Shown: piece after piece, positions 1-64,000 of the stretch | Layout of the letters: every line of letters begins with the position of its first letter | Numbering within the stretch: the stretch's first letter is position 1 | Assembly: GCA_022457155.1 (NCBI GenBank) | Contig: JAJGOT010000448.1 | Location: forward strand, 37,501-101,500 | Origin: Cladopsammia gracilis | Lineage: Eukaryota > Cnidaria > Anthozoa > Scleractinia > Dendrophylliidae | DNA length: 64,000 bases | Direction of reading: 5' to 3' | Notes under the pieces: generated by a model | What the model saw: the letters and a program-made list of their open reading frames with translations, nothing else | Database searches by the model: none | What the model was told of the DNA's origin: nothing | Program-made: the position numbers and the translations under genes

Positions 1-1
1 A

Positions 2-563
2 ATAGCCATTGACTCTTATCCAAACACTGAGGCCAAAGCTCGCCAACATGCAGGTAGAAATATGGCATTGTACAACCAGTTAGTTGCCCAAGGAAAGGCA
101 TGCATCAATGCAGGCTTCCGCTTTTACCAACAGAAATTCAGTGTGCAGTTCCACAATGTTGTTCGTGCATTTAAGGCTGCACGCTTATGTTGCCCAGTAC
201 AGGTGCAAGCACTACGTCCAACTGCTGTATCAGTCCAGGAACTAAAGCAATTTAGTTTCATTACTGATGCAGAGGTTGTACAGCTTGTGGAAGAGCTGCC
301 AAACTATCTGGCCACTGCTGATGGTGCAGCCATTGAAACAGAAGAAGACAAAGTACATTGGTGGGCTACACATGCCGCTGCTCTCCCAAATTGGTCTGCT
401 GCAGTCAAAAAGATCTTGTTGGTGCAGCCTAGTTCAGCATCGGCTGAACGAGTGTTTAGTCTGCTACAAAATGCATTTAGCAAGCAGCAAGAGGCAGCAT
501 TAGAGGAAACAGTGGAAACATCGGTCATGCATGTTACGTTACAATGACAATAAGCGCACATGA
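2..563 (+). pseudogene. hAT-family transposase, C-terminal fragment (frameshifted)
   Basis: The reading frame is open from the window edge, so the 5' part lies outside. It encodes the C-terminal dimerisation region of hAT transposases. The family signature (W-x-A ... P-x-W ... PSSAxxERVFS ... FSxxQ) is visible as KILLVQPSSASAERVFSLL around 400-460, with FSKQQ soon after. Family members cut and paste DNA as dimers in the nucleus. Near 525-535 the bases CATG occur twice in a row; this 4-bp duplication shifts the frame and gives an early stop at 547, while the usual ending is still readable in another frame to 563. I call it a decayed transposon end rather than a host gene. No terminal inverted repeat could be identified downstream. 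Confidence 0.85.
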
Positions 564-2617
564 AATCATGAATTATGTGTCGGTAGAGGGGTAGCTGGTG
601 GTGCAAAACCTCAGGGACAGTGTAAATATTGTAAATATTGAAAGAACATGGCTTTATACCACAAACACTCGTTTATGTCAGAGAAACTTTATATCCTTAT
701 AAGCATATTAGCAAAGTTTGTTTTGTTCGAATACAATCACGTGGTTGGGTTGAGAGAGACTCAGTCTTACAATATTGATGAGTCAGTGTAATATAATTAT
801 GCATTGATATCTATGTAAAGCGAAATTTATTAATTAAATCGTTATTTGAGTTGTAAATCAATCTCTTACACCAAAAAATTGAAAGCTACTTTTGAGAAAC
901 TTTTGGATTTTGGGGCAACTTTTGAGCAACTTTTGAGCAACTTTTTTGGAAAATTGGAGCAACTTTTTGAGAAAATTGGAGCAACTTAGGGACAGCCCTA
1001 CTGGGCTTGGAAATCCGGTCGGGAGGAATCTAGCGGGTCCGGAAACCCAGGCGGAAGGGGAGGGGTCAAGAAATCTTGCTATCTATCGGGAAGGGGGGAT
1101 AACCTAATGTAATAGAAATAATTCACGGTTTGGGAAGTATTAGACTAGTGTGGGTTTGATCGGGAATCAATAAATTAAATATTCAAAGCGAGTGCAGAAA
1201 AATAAGTACCTTCAATCAACATGTCTTGAGTGGTGGTAAAATGTGTGTCGTGCAAAATTCGTTGGGGGGGGGGGGGGGGGGGTTGTTACGTGACTCGTTC
1301 AAAATAAACCATAAAATGTCCATAAATCGTTCTTTAGTATGCGCATGACTACATGTATAGGCTACCTGTAGCCTCTTGTTCTTTTTTTTACGGGAAAACG
1401 TATACACGTTTTTGATTTTGCTTTTTTTGGCGCTGCGGAAGTGAAAATTCGAGAGCAAATCAAATTTGAGGGTTCATGTCCATCACGCTAGCTGCTGTCA
1501 CGCCCTATACGAATACAGAAAGCCCAGTTCATAAAACCTTGCTTTGATTCTCGCATTGTGAACACTGGATGCCCGTGCGTGCGATGAGCAAAGAAAATAT
1601 GTATACTTTGCAAAGTAACTTTTTAGCATACTTTTAATATTTTCTTTTTTGTATCTGATGACATGGAGTTAAAGCTACAGTAATACTCTTTTATTTCCGT
1701 GGTATTTACAAACGTAGAATTCACGAAAAGTTCCTAAAATTGTCCGGTTTTATATTCGTAGGTTGTATTCGATCCGAAAAGTACAAAAGCAAGAAAACTA
1801 AAAAAACTGCCAGACCTGAACTATAGATCCGAAAAAAAAGAAAGCAAAACATACGCAAAACTTAGAGGCATTAGTCCAGGGTAATCACCTTCGTTCATCT
1901 GAAATGAATCTTATATTTATAATAATTGGCGTTTTCACACTGAAAAGAGTAAGATGCACATACTTGCACCTCACTTTGTGACAATTGAAACATGTCTGTT
2001 TCAAAGGCGCCGAATGTACGCTGCCAAGTTTATGATCTACACCACACTTGAGATAGCACTTGACCAATGGGAAAACAGAAGCCGACTAAAAGGCACGGAC
2101 GTGTAGCGGCGCAAACAATTGATAGTGATTGACAGCTTATGTTCCAAGTAATACACCTCCTCATGTGTGAACCCCCCCACTGTTTCTTACGAATCGCAAG
2201 TGGGCTTGGGTCGAGCTCATGCTTGAGACATACTTGGCTTATAATGGAACACTACCAATTAAGACGATAAAATGGACAACAAATGTATTAGAACTTACTG
2301 TGAATCTTAAAAGTCTTGCATTTTCTTTAAAATATGGAACAAAACATGATTGTCATGGAATTATCTCGTGTCGTACATTTACAAGAACAGTTTTCAACCT
2401 TGGCTTTCCTATCACGAGAACAGAACGGATTTTTTAAAAGGTGCAAGCAAAAATTTCAATATTTAGCAAAATAAATTGAGGAATTCGCCAAAAATTGTTT
2501 TCTGAAAACGTTAAATGGCTTCTCCGAGCAACCTGCCTGTCCCTATAATTATAGTGTGGCATCATAACATTGTCAACTGCGTAGAAAACGTCTTTCACGT
2601 TTTTCTTTCCTTTGTAG
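564..2617. other. No gene seen; short repeats and a poly-G run
   Basis: I see no supported coding region. At about 890-985 a 12-15-bp unit (TTTTGAGCAAC-like) is repeated about six times with drift. A pure G run occupies 1264-1282 and is a likely assembly weak point. This interval would have to contain the upstream exons of the CAP gene whose last exon starts at 2618, but no sequence resembling the CAP first half was found. Confidence 0.6.
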
Positions 2618-2927
2618 GTACAACGAGGTGTGCAAACCAGGCTATAATTTTGGAAGATCTGGCTCTCAAGGAGGCGCAGGCCATTTCACCCAAGTTGTGT
2701 GGAAGGCCAGTACAACGCTGGGTATTGGAAAAGCGGACATACCAGAAAATGGAATGAAATGCACGTACATCGTTGGTCGCTACAAACCCCAGGGAAACTT
2801 CGACACGGGAAACAACGATTATAAGAAAAACGTCTTGGAAGGTTCCTTTGATCAGTCCTATTGTAATACTGTAAGCAATAACCCGTCGTGGGATCAAACG
2901 CTGTTACGTCGTAGACATGCCCATTAG
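2618..2927 (+). CDS. CAP-domain secreted protein, last exon (copy 0, partial)
   Basis: The exon starts after a good acceptor (pyrimidine-rich tract, TTTGTAG) and is in the same phase as the last exons at 46448 and 57929. It encodes the second half of a CAP (CRISP/antigen-5/PR-1) domain: the signature GHFTQVVWK, then LGIGKA, KCTYIVGRYKPQGN and SYCN. CAP proteins are usually secreted and extracellular, and the paired His residues line a conserved cavity. It is about 60-65% identical by eye to the two other copies, so it is an older paralogue. The C-terminus differs (ends RRRHAH). A polyadenylation signal follows at 2997. The signal-peptide exon and first CAP exon are not visible upstream in the window, so the gene may be incomplete or may start outside. 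Confidence 0.8.
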
Positions 2928-2996
2928 CTGCATCAACTGATTATATACCGGTTGGCGATGACGATAAACATGTAATGATTGTACTATCATGTGATT

Positions 2997-3002
2997 AATA
3001 AA
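2997..3002 (+). terminator. Polyadenylation signal AATAAA
   Basis: Canonical hexamer 70 bases after the CAP copy 0 stop codon. Confidence 0.6.
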
Positions 3003-3207
3003 GTCGCAACGTGCTCAAGAAGCACGACTTGTTTGTTTTCGCCTTTTTTGCTTATAAGATAATAATTATAAAATGGGTAAACCCATCACAAACCGGGTGG
3101 GCCGCCACAATTGCCGATAGCGAAGTTTAAGCTGGCTTCGTAGGTTGATTTGACTAATGCTGTGTTCACGTCATCACCGAAACACGTTTAATGTTTAACG
3201 AAACACA

Positions 3208-3318
3208 TTGCACTACACGTACATTGTTGGCCGCTACAAACCCCAGGGAAACCTCGATACGGGAAACAACGATTACCAGAATAACGTCGTCCTGAAAGGC
3301 TACTTTCAAAGCTCCTAA
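3208..3318 (+). pseudogene. Duplicated scrap of the CAP last exon
   Basis: Closely matches 2755-2860 of the preceding exon (YIVGRYKPQGN, DTGNNDY) and then stops. It has no acceptor, no CAP core and no second half. It looks like a local partial duplication. Confidence 0.75.
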
Positions 3319-5221
3319 GTGATACTTTAAGTGGTAATCTGCCTTCCCAGAAAGACCAGAAGGTGAAGTTATCCATAGTATTAAGCATGCCACATCAAAT
3401 AGATTTTAAAGGAGCTATGTCACCTTGTTAAGGTCGCAGGGGACAGGTTCCGTTCATCAGTATGCATTAATAAAAAGAGTATGCATAAAGTGCGACGTCT
3501 GATACACTGGCTGCGGTCACATGTACGACGTAGCTAAAGTTTAACTTAAGTTAGTCTCAAGTTACGTGACATCATGCCTAACTGTAGTCAGTGCTTTCGG
3601 TCGACTTTGCGGTCACACCACGCAGTTAACTACAGTTAGTTCTAATTAGCCTATGGATGACGTCAGAATTAAAAGAGGTTCGTAACGGCCCTTACTGTTG
3701 ATCCGTGAAATGTCAACATGGTTGACCGACTTAAAGTGTGTCTAGTTTTTCTTCTTATTTATTTTTTTCGTGCGGCAAACCGTCGGAGAAAAATGAGAAA
3801 TAAGCTGAGAATTTTAAAGGATGCTCGACGCCGGATACACGTGTTGCTACCTTGTATTTAATTTTTTTGTTTGTTGTTTTTGGTTTCCCCCTCGCTTCAC
3901 GCTTGGTTTTTATTTTGCATATTTGTATATGCTCATCTCGCACGTGCGAAAAGAATTGTTACATTCTGATTGGTTGTTTGTTTGTAAGCTTAAGACTAAT
4001 TCACGAACCCTGCTTGGGTATAACTAATTACTTGAAAATTACTTGGTGTATTAAGTGGACTACAACCGACTCTAACCCTGACATAGCCATGGTGTACAAT
4101 TACAATAACTAGCTATTCTAACTTTTTAATGACTATACAAGTTGAAATGACTCAACTGACGCTAACACCATGTTCGACGAAATCTTTTATCTAGTTCGCT
4201 GTGGAACACATCCTTTGTTTTTACCAGCAAAGTTAATTTGACATATTATCTAGGTTCGGCTGTAGTAAACATCTTTTGTTTGTCAACTTCACAGAGACAC
4301 TTCTTTTGAACACGTTTTGGGTCTTGGACTCGTAAACAACTTCTCTGAGTTGATTTATGGCGTACGCTTGGCCAAATCTTTCTTTCTTTGTTAATATTTG
4401 TTTTTTTTGATCGATAAGAATGTTCCATATAGTTTTCATATTACTCGTCTTGTTTGTCTTTTTATTTTATTTTTTTTTTGATACTAGACAACTTGAGGAT
4501 GTTAGTGAAATTTTAGAAAGAAACCCCGGTTTCGACTACAGAAGTTTAAAAAGTTTCTATCGCGCGTTTAAAAAGTTTCTACCGCGCGTTTCAAAATTTT
4601 AACGCGCTTTCAGTATCCATCATGATAGATGTCGATAACCGGAGAGAGCTAATCCCAGTGAAGTTTCTTCTACAATAGACGCGCTAGTAACGCATCAGTA
4701 GAATAACTAACAATTGAACTAAAGTTCGGCAAATTTTTAAGAACAACCTTTTGATTCCAATACGATCGCACACCCCTGTTGCAATCAAGGCCGCCATCAG
4801 CTTTTCTAATGTCAGGGCCTGCAGCCGAAAAAACAAAAAAACAAAGAAAACCTAGCTAACTGCTGTGAAAAATAACTTCGGATATTTCGCGAAGCGGCGC
4901 AGAGATGGATAAATCTTTCGCACGACTGTGTTTTTCAGATACCTTTTAGTATTTTAATTTACATATTTTGCAGACTGTGAAGCGCCACTGAACTTAAAGA
5001 ATCAGCGCCATAAACGTGCCTATGAAACATCGGCGACAGTTGAGTCATTTTAACTGTGTATAGGCATTCATTTCTATACCATTCAGTTTTGAAAGGATAA
5101 ATCTCGTCGTTAATGCCCCTATTGTGAAAGCACCGCGCAATTGTTTTTAAAATCAATTAGTTTTCCACTTATAAAATGAGTGTTTATCCAAACTGCAAAC
5201 TGCAGTCACGTTTGTGAAAAT
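3319..5221. other. No gene seen
   Basis: AT-rich sequence with only short open frames of unlikely composition. I see no recognisable protein family, RNA gene or terminal repeat. Confidence 0.5.
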
Positions 5222-5782
5222 TAAGCCCGGTTTCCGTATGATCGCTACGATCGCTGCGATCGCTACGATCGTTGCGATCGCTGCGATCGCTGAAAAAAAT
5301 AGTTCAGCGATCGCAGCGATTGATGGTTTCCATATGATCGCTGCGATCGCTACGATCGCTGAGAAAGTGAATGAAGATCGAGGGGACCTGGGTCTGACAA
5401 TATCGTTTCGCCTCATTCTTGAAATTCAACACAGCGGCTGTGAATTATTTTTAAAATTTGACATAAAGACAGTCGTATCTTTGCACTTCTTCCATAAAAA
5501 GGGCCAAATCGCACCCTTTGAGTGGGCGTACGCAGTGCATCTTGGTATTTTTGCTGTCGCTGCGATCGCTGGAGAGTGTGGTTTCCATATATGATCGCTA
5601 CGATCGCTACGATCGCTGAGATAGAATCACAGCGATCGCAGCGATCGTTGTCGCTGCGATCGCTGTGATCGCTACGATCGCTGGAGAGTGGTTTCCATAT
5701 GATCGCTACGATCGCTGAACTTTTTTTTCAGCGATCGCAGCGATCGCAGCGATCGTAGCGATCATATGGAAACCGGGCTTTA
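5222..5782. mobile_element. Palindromic element built of GCGATCGC-type repeats
   Basis: The ends are AGCCCGGTTTCCGTATGATCGC on the left and its near-exact reverse complement (GATCATATGGAAACCGGGCTT) on the right, flanked by TA, as in Tc1/mariner-derived non-autonomous elements. The interior is made largely of tandem GATCGCTACGATCGCTGCGATCGC units in alternating orientation, interrupted by unrelated sequence at 5365-5550. The pattern TTTCCATATGATCGC occurs several times inside, suggesting nested insertions or internal copying. No coding capacity. Confidence 0.8.
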
Positions 5783-5958
5783 GAGCGCCGGGTAATTGCA
5801 AGTTCTCCAGTCTCACCGTTCCGATCAACTTCGAAAAGTTTTAACTGAAGGTACGCCCACCTTATGAAAGTTATGCAATAGTGATTAAGCACGGTGTTAA
5901 ATGCAAGTTCTATTCATATTACATTCAGCAAAGTAGCTTCTTGCTTTGAAGCAGTCTT

Positions 5959-6370
5959 TAGGCGCGGTTCAGACGCCGAACTTTTCATGAGCCGAACTTA
6001 ATTCGAATTTGGACCGACCCAAATTAACAAAAGTACGCCTGTTGATTCAGACGCCGAACTTAATTAGCCGAACTTAATTCAGTTTGAAGAGAAACAAATC
6101 GAAAGGTGAGCGATTTTCAGGCAAAGATGTCAGAACACGCACCAGTCGTTATAATAATTTATGCATTAGGTTCGGCTCATGAAAAGTTCGGCGTCTGAAT
6201 CAAAGCCGTTCCAAAGCCGAAATTCCCGGTTTAACCAGGCGAAAAGAACGGCTCAGCCGTTCCAAATTCAAATAGCCGTTCTTAATTGATTCAGACGCCG
6301 AACTTTTCATGTACTTAATTCAAGGTATTAGGTTCGGCTCATGAAAAGTTCGGCGTCTGAACCGGGCCTA
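5959..6370. mobile_element. TA-flanked palindromic MITE (GGTTCAGACGCCGAAC family)
   Basis: Left end at 5961 GGCGCGGTTCAGACGCCGAAC; right end at 6368 is its inverse (TTCGGCGTCTGAACCGGGCC). TA lies on both sides. Related ends occur at 6400, 7600, 29664, 31185 and 34291, so this is a multicopy family. Confidence 0.8.
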
Positions 6371-6399
6371 AAGAGATGCAAAGTTCTTTAGTGGCATTT

Positions 6400-7612
6400 A
6401 AGGCCCGGTTCAAACGTCGAACTTTACATGTGCCGAACCTGATACCTATTTAGGTCGACCCAAACTATTAAGTTCGACTGTTTATTCAGACGGTCAAACT
6501 TTACATGTGCGGAACCTAATTCATGGTGAAAAGAAATATAATCCTTATACTGCTTAAAATAGGGAAATAAACCGAAAAAAGTAAAATTCACCAAGCCTGG
6601 AAATTCCTGTTTTGATTTTAGTGTGATTTGTGTTCTGTTATGGCAAGGAGACAGCTGAGGAGATCGTGATCGTGATATTTGGACAAAACATGGACAAAAT
6701 AAAGTAACGCCATAAATTTTAAAATACATTACGATTTCTTTAGGGATATAAAGAAAAGCAACTTTTTAGAAGACCGATTTCAGCTGTCCAGTTTCAGTCT
6801 AAAAATCCACAAAGTTAATGCTGGTAACCGTCGTTACGCTTCGGTGCGTTCTGTCTGAAAAGGCGCGAAAACCCACTAAATAGCCAATCGGAAGCTAATA
6901 ATTAGGTTCGGCACATGTAAAGTTCGACGTATGAATCAATGAGAAACGGCACTTTTGTATTTGGGTCGACTCTGCCGTTCTATTCGACTGAGCTTGTCGA
7001 ATAGAACGGCAAAAGATCGACTTCGATTCATACGTCGAACTTCACAAGTGCCGAACCTAATGCATAAATTATGTTAACGCATGGAAATAAACCGAAAAAA
7101 GTAAAATTCACCAAGCCTGGAAATTCATGTTTTGATTTTAGTGTGCTTTGTGTTCTGTTATGGCAAGGAGACAGCTGAGGAGATCGTGATCGCCGATATG
7201 ATATTTGGACAAAATAAAGTAACGCCATAAATTTTAAAGTACATTACGATTTCTTTATGGATATAAAGAAAAGCAACTTTTTAGAAGACCGATTTAAGCT
7301 GTCCAGTTTCAGTCTAAAAATCTACAACGTGAATGCTGGTAACCGCGTCGTCACGCTTCTGTGAGTTCTGTCTGCAAAGGCGCGAAAACCCACTAAATAG
7401 CCAATCAGAAGCGCGATTATATTGAAAAATTACGTTAACATAATTTATGCATTAGGTTCGGCACGTATGAATCGAAGTCGATCTTTTGCCGTTCTATTCG
7501 ACAAGCTCAGTCGACCCAAATACAAACGTGCCGTTCCTAGATTGATTCCTACCTCGAACTTTACATGTGCCGAACCTAATTATTAGGTTCGGCACATGTA
7601 AAGTTCGACGTT
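6400..7612. mobile_element. Composite of the GGCCCGGTTCAAACGTCGAAC element family
   Basis: Starts with the family end (AGGCCCGGTTCAAACGTCGAAC). It contains several internal inverted copies of GTGCCGAACCTAAT and ends near 7608 with a truncated family end. A ~320-bp direct duplication lies inside (6545-6880 and 7083-7420), each unit holding CACCAAGCCTGGAAATTC. Open frames in these repeats are shadows of the repeat. Confidence 0.65.
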
Positions 7613-7788
7613 TGAGATCTTTCGTATAACTTTCATTTCATATGCAAATGTACACTATTGTGAAAACACCTACCAAATATGAAATACGCACGGGAAATAC
7701 AATTGTAGTGTTTATTTTACCGGTCAACCGTAGTGTGGGGCGTTTTATATACTGAATTATAACTAAAGATTGTGATAAATTGGCCTCA

Positions 7789-7868
7789 TTTTCCGCTAAA
7801 TCGGAAAGCCCTCAGTGATACACAGTCAGTTACGCAACTAAATAGGGTTTTCCGATTTAGCGGAAATA
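7789..7868. repeat. Inverted pair TTTCCGCTAAATCGGAAA
   Basis: TTCCGCTAAATCGGAAAGCCCT and AGGGTTTTCCGATTTAGCGGAA face each other across about 40 bp. The same end sequence occurs again at 31922, so this is a dispersed small repeat. Confidence 0.6.
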
Positions 7869-7912
7869 ACGCGGAAACGGAAGGATTTTTTCCGGATATA
7901 TAAGTGATACAA

Positions 7913-9680
7913 TTAAGGTGTTTCCCTCCAGTTTCCATGTAGCCGCACCGACCATTTTTAAGCAGCCGTTTAACTAACTTTCCTTTATTGAATTAGTATG
8001 AAACTTACACAAAATATTGTGCTTAGTTTGAAGTTTATATGATTGTAACAATTTTGTAAATCGGATTTAAAATTGCGGAGATAAACGGGAAACATTGAAA
8101 TCACTAAATTCCCAGCGATTGCGATGGCATCTAGAAAAATCAAAACTATTACGATAAACTATGACATATGGCAAACAAAATATCTAAAAATTAGAAACTT
8201 TTGTTAAGCCGATTTTGAGTAAATCAGAAAAACATTTCGAACTTGTGATTTTGCATGTGTATGAGCACATTTACAAAATCCTCAATTAAGCTTATAAAAG
8301 TTTAATTTCTCAATCTCAAATTTACGTCAAAATGTGTGTTTATAGTATGAGATGAAACTATGAAAGTTTGAAAGCGTTTCTCGTTTTCTTTTTGGAGATT
8401 CGATTTTCTATAGGAAACCGTAGTTTTTTGACTGAGTTCTTGATATTGTAGTTTTAGCACATTTCTACATATTTCAAAAACCGCGAGATAGATTTTTTTA
8501 AACTTTTAAAGTCGTTTCTTTATAATATGAACAGCATTATCTCGAAGTTTCATCTTGATTGAAACATTGCAGCATGGTCAAATAAAATAATAAAGTTCAC
8601 CCAAAACGCGATTGAGACTTTGTGTTTTGATTGCACGGTTGAAGGCGCGCAAAGACGCTTTAATTAATTAATTCAGGTGAAGCGCAACGCATTTCTGCGT
8701 GACCATCATGTTTTGCGGAGTAATGTTTAGGGGCTGTGTTCCACGTTATTTTTATCATTCCCACGAATTTCAGTGGGACGTTTATTTGAAAGCAGTTTTT
8801 TATTCGCATTTGACGTGCACTGGACACTCTCGACATTTTGAATTGTAGGGAAAAGAAAGAAGTCAACTCGATTTGCATAATTCTCAACACGCAGAAATGC
8901 GTTACACTTTATCTGAATTAATTAAAGCGTCTTTGCGACGTGCGCCTTCAACCGTGCAATCAAAGCACAACTTCTCAATCGCGTTTTAGGTGAACTTTAT
9001 TATTTTATTTGACCATGTTGCAATGTTTCAATCAAGATGAAACTTCGAGACAATGTTGTTCATATTATAAAGAAACGACTTTAAAAGTTTAAAAAAATCT
9101 ATCTCGCGGTTTTTGAAATATGTAGAAATGTGCTAAAACTACAATATCAAGAACTCAGTCAAAAAACTACGGTTTCCTATAGAAAATCGAATCTCCAAAA
9201 CTAAAACGAGAAACGCTTTCAAACTTTCATTATTTCATCTCATACTATAAACACACATTTTGACGTAAATTTGAGATTGAGAAATTAAACTTTTATAAGC
9301 TTTATTGAGGATTTTGTAGATGTGCTCATACACATGCAAAATCACAAGTTCGAAATGTTTTTCTGATTTACTCAAAATTGGCTTGACAAAAGTTTGTAAT
9401 TTTTAGATATTTTGTTTGCCATATGTCATAGTTTATCGTAATAGTTTTGATTTTTCTAGATGCCATCGCAATCGCTGGGAATTTAGATTCAAGTGATTTC
9501 AATGTTTCTCGTTTATCTCCGCAATTTTAAATCCGATTTACAAAATTGTTGCACTATTATAAACTTCAAACTTTGTACAATACTTTGTGTAAGTTTCATA
9601 CTAATTCAATAAAGGAAAGTTAGTTAAACGGCCGATTAAAAATGGTCGGTGCGGCTGCACGGAAATTGGAGGGAAACACC
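7913..9680. mobile_element. 1.77-kb TTAA-flanked palindrome (foldback-like), split by the Polinton
   Basis: Begins TTAAGGTGTTTCCCTCC. The whole interval is a near-perfect inverted repeat centred near 8780, with only scattered mismatches. The right tip is GGAGGGAAACACC at 9680, and its final bases AACACCTTAA continue at 28324-28333 on the far side of the Polinton. Targeting of TTAA is typical of piggyBac and Kolobok-type elements. There is no transposase inside, so it is non-autonomous. Two further elements in the window start TTAAGGTGG. Confidence 0.85.
9675..9680. repeat. Polinton left target-site duplication AACACC
   Basis: Identical to 28324-28329. Removing the element and one copy restores the tip of the TTAA palindrome, whose mirror sequence at 7915-7926 predicts exactly this junction. 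Confidence 0.9.
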
Positions 9681-9926
9681 AGTAGTTAAGGGGTTGGCGG
9701 TATTAGCTCAGTTTTGTAAAACTGATCTGATACCAAGCCAACCTCTGAACTACTTACCATATAATGGCAAAAATATAATGGAAAAAATCAAATGAAACTA
9801 TATGTTAATAAAAACAAAATGGTGCGTTTATTCCATTGCGTGATTCCACATAATAGAATCCTTTGCGTGACACAATTCTCGGAAACACAGGAAGTCGATG
9901 ATGTCATATAATAGGGGGTTCCCCCA
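9681..9926 (+). repeat. Polinton left terminal inverted repeat
   Basis: About 245 bp, matching the reverse complement of 28079-28323 with only about four differences (one A in a run, two substitutions, one G in a run). Similarity stops at the GGGGGTTCCCC motif. Confidence 0.9.
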
Positions 9927-10200
9927 GGAAAATGAGTCATCACGTATAGCCTATTGTTTCAGATCACGAGACGGTCGTATGATTTTTTTCAACAAATCAA
10001 ATGGTGGATGATGCAAAATCCACTTGCCATTGTTCACTACACAATCGTGAAACGTTTCAGTGAAAAGTTATTAATTTGTGAAACTTTTCAGTGAAAGTCA
10101 TTTGTGAAGTTTAGAGAAGATGCCTTACTCTCTGAAAAGAAACAAATATCTTCTCCAAATTAATGAATACTGATATGTTAAAAGGTAAAGAAATATTATT
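9927..10200. other. Polinton non-coding left subterminal region
   Basis: No open frame of note; the polymerase 3' end begins at 10201. Confidence 0.5.
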
Positions 10201-13200
10201 TTAGTTGTTAATAGCATAATGTCCATATGCGTGACTTGTCACACCATTATCGTGATTATACCGCTTATCATCGAAGCAAGATAATGACACTTTATTAAGC
10301 TCATAGCTTCCAAGTTGATGGTTATTGCTTCGGATTGTTTTCATTGTATGATACATTTGCTTGTTATTAAATAGAACCTCTTTATAATTTTCATGTTTGA
10401 TGTCATTTTTTATTATATTCTTTTTAATTCCTTTAGCTGTCTTACCTCCTTTTTGGTTGTCTTTTATGTAGCTATACATTTTTGATCTTAATCCAACGAA
10501 TTCACATATAGGAACTCCTGCGGCTTCATCTTTGAATTTACCGATTACTTTTTTATTTGTCTTATCAAAATACGGCGAGCTTTCAGGGTAGTCGCTGTTA
10601 TCAAATTTGTCTTTATCATTCCAAAAGTTTTTTATATACATCTTCAGCTTCAATTTCATAAGTCAGAGAGTCTGTATCAGTGAATAATAACTTAGCTTTG
10701 TCTCCATACTTCTTTTTGATGTAGTTATAATGAAAATCATACATTAATGTCTTACTAAGATCTAGAATGCACATACCCGCATAAGCCGGCCTGTTTAGGG
10801 TAAGTGTTTCTTTGATCTTATGAATGGCTACAAGGTTTTCATTGAAGATCTTACTACTTATATAAGTAGGTTTAGCAGCCATTTTTAATAGTTTCTTTTC
10901 ATCAGTTACTAATCTGACATCTACTCGCTTTCTAATATTTTCCATTGTTTTTCCAAATACACTGTTGTTCATAAGCTTGAAGAAGTCTTTCTCAAAAGCA
11001 TTTTTTGCATTTGTTCTCTTCTGTGTATTGAAATCGATATATTGTTTTAACCATGCGGACTGATCAAATTCTAATACTCGATGAACTTTAGTTATTTTTA
11101 AACCGAGATCAGTGTATAATTGTAGGTTTCTATAATGGTGCACATATTTTTCTTTGTTGCTTAATGTTGGTATCAATTTATGAACTAAACCAGTCGATAT
11201 TTTATATTTCTTCGCGATGTTTATACAATACCCAGACAACATATTTGCAGTTACCTTAACCTTTTCCGGTCCTAGCGGGTAGTCATTATGTAGGTTGTGT
11301 AGTTCTTCAGGATATTCCAGGTCGACTTCTAGTATTAAACCTTTATTGCTATCTTCTTTATACTTGGCTAAGTCTATCTTATCAATCTGGTTTTTAGTCA
11401 TCCATTTGAAACCGCCGGTTGGAAGGTATTGACTCATTGCCCAACCATACAGATTGTTGGCATCAAGATACATAATATACTTTGAGGGCGCCTTCTCATC
11501 ATATGATTTCATGTATTTATTATTGGCTTTACCATATCGATTGGCTATATAGCTGATTCCACCACGCATACCCTTTTCAATGAATTGAAACATATCAATA
11601 TCAACCATAAGCTCTAATTTAATGTTGGTCATTTTTAGCATAGCATCCCATGACAAACCAGGAGATGTGAAATAATGGCAGGGGTCAAGTTTGTAGTATT
11701 CTAAACATGTTTTCCTGAAGTTTTCAAATACATCAACTAATAGAAGGATGTCAGATTTTAGGTATAGGTTATGATACTCACCCATATTTTTAAGAGAGAA
11801 TGTATCCCACACATTTTGAGCATGTTTATAATCTTCATCTGAGATATGCTCATCATTCAATACGCTGTAAAAGTTATATGACAATGATCTCGAACTCGAA
11901 TATCTTTCTCTGTATACTTTTTATCACATATATCGCATTTATCAGCTTTTTGGAATTCTTCTTCATCTTTTTTTGTCATTTTTAATGGTTGGTTAAAATA
12001 TCTTTTATTCATATTACGACAATATTTAACTTCTTCTAACATAGCTTCCATAAATTTGTTAACAGCTTTTTCACCTCTATAGATATGTACTGGTTTACTA
12101 TATTTATCATCATAACAGCATACAACCTTATAACCATAACCACAATCAGTATGTTTTTGATACGATTCAGTATAGGATTTGTCATTGTTTGGCCTGCATC
12201 CTTCTATTTTTTTCTGTAATAGCTTCAAAATCTGCATAGATGACAAATGGTACAGGCAACTGCTTATGAAAGTTGTTGAATTTCAATATGTTATTATCCT
12301 TTGATGGCATTTTTATGGCTTGTTTTCCATTTATGATGATGCAATTTTCTTTATGATTTAATAATACTCTTTCACTACTGAAACATTGTAAACAATACAT
12401 ACAAAAATGATTTCTATGTTCATGTTTTGTTTGATTATACATGAATTTATTGAAGTCTTTTATTAATACATAATGTTTGTTTTCATTTTCTGTTATCAGA
12501 AGCAGATTCATATGGTCTTCATATTTTTCTTTTGAGACATAAATAGGAAATGGTTGTTAATATTGATCTTATTTTGCTTTTCTATCTTGTTGTACTGTTT
12601 AGTAGCTACTGGAAATTCAATTCCTGAATAATCCAAATTTTCAATATATTGCTTATCAACTTTTTTGATTCTCTGTGAGTCTTTATCTTGAGGGTTTAAA
12701 TGTCTGATGTGACACCACCTAAAGCATTCATTATCCTCATTTTTCATATTTATCAATCCCTTTGCACTGTGTCTGAGTTCTTGTGGTAGTTTAATGTATG
12801 AAGAGCCTCTCATTGGTTGATATTTTACAACATTAAGATAATGGTTTTCAACTGATTCAACAGTCCAACCTGAACCTTCCGATACCCACTGAGCAATTTT
12901 ATTTATTATCTCTTGTTTAGACATTTGTAATGCTTCGTGGATTTCTGTTTGGTTAATAATTGTTTTGGCTGTGCTATTGAAATATGCGGTCTTATACACT
13001 ATTTCTCCATCTGATATTTTTGTGAATGTTACCTTAAGCGTTTCAACGAATTTTATACCTTTCATTGATTTTAGTATACTTGTAATATGATATGTGACGG
13101 CCTTTCTTGTGTTTTGTAATTGCACCAATGGGTCTTTGTTATTTTTTATGTCTATTTGAAATGATTTGGTATATCCTTTGAGAGCTTTGTCTGTTTGCTC

Positions 13201-13550
13201 TATTTTAGTTCTTGGTATTGGAACTGGTCTTTTAGTTCTTGGTGCTGGCACTGGTTTAATAGTTCTTGGTGCTGGCACTGGTTTATCCCTGAATTCCAAT
13301 GGTGGAAGAATTATATTGTTTTCATAATCTTGAACCATTTGATTTACACTCTTACGAGGTGTTGGGATTGGTCTAATTGGTTTTACAGTCCTTGGCGTTG
13401 GAACTGGTTTGGTATCATCTACCACGATAATTTCAGGTTTTTTTCTTCTCTTGCTTTAATAGCAATTTTAAGAGTTGAGATTTACTAAGTTTTTTTAAGA
13501 TCGATCGCTCTTGTTCATATCTATAAGGTTAGATTTTTCTGATTTCATTT
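10201..13550 (-). pseudogene. Protein-primed DNA polymerase B (Polinton), broken
   Basis: This gene replicates the element from a protein primer. On the minus strand the order is: an N-terminal stretch with five PxPxPR motifs (13405-13190); a conserved N-domain with CMYCLQCFSSE zinc-finger-like Cys (12400-12370); exonuclease motif I YADFEAIT (~12235); a second Cys/His cluster CDICDKKYT...RDHCHIT (~11930-11880); then polymerase motif A YLDANNLYGWAM (~11455), motif B KLMNNSVFGKT (~10975) and motif C TDTDS (~10680), followed by the C-terminus to 10201. The coding frame changes near 13510, 13440, 12515, 12200, 11880 and 10640, mostly at A/T runs. At 11880 roughly 100 residues usually found between the zinc cluster and the palm are absent, including the Exo II region. 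All palm catalytic motifs persist, but no single frame spans the gene. Confidence 0.9.
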
Positions 13551-13575
13551 ATATATATTATAACTATAGATTTTA
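13545..13575 (-). promoter_or_regulatory. Putative Polinton promoter motif upstream of polB
   Basis: On the minus strand, AAAATCTATAGTTATAATATATA precedes the likely polB start (ATGAAATCAG). The same arrangement precedes the genes starting at 14437 and 14793. Motif inferred from three occurrences. Confidence 0.4.
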
Positions 13576-13666
13576 TTTTTAAATGATATTTTTATATGCG
13601 TTTAAATATGGTTGAGAATTCAAGTGATCCAGTTATGAATCCTTTAAACTATATTTAGATATTTAT

Positions 13667-13953
13667 TTACTTTAGCATGTAATATATCATGTCCTCTACC
13701 TGTTTTCGGTCTTCTGTACTTAATAGTACATCTCCGGAATCATTTCGTATGATATAGCGTGATTTACCTTTTTGAATTGTGACACCACTCTGTCGTTCAT
13801 AAATGAATTCAGGATGTCTTACACCAACTGCTTTTGCGTCTAGTTTGTCTAAAGTTTGGTTTATGTACTTTTTTAATGTTTAGGACTTCTTTCTTTAACT
13901 CTTTAACAGTGAAGTTTTTGATATGATTTTTTAATTGATTGATTTTTTTCCAT
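13667..13953 (-). pseudogene. Small Polinton hypothetical protein, frameshifted
   Basis: Start ATG at 13953-13951 directly follows an AT-rich promoter-like stretch. The frame shifts within the first 10 codons (run of A at ~13935) and again near 13875, then reads cleanly to a TAA at 13669-13667. The latter half contains RHPEFIYERQSG and SRYIIRNDSGDVLLS. About 95 residues if the lesions are ignored. Family not recognised. Lies between polB and the 155-residue gene. Confidence 0.45.
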
Positions 13954-13969
13954 ATATAATAACTGTATA

Positions 13970-14437
13970 TTATAATTCACGTATTTTGGCACGATATTCT
14001 AACAAATTAGGTAAATCCCCTGTTTTTAACCCATAATCATAAGGTCTGAAACCATTCTCATGTAACCATATGGCCTTATTCATTTTTTTTCTGATGGTTA
14101 GATTTGTTAGAGCTTCTTCAACTGTTGTATTTATATAATATTCTAGTTTTATTTTGTCATTTTTAAATGTTAATAGATTTTTTCTGATACTACTTAATAT
14201 CAGTTTATGTTTTAGAGCTGCATTTTTTAGAGTCTTTATAAATGTTTCTCTATCTTTACTTTTTTCGTATCCCGGCATACCTGGTTCATAGTGAGATAGC
14301 TTAGGTAGACTGTCAATGAAAATAAAATGGTTAAATTTACTATATAATGAGTTACTAACTGGTTTAAAATCCCACCCAGCACCAAAATATACCAAAGTGT
14401 ATCCCTTCGTCTTTTTAGTTGAGTTTTCTGATTTCAT
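13970..14437 (-). CDS. Conserved Polinton hypothetical protein (155 aa)
   Basis: Intact frame starting ATGAAATCAGAAAACTC just downstream of a CTATAGTAATAATATATA motif. The early segment YTLVYFGAGWDFKP followed by HFIFIDSLPK resembles the first beta-alpha-beta of a Rossmann fold (G-x-G-x-D, then hydrophobic strand ending in D), which would suit a methyltransferase-like protein, but the rest of that fold is not evident. I do not recognise the family. Same strand as polB and integrase. Confidence 0.6.
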   Translation of the reverse strand: MKSENSTKKTKGYTLVYFGAGWDFKPVSNSLYSKFNHFIFIDSLPKLSHYEPGMPGYEKSKDRETFIKTLKNAALKHKLILSSIRKNLLTFKNDKIKLEYYINTTVEEALTNLTIRKKMNKAIWLHENGFRPYDYGLKTGDLPNLLEYRAKIREL

Positions 14438-14438
14438 A

Positions 14439-14470
14439 TATATATATATTATTACTATAGATTTTTATTT
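14439..14470 (-). promoter_or_regulatory. Putative Polinton promoter motif
   Basis: Minus strand AAAATCTATAGTAATAATATATATATAT ends at the start codon of the 155-residue gene. Confidence 0.4.
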
Positions 14471-14556
14471 TTTAAGTGTCTTCAATTAGTGCGTTTAAAT
14501 ATAGTTGATAATTCAAATAATCCAATTACTGGATCCTTCAAACTATATAAAATAAT

Positions 14557-14793
14557 TTATTTTTTACGTGTTATTTCGATTATCTTATTCATTATATCAC
14601 GTACTCTGTTATTAATATGCTTTTTTGTTTTGACATGACAGGATTTCCCAGCAAGTGTGTAATTTTTACCATTTTTGCAAATGTCGCAATACCACTCTTT
14701 ATTTAACATATATACTGTCTTATGGTTTTTTCTTTCTTCATCAGTATAAACTCTTGGCCTTCCACGACCTCTCTTGACATTTTGATTTTCCAT
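14557..14793 (-). CDS. Small DNA-binding-type protein: AT-hook plus zinc finger (78 aa)
   Basis: Intact. Residues 8-14 read RGRGRPR, a classic AT-hook that binds the minor groove of AT-rich DNA. Residues ~34-62 hold WYCDIC...CHVKTKKH, a C2-CH type single zinc finger. The combination suggests a DNA- or RNA-binding accessory protein of the element, perhaps regulatory. Preceded by the same CTATAG-type motif (14795-14815). Confidence 0.65.
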   Translation of the reverse strand: MENQNVKRGRGRPRVYTDEERKNHKTVYMLNKEWYCDICKNGKNYTLAGKSCHVKTKKHINNRVRDIMNKIIEITRKK

Positions 14794-14794
14794 A

Positions 14795-14815
14795 TATTAA
14801 TAATACTATAGATAT
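14795..14815 (-). promoter_or_regulatory. Putative Polinton promoter motif
   Basis: Minus strand AATATCTATAGTATTATTAATATATG precedes the start at 14793. Confidence 0.35.
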
Positions 14816-14834
14816 TATTTTAAATAGTTTCACA

Positions 14835-15003
14835 AAAGTGCGGTTAAACTTGGTCAAGAATTATAATGATTAGTGCCAAATAGCCAGAAACAATTATATA
14901 TTTTTGGCTACAAAATAGCAAATAACAGCATATACTGTATCGATTGATATAATATATGGTTAGATAATATTCTCTTAAAATAATTTCTTATATCTTTAAA
15001 TCC
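14835..15003. repeat. Intergenic direct repeat, copy 1
   Basis: Nearly identical to 15297-15471 (shared TTGGTCAAGAATTATAATG, AAATAGCCAGAAACAATTATA, TACTGTATCGATTGATATA). It sits downstream of two adjacent minus-strand genes, so it may act as a shared 3' end or arose by local duplication of a gene unit. Confidence 0.75.
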
Positions 15004-15259
15004 CTAAACATCATACGAACTGTCATGTCTATCGAGTTCCATATAGTTTGTAATATATTTCATCAGACCTTTCAGTGTCATATTCTCATCTATTGGTTGA
15101 ATTTTTTTGGAATTTAATCTTAAAAACCTCAATATATTATTTAATGTGTCAATTATTAGGTCGTAGTTTTTTTATTTTATCACTGAGATCACGACGAACT
15201 TCATAACAATCATCAAGTTTTTTGTCAATATTTTCTCTAATTATCTCGTTATTATTCAT
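15004..15259 (-). pseudogene. Small Polinton hypothetical protein, frameshifted
   Basis: ATG at 15259-15257; about 30 codons to a seven-A run near 15168, after which the frame shifts and continues to TAG at 15006-15004. Charged N-half (EIIRENIDKKLDD), then LNNILRFLRLN. Family not recognised. Flanked by the two direct-repeat copies. Confidence 0.4.
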
Positions 15260-15296
15260 TTATACTTATATATTAGATAATATTTAAATATTTTAA

Positions 15297-15471
15297 ACGC
15301 GCGTTTGAACTTGGTCAAGAATTATAATGATTAGTGTTAAATAGCCAGAAACAATTATATATTTTTGGCTACAAAATAGCAAAAAAACAGCATATACTGT
15401 ATCGATTGATATAATATATATAGACAATTCAGTTTTAAAACATTTCATATATTCTTTAAATCCCTAAACGA
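15297..15471. repeat. Intergenic direct repeat, copy 2
   Basis: See 14835-15003. The right part overlaps the 3' end of the integrase gene. Confidence 0.75.
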
Positions 15472-16395
15472 AACCCAGCTGTTAAATTCATCACTATATC
15501 CTTTCCACTTTACCAAAGCTTGTTTCTTCTTATAATCCCCTCGAATTACTTTATCAATACGGAAAACATCCTGTTTAGCAAATAATAACTCCTGATGATA
15601 GAAAGATCCTTCTATTGATTCATTATTAAGATCCTTTAACTTATAAGTTATAGGATAAGTGTATTGTATCTTATCGACTGTAAACACTTCTTCAGTCCAG
15701 TTTGGTGTATAACCCTTGTCGAACACATTCCGTTTATACTTTGAAATTCTAACCTTATCACCAACTTTTAATTTTAATTTTGATGATGATGGTTCCATAT
15801 CACCATATAGATTGAAATAAACAGTTCCTTCATTCTTTTTCATAGATGCTTCAATAGGTTTCATTTTAATGCTTGAATGCTTTGTACTGTTGTATTCATT
15901 TAATAGTTTTGGTAACATGTCTAAATATTGTGTTGTATTTTGAGCTGTAAATTGTTTCCACATTTTAGATTTTAATGTTCTGTTAAATCTCTCAATAACA
16001 ACAACTTTACCTTCATTGAAAGTAGAATACATCTCAATATTATTTTTCTTTAGCCAGTCTTTGAAAGTTTTATTATAGAATTCAGACCCTTGGTCTACCC
16101 AAATAAATTTAGGTTTCCGTTTGGATTTTTTAATAACATCATCAAATGATTCAGTAATTGTATTACCTGTTTTATTTTTAATAGGAATGCTCCAAGCAAA
16201 TTTCGAAAACACATCAATGATATTTAATAAATATCTATATCCTTTATTCCATTTTGAAAACTTCTGCATTTCTACAAGGTCAGCGCTCCAAATATCATCT
16301 ATTCCATTAACAATAACTCTTCTTGTTTTAAATTTTCGTTTGATTGGCTTATGTAATTCATCGGCTAATTGTTGAGCCCAATCATTTTTACTCAA
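15445..16395 (-). CDS. Polinton integrase (DDE, with chromodomain)
   Basis: Intact 316-codon frame. It catalyses insertion of the element DNA into the host chromosome, and generates the 6-bp duplication seen here. The retroviral-type catalytic core has D39 (WSADLVEM), D101 (WVDQGSEF) and E135 (VVVIERFNR), with D-to-E spacing of 34. The C-terminal ~45 residues (FRIDKVIRG ... ALVKWKGYS ... NSWVS) form a chromodomain, which could bias insertion to marked chromatin. The first codon is TTG and the frame overlaps the stop of the upstream phospholipase-like gene, so the true start is uncertain. One of the few undamaged genes of the element. Confidence 0.9.
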   Translation of the reverse strand: MSKNDWAQQLADELHKPIKRKFKTRRVIVNGIDDIWSADLVEMQKFSKWNKGYRYLLNIIDVFSKFAWSIPIKNKTGNTITESFDDVIKKSKRKPKFIWVDQGSEFYNKTFKDWLKKNNIEMYSTFNEGKVVVIERFNRTLKSKMWKQFTAQNTTQYLDMLPKLLNEYNSTKHSSIKMKPIEASMKKNEGTVYFNLYGDMEPSSSKLKLKVGDKVRISKYKRNVFDKGYTPNWTEEVFTVDKIQYTYPITYKLKDLNNESIEGSFYHQELLFAKQDVFRIDKVIRGDYKKKQALVKWKGYSDEFNSWVSFRDLKNI

Positions 16396-17216
16396 CGCCG
16401 CTTTCCGTTTTTTGGCTTCCTTTTTTTAACACCAAGACCTAATTTCTGTTTTATATCAATCGTGTTTCTAGCCAACCAATGACCCCATTGTCTCTCATCA
16501 TATGGTACTTCATCTAAAGCTTTAACCATTTTTCTGTCTGCTCTATTTTTGCACTTTCTGTCGTCTTTACAAACACTATAATCAACATCGTGCTGCATGG
16601 CAATGGCATCCGTTCTTCCTGTAGGTTGGTCATATATTTCTAATATTTGGCCAGTTGTTGGGTCATATTTTAATTGTTTATCAATAGGATTATATGGTCC
16701 TGTATAACGATGACCAGGTAAAGTAAATCCTCTTTTGGGTTTTGGTAATTTACCAATCATTTTATGAATATCAATATTTCCTCCATCTAAATCAGGTCTA
16801 TCTGTTTTATATTTAATATTGGGTCTAACTTTAGTTGATAATTGATTTAGCATATCTGAAGTAGTCTTTTGCAAAAATGGTTTGGATTTTTCCAATGCAA
16901 AATTCACTGCTTTTTTCTGCATATTTTTATTTCTCATTAATTCACTTAATCCATATCGGCTCATTTCAACAGCTTTTTTTACCTAACCAAGGTATAGCAT
17001 GCATTGTTAATCCTTCCATTGCTAATTCTCCTAAGCCCGCCCCCTGAGACGGGCTAATTAGTTTCCCTGTTTTTTAACAAAACGAGTTTTAGTAGCCCCA
17101 CATTCACTACATTGAGATTTTAACATAAGACGATTATTTTTAGTTTTAACATATTTTTCAGTACCTGGTACAGATTCTGTTTGCTTCTTCTGTTTTATAC
17201 AATAACTTTTCACCAT
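16392..17216 (-). pseudogene. Zinc-ribbon / phospholipase A2-like virion protein, frameshifted
   Basis: The start at 17216 opens a 52-codon segment with two Cys pairs in a zinc-ribbon-like layout (SYC ... CSECGATKTRF). Frame changes near 17075 and 16975 (A runs) lead into a 190-codon frame. That frame carries a PLA2-like signature: a calcium-loop-type LPGHRYTGPYN and the catalytic-type AMQHDVDYSVC, with basic C-terminus KKRKPKNGKRR. In parvovirus VP1 a comparable domain breaches the endosomal membrane during entry; a similar role here is inference. His and Asp of HDxxY are present. It overlaps the integrase frame by 4 bp. Confidence 0.75.
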
Positions 17217-17231
17217 TTATATAATATAATT

Positions 17232-17705
17232 TCAATAGATATTTTTGAAATAGTTTTCAATAAATCGTTCATTATACTGTTGGTTATTTAATTTGAATAC
17301 TTTTATACAATCATAAAATGATTTTTTATAAATGTTATCCAAAAATTATAAACAATAATATCCACATCTAACTGATTTGATATCCTGGATAGGAAAAGCA
17401 TAATTGTATATATACTTCAATTTCAATTTTTCAGCATAATCAACCAATTTCTGTGGTGGAGGTAACGAAAAACTATCAAAGTAATATAAAGTCTTATCAT
17501 TCATATTATTATAATGTGCTACCCAATGTGTACCAGGACCTATTTTATCATCAAGATTAATGATACAAGATCCTATTTTGTGGATATGATCCAAACTATC
17601 TCTCGAATAAATACCATTAAAATTGGTTATTTTTAAATATTTAATCCATTTTAATAAATCGATATTTGAAAGAGGAATATCTCTGAACTTTGGTTTTACA
17701 GGATA
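17232..17705 (-). pseudogene. Adenain-like cysteine protease with early stop
   Basis: The family processes virion precursor proteins. The frame begins inside the end of the upstream gene (no clear ATG) and shows the catalytic His in GTHWVAH, the conserved YYFDSF segment with acidic residue, and the catalytic Cys in RCGYYCL. Two codons after that Cys comes TAA (17348-17346), yet the same frame stays open for about 37 more codons to 17232. This suggests a point mutation rather than a natural end. Homologues normally continue past the Cys. Confidence 0.75.
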
Positions 17706-18100
17706 TCTCCTAGAATTGGTATTCCTAACTTTGTAAAGGGACTGTTTTTGCCTAGTAAGAGGCCCTCTCCTTTTTTTGTTTTTGTTTTGACTTTTTTTTT
17801 TGCTCCCATACCTATAGTATTTGAGGGCCAGTTTCCATAAAATGGTGGCGGATAATAAGGCATCATCATTCCATGTTTAGGTGAAACTGTTAATCCAGAT
17901 GCTTTCTTTTTTGGTACACTTAAACCCTTTCCTGATAATGCATTCAATAACATTGGAATACCAATAGATGCTAGGATCGTCCCCAAAAAACCACCTCTTT
18001 GCTTTTGTGATGGTTGAATGAATACTTGTCCTCCATTTTGAATAGCAGCTAAAATATCTTGTTTTTGTTTTTTAGTTAAAAGGTGTTTATACTTAATCAA
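17696..18100 (-). CDS. PX-like small basic/hydrophobic virion protein (second unit)
   Basis: 134 codons without ATG, in the same frame as the preceding unit (18113-18508) and separated from it by one TAA. Contains a helix-turn-type LTKKQKQDILAAIQNG, then GGFLGTILASIGIPMLLNAL (hydrophobic, membrane-active type), a proline/tyrosine-rich patch PYYPPPF, a Lys-rich tract and a conserved tail LLLGKNSPF ... IPILGDIL. Such modules are found in adintovirus/Polinton PX-type proteins, thought to be core or membrane-interacting virion parts. Probably the C-terminal half of one gene broken by a stop. Confidence 0.6.
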   Translation of the reverse strand: MIKYKHLLTKKQKQDILAAIQNGGQVFIQPSQKQRGGFLGTILASIGIPMLLNALSGKGLSVPKKKASGLTVSPKHGMMMPYYPPPFYGNWPSNTIGMGAKKKVKTKTKKGEGLLLGKNSPFTKLGIPILGDIL

Positions 18101-18112
18101 TTGCTGTATTTT

Positions 18113-18508
18113 TTAATCTGGTATTAAGAAACCACCAGATTGAATACCTTTTCCAAAAATTTTATCTATTCCCAAAGATCCGAGAGCAGATAAAGCCCCT
18201 GTAGCTAAAGCTGGTGCCGCTTTTGATGCTAATTTGGTGACCATTGGAAGCATTTTTGTTCCAAGTGAAATTAAACTAGACCATAAAGAACCGCCATATT
18301 TAACTGATTTTCTAATCTGTGTTTTTGAAATCTTAATATCTACACCAACTCCATTTTTTATCGCTTTTTGGATTTTATTTATCTGTGTTTTAGTTAAATT
18401 CAGTCCATCGCTTCCCATCAACTCATTTTTAGCTAATCGAATTGTTATTGGTGAATTTGTTTCATATGTTTTTGCTAATTTTTGTTTTTGTCCTTGAGAT
18501 AATTTCAC
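18113..18508 (-). CDS. PX-like virion protein (first unit)
   Basis: Frame open from 18508 (no in-frame ATG; a nearby ATG is out of frame). It contains LTKTQINKIQKAIKNG and then GGSLWSSLISLGTKMLPM, followed by an Ala/Leu-rich amphipathic helix. It parallels the layout of the next unit, so the two look like tandem copies of one domain. Ends GGFLIPD then TAA. Confidence 0.6.
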   Translation of the reverse strand: MKLSQGQKQKLAKTYETNSPITIRLAKNELMGSDGLNLTKTQINKIQKAIKNGVGVDIKISKTQIRKSVKYGGSLWSSLISLGTKMLPMVTKLASKAAPALATGALSALGSLGIDKIFGKGIQSGGFLIPD

Positions 18509-18621
18509 ACCATATTCATAATAAGTTGTAATATTTTGTATATAATATATGTTATATTATTTTGATAATTACAAAACATGTTTAATTAAAAAACTATAAA
18601 TATTGTAACAACATAATTCAT

Positions 18622-19939
18622 TTATGCTTTAATAAGTAGTTTACCACTGCTTGTGTATAATTCGATCTCTTTTTCATGAAGAACTAGAGCGTTTAAAGTA
18701 TAGTTAGTTGCATTTGCTCCATTAAGTTCATATCGGAAAGTCAACGATACAATAGAATCTTTTGTGTCTTCCTCTTGATTTCTTAGGTCGAAATAAATAA
18801 TTCCAAACAAATTTCTGAAATTACTTCTATCAATTAATGCCCCACTAAGAAAGTCATTGTAAGCAGAACTGTAGCTCATAAGTGTTCTGTATAATCTACT
18901 CTCTTCATTAGCTGACAATTCAAGTTGAGGATAATATATGCTATTATTCATTTCAAGCTGAGCTTTACTGAAAACTCTGTTATTTGCACCTATACTGAAT
19001 GTCTTGAATGTAAATATATTAGCTTCTTGATTATTATATGAAGCTGTTGGATTCACCCATAGAAAAACATGTCTTGGTCTTCTTATACTGTCTTGTACTA
19101 ATTCTGAACAATGAACTCACAGCCGCAGTTTGATTTATTTCAAAATGCTCTCTCAAGTATATCCAAGTTTTTGGTTTCAGATAGTTTTCCAGATATTGAC
19201 GCATACCACTACCATTGAAAATTAGTTTAGGGCACCATAATCTGAATTTAGTAATCAAAACTTTTGAATCAGGAGCAGCATTGCTACGAAATATAATATT
19301 GTTATCATTTTCCAATCGGATTAAAATGCTTATTTTTATATTTGGATGAAGATTCTTTTTGAATGCAGCAAAATACGAATATATCTTCAATGGGATAGAT
19401 ATTTTGTTCTCACTGCCTGCGTCTGTAAGAATTTTTCGCATCGCGAATCCTTGGTTGTACAATGCTTGAGCTGTTCTTGGCTCAGCTGTTCCAGTCGAAG
19501 TATCTAAATAAAAGAAATTGTCTTTAGCAACTGTATTGGCATATTCTTTAGTGTATTTTAAGTGATAGAACATTCGATGTTTCATTGCCTTTTGTGTTGT
19601 TATATACACTTATACCATCACATTCAACTTGTATTTCTTTGATGAAGGTGTTACCGTTTGTTGTTGTACAAAATAAATTTACATTTCCCACTCCAGCGCC
19701 GATACCAGCTCCATCTTGATCTTGATTTAATTTGTTCGAAGAAGCTTGAAATTGACTTCAATATATGCATTATACCAGTCTATTGGGTTAGCCTCTGAGC
19801 TATTATCTATTACAAACATGTAATTATCTTTTGTTTGTCGATTATTTGCCCCAATATTAGCATTCAAAGGTGTTTGTAAATCATAATATGCATATTCATA
19901 TCTTTTAACAAATTCTGGACTTCGAAAATTTCCGTTCAT
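18622..19939 (-). pseudogene. Major capsid protein (double jelly-roll type), frameshifted
   Basis: Begins with an intact 70-codon frame (ATG at 19939), shifts near 19735, again near 19558, and a third time near 19095, then runs to the stop at 18622. Recognisable blocks: YDLQTPLNANIG, AMRKILTDAG, LVLHEKEIELYTSSGKLLI at the end, and VFLWVNPTASYNNQEANIF, which resembles the Polinton hexon-type capsid region. The total of about 440 codons fits Polinton major capsid proteins. The family forms the pseudo-hexameric capsomers. Assignment rests on position, length and motif style. Confidence 0.7.
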
Positions 19940-19969
19940 ATATATATTATTAGTTTAGATAAAAAATCA

Positions 19970-20341
19970 TTATAATAGTAAATAATTATAAACAACTTTA
20001 ATATATTGATATTTGTCAGTATCTTGAGCCTGTTGCTCATTTTCTTTTTGTAAAAGTTTGATTATTTCATCACCTTTTGTTTCATTCGTTATTTTTGGCT
20101 TGTTTGTTTTATCACTAAATTTATTGAAAATTTTGTCTCCAATAAGCTGACCTGTTTTTTCACCTATTTTTTCCGACCCCTTTTCTATCAACTTTTCAGC
20201 ACCCTTTTTAGCAAGTTGTTTAGCTGTTTTGCTTGCAAGTTTTGAAGCTATCTTACTTCCAACATTTTTGAAAACATCAAGTATTCCTTCACCTTGAATA
20301 ATGTAATCTCCAGTATCTGGATCTCTTTCTCTTCGTTCCAT
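19970..20341 (-). CDS. Amphipathic basic virion protein (pVI/PX-like)
   Basis: Intact, 123 codons, ATG at 20341. Starts MERRERDPDTGDYIIQGEG, then a long amphipathic Lys/Ala-rich region (FKNVGSKIASKLASKTAKQ ... KGAEKLIEKGSEKIGEK) that should form helices and could interact with membrane or DNA. Sits between major and minor capsid genes, the place of a capsid cement or lytic protein. Precise family uncertain. Confidence 0.55.
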   Translation of the reverse strand: MERRERDPDTGDYIIQGEGILDVFKNVGSKIASKLASKTAKQLAKKGAEKLIEKGSEKIGEKTGQLIGDKIFNKFSDKTNKPKITNETKGDEIIKLLQKENEQQAQDTDKYQYIKVVYNYLLL

Positions 20342-20363
20342 CTATATAGTGAGTGTATATAAA

Positions 20364-21125
20364 TTAAGCTTCTTTTATCACAACGGTTATAGATATATCA
20401 ATTTCATTTAAGTCAACCTCCCTGTTTTCGTCGTCTGTGATATAAAAAGTAACTTCAGATAGTACTTTTGTATTTATTTTATTCCAAAGATAATTTATTG
20501 GTTGTATTTCAAATGGTAGAGATCTTGTTTTTGTATTCGTTGAGAAGGTAAAAAGCACGTCTGATAACCGCCCTGAAATGATTGAATTACTTAGTAGAGA
20601 AGTTCTTATGTATAAGTTATCAATACTGTTGCTGATATTAGGAAATTGGGGTCCATAAGAACTCACTTCCAATATCCCTGTTTTATCGAAACCCAGTAAA
20701 TCTGCAAAGTTTCCGCTATTCTTGAAATCAATCCAATAGTTTTCATCCAACTTTATGAAAACCTTATAAGTTGTAAGGTTAAATAATATATCAATTCCAT
20801 AAGTCTCCTTTTGCATGAGTTTTCCAATTTCATTGTGAATATATTGATTTATATCATCATAGTCATAAATACCTGATGGGAATGTTATTGTTTGCCAAGA
20901 AGTGCCTTTGTTTTTTGAGATCTATAATTGGTTGTTATAATATTCTGGTCGTATGTTATGCCAACTTGCAGTCATACTGAGATGATCTAATGCCATGTAG
21001 TATTGTTTGTTGTCATCTAAAATTAATTCAAGAATGAACTTTGTAGTGAAATTACCTGGTTTATTATTTTGGTTTTGTTTTTTAGCATCTATTGATTTGA
21101 AAACTAAAACTCTATTTATATCCAT
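20364..21125 (-). pseudogene. Minor capsid protein (penton, single jelly-roll type), frameshifted
   Basis: ATG at 21125 opens a 66-codon frame ending LSMTASWHNIRPEYYNN. After a shift near 20925, a second frame runs from about 20916 and continues through the 150-codon segment to 20364. That segment has SGNFADLLGFDKTGI (the conserved L-L-G-F of Polinton pentons), DNLYIRTSLLSNSIISGR and a final ITDDENREVDLNEIDISI strand. The family forms the vertices of the capsid. Confidence 0.75.
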
Positions 21126-21129
21126 TATA

Positions 21130-22235
21130 TTATATGCTTATATATTTATTGTATAATTTCTCATGCATTGTTCTGTCAATAGCCCCTATTTTCAATAATT
21201 CATCATTGATTTGTGATAAGTCATTTCGCAACACTGGACTATTGTTTCCAGCTGCCATTGAACCAATTATTATTTTCATGCGATCAGCCAATTGTTTTGA
21301 ATCTTGATAATACATAACACTTGATCCAATCATTCTGGACTTACCAGATGATTTGTGTGGCCCAATATTACTAAGCATATTAAGATCGTTAAAAATCTTT
21401 ACAGCATTCAGACTGTAGTTTGTTTTGGGATTATATCTTTTAGTTAGCATATTTATGAGTGATTTATCAGCATCAGCTTCATAAACCAATTTACCACCAT
21501 GATATGCATTCAGCTTCATTTCATTCATCAATTTTGAGACATCAATAAGAAGGCCACCATATTGATTACCATTTATTTTGAAAGCATTTCTTTTTGGCTG
21601 TTTATATATTCGAATACCCTCACCTTTTTGTCTATACTCAAACGACTTTAATACGTCTGAGATCGTATCCCTATATTTTCGAAGAACGCCTATTTCATTA
21701 GTATATTCCGTCTTAACTTCTTTACTCTTGCCCCTTTTATTTCTACCCAATTCATTTGCTAATTCCGCAGATTTTTCCTTTTCTTCCAATAATTTTTGGG
21801 GAGTCAATGATAATAATTGTGAGGGCATTGCCAAATTGTTTTTGTTTAAAACAATTTTATCATCTTTATTAAATCGGTTATCAATATTAAAATATGTCGG
21901 ATCTTTTCTTGATTTTTGTTCTGGTTGGTAATCTATTTGGGGCAGCCCATGTTGTAATGTTATTATGTCTTTATTCGATTCAATTATATCCTGAAATCCC
22001 TTTGTTAAAGCTAATTGATTTCCCCGTAGTTGTTCAATTAGTTGATCCTGTTTCTCATCTGTTTTTTCTGTTTTTCAATCAATGGCTCTCGTAATGTCTT
22101 AAAATAATCACTCATTACAATATCACGCCCTCCTTCCTTATTTTTTATCTCATTTTTTGATTCAGTAACTGCTTTGACAATTTTATAGCTCTCATATTCT
22201 GAATCAGCATATTTTTTAATTCTGTCAATATTCAT
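21130..22235 (-). pseudogene. Polinton structural/coiled-coil hypothetical protein, frameshifted
   Basis: ATG at 22235 (MNIDRIKKYADSEYES), frame lesion near 22065, then open to 21130. Charged, Glu/Lys/Gln-rich N-half with coiled-coil character, followed by a more globular half with GNQYGGLLIDVSKLMNE and NIGPHKSSGKSRMI. About 365 residues overall. Family not recognised; placed just before the divergent ATPase gene, separated from it by a short AT-rich bidirectional promoter region (22236-22366). Confidence 0.55.
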
Positions 22236-22366
22236 TATATAAAATATGTTACATAATTTATCTGTCGAAATGACACTTATCTTTAAAAATATGTGTAAAA
22301 ACAACACTTATATTTATAAATATGTGTGAAAACAACACTTATATTTATTATCTAACATATTTGTAT

Positions 22367-22987
22367 ATGAAAATTCCGAATTACGATACAAATAGAAATG
22401 GTGAATCAAAAAAAAGATTAAACAATTTTTTAGATGAAGATTTTAGAATGATTATTACAGGACAAAGTCGATGTGGAAAGACAAATGCTCTTATGCATAT
22501 GTTAAGAACACCACTGATGTATTATGATAAGATATATTTATACACACCAAATCATCATCAGGAAAAAATACAAGATCTACAAACATTGATGAATAAAATA
22601 TCTGATAAGGTTAGTTATCCTGTATTAGAAATTGGATCATCTGATGATATTAAAGACACTTCAGAATATCCCAACAACAACCGTAAAATTGTCATTTTTG
22701 ATGTTCTAATTAATGCACCTGATAAAATACAAAATAAAATTGCCAACAACTTCACAGATGGACGCCATCATAAGATAAGCCCAATTTATTTAAGCCAGAG
22801 TTACTATGATATTCCGCAGAAACTTAAATTAAACTGCAGTCATATGATGTTGTACCCACCTACTACCAAAAACCATTTGAATCTCATTGCCAAAGAAAAC
22901 TTAATAGACCCTGGTTTGTTCAATAAATTAGGACCCTATGAATTTCTGTTTGTGGACAAAGAAAATAAGTGTGAAAAAGAATTTTGA
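22367..22987 (+). CDS. Genome-packaging ATPase (FtsK/HerA-type, Polinton)
   Basis: Intact frame; ATG 22367 (MKIPNYDTNRNGES) is preferred over 22322 because family members begin close to the P-loop. Walker A is GQSRCGKT (residues 32-39). The Walker B strand is KIVIFDVLIN with D112, but the following residue is Val where homologues normally carry a second acidic residue. A later YLSQSYYDIP segment is the sensor-type motif. 206 residues. It drives DNA into the capsid. First of the plus-strand block. Confidence 0.85.
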   Translation: MKIPNYDTNRNGESKKRLNNFLDEDFRMIITGQSRCGKTNALMHMLRTPLMYYDKIYLYTPNHHQEKIQDLQTLMNKISDKVSYPVLEIGSSDDIKDTSEYPNNNRKIVIFDVLINAPDKIQNKIANNFTDGRHHKISPIYLSQSYYDIPQKLKLNCSHMMLYPPTTKNHLNLIAKENLIDPGLFNKLGPYEFLFVDKENKCEKEF

Positions 22988-23019
22988 TGAAGTAATCTAA
23001 TGTAATATCATAATATAAA

Positions 23020-24910
23020 TGGGTATATTTAATAACCTTGAGAAATTCACAAATATTGACATTTCTGAATATATTAGAATCAAAAGAATCAATTAGAAGC
23101 CAAAACCAAAAAATTCAAGCAAGTAGTGGACTCAAGTTGGATCCAAACAATAACTATGATATGCAGAATAAAAAACTTGTCAATCTAAAGGAAGGGGGTA
23201 ATGACAGAGATGCAATTACCAAGCATCAATTAGATGTTGGATTACTAACTAAACCAGGTAAATATGAAGTATTATTGTTGAATGGCGAAAATCACATGAC
23301 AGGAGATCTTGATTTAAGAGGAAATAAATTAATTCTTCCTGGAGAAATTGATATGAACAGAAAACTTATTACAAATATGGATACGGATGAAGATAACGAT
23401 CTTTCTGCCGTCAATATGATCACTTTAAAAAAAGTATCATCCTGATGCTCCAGCTCACACTCATGAAGTGACTAAAGATATTGATTTGAAGGAGATGTAC
23501 AATATTGTCCAATCAAAACAACAAACATGGCATGATTTGGGAGCACATTATAATAATCTAGTTTCTTACAATGATGTCAAAAATATATTCTTATCCCGTA
23601 AAGAGGTGTTTCCAATGGAGAATTCAATTGATATGAACAACCACACCATTTTTAATGTGGAAGATCCAACCGTTGCCGATCAAGGCACAAACAAAAGATA
23701 TGTGGACGACCAATCCGCTAAAAAACTTTCTTTGGCAGGTGGAACAATGACTGGAAACCTGGATATGAATTCACAACAAATCAATAATATTGCAGCGCCA
23801 ACTCTTGAACATCAACCCACGCCAAAATCTTATGTGGATAGAGAACTTAATCTCAAGATAGGAAATGTGGTAGTCCACACGATAGAATTAGAAGATAAGC
23901 TCAAAAAATATGTAAATGAATCACATATCACGTCAACCTCGCACTTGAAAGATGAATTCCGGTATCTGATGGAAAATGTGGATGAATCCAGCTCTGAACA
24001 TAATATGACAGTGACTGGAATAACTGATTTTTCAAGTTGTCCACATCATTTCAATAAGAAGGCATATGATTTAAAAATAACAAAAGATCCTTTTAATGAA
24101 TACTCTGGGAGACTTGGATTCAATGTGTACAAATTACCAGAAGGAGAATACACTATTTGCATTGAATTCTTCCCCGCGTCAATGGATGGTGTTAGTGTTA
24201 ATGTCGTGAGCACAAGTCTGAATATCAATCAACAATCAACAAAGAAGTTTTCGAATCCAATTGGTGGCTCCGCCGGTTATACAAGATCCATCATCCACAT
24301 GCATAAATGGCAGATTTCTCCACCTGAATTCATTTTCCTGGATTTGAACTGGAATGGAACCGCTGAATCAGCTGCAAAAGGAGATGCAAATTTGATCATA
24401 TATGGTGTCAAAGGTTCTCAACCTGATGTTGAAAGCAGTGTTTATGATGCACCTTTCATTTTTGAAAATGGAAAAATGGTTATGGAGACCGATATTAATA
24501 TGAATAATCATGATATTCTTAATTCTTCTGTAATCACACAACTTCAAACTAAAATAAGTCAACTTGAAACCAGGATTTTAAGTCCAAAACTTAAAACTTT
24601 CCAAATATTCGATTGGGTAGGTTCTAAAGCAAGAACAGGTTATAAATTTGTAATAAATCTTCCATTTAATTTTAAAATAACAAAAGCTATTTCTATTTTC
24701 ACTTCAAGTAATCCCACTCCCTTTCTAAGATTAAATAATTCATTTTATTCAGCGTCCGATTTAATTATAGTAGAAACCAATAAAAACGCACGTCATATTG
24801 ACATTTATGGATTATATACAATAAATATCATGTTTTTGGATCAAAGTTCTGCTTTGGGTCATCCAGTCAAATTTGATATTCATCTTACAGTTTTAGTTGA
24901 AGAAATATAA
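23020..24910 (+). pseudogene. Fibre protein with phage-tail-type repeats, frameshifted
   Basis: ATG at 23020; frame changes near 23045 and at an eight-A run near 23430, then an intact 480-codon frame to 24910. At least four units of the tail-fibre type are visible: DMQNKKLVNLKEGGNDRDA, HMTGDLDLRGNKLI, GGTMTGNLDMNSQQINNIA followed by YVD, and DMNNHTIFNVEDP followed by KRYVDD. These correspond to G-x-M-x-G-x-L-D-M ... I-x-N-L ... YVD repeats, known in phage tail fibres that form trimeric beta-structure stalks. The C-terminal ~250 residues are a distinct beta-rich domain that could bind a host surface. Host attachment is inference. Confidence 0.75.
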
Positions 24911-25034
24911 GAAACTTTATTTGCACCTTATAATTGCCATATCAGTGCACTTTTTGAAGAGTTTTAATCACATAGGAAAAACATACACCATATTTTTATA
25001 TAAAAGCTACATTTAATATAATCAATAAATATAC

Positions 25035-25436
25035 ATGCTGAATTTGGAGCAAGCAATTAATTTTTGTAATAAATTTTTCACAACCCAAAAAAACCTACAT
25101 CCTGATACTAAAGATGAAATATTAAAATCGGCTTTAATATATCAATTTTTGTATGTAAACTATTTGAATGAGCCAATATCATTTAACCAAATATTAGAAA
25201 AACACTCTGACATTGGATTAATAGCACCAGGTTCTTGTACTCTAAATACCAATTATCAATTTTTAATCAAACATGCTATTTTTCATGATGCATTTGGAAG
25301 ATTTTATAATGACTATGAAAAAGGGCCTGGATACACATATTGCTGCCTTTCATTGCCGAAGAAAATAAAAAGATCTCCAATAATGGGCCAAATAAGTGGT
25401 GTATTATATTGTCTTATTTCAAATCCTAAAATATAA
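25035..25436 (+). CDS. Polinton hypothetical protein (133 aa)
   Basis: Intact frame from ATG 25035 after an AT-rich leader. Helical N-half (LEQAINFCNKFFTTQKN), later IAPGSCTLNTNYQ and a Tyr/Cys-rich GPGYTYCCLSLPKK. No family recognised. Lies downstream of the fibre gene on the same strand. Confidence 0.5.
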   Translation: MLNLEQAINFCNKFFTTQKNLHPDTKDEILKSALIYQFLYVNYLNEPISFNQILEKHSDIGLIAPGSCTLNTNYQFLIKHAIFHDAFGRFYNDYEKGPGYTYCCLSLPKKIKRSPIMGQISGVLYCLISNPKI

Positions 25437-25459
25437 TTATTATCCAAATATATAATATA

Positions 25460-25950
25460 ATGACTAACATAGACATCTTCAATTTTAATCACATAGATAA
25501 AAGCATCAGCCAAGAAAAATTATCTGAAATCAAAGCATTGTATAAATTTTATCATAAACGCTTTTGGTGTTTTATAACAAGGCTTTCAAATATTTCAAGA
25601 GATTGAATTTAGCTATGAATTTAGCATCAGTTTCTTTAATAGCCACTGGTTCAATAGCTGGTTCAATTACATTAAATCTTATTATTTTAGGAGTAATTAG
25701 TGGTAGTGGTTTATTGATTAAGACATACAGCGAAATTAAAAACTATAAAAGAAAAATAGAAATGTCTAAATTTGCATACACAACATATGAAAAAGCATTA
25801 GTTGATTTACGGTCTTGTTTAAGAGGAAATCAATTTAACCATACCGCATTTATAAATGAAATGAGGCTGATTAATGAAATAATCATTGATCTTTGTCCTC
25901 TTGCCGATAAATTTGAGAAACAGTATGATAAAAAATTCACTTCCGAGTAA
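25460..25950 (+). pseudogene. Polinton membrane-type hypothetical protein, frameshifted
   Basis: ATG at 25460 opens 36 codons (MTNIDIFNFNHIDKS); a shift near 25568 leads into a frame ending at 25950. The segment MNLASVSLIATGSIAGSITL and then IILGVISGSGLLIK are two hydrophobic stretches, followed by a charged tail (YKRKIEMSKFAYTTYEKAL). Likely a two-pass membrane or membrane-active protein. Family not named. Confidence 0.5.
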
Positions 25951-26003
25951 ACTTTTAGAGTAAATTTTACGATAAACTTTACTAACAAACTTTATTCAAT
26001 AAC

Positions 26004-26303
26004 TCATTCATAGGGAAAACCCCCTTTGCATGACGTATGACTAATTTTAGCAGCATCATCCTTTATTAATTCATATATGTTGTCCCAGCAAGTCTCATAA
26101 AATTTTAATGTCTTCTTTGATTTTGAAAGTGGTATGAATTCATATTCCATTCCCAAGATTTTATCCGCATCAAAACATATTTAATACTAATCATCCGTAT
26201 ACGGTTTTTATTAACTTCTGGTAACACGTTGTTTATTAATGCAAATATCTTATATATTTTGTCACGGTCTTGAAAACTCAATTGAATTTCTTTATTATAT
26301 TTA
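26004..26303 (-). pseudogene. VLTF3-like late transcription factor, C-terminal part (separated)
   Basis: On the minus strand the frame from 26300 reads YNKEIQLSFQDRDKIYKIF ... LPEVNKNRIRMISIKYVL. After a shift near 26165 it gives PLSKSKKTLKFYETCWDNIY, ending at 26004. This matches the C-terminal layout of poxvirus-type VLTF3 proteins (basic stretch, long helix, then KS-x-x-T-L-x-x-Y-x-x-x-W). Its N-terminal part is at 27563-27852, separated by a 1.26-kb insertion. Confidence 0.65.
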
Positions 26304-26363
26304 TTTAATGCACCTTTTCATTGTTTTGAACAGGTTATTATTTCTAATAATCTGCATACATGC

Positions 26364-26490
26364 TCACTGAAATGGAACAACAGGTCATTATTGTGGTCTG
26401 TGAGGTGGAACAGGAGGTTATTATTAAAAATAGTAACCTCCTGTTCCACCTCACTGATCACAATAATAACCTACTGTTCCACCTCAGTGA
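26364..26490. repeat. Perfect-type hairpin repeat
   Basis: GAGGTGGAACAGGAGGTTATTATT and its inverse across a short AT centre; outer arms TCACTGA/TCAGTGA. Confidence 0.75.
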
Positions 26491-26802
26491 TTTTCTAGAA
26501 TCTTCTCAATTTAGCACATCAGCATAATTTATTAAAAATTCCAACATGGATAGCAGTCGCAACACCCCTGACAAATACTTTTGATGTACATGTCAACAAA
26601 ATAAACAAAACATCCCTCTGGACCAACAACATACACCCTGTATCTCCGAGGGACTTATGTTTTTAGGTTTTCAACTACCTTGGTTAATAGTTTTAAATAA
26701 ACCTTTACTATAGACACTATAAGGCAAAATCTCAATATTTTCCATTGCATTGAACGTGGAATGAAAAATTATCGACAGTGAATTTCCTATTTTTATCTAA
26801 AG

Positions 26803-26989
26803 CTAGGCTATGAGCAGTCTCTCTTTCCCAGCTTAGTCCATCAAGTGAGGAACGAAAAAACATTAGCGAATGGATAATGGCCGCGCGAAACTGGAGGCGC
26901 CCCAGTTTCGCACGGCCATTACCGTTCGCTCATGTTTCTTCGTTTCTCGCTCGATGGACTAAGCTGGGAAAGAGAGACTGCTCGTAGTC
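26803..26989. mobile_element. Small MITE with long target duplication
   Basis: Inverted arms GAGCAGTCTCTCTTTCCCAG / CTGGGAAAGAGAGACTGCTC; direct repeat TTATCTAAAGC on both flanks (about 26792-26802 and 26990-27000). Confidence 0.65.
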
Positions 26990-27562
26990 TTATCTAAAGC
27001 CCATATCCCCAAATTCCTGATTATTACTACTGCTGACTGTCAAGGAACTTTTTACCCTTGTCATGTAAGAATTGAAGCGTTTCAAAAGTGTACTATTAAA
27101 ATTTCACTTCGCTAGCTCACATTTTTTCCAAGATTGCATCCTCCTGATTCCTTTTTCCTATTTTGCGGTAACTTGAGAACTTTATACGCATCTCGTTGCA
27201 AAAAGTATCCTACTTGGCCAGTAAAGAATATCACAAACGACGCTTCACATCGCATCACCGCGTTTCATCGAGGCCATAGTTGATCAATTCTAAACTGATT
27301 GTAACGGCAAGAAAAAATTCGCCCACGGGAGTCATTACAATGATTAAAATGCTTGCACAATCCTTACGGGATTTAGACAATCACTACTGTCACTTATGAG
27401 CAAAATTTCACAGCACGTCGTTGGTTTGCTTGTTCTAAAACAATGAAAAGGTGCATTAAAACGGATAATGCCCTCGCTCCTTGGCCTTCTTAAAAATAAT
27501 GACCTCACGCTACGCGCTCGGTCATTATTTTTTAGAAGGCCTCGGAGCTCGGGCATTATCCC

Positions 27563-27852
27563 TTACTTATGGTATTTTTAATATGATATTTTCTTACATA
27601 CACACTCTTCCTCCTTATTCTATACATATTCTCATGAAAGTCAACATATGGACTAACCAAATCATAACCATGGACGATACCACAACTTAGACAAAAATTC
27701 ATTCCATTGTCATTAAACATATCTTTTTTATCACAACATGATTCAACAACTTCCGTATTTCTACCAACATCTGCTAATCGTTGGTCACAAAAGGGACAGG
27801 TTAACTCTCCTGTATTCTTAAATTCGTCATGAATTCCCAAATTACAATTCAT
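27563..27852 (-). pseudogene. VLTF3-like late transcription factor, N-terminal part
   Basis: ATG at 27852. A zinc-binding head (LTCPFCDQ, then ESCCDKKD, then NFCLSCGIVHGYD) is followed by YRIRRKSVYVRKYHIKN, the conserved R-x-R-K-S-V-Y-x-R-x-x-H signature of VLTF3-type factors of large DNA viruses. These proteins switch on late (virion) genes. The frame ends within the palindrome at 27556 where the insertion begins. The remainder of the gene is at 26004-26303. Confidence 0.65.
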
Positions 27853-28078
27853 TCTATACTATTATATGAGATTATATTTTTTAAACAAAACCGCAGTTGT
27901 GACCATATTATCAGAAAACAAAAATAGCGAACATATAAAAATCGGCTAACGCGTTAGCGATATTTCAATAGAACAAAAATAGACAGCAGGGAAAGTCCCA
28001 TAACATCATCAACTTCCTGTTTACCAGTTGATAAAAAAAACTGACTTACGCGTAAGCCGAAAAATATAAAGCATATCA
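27853..28078. other. Polinton right non-coding region
   Basis: No open frame; AT-rich subterminal sequence with GGCTAACGCGTTAGCG and CTTACGCGTAAG short palindromes. Confidence 0.4.
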
Positions 28079-28323
28079 TCGGGGAACCCCCTATTGTATG
28101 ACATCATCGACTTCCTGTGTTTCCGAGAATTGTGTCACGCAAAGGATTCTATTATGTGGAATCACGCAATGAAATAAACGCACCATTTGTTTTTATTAAC
28201 ATATAGTTTCATTTGATTTTTTCCATTATATTTTTGCCATTATATGGTAAGTAGTTCAGAGGTTGGCTTGGTATCAGATCAGTTTTACAAAACTGAGCTA
28301 ATACCGCCAACCCCTTAACTACT
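28079..28323 (-). repeat. Polinton right terminal inverted repeat
   Basis: Mirror of 9681-9926; the inner boundary is at GGGGAACCCCC near 28080. Confidence 0.9.
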
Positions 28324-28333
28324 AACACCTTAA
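28324..28333. repeat. Polinton right target-site duplication and displaced TTAA end of the palindrome
   Basis: AACACC (28324-28329) followed by TTAA (28330-28333), the missing right terminus of the element that begins at 7913. Confidence 0.9.
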
Positions 28334-29660
28334 CCATGATTATATTATTACAATGAAATTCAATTCGTTCTATAGGTGTCGGCACATTCACTAAAGCGTG
28401 ATGCTTGAAGTTATTTTTGGCGGTGAATTTGCCTGTAAAGACCTGTAAGCCCGGCGTAGCGTTTTCTCGACAGCGAGAGTTACCTTTTTGTAAACAAAAA
28501 GGCCAAACACACGAGGATTGACCGGGCACTGCTAAATGTACTGGTATTCTTAATTTCAAAAAACGTACCGTTTTTGTTTTGCTTGACAGTTTGTATAGCT
28601 GTATGTTGACTTCATTTTAGACATTTTAGGCTGCAGGCAATTTTAAATTGTATCATGAATTTGTAGTATTGTTTCCGTTCCCGGTTTCGCGGCTTAGGTA
28701 TCTCAATACCTCTGAGTATACTGAAGAAGTCGTTGCAGTCTGAGCTTTGCAGGGATGCTGATTTCTATCATATACTTGGTCGGCATTTTGAAAGTTTTTT
28801 GACTGTGGAAATAATAATTTTAATCTGGATAAGTTGTCGGTTTAGGAACTGATGCCTTGTTTTCTCGAGAGAGCGCTACTAAGGTTTTATCTAACTGTGG
28901 TCTGGTACTTGACAATGTTCTTACGGGGCAAGATAATCAAGGTGGACGTAGAAAAAAGAACGTATGAAGGTTAAATCAACTCCGTCGGAGTCGAAAGGAC
29001 AGTCGCATGTAAAAACAAATCGCCCACTCCAGAAACATATGAAAAATACCATGATAATAATCTTTTACGTGCAGGCTCAGCCTCACCGGGATGTGATTAT
29101 TCAAGTCTCCTTTGTTAGAATGGCACAATGGCATTCAGAGTACATGTAGAAACGCTAGGAAGAAGCATTGTGTATTTGTATACAAATGTGTACCCTATGC
29201 AAATTGCCAGGAAGTTGAAGCATAGCACGTGCAGTTCGTGCTGAAAACAAAAGAAATTGAAAAAATCCGTTGCGTAAGAAAGAAATTAGCATACGAAAAA
29301 AACAGCTTTTGTCTCATACGAGTTCTGGCTCAAGGAGTCAACATTGCTTGTTGTTGTCGTACGTTTTGAGAGCCGAAAATTCTGAAGATGACAAGAGGAA
29401 CCTGCGAAACAGAGCTATTCTAAAGACACCTCGCTTAGTAAGTGGTGTATGATTTTTGCTGTTTAGCGACAGAGAATTCCTGCGATGAACTCACGTGGTT
29501 TCAGCTGAACGCAAAAATTCAACACTTGGATACTGGTTACATTATAGTCGCTTCGCTTTTGTTTAGTTACGTTCCTTGTTGATATTTGCCGTTCAATGAC
29601 TACAGAAAAGGGACATTAATTTTACGCAAAAGTAAATCCACTGTGCAATGCAATCGAATT
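28334..29660. other. No gene seen
   Basis: Short frames only; no recognisable family or RNA. The 116-codon minus frame 28209-28559 overlaps the Polinton end and is not credible. Confidence 0.4.
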
Positions 29661-29976
29661 AGGCCGGTTCAAACTTTGAACTTCACATGTGCCGAATCTG
29701 ATGTAAACAAGAAGCTGTACACAGCTTGAACTCGTGGCGCCTTTAACTCATTGCAGCATTGATTCCCAAGTGATTTGAGTGCTTTTACAGAGAAACATAA
29801 GCTTAAAATTATGTCTAATCAAAGGCTCCTAAGAGCCAACCCGAGAAGAAAAAATGCTAACGCGTAACGCGTAACGCAATATTGCCGTAATATAAGCTTA
29901 CGTTTTCACACTGACGCAGTTCGATGTCGTGAATACGACTTATTGCGATTACTGGAGAAAAGTCATCGTAAACTTT

Positions 29977-30096
29977 AGGAACACTGTCACTGGTTGATAT
30001 GCGCCGGTTCTCGTCTGATCACCGATGTTAAGCCCTGTCGGGCGAGGTTAGTACTTGGATGGGTGACCGCTTGGGAATACCTCGTGTCGTAGGCTT
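29977..30096 (+). rRNA. 5S rRNA-like sequence (probable pseudogene or 5S-derived SINE head)
   Basis: From 30003 onward it matches metazoan 5S rRNA closely: CCGGTTCTCGTCTGATCACC, then GTTAGTACTTGGATGGGTGA, CCGC, TGGGAATACC and TGTAGGCT-like GTCGTAGGCT. The internal control region is present. The first ~25 bases are poorly conserved, so stem I cannot pair well, and a run of T follows (TCATTTTCC). The 120-nt span fits full length. A transcribed gene is less likely than a pseudogene or 5S-derived repeat. Confidence 0.7.
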
Positions 30097-30584
30097 ATCA
30101 TTTTCCTCCATTTTTCTTTCCTTCACTCCCTTTCATTTTTAATTTTTTTGGTTCCGTCAAGGAGCCACTCGTCCTGAGGAGGGCAAACTGAAGCCAAACG
30201 GTCATGAAAACATAGCACACCTTCGACGATATTCCAACGACAACAAATGGGCGACGAAGTTTGTCCGTAATTTTCATTTTCGCTAGTAAACACATTCTTT
30301 CGTGTTAATACTAGCTACGCATAGAGGAAGGTTTTAAGGTTTTAGAGATCCTCTTTGGTAAAATATATTGATACGTGGATCTGCAACATAAGGGAAGTAG
30401 TCATAACATGTACAATCTAAGAGTACCCACCTTGTGTAGGGTAGGAAAAGGTCCCCGATGGTTGTTTCATATTCACGACTTGGCTCGCAAGGAGCCTTTG
30501 ATTTTAAATTAAACGTAAGGATTTTTGACGAACGAAAAAAAAAGTACATCACTTTCATAATGTCCAGTTCGAAAAAAGAAAAAA

Positions 30585-30700
30585 AAAAGGAAAAAAAAAA
30601 AAGAAAAAAAAGGGGGGACTTTATGGAGATTCGAACTCGGGCCGTCTGGGACTAAGCCACAAACTCAATCACTGCGCTGTATTTAAACACCCTTGCCGAT
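30585..30700 (-). repeat. tRNA-like (SINE-type) remnant with poly-A/T tract
   Basis: On the minus strand GCGCAGTGATTGAG resembles an A box and GAGTTCGAATCTCC is a clean B box, spaced as in a tRNA. A long T/C-rich tract follows. The acceptor stem does not pair, so it is not a functional tRNA. Confidence 0.5.
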
Positions 30701-31552
30701 AACCTGTTCATCATGCTTTCACGTATACACGGGTTTAAAAGTAAGACTACACTGCATTCACTAGATTCAGTAGCTGACACTTAAGCTCGACCCGGAGCTC
30801 GATCGCTAAGCAAATGGCAAGTTTAATATAACTTATAAAACACAGAACTTGCTAGAGCACAAATCCCACAGGAATAAGCGGCGAACACAATATCAAACGA
30901 TCCTATCCATCCATGAACGCCTTGAATTGTCTTGAAAGTGTGCAGTTGTACGCAGTAGTTCTTTATCTTGCTTCTCGAGTACACACACGGAGAGATTTTA
31001 CGGTATGCATTTCATGGCCGAAAGCCATATAGTCGTCGATATAGACTTAAATATGCGTGCATAAATTTGCATGCGCTAATGTGACACGAAAAAAAACAAG
31101 AAAAGTCAACGCCGGATTTACAACTCGTGTGCTTCGCCACGAGTAATGAGCAAGAACAACGGAGTTTTCTCATTTGCATTAGATGCGGCACATGTGAAGT
31201 TCAAAGTTTGTTGAAAGAATGTTAAAGATTCAGTCACCATTTGTTGTGTCAGTTGAGATTTTGATCATTCATATTAATACTTCAGGTGCAGTGACTTTCT
31301 ATCTAATAAAACACCACATACTAATCGCGTTCGAAGATAGTGTTGGTTGTCCTGTGGTTTATGTGCAGTAAGATTCGAGATTTTTTGGTAGACGGTCTTC
31401 CAAATAACCGCCCCTATCGTTTTTTTTTTTTTTCAGGGGCTCATTTCCGCCGGAAATTCCTTCGAACGCGTCTCCATAAGCTGTAATTACTGCTAGTTTA
31501 TATGAATGTTTTCATCAGATATAAAGTCAGTGCACGTGACGTATTGTGGGCT

Positions 31553-31758
31553 TTAATAGACCTCTTTAGCTTGTACGTTTTGTTTTCCCAATGTAGGTCA
31601 TGTGATGTTACCCTAGAGAACAGTTTCTGTAAAATTTTGTTTTCTTCACGTGCATATGTATGCATAATTTATGAAAAGACAAAGGACAAATTCCCTTGAG
31701 AACATCACATGACCTACATTGGGAAAACAAAATGTACAAGCTAAAGAGGTCTATTGTT
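31553..31758. mobile_element. MITE with 50-bp inverted ends
   Basis: TAGACCTCTTTAGCTTGTAC ... and its inverse at 31740-31758, with arms continuing through CCAATGTAGGTCATGTGATGTT. Confidence 0.8.
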
Positions 31759-32007
31759 TTGAAATTGCGACAACCTATTGTATTTGCTTTAGAAAGTCTT
31801 TTCACTTGTCAAATATCTCAACAGATAATAGACAATGAATAACTGAAAATGTATTGTGCAAAATGACCCAACACCACATTTTTATCGTCATTTAGCTAGC
31901 AAGGCGGAAAAAGTCTTTCCGTTTCCGCTAAATCGGAAAACCCTAATCAAAGTGAATAACTAACATTAACCTACTGTACAACTCGCCTTGTTGATTCTTT
32001 ATTATGA

Positions 32008-32008
<1 letters not shown>

Positions 32009-32065
<57 letters not shown>
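32009..32065. repeat. (AT)n microsatellite
   Basis: Uninterrupted AT dinucleotides. Confidence 0.95.
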
Positions 32066-32067
<2 letters not shown>

Positions 32068-32214
32068 CTGAGCCTAACAGCGTCGCTCTGTAAACAAGCT
32101 TAAGTAAGGTGAAACTTGAGTAAGGTGAAAGGTCGGAAGCACAAGAATTAAGATTGACGAAGGCTATTTTTCAATTTTAGCAATTCTCAAAAACAGTAAG
32201 CTTATTACGCGACC

Positions 32215-33035
32215 GTCTGCACAGTACATTTTTATAAACCGTACAAAAGTTCACAAAAACAACTTTTTAATTTCTCCGTCTAGAATAACTAGTACGACTG
32301 CTTTCCGAATAAAATACACTTGTTGCTTGTCACAAATTGCCCGAGAAACTGATTTGAAAATCAAAATTGCAAAAATACACAAACATATTTGCATAAGGCG
32401 ATGCGAGTGAAGATAGAACTGTACTATAAAATCAGTGTTGTTTTGTTTACATAAAATCGCTTTTCAATCTATCTACTGAATGAACAAACACATAGAAATG
32501 GACAACACAATCTTCTTTCGAAAAAATTTATTCAAATCTCTATTTATAAAAGTTTACGTTTAAAAGCAAAACGAGTTCCTCAAGCTTTGTTCGATGAAAT
32601 TTAAGAAATCGATGCAACTGAATGTAAGCACGTTTTAACAGTACATTTTTATAGACCGTACAAACGTTAACAAAAACAACGTTTTCTCCGTCTAGAATAA
32701 CTAGTACGACTACTTTCCGAATAATATACACTTGTTGCTTGTCACAGATTGCCCGAGAAACTGATTTGGAAATCAAAATTGCAAAAATACACAAACATAT
32801 TTGCATAAGGCGATGCGAGTGAAGATAGAACTGTACTATAAAATCAAAGTCTTGTTTTGTTTATAAAATCGCTTTTCGATCTATCTAATGAATGAACAAA
32901 CACATAAAAATGGACAACACAATCTTCTTTCGAAAAGATTTATTCAAATCTCCATTTATAATAGTTTACGTTTAAAAGCAAAACGCTTGAAATTCAAGAA
33001 ATCGATACAACTGAATGTAAGCACGTTTTACAAAT
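32215..33035. repeat. Tandem duplication of a ~420-bp unit
   Basis: 32215-32635 and 32638-33035 share long blocks (CTCCGTCTAGAATAACTAGT, CATATTTGCATAAGGCGATG, CAACTGAATGTAAGCACG) at about 90% identity. No coding sequence. Confidence 0.85.
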
Positions 33036-33315
33036 CTATTCTCCAAAACTAACAATACATAATAGAAAAAAACTCAAAAAAGCCCAGGCTGAATGGGGTT
33101 AATGTTGTGTTGCGCATGCAAATTCAGTGTTGGCGGTAGCGAAGTTCGACCAACATCGGACATTATCGTTTTTCTCTGTATTTCATTTACGAAGGAAAAT
33201 TTTATCATTTTCTTACAATGCCGTCGTGTTTACCTCAACCTACTACACGTCATTTAATTTCCGGGTTTGTCAGGAAAACAGATAAAATTGTTGAGTAGCT
33301 TCTCCGAAATGAACA

Positions 33316-34290
33316 TTAAGGTGGCTGAACACAGTTTCACTGTACCTATACGTCATTTTCAAACTACTAACGTCTGAGCGCCAAAAATTGGTGAGGCATA
33401 CGATTAAGCAACGAGCTATATATTTTGATATTTTTGTTGAGCTTTTAGGGTGTTGCCATGGCAACACGGTGGATTGTATTTCGCCCTGCAATATTTGGTT
33501 TCATTTATTTTCAGAAAATCTAGTCGTTAGATTTTGTCCATCATTTGTCTCCAGTAAACTCGTAAAAATATTCGCATGTTAACACTGGTCTCATGTAATT
33601 TTAACAGAGGGATCTTCCGTAATTTGTGGTTTAATATGATTGCGTTTTGTAAAAATCTCCTGTGTTAGATTTCAAATTTCTGATGGCAGGTGAGTTCGGC
33701 ATATTCGGAACTATTGTTGTGCCAAATTTCGTGAATTCTAACGAGTGGTTCCGTAGAAATCAGCACATTTCCGAGGAAAGTCGCTAAAATATCAAGTCAC
33801 AATTTTTTGGTCAACTGCGCATGCACTGCATTTGACTTGGTTCTCGATCCAAAGACAAAAACGACCAAAAAAGCAGTGTATTTCATCAATGGTTCTATAA
33901 ATTATCTTTTGATTCAACAAACATCTTTACGAACCACAAATTGTTTGATTATAAGACGAAAAACAACACTTTCGCGATCCACGCTGATGAATAATGCTCA
34001 TTTGCATTATTCACGCTGAATAGGCGCCACGTTTTTTTTTCTTAAAACTCTGCACGTGCTGATTCACGTAAGCAGCTGAAATAGCGAAGCGCACAATTAC
34101 TATTTATAGAACTAAAACTCAGACAAACAAACCAAAAGTGACTCTCAGGGGATTCCTAATAAGGAATTTCTATTGTCAGAAATGCACGAATAAACAAGAA
34201 TAAATTATAAACTCAGACAAACAAGAGTACTGACGTCATTTGTGCGCTTTGCTATTGAAGAGCGCGTGCAAATTGTGTTCAGCCACCTTA
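33316..34290. mobile_element. TTAA-flanked element, TTAAGGTGGCTGAACACA ends
   Basis: Left TTAAGGTGGCTGAACACA; right TGTGTTCAGCCACCTTA. Absent from copy B at 52370, where CATTAAATGCAGAG is uninterrupted. No transposase. Shorter relative of the elements at 7913 and 41088. Confidence 0.85.
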
Positions 34291-34410
34291 GGCCCGGTTC
34301 AAACGTCGAACTTCACATGTGCCGAATCTAATGCAAATGAGTAAAATCTATTGTTCTTGCTCATTTGCATTAGGTTCGGCACATGTGAAGTTCGACGTTT
34401 GAACCGGGCC
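34291..34410. mobile_element. 120-bp palindromic MITE in the TTAA of the neighbouring element
   Basis: GGCCCGGTTCAAACGTCGAAC and its inverse, flanked by TA inside the TTAA of the previous element. It therefore inserted later. Confidence 0.9.
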
Positions 34411-34539
34411 TAATGCAGAGAAAACGGAAGAATAAAATCGCCCAAATCCATGCAAATTTAGACCGGGTATCCAAACCTCCTTCACGGAAGTGATTTTCTT
34501 GAAACCATCTCATGGTGGAACGGGTTTGATTCTCATCAT

Positions 34540-34803
34540 TTGATACTCTATCTGTTCTACCCTACCGATTTTTCTTCTCTTACGGCCTTAATAGACATAT
34601 TGAATGACAAATTCACTGCACTCGGAATAACAAAGGCCGAAAACATTGACTGGAAGAACAACAAATATAACGCACCAGTAGTAATTTTCTTAATCAACCA
34701 AATGTTAGTTTTTTGTGATCCAAAATTAGATTGTCAGCAGATCAGAACTCATGGAGATTTGAGCAGACAAGATGATCAAAAAAAAAGGGAAACGGTTAAT
34801 TAA
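34540..34803 (+). CDS. Small open frame kept in both duplicate copies (copy A, 87 aa)
   Basis: Matches the frame at 52454-52834 from DFSSLTALIDI to the stop. Blocks include NDKFTA, ITKAEN, DWKNNKYN, LINQML, CDPK and IRTHGDLSR. The three length differences between copies are 3, 3 and 12 bases, so the frame is preserved, but most substitutions change the residue. Located upstream of the CAP first exon. Family not recognised; could be an unknown short protein or a non-coding stretch open by chance. Confidence 0.35.
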   Translation: MILYLFYPTDFSSLTALIDILNDKFTALGITKAENIDWKNNKYNAPVVIFLINQMLVFCDPKLDCQQIRTHGDLSRQDDQKKRETVN

Positions 34804-34853
34804 CGTAGTTGCCTCTTTTAAAGCAACACTTCTATAGTATATACGCATATTTA

Positions 34854-34863
34854 CGTATCTATA
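34854..34863. repeat. Left target duplication of the 6-kb transposon
   Basis: CGTATCTAT(A), identical to 40857-40866. Copy B has the uninterrupted site at 52884-52900 (ACATATCTATAGTTTC). Confidence 0.85.
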
Positions 34864-34947
34864 ACAGGGGGCTTTTTTGCATTAGCATGCGCAAACACCG
34901 CTGTCACGCGGGCTCACCACAGGGCCCCCATAGAACATTTCACAGCA

Positions 34948-37900
34948 ATGGCGGGTTCTTTAAACTTGTTAGTTATTCTCTCTGTTCTTTTAATATTCGT
35001 TTCTGAATGTAAAAGAGATTCGGTTAAGTGTTCAGTGTGCGAAAAAATCACTAACAGTAAAAGTTGCAGGCCAGTCGCTTCTTATGTTGCGGAATTGCCA
35101 CCTGAAAGTTGTAACCTACTTGACCTCGACGGTGCGCGGATTTGCGGTGCCTGTAGAATGGCCCTCAAAAGAAAATCTTCGTTTTCACAGGTAGGTATTA
35201 TGACGATTGGTTGGATTTAAACACAAAGTGCTACCATTAAAGCAAAAAATATATATTCAAAATTTTCATTTTAGCGAGTGGGAAAATACAGGCACCCTAA
35301 AATGGGAAGGCGCGCAAAGGACAAAGCACCAGTAGGAACCACGACGACCCAGCTCGCTAGAAAATCGGCAGCTACCCAAACGACAGCAGAAAACACCGCG
35401 ATATCACTTGACTCGTGGACGGTAGAAGAGACGTGCTTCGGCGACATTTTAAGGGGACCTTGTGGTCGAGTGCTTTTCCCGCCTGGGCTTTATGAGGAAG
35501 TACAGGAGGAAATGCTCCAGCTTTCCAAACGTAGGATATAAAATAATTTATCTAAGGCAAACGGAAAACCAACAAAAACGGCTCTTTCTTGGTGTTGCAA
35601 GGTGCATTAATGCATTTCAACCTAGAGTTCTTTGTTTTCAATAGTATTGTTTTACTGCATTTTCTTTGTTATTGTCTATTGTTTGATTGTCTTCGTGCTC
35701 TTGGTGCCTTGCAACACCAAGAAAGAGCCACAAAAACGTTTTTAGTACTTTTCATTGATCAGCCAAACAGACATATGGTTCAAGGCTCAATTTTATTTTC
35801 AATGTTTCATAAAACGACCCACATACAACAACAAACGTATAATAAAGGTGTAAGAAAGGAGGCAGACAGGAAGACAGACAGACAAAGTGGGGAAGTGAGA
35901 TAGATCTACAGAAAGAGGCAGGCAGGCAAAGAAAGACCTATACAAAGAGTGGGAAGACAAATAGACAGAATATATTTTGGTAATCCAATTAATTCTGTTG
36001 TTCTTTTCTTTCAGGGTGTGACATTTCAAAGGAGTTACAATGTATAAAAAATACTCTCTTCCAAGAATTCACTAGTTCAGGAAAATCACCAATATATGAT
36101 CCAGAGGAATTTCAAAAGGTGTGCACTAAGGCAGGAGCCAAAACAATCTTTAGTACTATTCTTTCGGCGATGACAAGTGAAAGGCATTCTGAACAACGAG
36201 TGGAATCCAACAAAAAAAGAACAGTTGCTATAATTTACAAGCTATGCTATGGTTTGAGCCAAGTATGCAACTGGATGCAAACGGACCATAACATATTTCT
36301 CAAACAGTCAAACATAAATAATGAGGGATTGCAAACAGAGCATCTCATGGGAGCCTCCTGTAGCAAAAGTAAATCAAAATTAATGATGAATGAGATGGCA
36401 AAAACAGCATCTAGAAAAATCAATGAAATAGTGACAGAGGCCATTGCACAGAGGTGGCAGTTGGTGCTAGTCATCGATGACTACACTACAATTCACTCCA
36501 TCAGACGACCACTTACAGAACAACTGAGCAATGCTAAATCTATGTGTACAATTCTTATCAAAGCTTTCAAAAACATCAATGCAGTACCTTCCTCTCCAGT
36601 AAGCAGCTATCATGACCCCAAAGGTATTGATATAGAATCATCTGTACAAACTGTTTCTGGTTTGAATTCTATGTACAAATTGACCTACACCTACTCCTCT
36701 GTCATGCCTGCTTGGATCACTGCCACATTCTCAAATCCAGAAATGGAGAGACACCGCGTAACAGCACATGTATATAGCAATGATGACTCAGTCAGTTCCA
36801 TGAGAAAAATGGATGATGTCCATTTGGTTGACTTTGTCCAGTTAACACTGAAAAGCAGGGACGACTTTTCTGCTGCATTTGACATACTACTCGGTACCAA
36901 GCTCTCAGACTATTTTCAAGAATTCCTTACTCCCCAGCCTGGTGATTGGCCGGCACAATTTTATAGCCGTCAAATTGTGTATGAGACTTTGTCCAAATTC
37001 AGTAATCCAGCTCATGCAAATGGTTCTTCCATACTTCCACAGCCTCCTCATGATCATTGCTATGCCACAGCCTCAACCTCCATCCCTGAAACACAAAGTA
37101 TAGTAAATCAGCCAAAAATACTTTCAATAATTCCCTGTATTGGCCCCTTACATGTGTCATTAAATGGCAGAGAAACTGTTTTTAATGATTACCGATTATT
37201 TTTTGAAAACATCTACAAGCAACTGTTTCCAAAAAGTAAGCTGGCCAAAAGCCCAAAGCCATGGCGGATAAGTCTTCTGCAAGAGGTTGTTTATGGAGGA
37301 TGGCTTTTTATCAGAGACAGCATCAAAGACAAGTTTTCTTACTGTAAGGACACTGAATACAGGACACTGTTAAATTTACTAGACAATTATTTGCCCCTTG
37401 TCCTCACTATCTACTCTGTGACTTTTAAAATGAATAACTTTCCAGAATACTTTAACGCTATAATACGGATCTGGACTATGTTTGTTTGCCTTGAACGGCA
37501 CCACTATGATAAAGCTCCGCTGGTCTGGCTGGCTATGTGCACCTATTGGGGAAAGCACCATCCTAAGTTATACAACCTTCTGAGGTCATGTCTGGTTATA
37601 TTTGACGAGTATCCCGTTGAAAATGCGCATAGCATAATAAGAGCTAAAACCAACCCTCATGATACAGCTGAGCAAATAATCAAGAAAGCCAAGTCAACCT
37701 TTCAATCAAAACACTCTCAGCAGAACTTCAAAGAACATTTTGCACCTGCAAATAAACAACACTTCAAACTAAACCACCTGACAAGTCTGAAAGCTAAATG
37801 TGCTACTATTCTGGCTGATATTTTTACACAGATTTCAAAGAATCCAGGAATGGCAAAGATATGGAATGAAGGTAAAAAGAAAAAACTACTGTTGCCAAGA

Positions 37901-39196
37901 GTTTTTGGTAATGAAGCTGTTAAATCAAAAGTTCTTCCATTGGGATACTGTGGAAATACTATGCCTAAAGAAGACAGGAGATGTGATCTACAAGGATGTA
38001 ACATATGTGGGGATCAGCCATGGCACATTTTTGAGGGCTGTTCGCATTCATTTCATGAGGTTTGTCTAGATGATCACCAATTTTGTCCCCTTTGTCACAC
38101 ATTCTTAGAAGAAAGAGCAAGGTCTCTGTCACAAACAGCTCAAGATGCCATCTTGAATCCTAAAGAAAAAGAGACTCCCATTTCATCTACTAATACTGAT
38201 ATAAGCAATGATGATCAAGTCTTAGATGCCTTGGATGACTTAGATGCCTTAACAGCAAACAGAAGTAGCTTAGATGTGGAGAGTCAGTTGCAGTCCATCA
38301 ATGTGAAACTATCGGCACTGCCACTACCCCCTCCACCACCCTTACCTCAGCACCAACCACTAGCCCCTCCAGCACTAGTAACGCAACAGTCTACCACATG
38401 TAGCACAAGAAAGCAGCCCATGTGTAAAAAATGTCATCACACAAGAAAGGGTCATTCATACCCGAAGAATGCACCTATTAGATGTCCCAGATGTTCAGGG
38501 GGGATTTGTACAAGCAACAACAATACTATGTCACCACCAAGTGTATCCCCACCAGCATCAAGTGTACCTCTGCCAGCATCAAGTGTACCCCCACCACCAA
38601 CAAGTGTACCCCCACCACCAACAAGTGTACCCCCACCACCAACTAGTGTACCTGCACCACAACAGCAATTCTATCTCCAGACAACTAATCATTTTGGATA
38701 TGTCAATGAATTTTTATTGCCTCAACAACTTTCACAATGTTCAATATTTGGTATACAGCTAGGCAGCAATGCCTGCACAATAATTGCAGCCTTTGGTGGT
38801 ATGAAGTTTTTAGATGGAACTCTTCCATTCCCAACACCAGTAAATCTCCTACGGTCTATTGCTTCATTTGCTAACTCAATGAAAGAGGGAAATTTGCTTT
38901 ACAATACATTGAACATGCCACTGAGTCAACCAAACTTAAATGTCCAGGAAGCACTTCAAACAAGAACTGACAATTATAACCTTAAAATAGTTGAGGACAT
39001 AGGGATCTTTTGTAAAGCATCTCTCACAGACAAGCTGAATGAAATTTGCTCCATTGCTGAGGATTGTTGTACAATCCTTATTGCTCCACCAGACAAGTCA
39101 ATGCTTCTTTGCTGTAGTAAAACTGAACAGTCAATCGCACTGTTTGAAAGTCATCCTCATGGACAACATGGAGGGATAGTAGCACTTGCCAAATAA
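34948..39196 (+). CDS. Large transposon protein, putative transposase (3 exons, 1226 aa)
   Basis: Exons 34948-35190, 35275-35530 and 36015-39196, all with GT-AG borders and matching phases (0, 1), give one uninterrupted frame. Exon 1 codes a Cys-rich segment (CSVCEKITNSKSC ... ICGAC), preceded by an odd hydrophobic start. Exon 3 holds a putative RNase-H-like core: VIDDYTTIHSIRRP (~324), PCIGPLHVSLN (~542) and DEYPVENAHSIIR (~700). The order D ... GPLH ... E with N-A-H recalls DUF6589-type proteins, but the match is by eye. Then come a RING-like finger (CNICGDQPWH ... CSHSFHEVC ... CPLC, ~825-862), a Pro-rich stretch with S-V-P-P-P-P-T repeats, a zinc ribbon (CKKCHHTRKGHS ... CPRC, ~970-1000), and a C-terminal domain with GSNACTIIA and LFESHPHGQHGG that could be a Cys-His protease fold. 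No frame damage. Start codon is tentative. Confidence 0.75.
35577..35735. mobile_element. MITE in intron 2 of the transposon gene
   Basis: GGCTCTTTCTTGGTGTTGCAAGG and its inverse flank a ~110-bp centre. Similar ends (GTTTCTTGGTGTTGCGGA) occur at 57205 and 57310. Confidence 0.75.
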
Positions 39197-40856
39197 GAGC
39201 ACCTTGACAAATTTGTGTCGTATCTATCACTTATGTGTGTGCGTGACTGGGGACATGATATTGATGGTGCTAACTTATTTGTAATGGGAGCTAAGGAGTA
39301 ATTTTGCTTATGTTACTGAGTTACATAGTGTGTAGGACTTCTTAAATAGCTATACAACTATTTAAAAAAGGTTGTTTTACTTAAGTCTATGCCCCTAGAC
39401 CACAAAGGAGCATGGGAGGTATGAAATAACTGGTTCTTTGGCAAATGTCTGGCATTCTACAACATGAAAAATGGTCAGAGCCCAAAACAATAATAAAAAT
39501 TAATATGTAATGCAATGTCTACTCAAAATTTTATTTCTAAAGTGTTTTTTTTATTTTCAGCACGCTAAAGGTGCATGGCATGTATACTTGACTATAGCTG
39601 CAACAACCTTTTCTGAAATAGGTGTATAAGCTTGCCAAAGTGACAAGAGGGTCTGAAACTATTTTCAGCTAAGAAAGTGGTGGTTATTGTTTATGTTACA
39701 ATTACAGTAAAAATAATATAATGCACATCCAAAAAAACTATATTATCATGATATTATGAGTTTTGCTTTTGAGGCCATCTCAAATTTAGTTCATTTGTCA
39801 TACAAACTGACAACAATCCCAAATGAAGCTATTTCAGGGGCAATTCCCAAGCAGAGACTTCAAGTATAGCAAAACTTATGTTAAGGAACAGTTTAATGAG
39901 TTAGTTTATACTCAAAACATCTAAAAAATCTCCAACTTCCCCCATTTTCCAAGCCAATGTAGCACCATGTATTAAAAGCAAATTGAATGTAGTTTAGTTT
40001 CCAATATATATTGCTCTGGCACAACGAGCGGTTTTCGAATAATAAACAACTAATTAATATTCAATAAACAATAATTTTTTGTAGATTTGTTAATTTGAGT
40101 TGAGGCTTCATTTTGCTACCGATTGCAAAGAAAAAAGTGATTACAAGATAACAAGAGTTCTAGAAACGGTGTATGATTTATTTGAAGTTATGGCATTCGC
40201 CACGAGGGAAGTTGAACTACACAAACAACAAGACGAGAACCAACGTGTTTCACTATAAAGCTGAAAACACAAACTTCCCCCATTTTGTGATTGATCTCTG
40301 CTAGATAAACGGATTTCAAAATGATAGTTGTTGCCATTTTTATTTAAAACTCTGTGGCACAACGACTGGACTTCGAAATCATGGTCTGCCAAGACGGCGA
40401 GAAATTGGCATTTTGCATTAGAGCAGGGAAGTTCACCGAAAGATTTCGCATGTACTCCTTGGCGCGATTTCTTAAATAGGGACTTAAATAAAACAAACTT
40501 ACCTTTACGGATACGTTGACAGTTCATATATCAATTCTGGGTAGAAAGTTCATGTGGCAATGTCCATTGAAGACCACAAATCCGCCATTAATCCATAAGT
40601 CCTTGCATAGAGTTGTCTCTTCGAATTGTTGAACAGCATTACAATCTCAAGCTCAAAGGGCCAGTATTTTCATCCCCAACTTACTAATATGATTTGTACT
40701 TTTACTATGTGTTGATTTAAAGTTTTTCCCGCAAACGAAAATGAAGGAATTAGCCCCGAATTTAGCCACGGTACTTGACAACAAGATATCACTTCGGAGC
40801 CAAAGCAAGCAAGCCGCGTACTTTTGTGCGCATGCGTCACAAGAAAGCCCCCTGTT
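39197..40856. other. Non-coding right part of the 6-kb transposon
   Basis: AATAAA-like signal near 39490; no supported gene. The 128-codon minus frame 40141-40527 has no family resemblance and I do not count it. Confidence 0.45.
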
Positions 40857-40866
40857 CGTATCTATA
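40857..40866. repeat. Right target duplication of the 6-kb transposon
   Basis: CGTATCTATA; see 34854-34863. Confidence 0.85.
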
Positions 40867-40950
40867 GTTTCTTGGCCTCTTACGCACTATATATATGAAC
40901 GTCGTGCTCTTTTCTTTCCACTAGAAGTGTATCACAGCTGAGAAAAAAAC

Positions 40951-43900
40951 ATGTGGTTCTATTATATGTTGCTCGCCATTGGGGCTGCCCAAGCAGGTAA
41001 AAATGACATTTTTTAACGTGTAAATTTTCTGTTTGATCTTGTTTTGTTTCTCATGTTCTATCTCATGTTCTTGTCCATTACCTCTACTTAAGGTGGCTCG
41101 ACTGGGTTTCTGAGCGACGATACCGTTTAGCTTTGAGAAACTTGTGTACCACCACAAACGATCCAACGGAAAATCGATTGCCACAGCTGTACTAGAGAAA
41201 GATTAAAGTTTCAGATGAGGTTAGTTTTATGGAAATCGCAGTTGCCAAAGCAACGTTGTGACATCACTTCCTGTTTTACATAATACCGAATTACTTGTCA
41301 TCAAGAGATAATTTTGGAAAACGCTCGCTGGATCTTCGACCTGACGTACTTGTCCGTAGGTCTACAAAATTTTACAAATTTCTATGGAAGCGTTTTCGAA
41401 AAAAATTTCGAGTGAAGTTTTAAGGTGTTAAAATACAACAAAAACAAAACAATTTTGAAATGTTATTAAAACTTATGTCTACAGGGCTTGATGAAATAAT
41501 GTTTTGGTCTTACATGAATTTTATACCATCCAAATACCTTAGGTAAAAATATCAAGGAAATCGCTGCGTTTGGATTTCAGAAATATTACCTTGAATATGA
41601 ACTGGCCTGGAGTGTTATTTCGCTTTTACATCAAAAGTTGACCCTGCACTTATTAAAATTGCATGAATTAAAAAGCGAATGATGAATGTTTTTAAAACTT
41701 AGTCCTCATGAAGATTGATTAATGTTTAATACAATCTCCAAGTTTCAAATTCATTGAAACATTCTAAGGCTGTCAATTTTTAGCGCCAACTCAGGAAAAT
41801 ATTGAGCTGATTTTCGCGCTTGTGGCTTGTTGTTTCATTATGCATCTCCATTGTATCAAATCGCCGTGGAATTGTAGCTTTCAGTACATCATGAATTCAT
41901 GTAACACTTAAAACAAAGCAATGAAGTGTTTATGAATTCATTATGTACTGAAATTTACAATTGCATGGCGATTCGAGACAATGGAGATGCATAATGAGAT
42001 CAACAAATCACTTTCATATTCATGAAAATCAGCTCAATATTTTCCTACGTTGAGGCTGTAAATTGACAGCCTTAGAACGTTTCAATGAATTTGAAACTTG
42101 GCAGTTGTATTGAATATTAATTAATCTTTATGAGGACTAAGTTTTAAAAAAAATCATAATTCGCTTTTTAATTCATGACAATTTTAATAAGTGTAGGGTC
42201 AAGTTTTGATGTAAAAGCGAAATAATACTCCAGGCCAGTTCATATTCAAGGTAATATTTCTGAAATCCAAACAGAGCGATTTCCTTGATATTTTCATCTA
42301 AGGTATTTGTATGGTATAAAATTCATGTCAGACCAAAACATTATTTCATCAAGCCTTGTAGACATAAGTTTTAATAACATTTCAAAATTGTTTTGTTTTT
42401 GTTGTATTTTAACACCTTAAAACTTCACTCGAAATTTTCTCGAAAACGCTTCCATAGAAATTTGTAAAATTTTGTAGACCTAAGGGCAAGTACGTCAGGT
42501 CGAAGATCCAGCGAGCGCTTTCCAAAATTATCTCTTGATGACAAGTAATTCAGTATTATGTAAAACAGGAAGTGACGTCATAACGTTGCTTTGGCAACTC
42601 CGATTTCCATAAAACTAATCTCATCTGAAACTTTAATCTTTCTCTAGTACAGCTGTGGCAATCGATTTTCCGTTGGCTCGTTTGTGGTGGTACACAAGTT
42701 TCTCAAAGCTAGACGGTATCGTCGCTCAGAAACCCAGTCGAGCCACCTTAACCCTATTCAGACTGGGCTTTTTTTGGCAATCTGTGACTGGGGGAGGGGG
42801 GGAGGCTCCTCGGACCCCCCCCCCTGTATATTTCTGGAACCAGTAAGGCTAGGACCATGAAATTTTCACACAATGTTCACCTCCATACAAGGAAACCTCA
42901 CACCCAGTTTTGGCCTGCCACACCCAATTATGACGTCATAATGACGTCATTTTGTGCTTTCCGACGTTTCTTTGATATTTTTCCATCCAGATACTTAAAA
43001 TATCAAATATAACTGTAAAATCATATCTTTAGTATTAAAACATAATAAATACAAACAAGGACACACTTGTAAAGCGAGAAAAAGCAATAAAAAGCGATAA
43101 AACTATAATTTTGAAATTATTGTCCGCCATCTTGGATCCGCCATCTTGGATCCGCCATCTTGGATTTTCTTTTTTCTTTGTTTAAATTAAAATTTAAAAA
43201 ATATCTAAAAGAGAAAAGGATCAGAATGTATAAAACACGTATCAAACTAATGCCTATTATCCAAACAATGAACTTAGAAGCGTTATTTAATAAATAGTAC
43301 AAAATGTTTGTCTTTAAGTAAAAGAGAGCAAAAATTTACCTACCCCTCCCCCAAATATTTGATGTTAAAAATTTTTTATGTCTTTCAAGAACTAGTCCCA
43401 AGATAAAACTATTCTAGCAAGAAAATGCACTATAAGTCAAAGAACAAGATCTTAAAATAAAAAATTCACCACATTTTAATATTTTGAAAACCTATGTGTC
43501 AATAATCGGTTGCCATGGCAACATGGCTAATCACACTGACATGTTGTGCATACCAAAATGTCCCTAGATAAATACTAGGAAAAGTCAAAAAATTTTCAGC
43601 CTCATAGCTATTTCGGTGTAAGAGTTATCACAATTTTACTGGAGGGGGGTTCGAAAAGCCCCCCCCCCCCCCCCCCCCTCCCCAGTCTGAATAGGGTTAA
43701 ATTAATGTTTCCTCACTTTTTTTAATTAAAACTTGAAACTACGAAGAACATCTGGAAATAAATTAAATCAATCCCCGTATGACTAGCCAGCCCCAGAGCT
43801 TCAGGCGGAGAAGCAAAGAAAATCTGTGACGTCTGCGGGAAGGCTAGTGTATAACAGGTTGAATGTAAGAACCACCTTGAACAGCTTCTGAAACAACCTT

Positions 43901-46850
43901 TCTTTAGGTTTTATTTGCATAATCAAACGGTAGAACTACCATGCACAGAATACGAGCGGCACAGCAAAAATGTACCTTTTTAATAGCTTTCATTTGAATG
44001 TTTCGTATTAGGATTTCATCCGCAGACTCGAAATTTAGAACTACTTTGTACAGCATAACATACAGCTCCACAAGAAAGAACTGCTCAATAAAGCTTTCAT
44101 TTGTACCGTTACACTTTCGGGGATGTGATCCACGGACAATAGATCCATTTTGAACTGCATAGTAAACATCACGGCAGAAACGCCGACTACATTTCCAGCT
44201 CGTTTAGGTGTGGAATCTACCTTTAGCAGTACGGCGCGTTTCCATAACCTGAAGGAGACTTCGCTACCTTCCGTGGGAAAAAAAAGTTATTAGTGGCTTA
44301 AAATTTCCGAGTAAAAACAGATGTCATGTTTAACTAGCTAATGTGGGTCTGTAAACAAACACCTAGGAAGAATGTACAGCTAGTTAATCGGCCTCTTGAA
44401 AACACAGCCCTTATCAATTAAATTTTTATTTAAATCGTGTATTTTTGAGGTAGCAACTGATCCAGTTACAAGAAGAGACACACTCCTGGCCAAAAAGCAT
44501 GGTTCATGCAATTCACATAGAATATAGACCACTTACGAATTACCTCGTTTTGAGAACCAGGATTGGTGCAAAATATTTTATTCACCTAAAAATATAATTG
44601 ATTCCCATATGAATGGTCTTTTACAAGGCAACACTCAGATTAAAGCTGAGCAAATTCTAAAATGTCCTATTGCGTCCTTTTTTCAGCGTTTACTGAAGAA
44701 GAGAAGACTGGTTTGGCCGAACATAACAAATTCCGCAAAGTACACCAAGCTCCACCGATGACACTAGATAGGCAGATGTGTGACGACGCTAAGGCGTATG
44801 CAGAGAAACTCGCCAAAATGGGAACATTGGTGCACTCGCCTAAGACCGACAGGAATGGACAAGGAGAAAATCTCTCCATGGGATGTTCCACTAACGCAGC
44901 ACAGAGTATGGAACAAGCTGTGACAAACTGGTAAGAAGAGTTTATAAAGTTCAATTGAATGTAGATCATACTTGAGTGATCAATTGAATGTAGATCTGGA
45001 TCATACCTGAGTGATCTAAGCTTTCCTGCAGTTATTGTTTACTAACCTTCAAACGTACAAGCAAAGCCGTCATCAAGTTGAGTATCCTCGGGCTACAGCC
45101 GGATTTCAATTGCGAGTGGAATATAATTTTGAAACTGCTTTGGTTTTGCATTGCTATACGCTTTGTGATTGGCTTAAATCTCACGCCACTTTCCCAAACA
45201 ATTTGAAGTAAAACCAAAACCAATCGTGACTCAACGGGTTCCCCAGCGCAAGCTTGGCGCCTGCTTCATGTATTTGACTAGTGTTCTGATTGGTTCATTG
45301 GAATGACCAGCATGCTTCTGTTGTGATTGACCAGAATAATTACTTTGGTTTTGGTTTTACGTTACTAAACTGAAAACCGCAATATAGCACGCTAAACTTT
45401 ACGGTCCTCCATTCGAGTCTTGATCTCTGCAGCCACGGTTTTATGAACGGTCCCGTGATCCACCGGAGCAGATCTGTTTATGTAAGGGCCTGTCACCGTC
45501 GTGAGGTTTCTCCCTGGGTCGGTTCCCAGAGCAAGACGTCACTTGCAACTAGCTCAGGGTGTCAAATGCAGTGTCCAGCAGCCAGTCGGAGTCTGCTTCT
45601 CCTGATGTTGACGGAGGGTCTAGGCAGATCGCTATAGACGACATTGTGTCTAACCCTATCCTACCATGAAACATTGAGGACCATCCTGAGCATGCGGGTG
45701 TAGCAGCCGTCAAACCGAGCCTCTTGCTCCACTGTGAGCGTCCATCGTCCATGACTCTGCAGTGAGCCGTAGAGTAGAATGGGCTCTACCGAAGCCCTGA
45801 ATTTAGATCTTTTGAGGCATCAACATGAAGCAAGTGGAAATCCCCCATCCCTTGAAGCTTCCCTGCTCTGCAATACTTTGGAAGATTTTTTAACCGGAAA
45901 GTACAGAAGTTGCATCTTTTACTGATGATTTAATCAAACGACTCGATGCCTTTTGAAAACCTTTTTAAAATTTGCAATAAAAACGGTTGAATGTAGGTTT
46001 TCAAAACCTGTCTTTTTTATGCGATTCTCGCCAAACGTTTACTAAAATGTGTCTGCAGGGGATGGGTAGATGGCTACTAAAATTTACAGGTCCCAACAAA
46101 AAATCCCCTGAAAAAAAAGAAAAGAAGAAAACCTTGCGGTGGAATTATCTCTCTTCGCCCGAATTCGCTTATAAGAGATTTTAGTGAAGAAATTGTCATG
46201 GCTGCAGTTTGGCGTCCGTGAATTAAAACAGGTCCGTTAACGGGATTTGCTGCTTGCGCTGCAGTATGGCAACGTTGGCCGGCATAGCCAATATAGGTAC
46301 TTAAAACTGATGTATAATTGTTCTTAAAACCGCACGAACGTATTTTGAACGAGCTTTTAGCTCATTAGATGTTACGTGGATAAATAAATGATTGATTGAT
46401 TCTTCCTCTGAAATATATATTCATATTTTAAAATAACATTATTTTAGGTACAATGAGGTATGCAAACCTGGCTATGACTTCAGTGCAGGAGGATTTTCAG
46501 GCGGAACAGGTCATTTCACGCAAGTCGTGTGGAAAGGTAGCAACGTGCTTGGTATTGGAAGAGCTGAATCGACCAAAGGAAGCATGAAGTGTGCGTACAT
46601 TGTTGGCAGATATAAACCGGCAGGAAACATGATCGGCTCATTTTCAGAGAACGTGAAAAAGGGAAGCTTTGACCCAAATTATTGCAATCCAATTCAAAAG
46701 AAGGAAAGATTACTCGATGTAAATGGCAAAGTTATGAACATCGAATCTTTATTTACACAAGTCGATGTCCCGGATATTCCTGGCAAAGACGCAAGCGCTG
46801 ACAAAGACACAAAAAGACACAAAAACTTCGTCAGTTCTAAGCACCATTGA
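40951..46850 (+). CDS. CAP-domain secreted protein, copy A (3 exons, 230 aa)
   Basis: Exon 1 (40951-40996) is the signal peptide MWFYYMLLAIGAAQA. Exon 2 (44687-44930) codes the CAP first half with LAEHNKFRK (His28), CDDAKAYAEKLA and GQGENLSMG. Exon 3 (46448-46850) holds GHFTQVVWKGS (His119), LGIGRAES, CAYIVGRYKPAGN and a basic tail (KKERL ... SSKHH). Phases 1 and 2 match at every join and donors/acceptors are canonical. CAP proteins act extracellularly; in cnidarians they occur in secretions and some venoms, but this copy could equally be mucus or immune related. AATAAA follows at about 46906. The introns carry two large palindromes and a LINE remnant. Intact. Confidence 0.9.
41088..42751. 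mobile_element. 1.66-kb TTAA-flanked palindrome in intron 1
   Basis: TTAAGGTGGCTCGACTGGG ... CCCAGTCGAGCCACCTTAA; a long inverted repeat centred near 41920. Copy B has the empty site (GTATTTAAATGAATG at 53091). Same TTAAGGTGG termini as 33316. Confidence 0.9.
42748..43700. mobile_element. Second TTAA-flanked element abutting the first
   Basis: TTAACCCTATTCAGACTGGG ... CCCAGTCTGAATAGGGTTAA. It shares the middle TTAA with the preceding palindrome. Contains C/G-rich tracts, and CCGCCATCTTGGAT three times in tandem at 43122-43163. Confidence 0.9.
45420..45790 (-). pseudogene. Non-LTR retrotransposon (LINE) reverse-transcriptase C-terminal remnant, copy A intron 2
   Basis: Minus strand in broken frames reads YTRMLRMVLN, then RLRLAGHC-like and LVASDVLLWEPTQG, the usual C-terminal block of RTE/CR1-type reverse transcriptases. 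Contains several stops. The same remnant is in copy B, so it predates the duplication. Confidence 0.7.
46325..46402. repeat. LINE 3' tail-like sequence in copy A only
   Basis: Ends GGATAAATAAATGATTGATTG, a typical CR1/L2-like tail; the matching position of copy B lacks it. Confidence 0.45.
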
Positions 46851-48102
46851 TGTTATAACTAGTATAGTAACCAGTAGTGTCTGTAACTATATAGTTACAA
46901 GTTGAATAAAGTATCTACATGGCCTTAACTGGATCTGAAGTAAAGACTCATTTGTTTGAATAATGTTGTAGATCACGCAATCCTTTTGGAAGAGTAAATT
47001 AAAGGTGTAAAAAATTCCGGACAAATTTCTAAAAACCAAGGCCGTCTAAATCTCGTTGCCATGTAAATATAAGGTCACGTGAACATGGAAATGCCATACC
47101 AAATTGTTGCCAGATAAACTTTAAAAAAGTCTCGAAGTTTGGTGGCGTTTGCTTCACGTTATGAATGTTGAAACTCATCGCGGGTACTTTGTGCTACCAT
47201 CCCCCTCCCCCTAGGCTAAATAGTGTTTGAAAGATTTTAAGTAATTGTTTTTTCTTGTAGTGTCTAATGTCTTTAATTTCCTCTGAATCATAATTGAGTG
47301 ACAAAACACGTAACCCATAGCTCATGATTGGTGATTTTATGAAACATATATATAGTCAACGTAAACTTGTTGGAACTGAAATGAAAGCTAACAGGGATGA
47401 ATGCGCTAGTCTCTAGGTGGTGTGAGGACATGCCCCCAAATAAATTGTGAAATCTAGAGGCTCGAAAATGCAATTTTCAGCATTCTCCACGAGATATTCG
47501 TTAAAATTCAACCTGATTTAAATATATAATGGCAGGTGCTTTAGGAGCTTACATCAATATTGCCGAGATATGTTTTGACACATTTAACTTGACATATATC
47601 CAGGCTTTAAATTTGTCCCGGCATTACCACACTATATTTTTTTTGTTGAAAAACTCGACGTGTGCAGCAAGGAGGAGCATGCTAGGCAACTGTTAAAATA
47701 AAAAATAAATAAAATAAGACGTCTTTATATCAAGATGCAAAATTCTTGACAGAATATGACAAATTTGAACCTTAAAATAATTTGCAAAGTTTCGAGAAAC
47801 TGTGAAGGGCGTTCTTATGTGGACGTGCGGTTGTTGTTGTGGCGCGGTTAAAAGCCTGGTATCTTCCATCGTGTTGTTTACTTTGACGAAAAAACTTTGC
47901 TGCATGCATATTGTCTCTCTCCAGCCAGTTGTATAAATGGATACCTGCAACACAATGCTGGAGATAAGGACTTAAGTCAGTGATCGGTCGGTTTACAATA
48001 GAGTAAAAGTATCCAGATTCGTAAATGTCCCAGGATTCCTCGCATAATGACATCATTCGGATTTGTTATTAAAGCGTTTACATTGCACGGTATTCGGATC
48101 CC

Positions 48103-48303
48103 TATATAAGGCCCCGTCCACACGCATCCGGATATTTTTGAATCCGCAACTTTTTTGTTGCGGATTAGAAAATATTCGCGTCCACACGTAGCGTATTTGA
48201 ATCGTATTTGCCCGAATTCGCCGGATACATGTGGATGGAAGGCCAATCCGCAACAAAAAAGTTGCTGATTCAAAAATATCCGGATACGTGTGGACGGGGC
48301 TTA
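48103..48303. mobile_element. TA-flanked MITE with near-perfect 60-bp arms
   Basis: AGGCCCCGTCCACACGCATC ... and its inverse GTGTGGACGGGGC; arms include AATCCGCAACTTTTTTGTTG. Confidence 0.85.
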
Positions 48304-48747
48304 AGTTACACTACACTATTAATCCGGAGATATATGTGATTAACCCCCATCCCCTCCCCACCCCACCCCCAGGAGGCGACGCGTAATAAATGAAATGTTT
48401 ATTAATCAAATCAATGGAATGTTTGGAGTGTTCATAGTTCAATTCAAAGTTCTCAGTGTTTCTCAGAGAAATCAGTAATATAACATTTCTTACTAGGTGG
48501 ATGTTTAATTGACCGAGTACGTTAATTGTTCAGTGATCTACGTGTTCCAACAACCATCTTTACAGTGAGACGCGCCTTACTGTCAGCACCAGACAAACCT
48601 TTTTTACAAGCTTCCAAGATATCACCAGCTAATTCTTATAATCAATTTAATCATTTTAAAATGCACTTGTGGTCGTGGTCAAATTAAAAAAAACATGACT
48701 TGCATCAACTGGAACTTTTTTACAAACCAAATCCACTGTAACCAGAG

Positions 48748-48840
48748 TGGTATGGGATGGTATAAACTAGAGTCATCCATCTCAAAATACCATCCGATAG
48801 ATGTTGTTTTCAAAAAGAAAGGAAAAATCCCACCATTTGT
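48748..48840. repeat. Dispersed repeat GATGGTATAAACTAGAGTCAT
   Basis: A second copy lies at 59958-60045 (TCTCAAAATACCATCCGATAGA shared). Confidence 0.75.
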
Positions 48841-49846
48841 CCCTGACATCAGTTCACTGATGGTGCGATGTAAGACCTTAACCGGTATTATTTCGTAATA
48901 ACAACAGGATCGTTTCTTCAAATTAAAATTGAAAAGTCTATATACTGCAGACAAAAACGCGGCGGTGCGTCATGGAGTAGAAGCAGTTAAGCTTTCCTCT
49001 TCCGAGACTTAAATGTTGTTCTTCTCTTTTTCTATTATATGTTGTTTATTTTTCATTTCGGAAAAAAGAGCTTGCGCCAGCTTCATTTAACAGTTTTTGT
49101 TCCCCGACAAGAACGACCCCTCGAAAGTAGCGACCTCCCCGAAAGTAACGCGCTCCTAATTCCAAACGTAACGAGGGTCGTTACTATCGGATCTTTACAG
49201 TTGATAGAAAACCCTCAGTTAAACCGAATCTATATTTTTTTACCTCTTGCTGAAATATAACAAACTTGAAGTGAATTAAATTCAATGATAGAACTTGCGC
49301 CCTTAATAATTGATGCCCAATGGCACCCCGCCAGGTGGATCTGAACTTCATTCAGGAACATGTTGTTTTATTGCTGATGTTGACTCTGATTCAGTTACAA
49401 GCAGAACTCAAAGCTCTTACTGAAAGACTAATTGTTATAACGAGTTGTAGCCAATAGTGTTTGGACAACTCAATTTTCCTTGCGTAACTTTACCAAATAG
49501 AAGAAATTCTAAAGATATTACTTTTCACACCTTCACACCTAAAGCTCATTTCATATTCCAAAGGCTTTGTTCCAACAGCAAGTGATAAACACCTATAAGA
49601 CTTGCTTTACGATCACAAAGGTTAAGTTATCTTCCAGGAGGAGAATAATCTTCTTTTTACTGAAAAATGTGACGTAACACTTGTGTGCGCTGACCTTAAA
49701 ATCGCTTTGAAAAACCGCTTTGACGTCGCAATAAAAATCGCTGGTGGTTGTAGTTTACACTGGCGATGTGAAGTCGCAGTTAAACATTGTCCTAACATTT
49801 CCTTAAAATTAGTAATAGTAATTGGACTGAGTGGAGTACAATTCAG

Positions 49847-49905
49847 GCAGTAATCGGGCGAGTACTAATTTCAAATCGGCCGAGCGCGTAGCGCGAGGAC
49901 GATTT

Positions 49906-49939
<34 letters not shown>

Positions 49940-49942
49940 GAC
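49847..49942. repeat. Inverted repeat TACAATTCAGGCAGTAATCGG
   Basis: Arms of ~40 bp around a GCGCGTAGCGCG centre. Confidence 0.75.
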
Positions 49943-50106
49943 ACGAACATCAATTACTAATTAATCGCATCAATAACCAAATTCGAGATTAAAAAGTCTA
50001 TGTCGACTCTTTTGTACTAAAAACGTCTAGGATATTTTCTATCAGTTTGAAAGTAGAAGGCAAACAGCAAAAAGGAACCCATTCAAGTGTAACTGATTGA
50101 CGCGTG

Positions 50107-50185
50107 CGCAACGTAGGTGTCCAATTACAGCTGTCCAATTACAAAAGTTGTAATTGGATAGCTGTAATTGGACACCCACGTGACC
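50107..50185. repeat. Inverted repeat GTGTCCAATTACAGCTGTCC
   Basis: Arms GTGTCCAATTACAGCT / AGCTGTAATTGGACAC with inner AATTACAAAAGTTGTAATT. Confidence 0.75.
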
Positions 50186-50957
50186 ACGTGCCAATTACGT
50201 GAGAAATAGGCGCGCGGATGGCCAATCACAATCAAGAATTTTGTTATTGATACGATTATCTCAAAAATCGAATCTAAAATCTTCTGGCATAGGTTTAAGA
50301 GCATACGTATACCCAGGGCTTCTTGACTGCATTCTTGACTGTATAGCTAGCGGCTACTCGTTTAACTTTCCAAGCGTACAAACAGGTAGGCTAGAAACTA
50401 CTTAAGATACTTAAAATAAACCCGTAATGTCTTTTTAGCAGCGGTGCTGTCAATAATATTTGCAAATGACCTAAGCCGGTCTGATCTTGAAAGCCTTAAT
50501 ATTGGAGACACTCTATGGTCAGGTCATTTAATTTGCACATGAATATCATTGAACGAACCGCAACTCAGAACGTATTCCTTCTTCCTGTAATGAAACTTGA
50601 GGGGAACAGGTAAGATATGTTTATTTATTTCAATTACTTGTTTTGCTTGCTAGTTTGTTTGTTTGTATGTTTGTTTGTTTGATGTTTCTCGTCCCCTGAG
50701 AACAATAACTTGTAACTCGGCGTGGACTGTTCATCATGTTTACTTTTGATGGTGTTACTATTTCACAGATGAATCATTTCTAAAACGAAGATGTTGTATC
50801 ATTGTAAGGAAAACTGGCTCGGAACATAAATATTTGCACTGACAATTCTGTGGTTTTAAACGCCGTCCATTGAACGAACTTTGTTGCCAGGATGTTTCCG
50901 GAAAATAAATTACGAGATTTCGGGTCCATTGTTGAGAAGAAATATGAAGTTGGTTAG

Positions 50958-51212
50958 GCCGATTTACACTACACAACATTTTTGGCAAGGCTCGGATAAA
51001 AATGACACCGGTACAAAAACATGAAGTACGACTCGGGTAAAATTTTGCAGTGTAAATGGCTTTGCCGTACCAAATTTCAACTTTGCCAGCGGATCAAAAT
51101 TTAACCCGTGCTCGGATCTTTTGATAAGGTAGTCCGAGTACGGGTAAAATTGGCACCGGTACCAGATAAACTAGCCCGGCTCGGATAAAATCCTTAGTGT
51201 AAACGGTTAAAA
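50958..51212. mobile_element. Possible MITE, imperfect inverted ends
   Basis: TAGGCCGATTTACACTA and AGTGTAAACGGTTAA face each other, with GGCTCGGATAAAA at both inner sides. Confidence 0.5.
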
Positions 51213-52453
51213 GAGTCGAGCCAGCTAGTGTTTTTTGGTTTTTGCTTTTCATGACGAACGGTTATCTCTTTTGTCAACGCCTTTCTTAGAGTACGTACAA
51301 ACGCTGTCTGAGACTGGAAACAAAAGGCGAGCATCACTACAAACTGTCTCGCCTTTTTCTTTTTTTTTATTGGAAGGAAGCAATGTCACCATCCATCGAT
51401 CGACAGCACAATTACAAGCAAGAAAGCATGTTTATGCTTGTTGCATTTCTGCGTGGGCTTAAGATGAGATAGCGGTTTGCTATAGCAAATGCCTTACGCT
51501 CAGTTTCAGTCGGAAAATCTTCAGCTCTTGCAACCTTAGAATCAGAACAAAATCTAGACTTTTTCTTCGACAATAAACTGCCATTTTTAATGAATGGCTC
51601 CGCATGCGGTCTGAGTTCTATAATGCTGACCAAAAACTAGAGCCCAGCACGAGTTCACGAGCAATTCAGTTTTGTTGAAAGGTGTTGAAAATCTGATGGG
51701 TTAAGACGAACTTTAAAACATCGCTTAGAAATAACCTTTGTTCTCTAAAATACCGTTTAAAAAGTTTGACTGGATGTTCCAAACGACATCATATTCTCTT
51801 TAAACATTTCATCAATACTCGCGCAAAAAATACAGGTGTGCCTAAACCGGCGTAAAACTTACCTCAAAAGAACGTTTGTGAGCACAAATCTTTCCTGCAT
51901 GTAGTTTATTACATTCGACTAATACGTTGCAAAGTTTTAAATGTTATAATTTCTAGTTTTCTCAAAAATGGTTGACTTGCTCTTGGGCCCTAAAACCGGC
52001 ATATATTTAAGACACGCACCAAAAGTAACCCCGAATACCGAAAAAAAATTATAGCTAATATTTCAACTGTTCTTTTCATTTCTGACAAATAGAAGTCGGT
52101 TGCGATAGTAAAAACTTTACGTGACCCAGACATGTGTTGTACAACTGAACGTTGTGTTACGCATGCAAATTCCGTGTTGGCGGTAGCGAAGTTCGGCCAA
52201 CATCGGACATTATCGTTTTTCTTTGTATTCGATTTACGAAGGAAAATTTTATCATTTTTTTACAATGCCGTCGTATTTACCTCAACCTAGTACACGTCAT
52301 TTAATTTCCGGGTTTGTCAGGAAAACAGATAAAATTGCTGAGTAGCTTCTCCGAAATGATCATTAAATGCAGAGAAAACGAAAGAATAAAAACGCCAAAA
52401 TCTATGCAAATTTAGACCGGGTATCCAAACCTCCTTCACGGCAGTGATTTTCT

Positions 52454-52834
52454 TTGCATTCTTTTCTTGAATTATTAATGAGTTTTAGAACAGTAGTTGA
52501 AACCATTTCATGGTGGAACGGGTTTGATTCCCACACTTGTCAAATCTTTGATTACGCCTCTCTTTTCTATCCGTTATACTCTACCGATTGTTCTTCTCTT
52601 ACCTTAATAGATATATGGAATGACAAATTCACTACTGCACTCAGAATAACAAAGGCCGAAAACATGGACTGGAAGAACAACAAATATAACGTACCAGTAG
52701 TAATTTCCTTAATCAACCAAATGTTAGCTTTTTGTGATCCAAAATTCAATTGTCAGCATATCAGAACTCATGGAGATTTGAGCAGACATGATGATCAACA
52801 CACCCAAAATCTCAGTAGGGAAACGGTTACTTAA
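52454..52834 (+). CDS. Small open frame kept in both duplicate copies (copy B, 126 aa)
   Basis: Longer form of the frame at 34540, with an extra N-terminal ~40 residues (MHSFLELLMSFRTVVE). Indels between copies are multiples of three. No signal peptide, no known motif. Function unknown and coding status unproven. Confidence 0.35.
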   Translation: MHSFLELLMSFRTVVETISWWNGFDSHTCQIFDYASLFYPLYSTDCSSLTLIDIWNDKFTTALRITKAENMDWKNNKYNVPVVISLINQMLAFCDPKFNCQHIRTHGDLSRHDDQHTQNLSRETVT

Positions 52835-52968
52835 CGTGTTTGCCTCTTAAGCAACACTTGTATAGTATATACACATATTTACATATCTATAGTTTCTTGG
52901 CCTCTTAAGCACTGTGAACGTCGTGCTCTTTTCTTTCCATTAGAAGTGTATCACAGCTGAGAAAAAAC

Positions 52969-55900
52969 ATGTGGTTCTATTATGTGTTGCTCGCCTTTGG
53001 GACTGCCCAGGCAGGTAAAAATGACATTTTTTTAACGTGTAAATTTTCTGTTTTGTCTTGTTTTGTTTCTCATGTTCTAGTCCATTACGTGTATTTAAAT
53101 GAATGTTTCCTCGTTTTTATTTAATTAAAACTTGACCTAACTACGAAGAACATCTGGATAATTAAGACAGCGCGAAGGCTTCTCATATTTCCTTTTTTCA
53201 CGCGGAAAACAAAGCAGGAGACGTCAGAGCGCAGGCTAGTGTGTAACAGGTTGAATATAAGAACCACCCTGTACAACTTCTGAAACAACCTCTTATTGGC
53301 TTTTGTTAGAGCAGTTTTCAATTGAGTGTCGAAAGTAATTTCGTAATTGCTTTGGTTTTGCATTGCTACGCTTTGTGATTGGCTAAAAAATCTCGCGCCA
53401 TTTTCTCAACCAATCAGAAGTAAAACCAAAACCAATCGTGTCTTGATAGCACGCGTTTTCCCGCGCTTGGTGCTGGCTACATCAATGCATGTATTTGCTT
53501 CGAGTTCTGATTGGTTCATCGGTTTGTCTGCGGGTTCTGTGATTGGTTAGAGTAGTAACTTTGGTTTTGGTTTTACGACACTCAATTGGAAACCGCTCTA
53601 ACATAATCAAATGGCAGAACCGCCTTGCACGGAATACGAGCGGCACCATAAGAATGTACTGTTTCATATAGCTTTTATTTGAATGGTACTTAAGCTTATT
53701 AGGATTTCATTCGCAGACTCGAAAGTTAGAACTTTCTACCATAGCAAACAGCTCCACAAGAACGTACTGCTCAATAAAGCTTTCGTTTGTACGGTTATAC
53801 TTTCGGGGATTTGGACCACAGACAGTAAAGCTAGAACCATCTTGAACTGTATAGTAAACATCACGACAAAAAAGCCGACTACTTTGCAGCCTTCTCCCTG
53901 ATCTTTCCAGCTCGTTTAGGCCTGGAATCTACCTTTTAGCAGTACAGCGCGGGAAAACACGTAAGGCTAGGCTGACTCATAAGTGTAATTTTTCATTTGA
54001 ATGGTTCACACTAATAGATGTCCAAAGCGACTGTACTCAATTCAAGTTCACTTGGATGATTTCATTACGAGGCAAAACACTGTATTCTTACTACATGTTT
54101 TCCTGTCAGGTTAGATATTTACAATGTAGTTTACACTAGAAACGTTATTTTTGTTCAAAGGCATTTGTTTAGATCCGGAAATTCAACTTGTTAGGAATGA
54201 ATAATACTGGTTTGCCAAGACGGTTATTGATGTGGATTATTTAGTCGCTTTTCTTTTTAGGGAAGTCCAATATAAAAATTTCTGGCACTGGAACGATTGC
54301 AAACGGCAAGACCGCTATAAATATAAATGTTCAGATAGATGGCCCTGGTGGCCTCGGAATAGGACCTCAACCCGGCGCAGGAGCAGGAACCACTGTACCT
54401 ACACAGGCACCCACCACAGGAAAACCAATCGGTACAGGGGCAGGAACCACTGTACCCACACAGGGTACAACACCACCCGTTGGGGCAACAACGCCAGGAG
54501 CGGCAGGAGGTTGGTTGTAACAATTAGCCGGTAACGGCTTCACAAGCGGGACGTTTGGTCCCAGTTTTTCATAGCTAGTGGATAGCAGACTACTTCAAAT
54601 AAAGCAAATTTTGTTTCCAAAACGATGAACTTAAAAAAAAAACATGTCGTAGCATGACATAAATATACATTGTGTGAAATGAGAGAGAACTGGATGACGT
54701 AATGCACGAAGAGGAGAAAAACATTTTATGAATAATAAATAAACCGCACCCCTAACAACATTTTGTCTTTCTGACTAACATTTTTTTTATATTTGTATAG
54801 CTTCCGGCGAAACGAATGTCGATAAAAATCCTTGCCAATAGAAATCGATAAAAATAGATAAAAGTGATTGGTGTCGATTAATAACGTTCGTTCACCTATT
54901 TTATAGAGATTAATCACTATAAAATAGGTGTGATTTTCTGGAAATCCAAACATCCAAGATGTCGGCTCTAAACTGCAATGACGTCATATCACATTACCCA
55001 TCCTGTATAGAGAACATGATGGGCCATCTATCTAGGTTATCACGTTGTTAAAATATTGTAACACAGCAAACACCGAAGGGGGTTTTCAACCCCAGCCCAA
55101 TGTAAGATGGTCTGTACAGTGAAATAAGTAGAACTTATCCTTATCAATTAAATCTTTATTTAAATCGTGTATTTTTGAGGTGGCAACTGATCCAGTTCCA
55201 AGGAAGAGACACACTCCTGCAATTCACATAGAATATATAAAGACCACGTACGAATTGCCTTAAGCCTCGTTTTGAGAACCAGGATTGGTGCAAAACATTT
55301 TATTCACCTGGAAATTTATTCCCATATGAATGGTCTTTTACAAGGCAACACTCCGATTAATGCTGATCAAATTCCAAAATGTCCTATTTCGTCCTTTTTT
55401 CAGCGTTTACTGAAGAAGAGAAAACTGGTTTGGCCGAGCATAACAAATTCCGCAAAGTACACCAAGCTCCACCGATGACACTAGATAGGCAGATGTGTGA
55501 CGACGCTAAGGCGTATGCTGAGAAACTCGCCAAAATGGGAACATTGATGCACTCGCCTAAGACCGACAGAGAAGGACAAGGAGAAAACCTTTCCATGGGA
55601 TGTTCCACTAACGCTGCACAGAGTATGGAACAAGCTGTGACAAACTGGTAGGAAGAGTTAAGTTCAATTGAATGTAGCCAGGATCATACCTTAGTGATCT
55701 AAGCTTTCCTGCAGTTATTGTTTAACCTTCAAACCTACAAGCAAAGCCGTCATCAAGCTGAATATGCTCGGGCTACAGGCGGATTTCAATTGAGTGTGGA
55801 ATATAATTTTGAAACTGCTTTGGTTTTGCATTACTATACGCTTTGTGATTGGTTTAAATCTCACGCCACTTTCCCAACCAATCAGAAATCAAACCAAAAC

Positions 55901-58334
55901 CATGTGATTCAACGAGTTTCCCTGCCCTTGGCGCCGGCTTCGTGTATTTACCTCGAGTACTGATTGGTTCAATTCATTGAAATGACTAGCATGCTTCTGT
56001 TGTGATTGCTAATTGGTTTTGCGTTCCTAAAATGAAAACCGAACTAATAACACGCTAAACTCTACGGTCCTCCATGCAAGTCTTGATCTCTGCAGCCACG
56101 AATTTAAGAACGATCCCGTGTTCCGCCGGAGCAGATCTATTTATGTAAGGGACTGTCACCGTCGTGAAGTTTCTCCCTGGGTCGGTTACCAGAGCAAGAA
56201 GTCACTTGCAACTAGTTCAAGGTGTCAAATGCAGTGTCGTCCAGCAGCCAGTCGGAGTCTCCTTCTTTTGATGTTAACGGAGAGTCTAAGCAGATCGCCA
56301 TAGACAACATTGTGTCTGACCCTATCCCTCCATAAAACATTAAGGACCATCCTGAGCATGCGAATGTAGCAGCCGTCAAACCGAGCCTCTTGCTGCTCTA
56401 CTGTGAGCGTCCATCGTTCATGCCTCTGAGCCGTAGAGTGGAATGAAGCCCTGAATTTAGCTCTTTTGAGGCGTCAACATGATCCAAGTGGGAATCCGCC
56501 ATCCCTTGGAACTTCCCTGTTCTGCAATACTTTGGAAGACTTTTTAACCGAAAAGTGCAGAAGTTGCATGTTTTGCATCTCTGATGATTTGATCAAACGA
56601 CTCGATGCCCTGTGTAAGCCTTTTTAAAACTTGCACTAAAAAGGTTGAATGTAGATTTTCAAAACGTGTCTTATTTTATGCGATTCTCACCAGACGTTTA
56701 CTCAAATGTGTCTGGGGTGGGTAGACGGCTACTAACATTTCCAGGTCCCAACAAAAAGTCCCCTGAAAATAAAATAAAAAAAAAAAGAAGAACACCTTTG
56801 GGGTGGAATCGTCTCTCTCAAGAAAATGAAGGCATGGGCCGCCAGTTATTTCTCCCAAAAAGTGAGGGGGTGGTCTATCTTCTGAGGATTAAGCTATTTA
56901 CAAACGTAAAACTTTGACAGATTAATATGTTTGACAAAGTTGTCATATTGACATCCATGACGTATGCAAATTAAGTCACGTGACCAGACAGGGCTATTTT
57001 AGTTCAAAATTCTTTTAAGCAAAATGGCATCAGTTTTGCTTATTCCCCGGAAGCTGCCTTTGGGATTATAATGCTTTGCCTATTAGGTACATAAAAGCCT
57101 GAAAAATTAAATTAATGTCGTTCAGTTTCAAAATTAATAAAATATTTCAAAAAGTCCGGGCAGAGATCCTTTGTTGCTTACTTTTGGAACCATTTAAGAG
57201 GGTGTTTCTTGGTGTTGCGGAAGCCATTGTTGGTTAGCTTTTGTGTTGTGGTGTGGGTATGGTTCAGTGTCTTTTGAAACTTTTGTTTTAAGTCATTTGG
57301 TGATCACACCATCCGCAACACCAAGAAACTACCATTTAAGAGAAGTAAAAATAGATGACTATTGGTATAAACTGGTGCCATTTTTGCTTAAAGACTTCTA
57401 AAGTCACGTGACCTAATTTGCATAAGATTTACATGTCAAAATGACAATAATCGCAATGATTAGCCCTGCAAAGTTTTACGCTGTTGCAAATAAAGCCTCA
57501 GAAAATAGACCACCCCCTCACTTTTTGGGCGAAATCGGCTGGCAAGCCATGCCTTAATTTACTTGAGCTCTCCGACGATGAAGAGATGAAGAGATGAAGA
57601 GATGAAGGGTTTTAGTGAAGAAATTGTCATGGCTGCAGTTTGGCGTCCGTTTATTAAAACAGGTTCGTAACGGGATTTGACTGCTTGCGCTGCAGTATGG
57701 CAACGTTGGCCGACATAGCTACACAAAACTGATAATGTAATTGTTCTTAAGACTTTTGTTTATTTCTCTAAAATATATGTTGTGGTTCAATTTTATCCTT
57801 GGTTCAAATTTTATTTTCCTTTGTTTAAAACTCATTATCATACATTACCATAGCCAAAAACAAAGGAAAATAAAATTTGAACCAAGGATAAAATTGAACC
57901 ACAACATACATATACTCTTATGTTTTAGGTACAATGAGGTTTGCAATCCTGGTTATGACTTCAGTGCAGGAGGATTTTCAGGCGGAACAGGTCATTTCAC
58001 GCAAGTCGTGTGGAAAGGAAGCAACGTGCTTGGTATTGGAAGAGCTGAATCGACCAAAGGAAGCATGAAGTGTGCGTACATTGTTGGCAGGTATAAACCG
58101 GCAGGAAACATGATGGGCTCATTTCCAGAGAACGTGAAAAAGGGAAGCTTTGACAAAAATTATTGTAATTCAATTCAGAAGAAGGAAAGATTACGCGACG
58201 TAAATGGCAAAAATATGAACATCGAAACTCTATTTACACAAGTCGATGTCCCGGATATTCCTGGCAAAGACACAAGTGACCGTATTGTACTCCTGAAGAA
58301 AAAGAAAAGCTTCGTCGGTTCTAAGCACCATTGA
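52969..58334 (+). CDS. CAP-domain secreted protein, copy B (3 exons, 231 aa)
   Basis: Exons 52969-53014 (signal peptide MWFYYVLLAFGTAQA), 55404-55647 and 57929-58334, in the same phases as copy A. CAP motifs as in copy A: EHNKFRKVH, GQGENLSMG, GHFTQVVWKGS, YIVGRYKPAGN, with a Lys-rich tail (LLKKKKSF ... SKHH). About 93% identical in exon 2 by eye. AATAAA at about 58386. A MITE sits 20 bp before exon 3, replacing the branch-point region. An alternative last exon at 54261 could be joined to exon 1. Intact. Confidence 0.9.
54261..54520 (+). CDS. Candidate alternative last exon: secreted Gly/Thr/Pro-rich peptide
   Basis: Preceded by a strong acceptor (CGCTTTTCTTTTTAG). Phase-compatible with exon 1 of copy B (one base carried over), giving a 101-residue product: signal peptide, then KSNIKISGTGTIANG, a strand-like INININVQIDG, and a tail with two TTVPTQ units in Gly/Ala/Thr/Pro-rich surroundings, ending GAAGGWL and TAA. 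AATAAA follows at about 54597. It has no ATG of its own. Copy A lacks the whole segment. The Thr/Pro-rich tail could be O-glycosylated. Role unknown; existence of the spliced form is inference. Confidence 0.6.
54597..54602 (+). terminator. Polyadenylation signal after the alternative exon
   Basis: AATAAA about 77 bases after the TAA, followed by a T-rich stretch, as expected for a terminal exon. Confidence 0.55.
56080..56440 (-). pseudogene. LINE reverse-transcriptase C-terminal remnant, copy B intron 2
   Basis: Same fragment as 45420-45790, about 90% identical, with its own indels. Confidence 0.7.
56826..57560. mobile_element. Inverted-repeat element in intron 2 of copy B, with nested MITE
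   Basis: Outer arms AAGGCATGGGCCGCCAG ... CCCAAAAAGTGAGGGGGTGG and the inverse ending GCCATGCCTT; inner pair GTTTCTTGGTGTTGCGGA / TCCGCAACACCAAGAAAC at 57205-57330. Absent from copy A. Confidence 0.8.
57776..57908. mobile_element. MITE next to the exon 3 acceptor of copy B
   Basis: TATGTTGTGGTTCAATTTTA ... and its inverse ...GAACCACAACATA; ~50-bp arms. It ends 20 bp before exon 3. Confidence 0.85.
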
Positions 58335-58718
58335 TATTATAACTGGTATAGTAACCAGTAGAGCCAGTAACTAGCTACAAGTTGAATAAAGTATCTACAT
58401 GGCCTCAACTGAATCTGAAGTAAAGACTCATTTGTTTGAATAATGTTGTAGATCACGCAACCTTTTTGGAAGAGTAATTGAGTGGATTGGAAATTTTTAT
58501 TATTTATATTGGAATACAAGTAAACTTGTTTCTTTCCATTAAAAGGTAAAAAAATCGGGCCAAATTTCCAAAAAACATGGCCGTCTAAATCTCGTTGCCA
58601 TGGAAATATCAAGTCACGTGAACATGGAAATGCCATACCAAATTGTTGCCAGATAAACTTTGAAAAAAGTCACGAAGTTTGGTGACGTTTGCTTTAATAT
58701 TAAAAACGTTATGAATGT

Positions 58719-61463
58719 TATCTCGAACAGAGTATAAATAACCGAAACGTTTTGTTTAATTTAGTGGGAAAGCGTACCAGTTTTACCATTATTCGGCATA
58801 GAGATTCGGACATTTAAAATGTGTTGCCTATTTCCCGTCTTATTATTGTCAAACCAAGTCTGAGTTGAATTGCTTAATCTGAAAATGGATATTTTTTTGC
58901 TATTTTATCTGAGAAAGGTTCTCATTATTTTAACATTTTTCGGGCTGTGGGCCCACGGCACACTCAACCTTTTGCGACTAACTAAGGACTCTAATAAGCC
59001 CCACCCCCACCCCCCCCCCCCCCCCCCCCCCCACTCACCTCTCCTTTAATAAGGCCCTCTCTCTATTACATCTGTGCATCAGAATGTATAAAGACATATT
59101 TAACGTTGTTTCTTTGATCGGATGCACGACTTTGGACTATCGGAAATTTTTGTTTATGTGTCAGCAGCCTGATGCTGTGCTTTGTTTTTTTCGTGCCCTT
59201 GTCAACTTTGTGCTTTTTCAGCTCCTCGCCTCAAAGGCTAAGTTGAAATACACATCAAGAAGTGTTTCTTACCTTCAAACAAATTCTTTAACTTTGCAAT
59301 ACCTTGGTTTTCAAGCCAATCGCCCACAAAAGTAGTCGGTTTCCCGGCGAATTCTTCCATTGTTTACTGACACGGCGACCGCATGGATCTGGCGATCGGT
59401 GAAGTTGTCCCCGCCCCCAACCCCCGGGGCAACACGTTGTTGTACAAAATCCCCGCCCCAGGGACATAGGGCCTTGCAAATTCCCGGGGTATGCCCGGGG
59501 GGATGGTAACAGCCGGAATTGATTGATGCATAAGCCCCGGGGTGGCAATAGAGTGTTTACGGTAAATATCATTTACTGTGCGCTCACCTATCGCTGCCAT
59601 ACCAAATTTTATGGCTTGATTTTCCAACTAAAATTGATCGAGACTGGACAGCCGTCAAACTGCTTAACTACCTCGGAATGCATGACCATACACACATATC
59701 TCATTGTGACAAATAAAAGCTGTAAAGACGTTATGCATAAATACTGTCTTAGCCACCTGGATAAATGCATGTTCAACCAGAAACAACAAGTTATTTGAAT
59801 CACGGTTGTTAAATCATGTGGCGTTTTTGCATGAACGTCGCTCAGAGCCAAGTTGTAACTCAACATAAAGTGGACGTTTTCTGCAACCATTCTCTGCGTT
59901 CTGAATGATTTTCTCGCTCTCTCTGAGTTTTCTATATTAGTTAATCCGCTTTTTTTGGGATGGTATAAGCTAGAGTCATTCATCTCAAAATACCATCCGA
60001 TAGACTTTGTTTTCAAAGGAAAATACAAAATCCCAGACAAAAGGGGGAGGGGGGGAAGGGGGTTGTGCGCAGCCCCGTTGGCCCCTTCCCCAAATCCGCC
60101 CCCTGATCTTTAAAGTTGCGATTCGCGTGATTTTTTTAAAAACGTTTAGAACTATGTTATACTAATAACAGTTAATAACGTATCTCTCACCAAAGGAATC
60201 CACGCTAACAGGAATCCTCAACGACTAAAATGATTTTTATGGGATTTTATCGTGAGTTTGATAAAACGTCAAAATTATATATAAACCTCCATTAAAATGT
60301 AAATGATTTTAGGTGTAGTTTAGGTGCAAAACTCGCTAAAATGCCGTTTAGAAGCCACAAAGGAGACATCATTTAATGGCTGTTTATTTATAATTTTGAT
60401 ATTTTATCAAACTCACGATTAAATCCCATACAAATCCTTATTTTTTGCTCCATCCATGTCCAATACACCTGAACTGAGTCGGGTCGTCTTGAAGCACAGT
60501 CGACTCGTTCTAGCGGAAGTCAGGTCGAAAAGTTTATCTATCCTACCACTGGAAGTAGAAATGAAAAGCTAAGTGTCTCGCGAACTGACTTCCGCGGAGT
60601 CGAGTCGACTTGCACACAGGCGAGTCGTGTCGAGCCGAGTCGGGTCGTGTCGATTCGACAACCTTTTCATCTTCCTATTTTTTCTAAGTCTCTCGCGAAA
60701 TGACTTCCGGTTAGTCGGGTCGACAACAGCCTTAGTCGACCCGATTCAGTTCGGGTGTATTAGACAGCCCCCATTTTTTGTCGTAGAGGATTCCTGTTGA
60801 GAGCCTGGGCTTCCGTGCTCTCATCGGAAAAATATCCTTTAGAGCTTGCAAAGACAACGGCATTTTTGTCTAAATGCATATCTGGATGGAACGGATGCAC
60901 TGAAGAAGGCGAAAGGTGCTACGCCTTTTGAATCTTTCCCTATGACGTCCTGCGCTCTCTGTTTTCACGCGCTTTATCATCGCCTGGGGAAGACCCCACA
61001 CAGCCGTTATTTGGGTGGTAACGCCACGCTCCGATGCGTGACGGTGATGAGAGATGGCTGTATTCACACGCAGTGCACGCTAGGGCCACATTAGAAAGTG
61101 TTAACTAGAAAGAAATGTTTAGAAGATAATTGTTGCTTTTGCAACTATAGATTTAGCATAAAAATCTTGTTTTAGCTTTGCCTCGATTCCTCGTTGACCA
61201 GACCTTTTCACTAAAAGAGATTCCAAAATCAAAACCGCAAAAAAATTACAAATTTCACTTCATTGAAAACTGAAAAACAAATTAACAGCACCAAAGTAAA
61301 TTGCTGCTAAAGAAATTTCAGTTAGAGTTGGTAGGGATCCATGGCCTCTGGGAGTAACGCAATTGGTGTAAAATGAAACCACGATCTCGTGACTCGGTGA
61401 TTTCTCAATGCCTATGGAAATCCAAAGTTGTACGAGTCACGGACAAGCAGCACTCTTCTCACG
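58719..61463. other. No gene seen; repeats and low-complexity tracts
   Basis: C-rich run at about 59005-59031; dispersed repeat copy at 59958-60045; imperfect inverted repeat 60231-60438 (TTATCGTGAGTTTGATAAAA / TTTTATCAAACTCACGATTA); region 60470-60760 rich in GTCGAGTCG-type words. The 61341 ATG is in frame with the next gene but stops after 11 codons. Confidence 0.5.
60231..60438. repeat. Imperfect inverted repeat
   Basis: Arms GGGATTTTATCGTGAGTTTG and its inverse, ~45 bp, with a 110-bp centre. Confidence 0.7.
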
Positions 61464-62936
61464 ATGCTGTCGGTATTTATAATACTAGGCTTTTTCACCT
61501 TGTCTTCAGCTGTAAACCTTCTGCCGATCTCGGTGAACCCAGATCGACAGAAGTTGATAGACAGCCTGGGGCGCGAGGTGTACTTCCACGGGACGAATGT
61601 GGTGGTGAAGAGTTTTCCCTGGCACCCAGAAACCGAAGGTTTCTCAGATGGAACTTTCTCGGAGCAAGACATGCAACTTTTGAAATCGCTTGGCTTAAAT
61701 GTGGTACGGCTTGGATTCATGTGGCCTGGGCTGGAACCGACGAGAGGGAAATACAACGAGACATACATGCAGGTTATGCAGAATATTGTCGCACTGTCCG
61801 CGAAATACGGCATTTATGTCCTGCTCGACATGCATCAAGATGCCTTCTCCAGGGTGCTGTGTGTTGAAGGTTTGCCTACCTGGGCAGTAAACACTGGAAA
61901 CGCTAAAGGCTTTCCTGAACCGCTACACGAGCCGTTTGTAAACGATCCCAAAACAGGCATGCCGACGGACGAAGACTGTGCCAAGTTTGTGTGGTCGGAT
62001 TATTACCTAACCGAAGCGACAAGCGTGGCATTTCAGCACTTGTACAACAACACAGATGGCTTGTTAGACAGCTGGGCGGCCTTCTGGGCAAAAACTGCCT
62101 CGGGTTTTAAGAATTTTTCCAATGTTATTGGCTATGAGCTTATCAACGAGCCTTGGGCAGGCGATGTTTATGCAGATCCACTTCTTTTTGTTCCAGGTGT
62201 AGCGGATAAAATGAACCTGGGCCCTGCTTATGAGGTTCTGAGCAAAGCAATCCGGCAGTACGATGACCAACATTGCATCTTCTTTGAGGGCGTCACTTGG
62301 GATGATTTTGGAGTCGGATTCAAGAGCGTACCAGGCGGTGACCTGTACCGCAACAGGAGTGTTTTAAGCTATCATTTTTACGTCCCACCCTCACTGGAAT
62401 TAATCGAGAATTTCGAGGCGCGCAAAAAGGATCTGGAGAGATTAAAATGCGGAGGAATGCTGACAGAATTTCTGACGAGCGCTGGGACATTTGCGCCTAT
62501 ATTCGAAACGATGACTGCTGCCGACATCTACCAACAGTCGTGGATAGGATGGATCTACAAAGCTTACCACCCACCCCACTCCTCTTTAAAACGGGACAAG
62601 TGTTGTACGCTATGGAATGGAACGGGCCTCAACCAACCTTACGTACAAAATACCACACGTACCTACCCTCAGGCCGTTGCAGGCAACACTGTAAAATTCA
62701 GCTTTGATTCGTCTACGAAGGAATTCAAGTTAGTTTACGAAGTGTCCCAGACCTGTCATTCGACAGAATCCAAGGTTTATTTGAATGAAGACGTGCATTA
62801 CTCGTCTGGTTATAGCGTGACTGTCACGCCATCCTCTGTCACATGGTCTAGTCCGGAGAAAAACCTGCTCCTTTTCAATCATGCGGCCAATGCTTCGCCA
62901 GGAACAAGTGTTATAATTTCTGTCAACAAAAAGTGA
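61464..62936 (+). CDS. Endoglycoceramidase-like glycoside hydrolase (GH5), intronless
   Basis: 490 residues from ATG 61464, chosen because it begins a signal peptide (MLSVFIILGFFTLSSA) and no upstream in-frame ATG avoids a stop. The family cleaves the oligosaccharide from the ceramide of glycosphingolipids, outside the cell or in lysosomes. The GH5 signatures are clear: YFHGTNVVVKSFPW near the N-terminus, LLDMHQDAFSR, acid/base E229 in YELINEPWAG, YHFYVPPS, and nucleophile E335 in GMLTEF. A C-terminal beta-sandwich-like domain starts at about residue 385. Length fits the family (~480-500). No introns, unlike the neighbouring CAP genes, so retroposition or transfer from bacteria is possible. 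Animal members, including cnidarian ones, are known. Intact and probably active. Confidence 0.9.
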   Translation: MLSVFIILGFFTLSSAVNLLPISVNPDRQKLIDSLGREVYFHGTNVVVKSFPWHPETEGFSDGTFSEQDMQLLKSLGLNVVRLGFMWPGLEPTRGKYNETYMQVMQNIVALSAKYGIYVLLDMHQDAFSRVLCVEGLPTWAVNTGNAKGFPEPLHEPFVNDPKTGMPTDEDCAKFVWSDYYLTEATSVAFQHLYNNTDGLLDSWAAFWAKTASGFKNFSNVIGYELINEPWAGDVYADPLLFVPGVADKMNLGPAYEVLSKAIRQYDDQHCIFFEGVTWDDFGVGFKSVPGGDLYRNRSVLSYHFYVPPSLELIENFEARKKDLERLKCGGMLTEFLTSAGTFAPIFETMTAADIYQQSWIGWIYKAYHPPHSSLKRDKCCTLWNGTGLNQPYVQNTTRTYPQAVAGNTVKFSFDSSTKEFKLVYEVSQTCHSTESKVYLNEDVHYSSGYSVTVTPSSVTWSSPEKNLLLFNHAANASPGTSVIISVNKK

Positions 62937-63797
62937 TGTTGATATGTTATCGATCATACACGTGAAAATTTTAAATAAGCATTCAATGTTATTAATATTG
63001 AATTTGTATGAGGCTGGATTATCCTTTCGTTAATAATGGTAAATATATTGTTCCATAAATCGTCTAAAAAAGTTGCCACTGTCCATTTTTATCTACACAA
63101 ATAAGAAAATAAGTCATAGATTTTTACAACTCCTGGAACTGTTCATTATGCTCTCTTTTAATAGGCCGAATAGACTGATCGATTGACGAACCTGAGAAAA
63201 ACACTAAACGGGCACCTTTTCCAAAACTAGTGTGTTCGCAAGTTGAGTTTGTTTAGCCTGCATCTGGAATCAGTCACGGTGCGCTAAAAACTGGTGGTGG
63301 GGTGGGGGGGGGGGGGGGGGGGGGTACACTACAAAAACTGCCCAGGGGTCCAGTGAAATTCCAAGCGTGACCAACCCCCTCGAGCATTTGTCGGGCATTT
63401 GGCAAGAGGTGGGACATTTGTCATCAAGTGCCCGGGCGTGGTTTTCTTCGTTTCGTCATTATTGATTTTCTTAGTAAAATACCTGCCTATTTAAATTGAT
63501 ACTATGATGAGTACATATGAATATCCTTATTAAACGAGAGATTTGATCTATTCAAAAAGTCTGGTATTGTTATTGTACTGTTTCAATCATTAATTATCCT
63601 GTTTGAAAATGAGATTATTAACTTGTTTACAACACAATGTGATATCGGTTTTGTCCCATTGGGCATGTGCACATATTTCTAAGCCCCACCGTGGGGCTTT
63701 TGTATACAGCTATTTCAATTTAGGTTGTCGGATGAGAGCTTCAAGCGTACGCAACGAGACCGCAAGGTACTATGGGATTTTTATGAATACGATAAAA
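62937..63797. other. No gene seen
   Basis: G-rich run at about 63301-63324. A hairpin at 63681-63702 (AAGCCCCACCGTGGGGCTT) lies 95 bp before the next gene and could be part of the transposon end. Confidence 0.4.
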
Positions 63798-64000
63798 ATG
63801 CCTCGCCCATACAGCGAAGATCTCCGATGGCGAGCCATTTGGATGAAGGAGATATTAGGCTTTAAAGTAGATGAAGTTGCGTCTGCTTTGTGTATGTCGC
63901 CAAGAACTGTCGAGCGTTATGTGGCAAAATTCCAAACGTTTGGAGAAGTTAAAACCGGAACCATTGGAAGACCTTTTAACAGTGTGTCTATGCACCCGCA
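63798..64000 (+). CDS. Tc1/IS630-type transposase, N-terminal part (runs off the window)
   Basis: Starts MPRPYSEDLRWRAIWMKEI; an in-frame ATG 15 bases upstream (63783) is also possible. Residues 20-50 (VDEVASALCMSPRTVERYVAKF) form the helix-turn-helix, followed by a GRP-type motif (IGRPFN) between the two DNA-binding halves, typical of IS630/Tc1/mariner enzymes. The catalytic DDE region is beyond the edge. No damage in 67 codons. Such enzymes use TA targets, the kind seen flanking several MITEs here. Confidence 0.75.
   Translation, partial: MPRPYSEDLRWRAIWMKEILGFKVDEVASALCMSPRTVERYVAKFQTFGEVKTGTIGRPFNSVSMHP

Follow-up and report, generated by a model that had tools for sequence, protein, structure and literature searches.

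A multicopy DNA transposon of Cladopsammia gracilis with a predicted DDE core, a RING-H2 finger, and a deubiquitinase-like domain

The window, i.e., the 64,000-nucleotide stretch of the Cladopsammia gracilis contig analyzed here, contains at positions 34863 to 40856 a real mobile element with an unusual set of domains. It is assigned to the cut-and-paste DDE transposons because it combines inverted ends and a target duplication of fixed length with a protein whose core is predicted to fold like RNase H and has three conserved acidic residues. We hold with considerable confidence that it is a DNA transposon of this kind that also carries a RING-H2 finger and a deubiquitinase-like domain. Its relatives in cnidarians and arbuscular-mycorrhizal fungi make up a family that is a candidate new superfamily, close to hAT and P elements in the fold of the core.

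Ends of the element and its target site

The outermost 10 bp of the element, AACAGGGGGC, form exact inverted repeats (34863 to 34872 on the forward strand and 40847 to 40856 on the reverse strand), and there is no third exact copy of this sequence in the window. The terminal inverted repeats extend over 17 bp on the left (AACAGGGGGCTTTTTTG; 34863 to 34879, forward strand) and on the right (40840 to 40856, reverse strand), with 16 of the 17 bp (94%) complementary. Directly outside both ends lies the 9-bp target site duplication CGTATCTAT, found in the same form at 34854 to 34862 and 40857 to 40865. The left flank of the element resembles a paralogous segment at 87%; this segment contains a single CATATCTAT (52882 to 52890), 1 base off the duplication and located within the aligned flanks, which is therefore considered the empty site. 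All three features had been part of the original prediction, and each holds.

Several other features of the window are worth recording. Just to the right of the element is a large palindrome (41088 to 42751), which over 1.68 kb matches its reverse complement at 92%. The region from 10204 to 25433 contains open reading frames on both strands that by eye resemble those of Polinton/Maverick-type elements or adintoviruses, including DNA polymerase-, integrase-, packaging ATPase-, and cysteine protease-like frames. Two similar exons that by eye look CAP-like (SCP) are found at 46437 to 46847 and 57741 to 58331, each inside a duplicated segment; these segments share 91% identity over 560 bp. An open frame at 2 to 544 looks, again by eye, like the C terminus of a hAT transposase.

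Copies in the genome

The assembly searched comprises 878 Mb, and all genome-wide numbers of places given below are lower bounds that may include haplotype duplicates. The decamer AACAGGGGGC, which had been proposed as a tag for further copies, is enriched in the assembly but poorly specific, with at least 640 occurrences versus at least 373 for the reversed control pattern. Eight loci cut out around it (L002 to L009) showed no paired ends with an 8- to 10-bp duplication within their 3 kb; accordingly, by themselves these ten bases mark copies poorly. The first 25 bases of the left end recur in 9 other locus entries that represent 8 distinct places, and the 300-bp right end matches at least 40 places, 31 of them over its entire length at ≥98%. 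A protein search of the assembly, in which 43 of the 2160 first-look candidates were scored, gave at least 58 matches. Near-full-length exon 3 is found at about 100% in four places (the window, on contig C1107, and contigs C669, C1214, and C1069); the further places from this search are split, deleted, or interrupted. Since long coding parts at 85% or higher identity are kept in only about ten places, as against the 40 or more right ends, most copies appear to be internal deletion derivatives.

Five copies (L011 to L015) are 99.4 to 99.7% identical to the window element at the DNA level over the stretches compared. Every one of the six copies in which both ends were read, the window copy included, is flanked by a perfect 9-bp duplication, and all six duplications (CGTATCTAT, ATGTACTGC, GTACCACCT, CTGACCAAT, TATATAACG, and CCCTAGCTC) are different. 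This count covers copies with both ends inside the stretches compared, which leaves out those on C1129, C679, C977, C135, and C84. Also left out are the AACAGGG motifs beside L024 and L031, where the likeness extends beyond the motif, those inside L018 to L020, which are internal, and the unpaired sites in L023, L035, and L037. The near-identical copies, each with its own duplication, bear out the view of a recent, real, multicopy mobile element. The same observation rules out a domesticated host gene, the six independent insertion sites rule out chance repeats, and the differences between the flanking 9-mers rule out allelic duplicates.

A sister family with ends AACAAGGGGC and a protein that is 64 to 66% identical is present in the same assembly (G000), on contigs C99, C115, C381, and C1066. 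At two of these four loci, its AACAAGGGGCTTTTTTGC ends are bordered by an intact 9-bp duplication; of the other two, one has a duplication beside a right end that lacks the tip and the other has none.

At one locus (L038, G000:C653, positions 3140 to 3474), a distance of 4167 bp separates two deleted copies. Between the left end of one copy and the right end of another, which point toward each other, lies a spacer of 274 bp with GTGAAAATA on both sides, as if produced by tandem insertions or by a duplicated segment.

Gene structure

The element was originally described as having a single undamaged gene of three exons and 1226 codons. The frame does exist but it is not undamaged, as an early TAA costs it 35 codons. 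Exon 1 (34948 to 35190; frame and splice search) encodes an N-terminal Cys-rich segment, zinc finger-like by eye, and its start codon is uncertain. Exon 2 (35275 to 35530; splice search) has an alternative donor/acceptor pair 4 bases on that gives the same length. Exon 3 (36015 to 39196; frame and splice search and copy comparison) encodes the transposase core, the RING-H2 finger, a linker, and a truncated C-terminal domain. All three are on the forward strand. The frame of the window copy stops at the TAA at 39194 to 39196, and at all 10 other loci compared (nine copies, C679 having been counted as both L017 and L026) it stops 35 codons later. These codons (39197 to 39301, forward strand) are still open in the window and are coding in other copies; in the relatives, the protein continues past this point to form the final helix and strand of a domain. 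In the window copy, a slightly truncated family member, the end of the deubiquitinase-like domain is lost. Among the near-identical copies are some whose exon 3 is free of stops.

The predicted N terminus (34948 to 35016) is hydrophobic and signal peptide-like, which is odd for a nuclear enzyme, and it is absent from the relative P0001; the true start codon may lie elsewhere. Intron 2 includes a 150-bp stretch (35580 to 35729) with 23-bp perfect inverted ends, possibly a small nested nonautonomous element.

Transposase core

Structure prediction gives the core an RNase H-like, DDE-like fold, and three acidic residues in it are conserved. The candidate catalytic residues, placed by the model and the alignment, are Asp321 in the first strand (IDD motif; 36476 to 36478), Asp477 in the PGDWP motif (36944 to 36946), and Glu702 in the motif DEYPVENxHS (37619 to 37621), all encoded on the forward strand. 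The respective residues are conserved in 62 of 62 (with 2 gaps), 61 of 63 (1 gap), and 62 of 63 (1 gap) lettered alignment rows. Another conserved motif, GPLH (residues 543 to 546; 37142 to 37153, forward strand), is found where the hAT, P, and MULE enzymes have their C/DxxH motif; its Gly is found in 62 of the 64 rows, with Asp in the other 2, and its His is kept in 63. Both further copies of the element and a DDE-like fold, on which the original prediction had made itself depend, were found.

In line with the earlier statement that the protein does not match hAT, Tc1, piggyBac, MULE, or Polinton enzymes, the core had no counterpart by sequence among known superfamilies in the libraries searched. 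The window protein matched no Pfam-A family at an E value of 10 (hAT, MULE, and PF20231 included), and scans of Pfam and NCBIfam with this protein and its relatives revealed no known transposase domain. A sequence search of the PDB gave nothing under an E value of 0.08, and a Foldseek search with the core against the PDB and viral models gave nothing at an E value of ≤0.001.

Ubiquitin-related and other C-terminal domains

The core is followed by a RING-H2 (C3H2C3) finger (residues 823 to 860; 37982 to 38095, forward strand), recognized by its ligand pattern and by profile matches to RING E3 ligases (best E value, 0.0023); at E values of ≤0.02, the PDB profile searches returned RING fingers and nothing else. 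Of the relatives from two protein searches, partial proteins included, 37 of 56 in one and 32 of 40 in the other show a RING-like spacing pattern. Further downstream on the same strand are a second Cys/His cluster (CxxC...CxxC; 38420 to 38512), noted by eye, and 21-bp tandem repeats (38532 to 38678), which code for a Pro-rich linker.

For the C-terminal domain of the relative P0001, structure prediction suggests the papain-like fold of the viral tegument-like deubiquitinases (VTD). In an alignment of 13 of the 25 motif-bearing relatives, the candidate catalytic Cys1087 (38774 to 38776, forward strand) corresponds to a Cys in all 13 domains. The counterpart of the D-x-H motif is Glu1211-Ser-His1213 (39146 to 39154, forward strand), in which Ser and His are invariant and the first residue is Asp in 8 domains and Glu in 5. 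The RING-H2 and deubiquitinase-like domains seem equipped to attach ubiquitin and to remove it, respectively.

Relatives in cnidarians and fungi

With residues 170 to 860 as the query, 57 proteins were found at an E value of ≤1 among 4312 candidates. The species-named matches come from Exaiptasia, Oculina, Dendronephthya, Desmophyllum, and Rhopilema, all of which we take to be cnidarians, plus one from Cetraspora. The Cetraspora protein in turn retrieved at least 40 proteins, itself included, when the 7992 candidates sharing the most words were scored; those with species names come from Diversispora, Rhizophagus, Gigaspora, Entrophospora, and Cetraspora, presumably all arbuscular-mycorrhizal fungi. 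Fungal and cnidarian profiles align with an HHalign probability of 100% (E value, 3e-128; 676 columns), and the AACAGGG tip, common to both, links the two groups at the DNA level. The named relatives are currently filed as uncharacterized, hypothetical, or RING-type proteins, and the 96 distinct proteins of the two lists carry no precomputed Pfam domains. No relatives were found in viral contigs or in phages.

A complete single-exon relative (L001) is located on a soil contig labeled as a Bacteroidetes metagenome-assembled genome (24% G+C). At the protein level, it shares 69% identity with one metagenome protein from the fungal search and 34% with a Rhizophagus protein, so this label is probably due to contamination. 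The element spans positions 120 to 4006 and has perfect 14-bp ends, AACAGGGCGGACAT; its flanks share 4 of 9 bases, with no intact duplication there. Repeated TGCCGATCATT-like units beside both ends (120 to 190 and 3935 to 4006) are possible transposase-binding sites.

Proposed mechanism and implications

From the observed ends, 9-bp duplications, recent copies, and conserved multidomain protein, end binding and catalysis can be inferred to proceed as follows. The transposase would bind the AACAGGG ends through its N-terminal Cys-rich segment and a helical domain and then pair them. The RNase H-like core, with Asp321, Asp477, and Glu702 and with a helical domain inserted ahead of the last of these, would cut the ends, which would be joined to target strands 9 bases apart, so that repair would leave the 9-bp duplication. 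These binding, cutting, and joining steps are well supported by the anatomy of the element. The two domains that follow the core, a RING-H2 finger and a tegument-like deubiquitinase, would act on host ubiquitin, e.g., by sparing the transposase or the transposition complex from degradation or by steering repair at the break; to judge by the predicted fold, they probably protect or regulate the complex.

On the tentative reading of the family as an uncatalogued superfamily (see below), a single transposase chain would combine a ubiquitin ligase-like module with a ubiquitin-removing one, a self-contained kit for handling its own or host ubiquitin signals in transposition. Direct experiments on the reason for deubiquitinases in mobile elements, a question that PMC9741609 raises for Helitrons and herpesviruses, would become possible with a fusion of a DDE transposase, a RING finger, and a tegument-like deubiquitinase; activity is testable because near-identical copies without the exon 3 stop exist. 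One more superfamily common to animals and fungi would also be of general use for genome annotation, as transposase superfamilies are few and the relatives are filed under the uninformative names listed above.

Comparison with known superfamilies

Repbase recognizes 23 superfamilies of eukaryotic DNA transposons, 21 of them with a DDD/E transposase, according to PMC10045372. In the literature search, no titles or abstract openings among the papers listed named as a new superfamily an element with a RING finger, 9-bp duplications, a link to Academ, or a tegument-like deubiquitinase. The reading that the family is an uncatalogued DDE superfamily, with AACAGGG ends, 9-bp duplications, a GPLH core, and a fused RING-H2 finger, and with a tegument-type deubiquitinase in its cnidarian branch, is a tentative one, with a chance somewhat short of even. 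We do not call the superfamily undescribed outright, chiefly because AcademH agrees with it in duplication length (9 or 10 bp in PMC10045372) and in host range (the title of the AcademH paper in its reference list mentions animals and fungi). The family could then be a divergent lineage of a described superfamily, Academ in particular, with a core that is an Academ transposase without the helicase, which we regard as unlikely. AcademH encodes a helicase, whereas the window protein matches no Pfam family at an E value of 10 and so shows neither a helicase nor an XPG nuclease, and neither is among 25 of the 45 Pfam families listed for 35 relatives. About equally improbable is a single remote clade with the DUF6589 (PF20231) proteins, which would themselves be transposases of the same kind. 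The vague resemblance to DUF6589 noted originally is weakly borne out by an HHalign comparison of 41 DUF6589 sequences with 64 sequences of the element family, where the score of 31.0 exceeded those of 59 column-shuffled controls (maximum, 28.4; mean, 19.0) and of the reversed control (19.0). The alignment is colinear up to the first Asp, both the fungal and the cnidarian subsets point to the same DUF6589 region before it, and the DUF6589 motifs seen by eye (GDQ...R...WH and a later Glu) come in a similar order. However, the HHalign probability is 2 to 3% (0.7% for the fungal subset) versus 100% for the subset-to-subset positive control, and the real score lies just 2.6 above that of the highest shuffled control. 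DUF6589 is abundant in the same assembly, yet none of its at least 103 places falls on a copy of the element; there is no Pfam-level match, and the precomputed Pfam domains of 119 DUF6589 relatives include no RING or deubiquitinase. This weak profile similarity is a hint of remote kinship. A literature search found no papers on DUF6589.

The distance from hAT had been overstated: no hAT Pfam domain was found, but the solved folds nearest to the core model are those of the P element and the hAT transposase Hermes. Even so, a highly diverged hAT or P element is quite unlikely. The target duplications of hAT and P elements are 8 bp long, in contrast to 9 bp in six of six copies here, and the window protein, which has the additional RING-H2 and deubiquitinase-like domains, shows no recognizable hAT or other Pfam domain at an E value of 10. 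One published account gives hAT duplications as usually 8 bp, with some of 5 to 7 bp. The C/DxxH motif, which according to PMC10045372 follows the second Asp and precedes the last Glu in hAT, P, MULE, Kolobok, and Dada enzymes, is replaced here by GxxH in 62 of 64 rows. The latter paper gives duplications of 4 to 10 bp for IS256/MuDR; the 9-bp duplication fits MULE (MuDR) elements, a weak point of likeness that is common to other superfamilies, and the window protein has no MULE Pfam domain at an E value of 10.

The preferred reading, a cut-and-paste DDE transposon with ubiquitin-related domains, finds its closest parallel for the C-terminal domain in the VTD family. In PMC9741609, VTD proteins are described from Helitrons and herpesviruses, most nonviral members are hosted by Helitrons, and cnidarian VTD genes are fused to transposon-associated domains. 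The predicted papain-like fold is common to both, and the candidate early Cys and later [D/E]-x-H motif may be as well. The known nonviral VTD proteins are mostly found in Helitrons, to go by that text, whereas the domain described here belongs to a DDE transposase, in which it comes after a RING finger.
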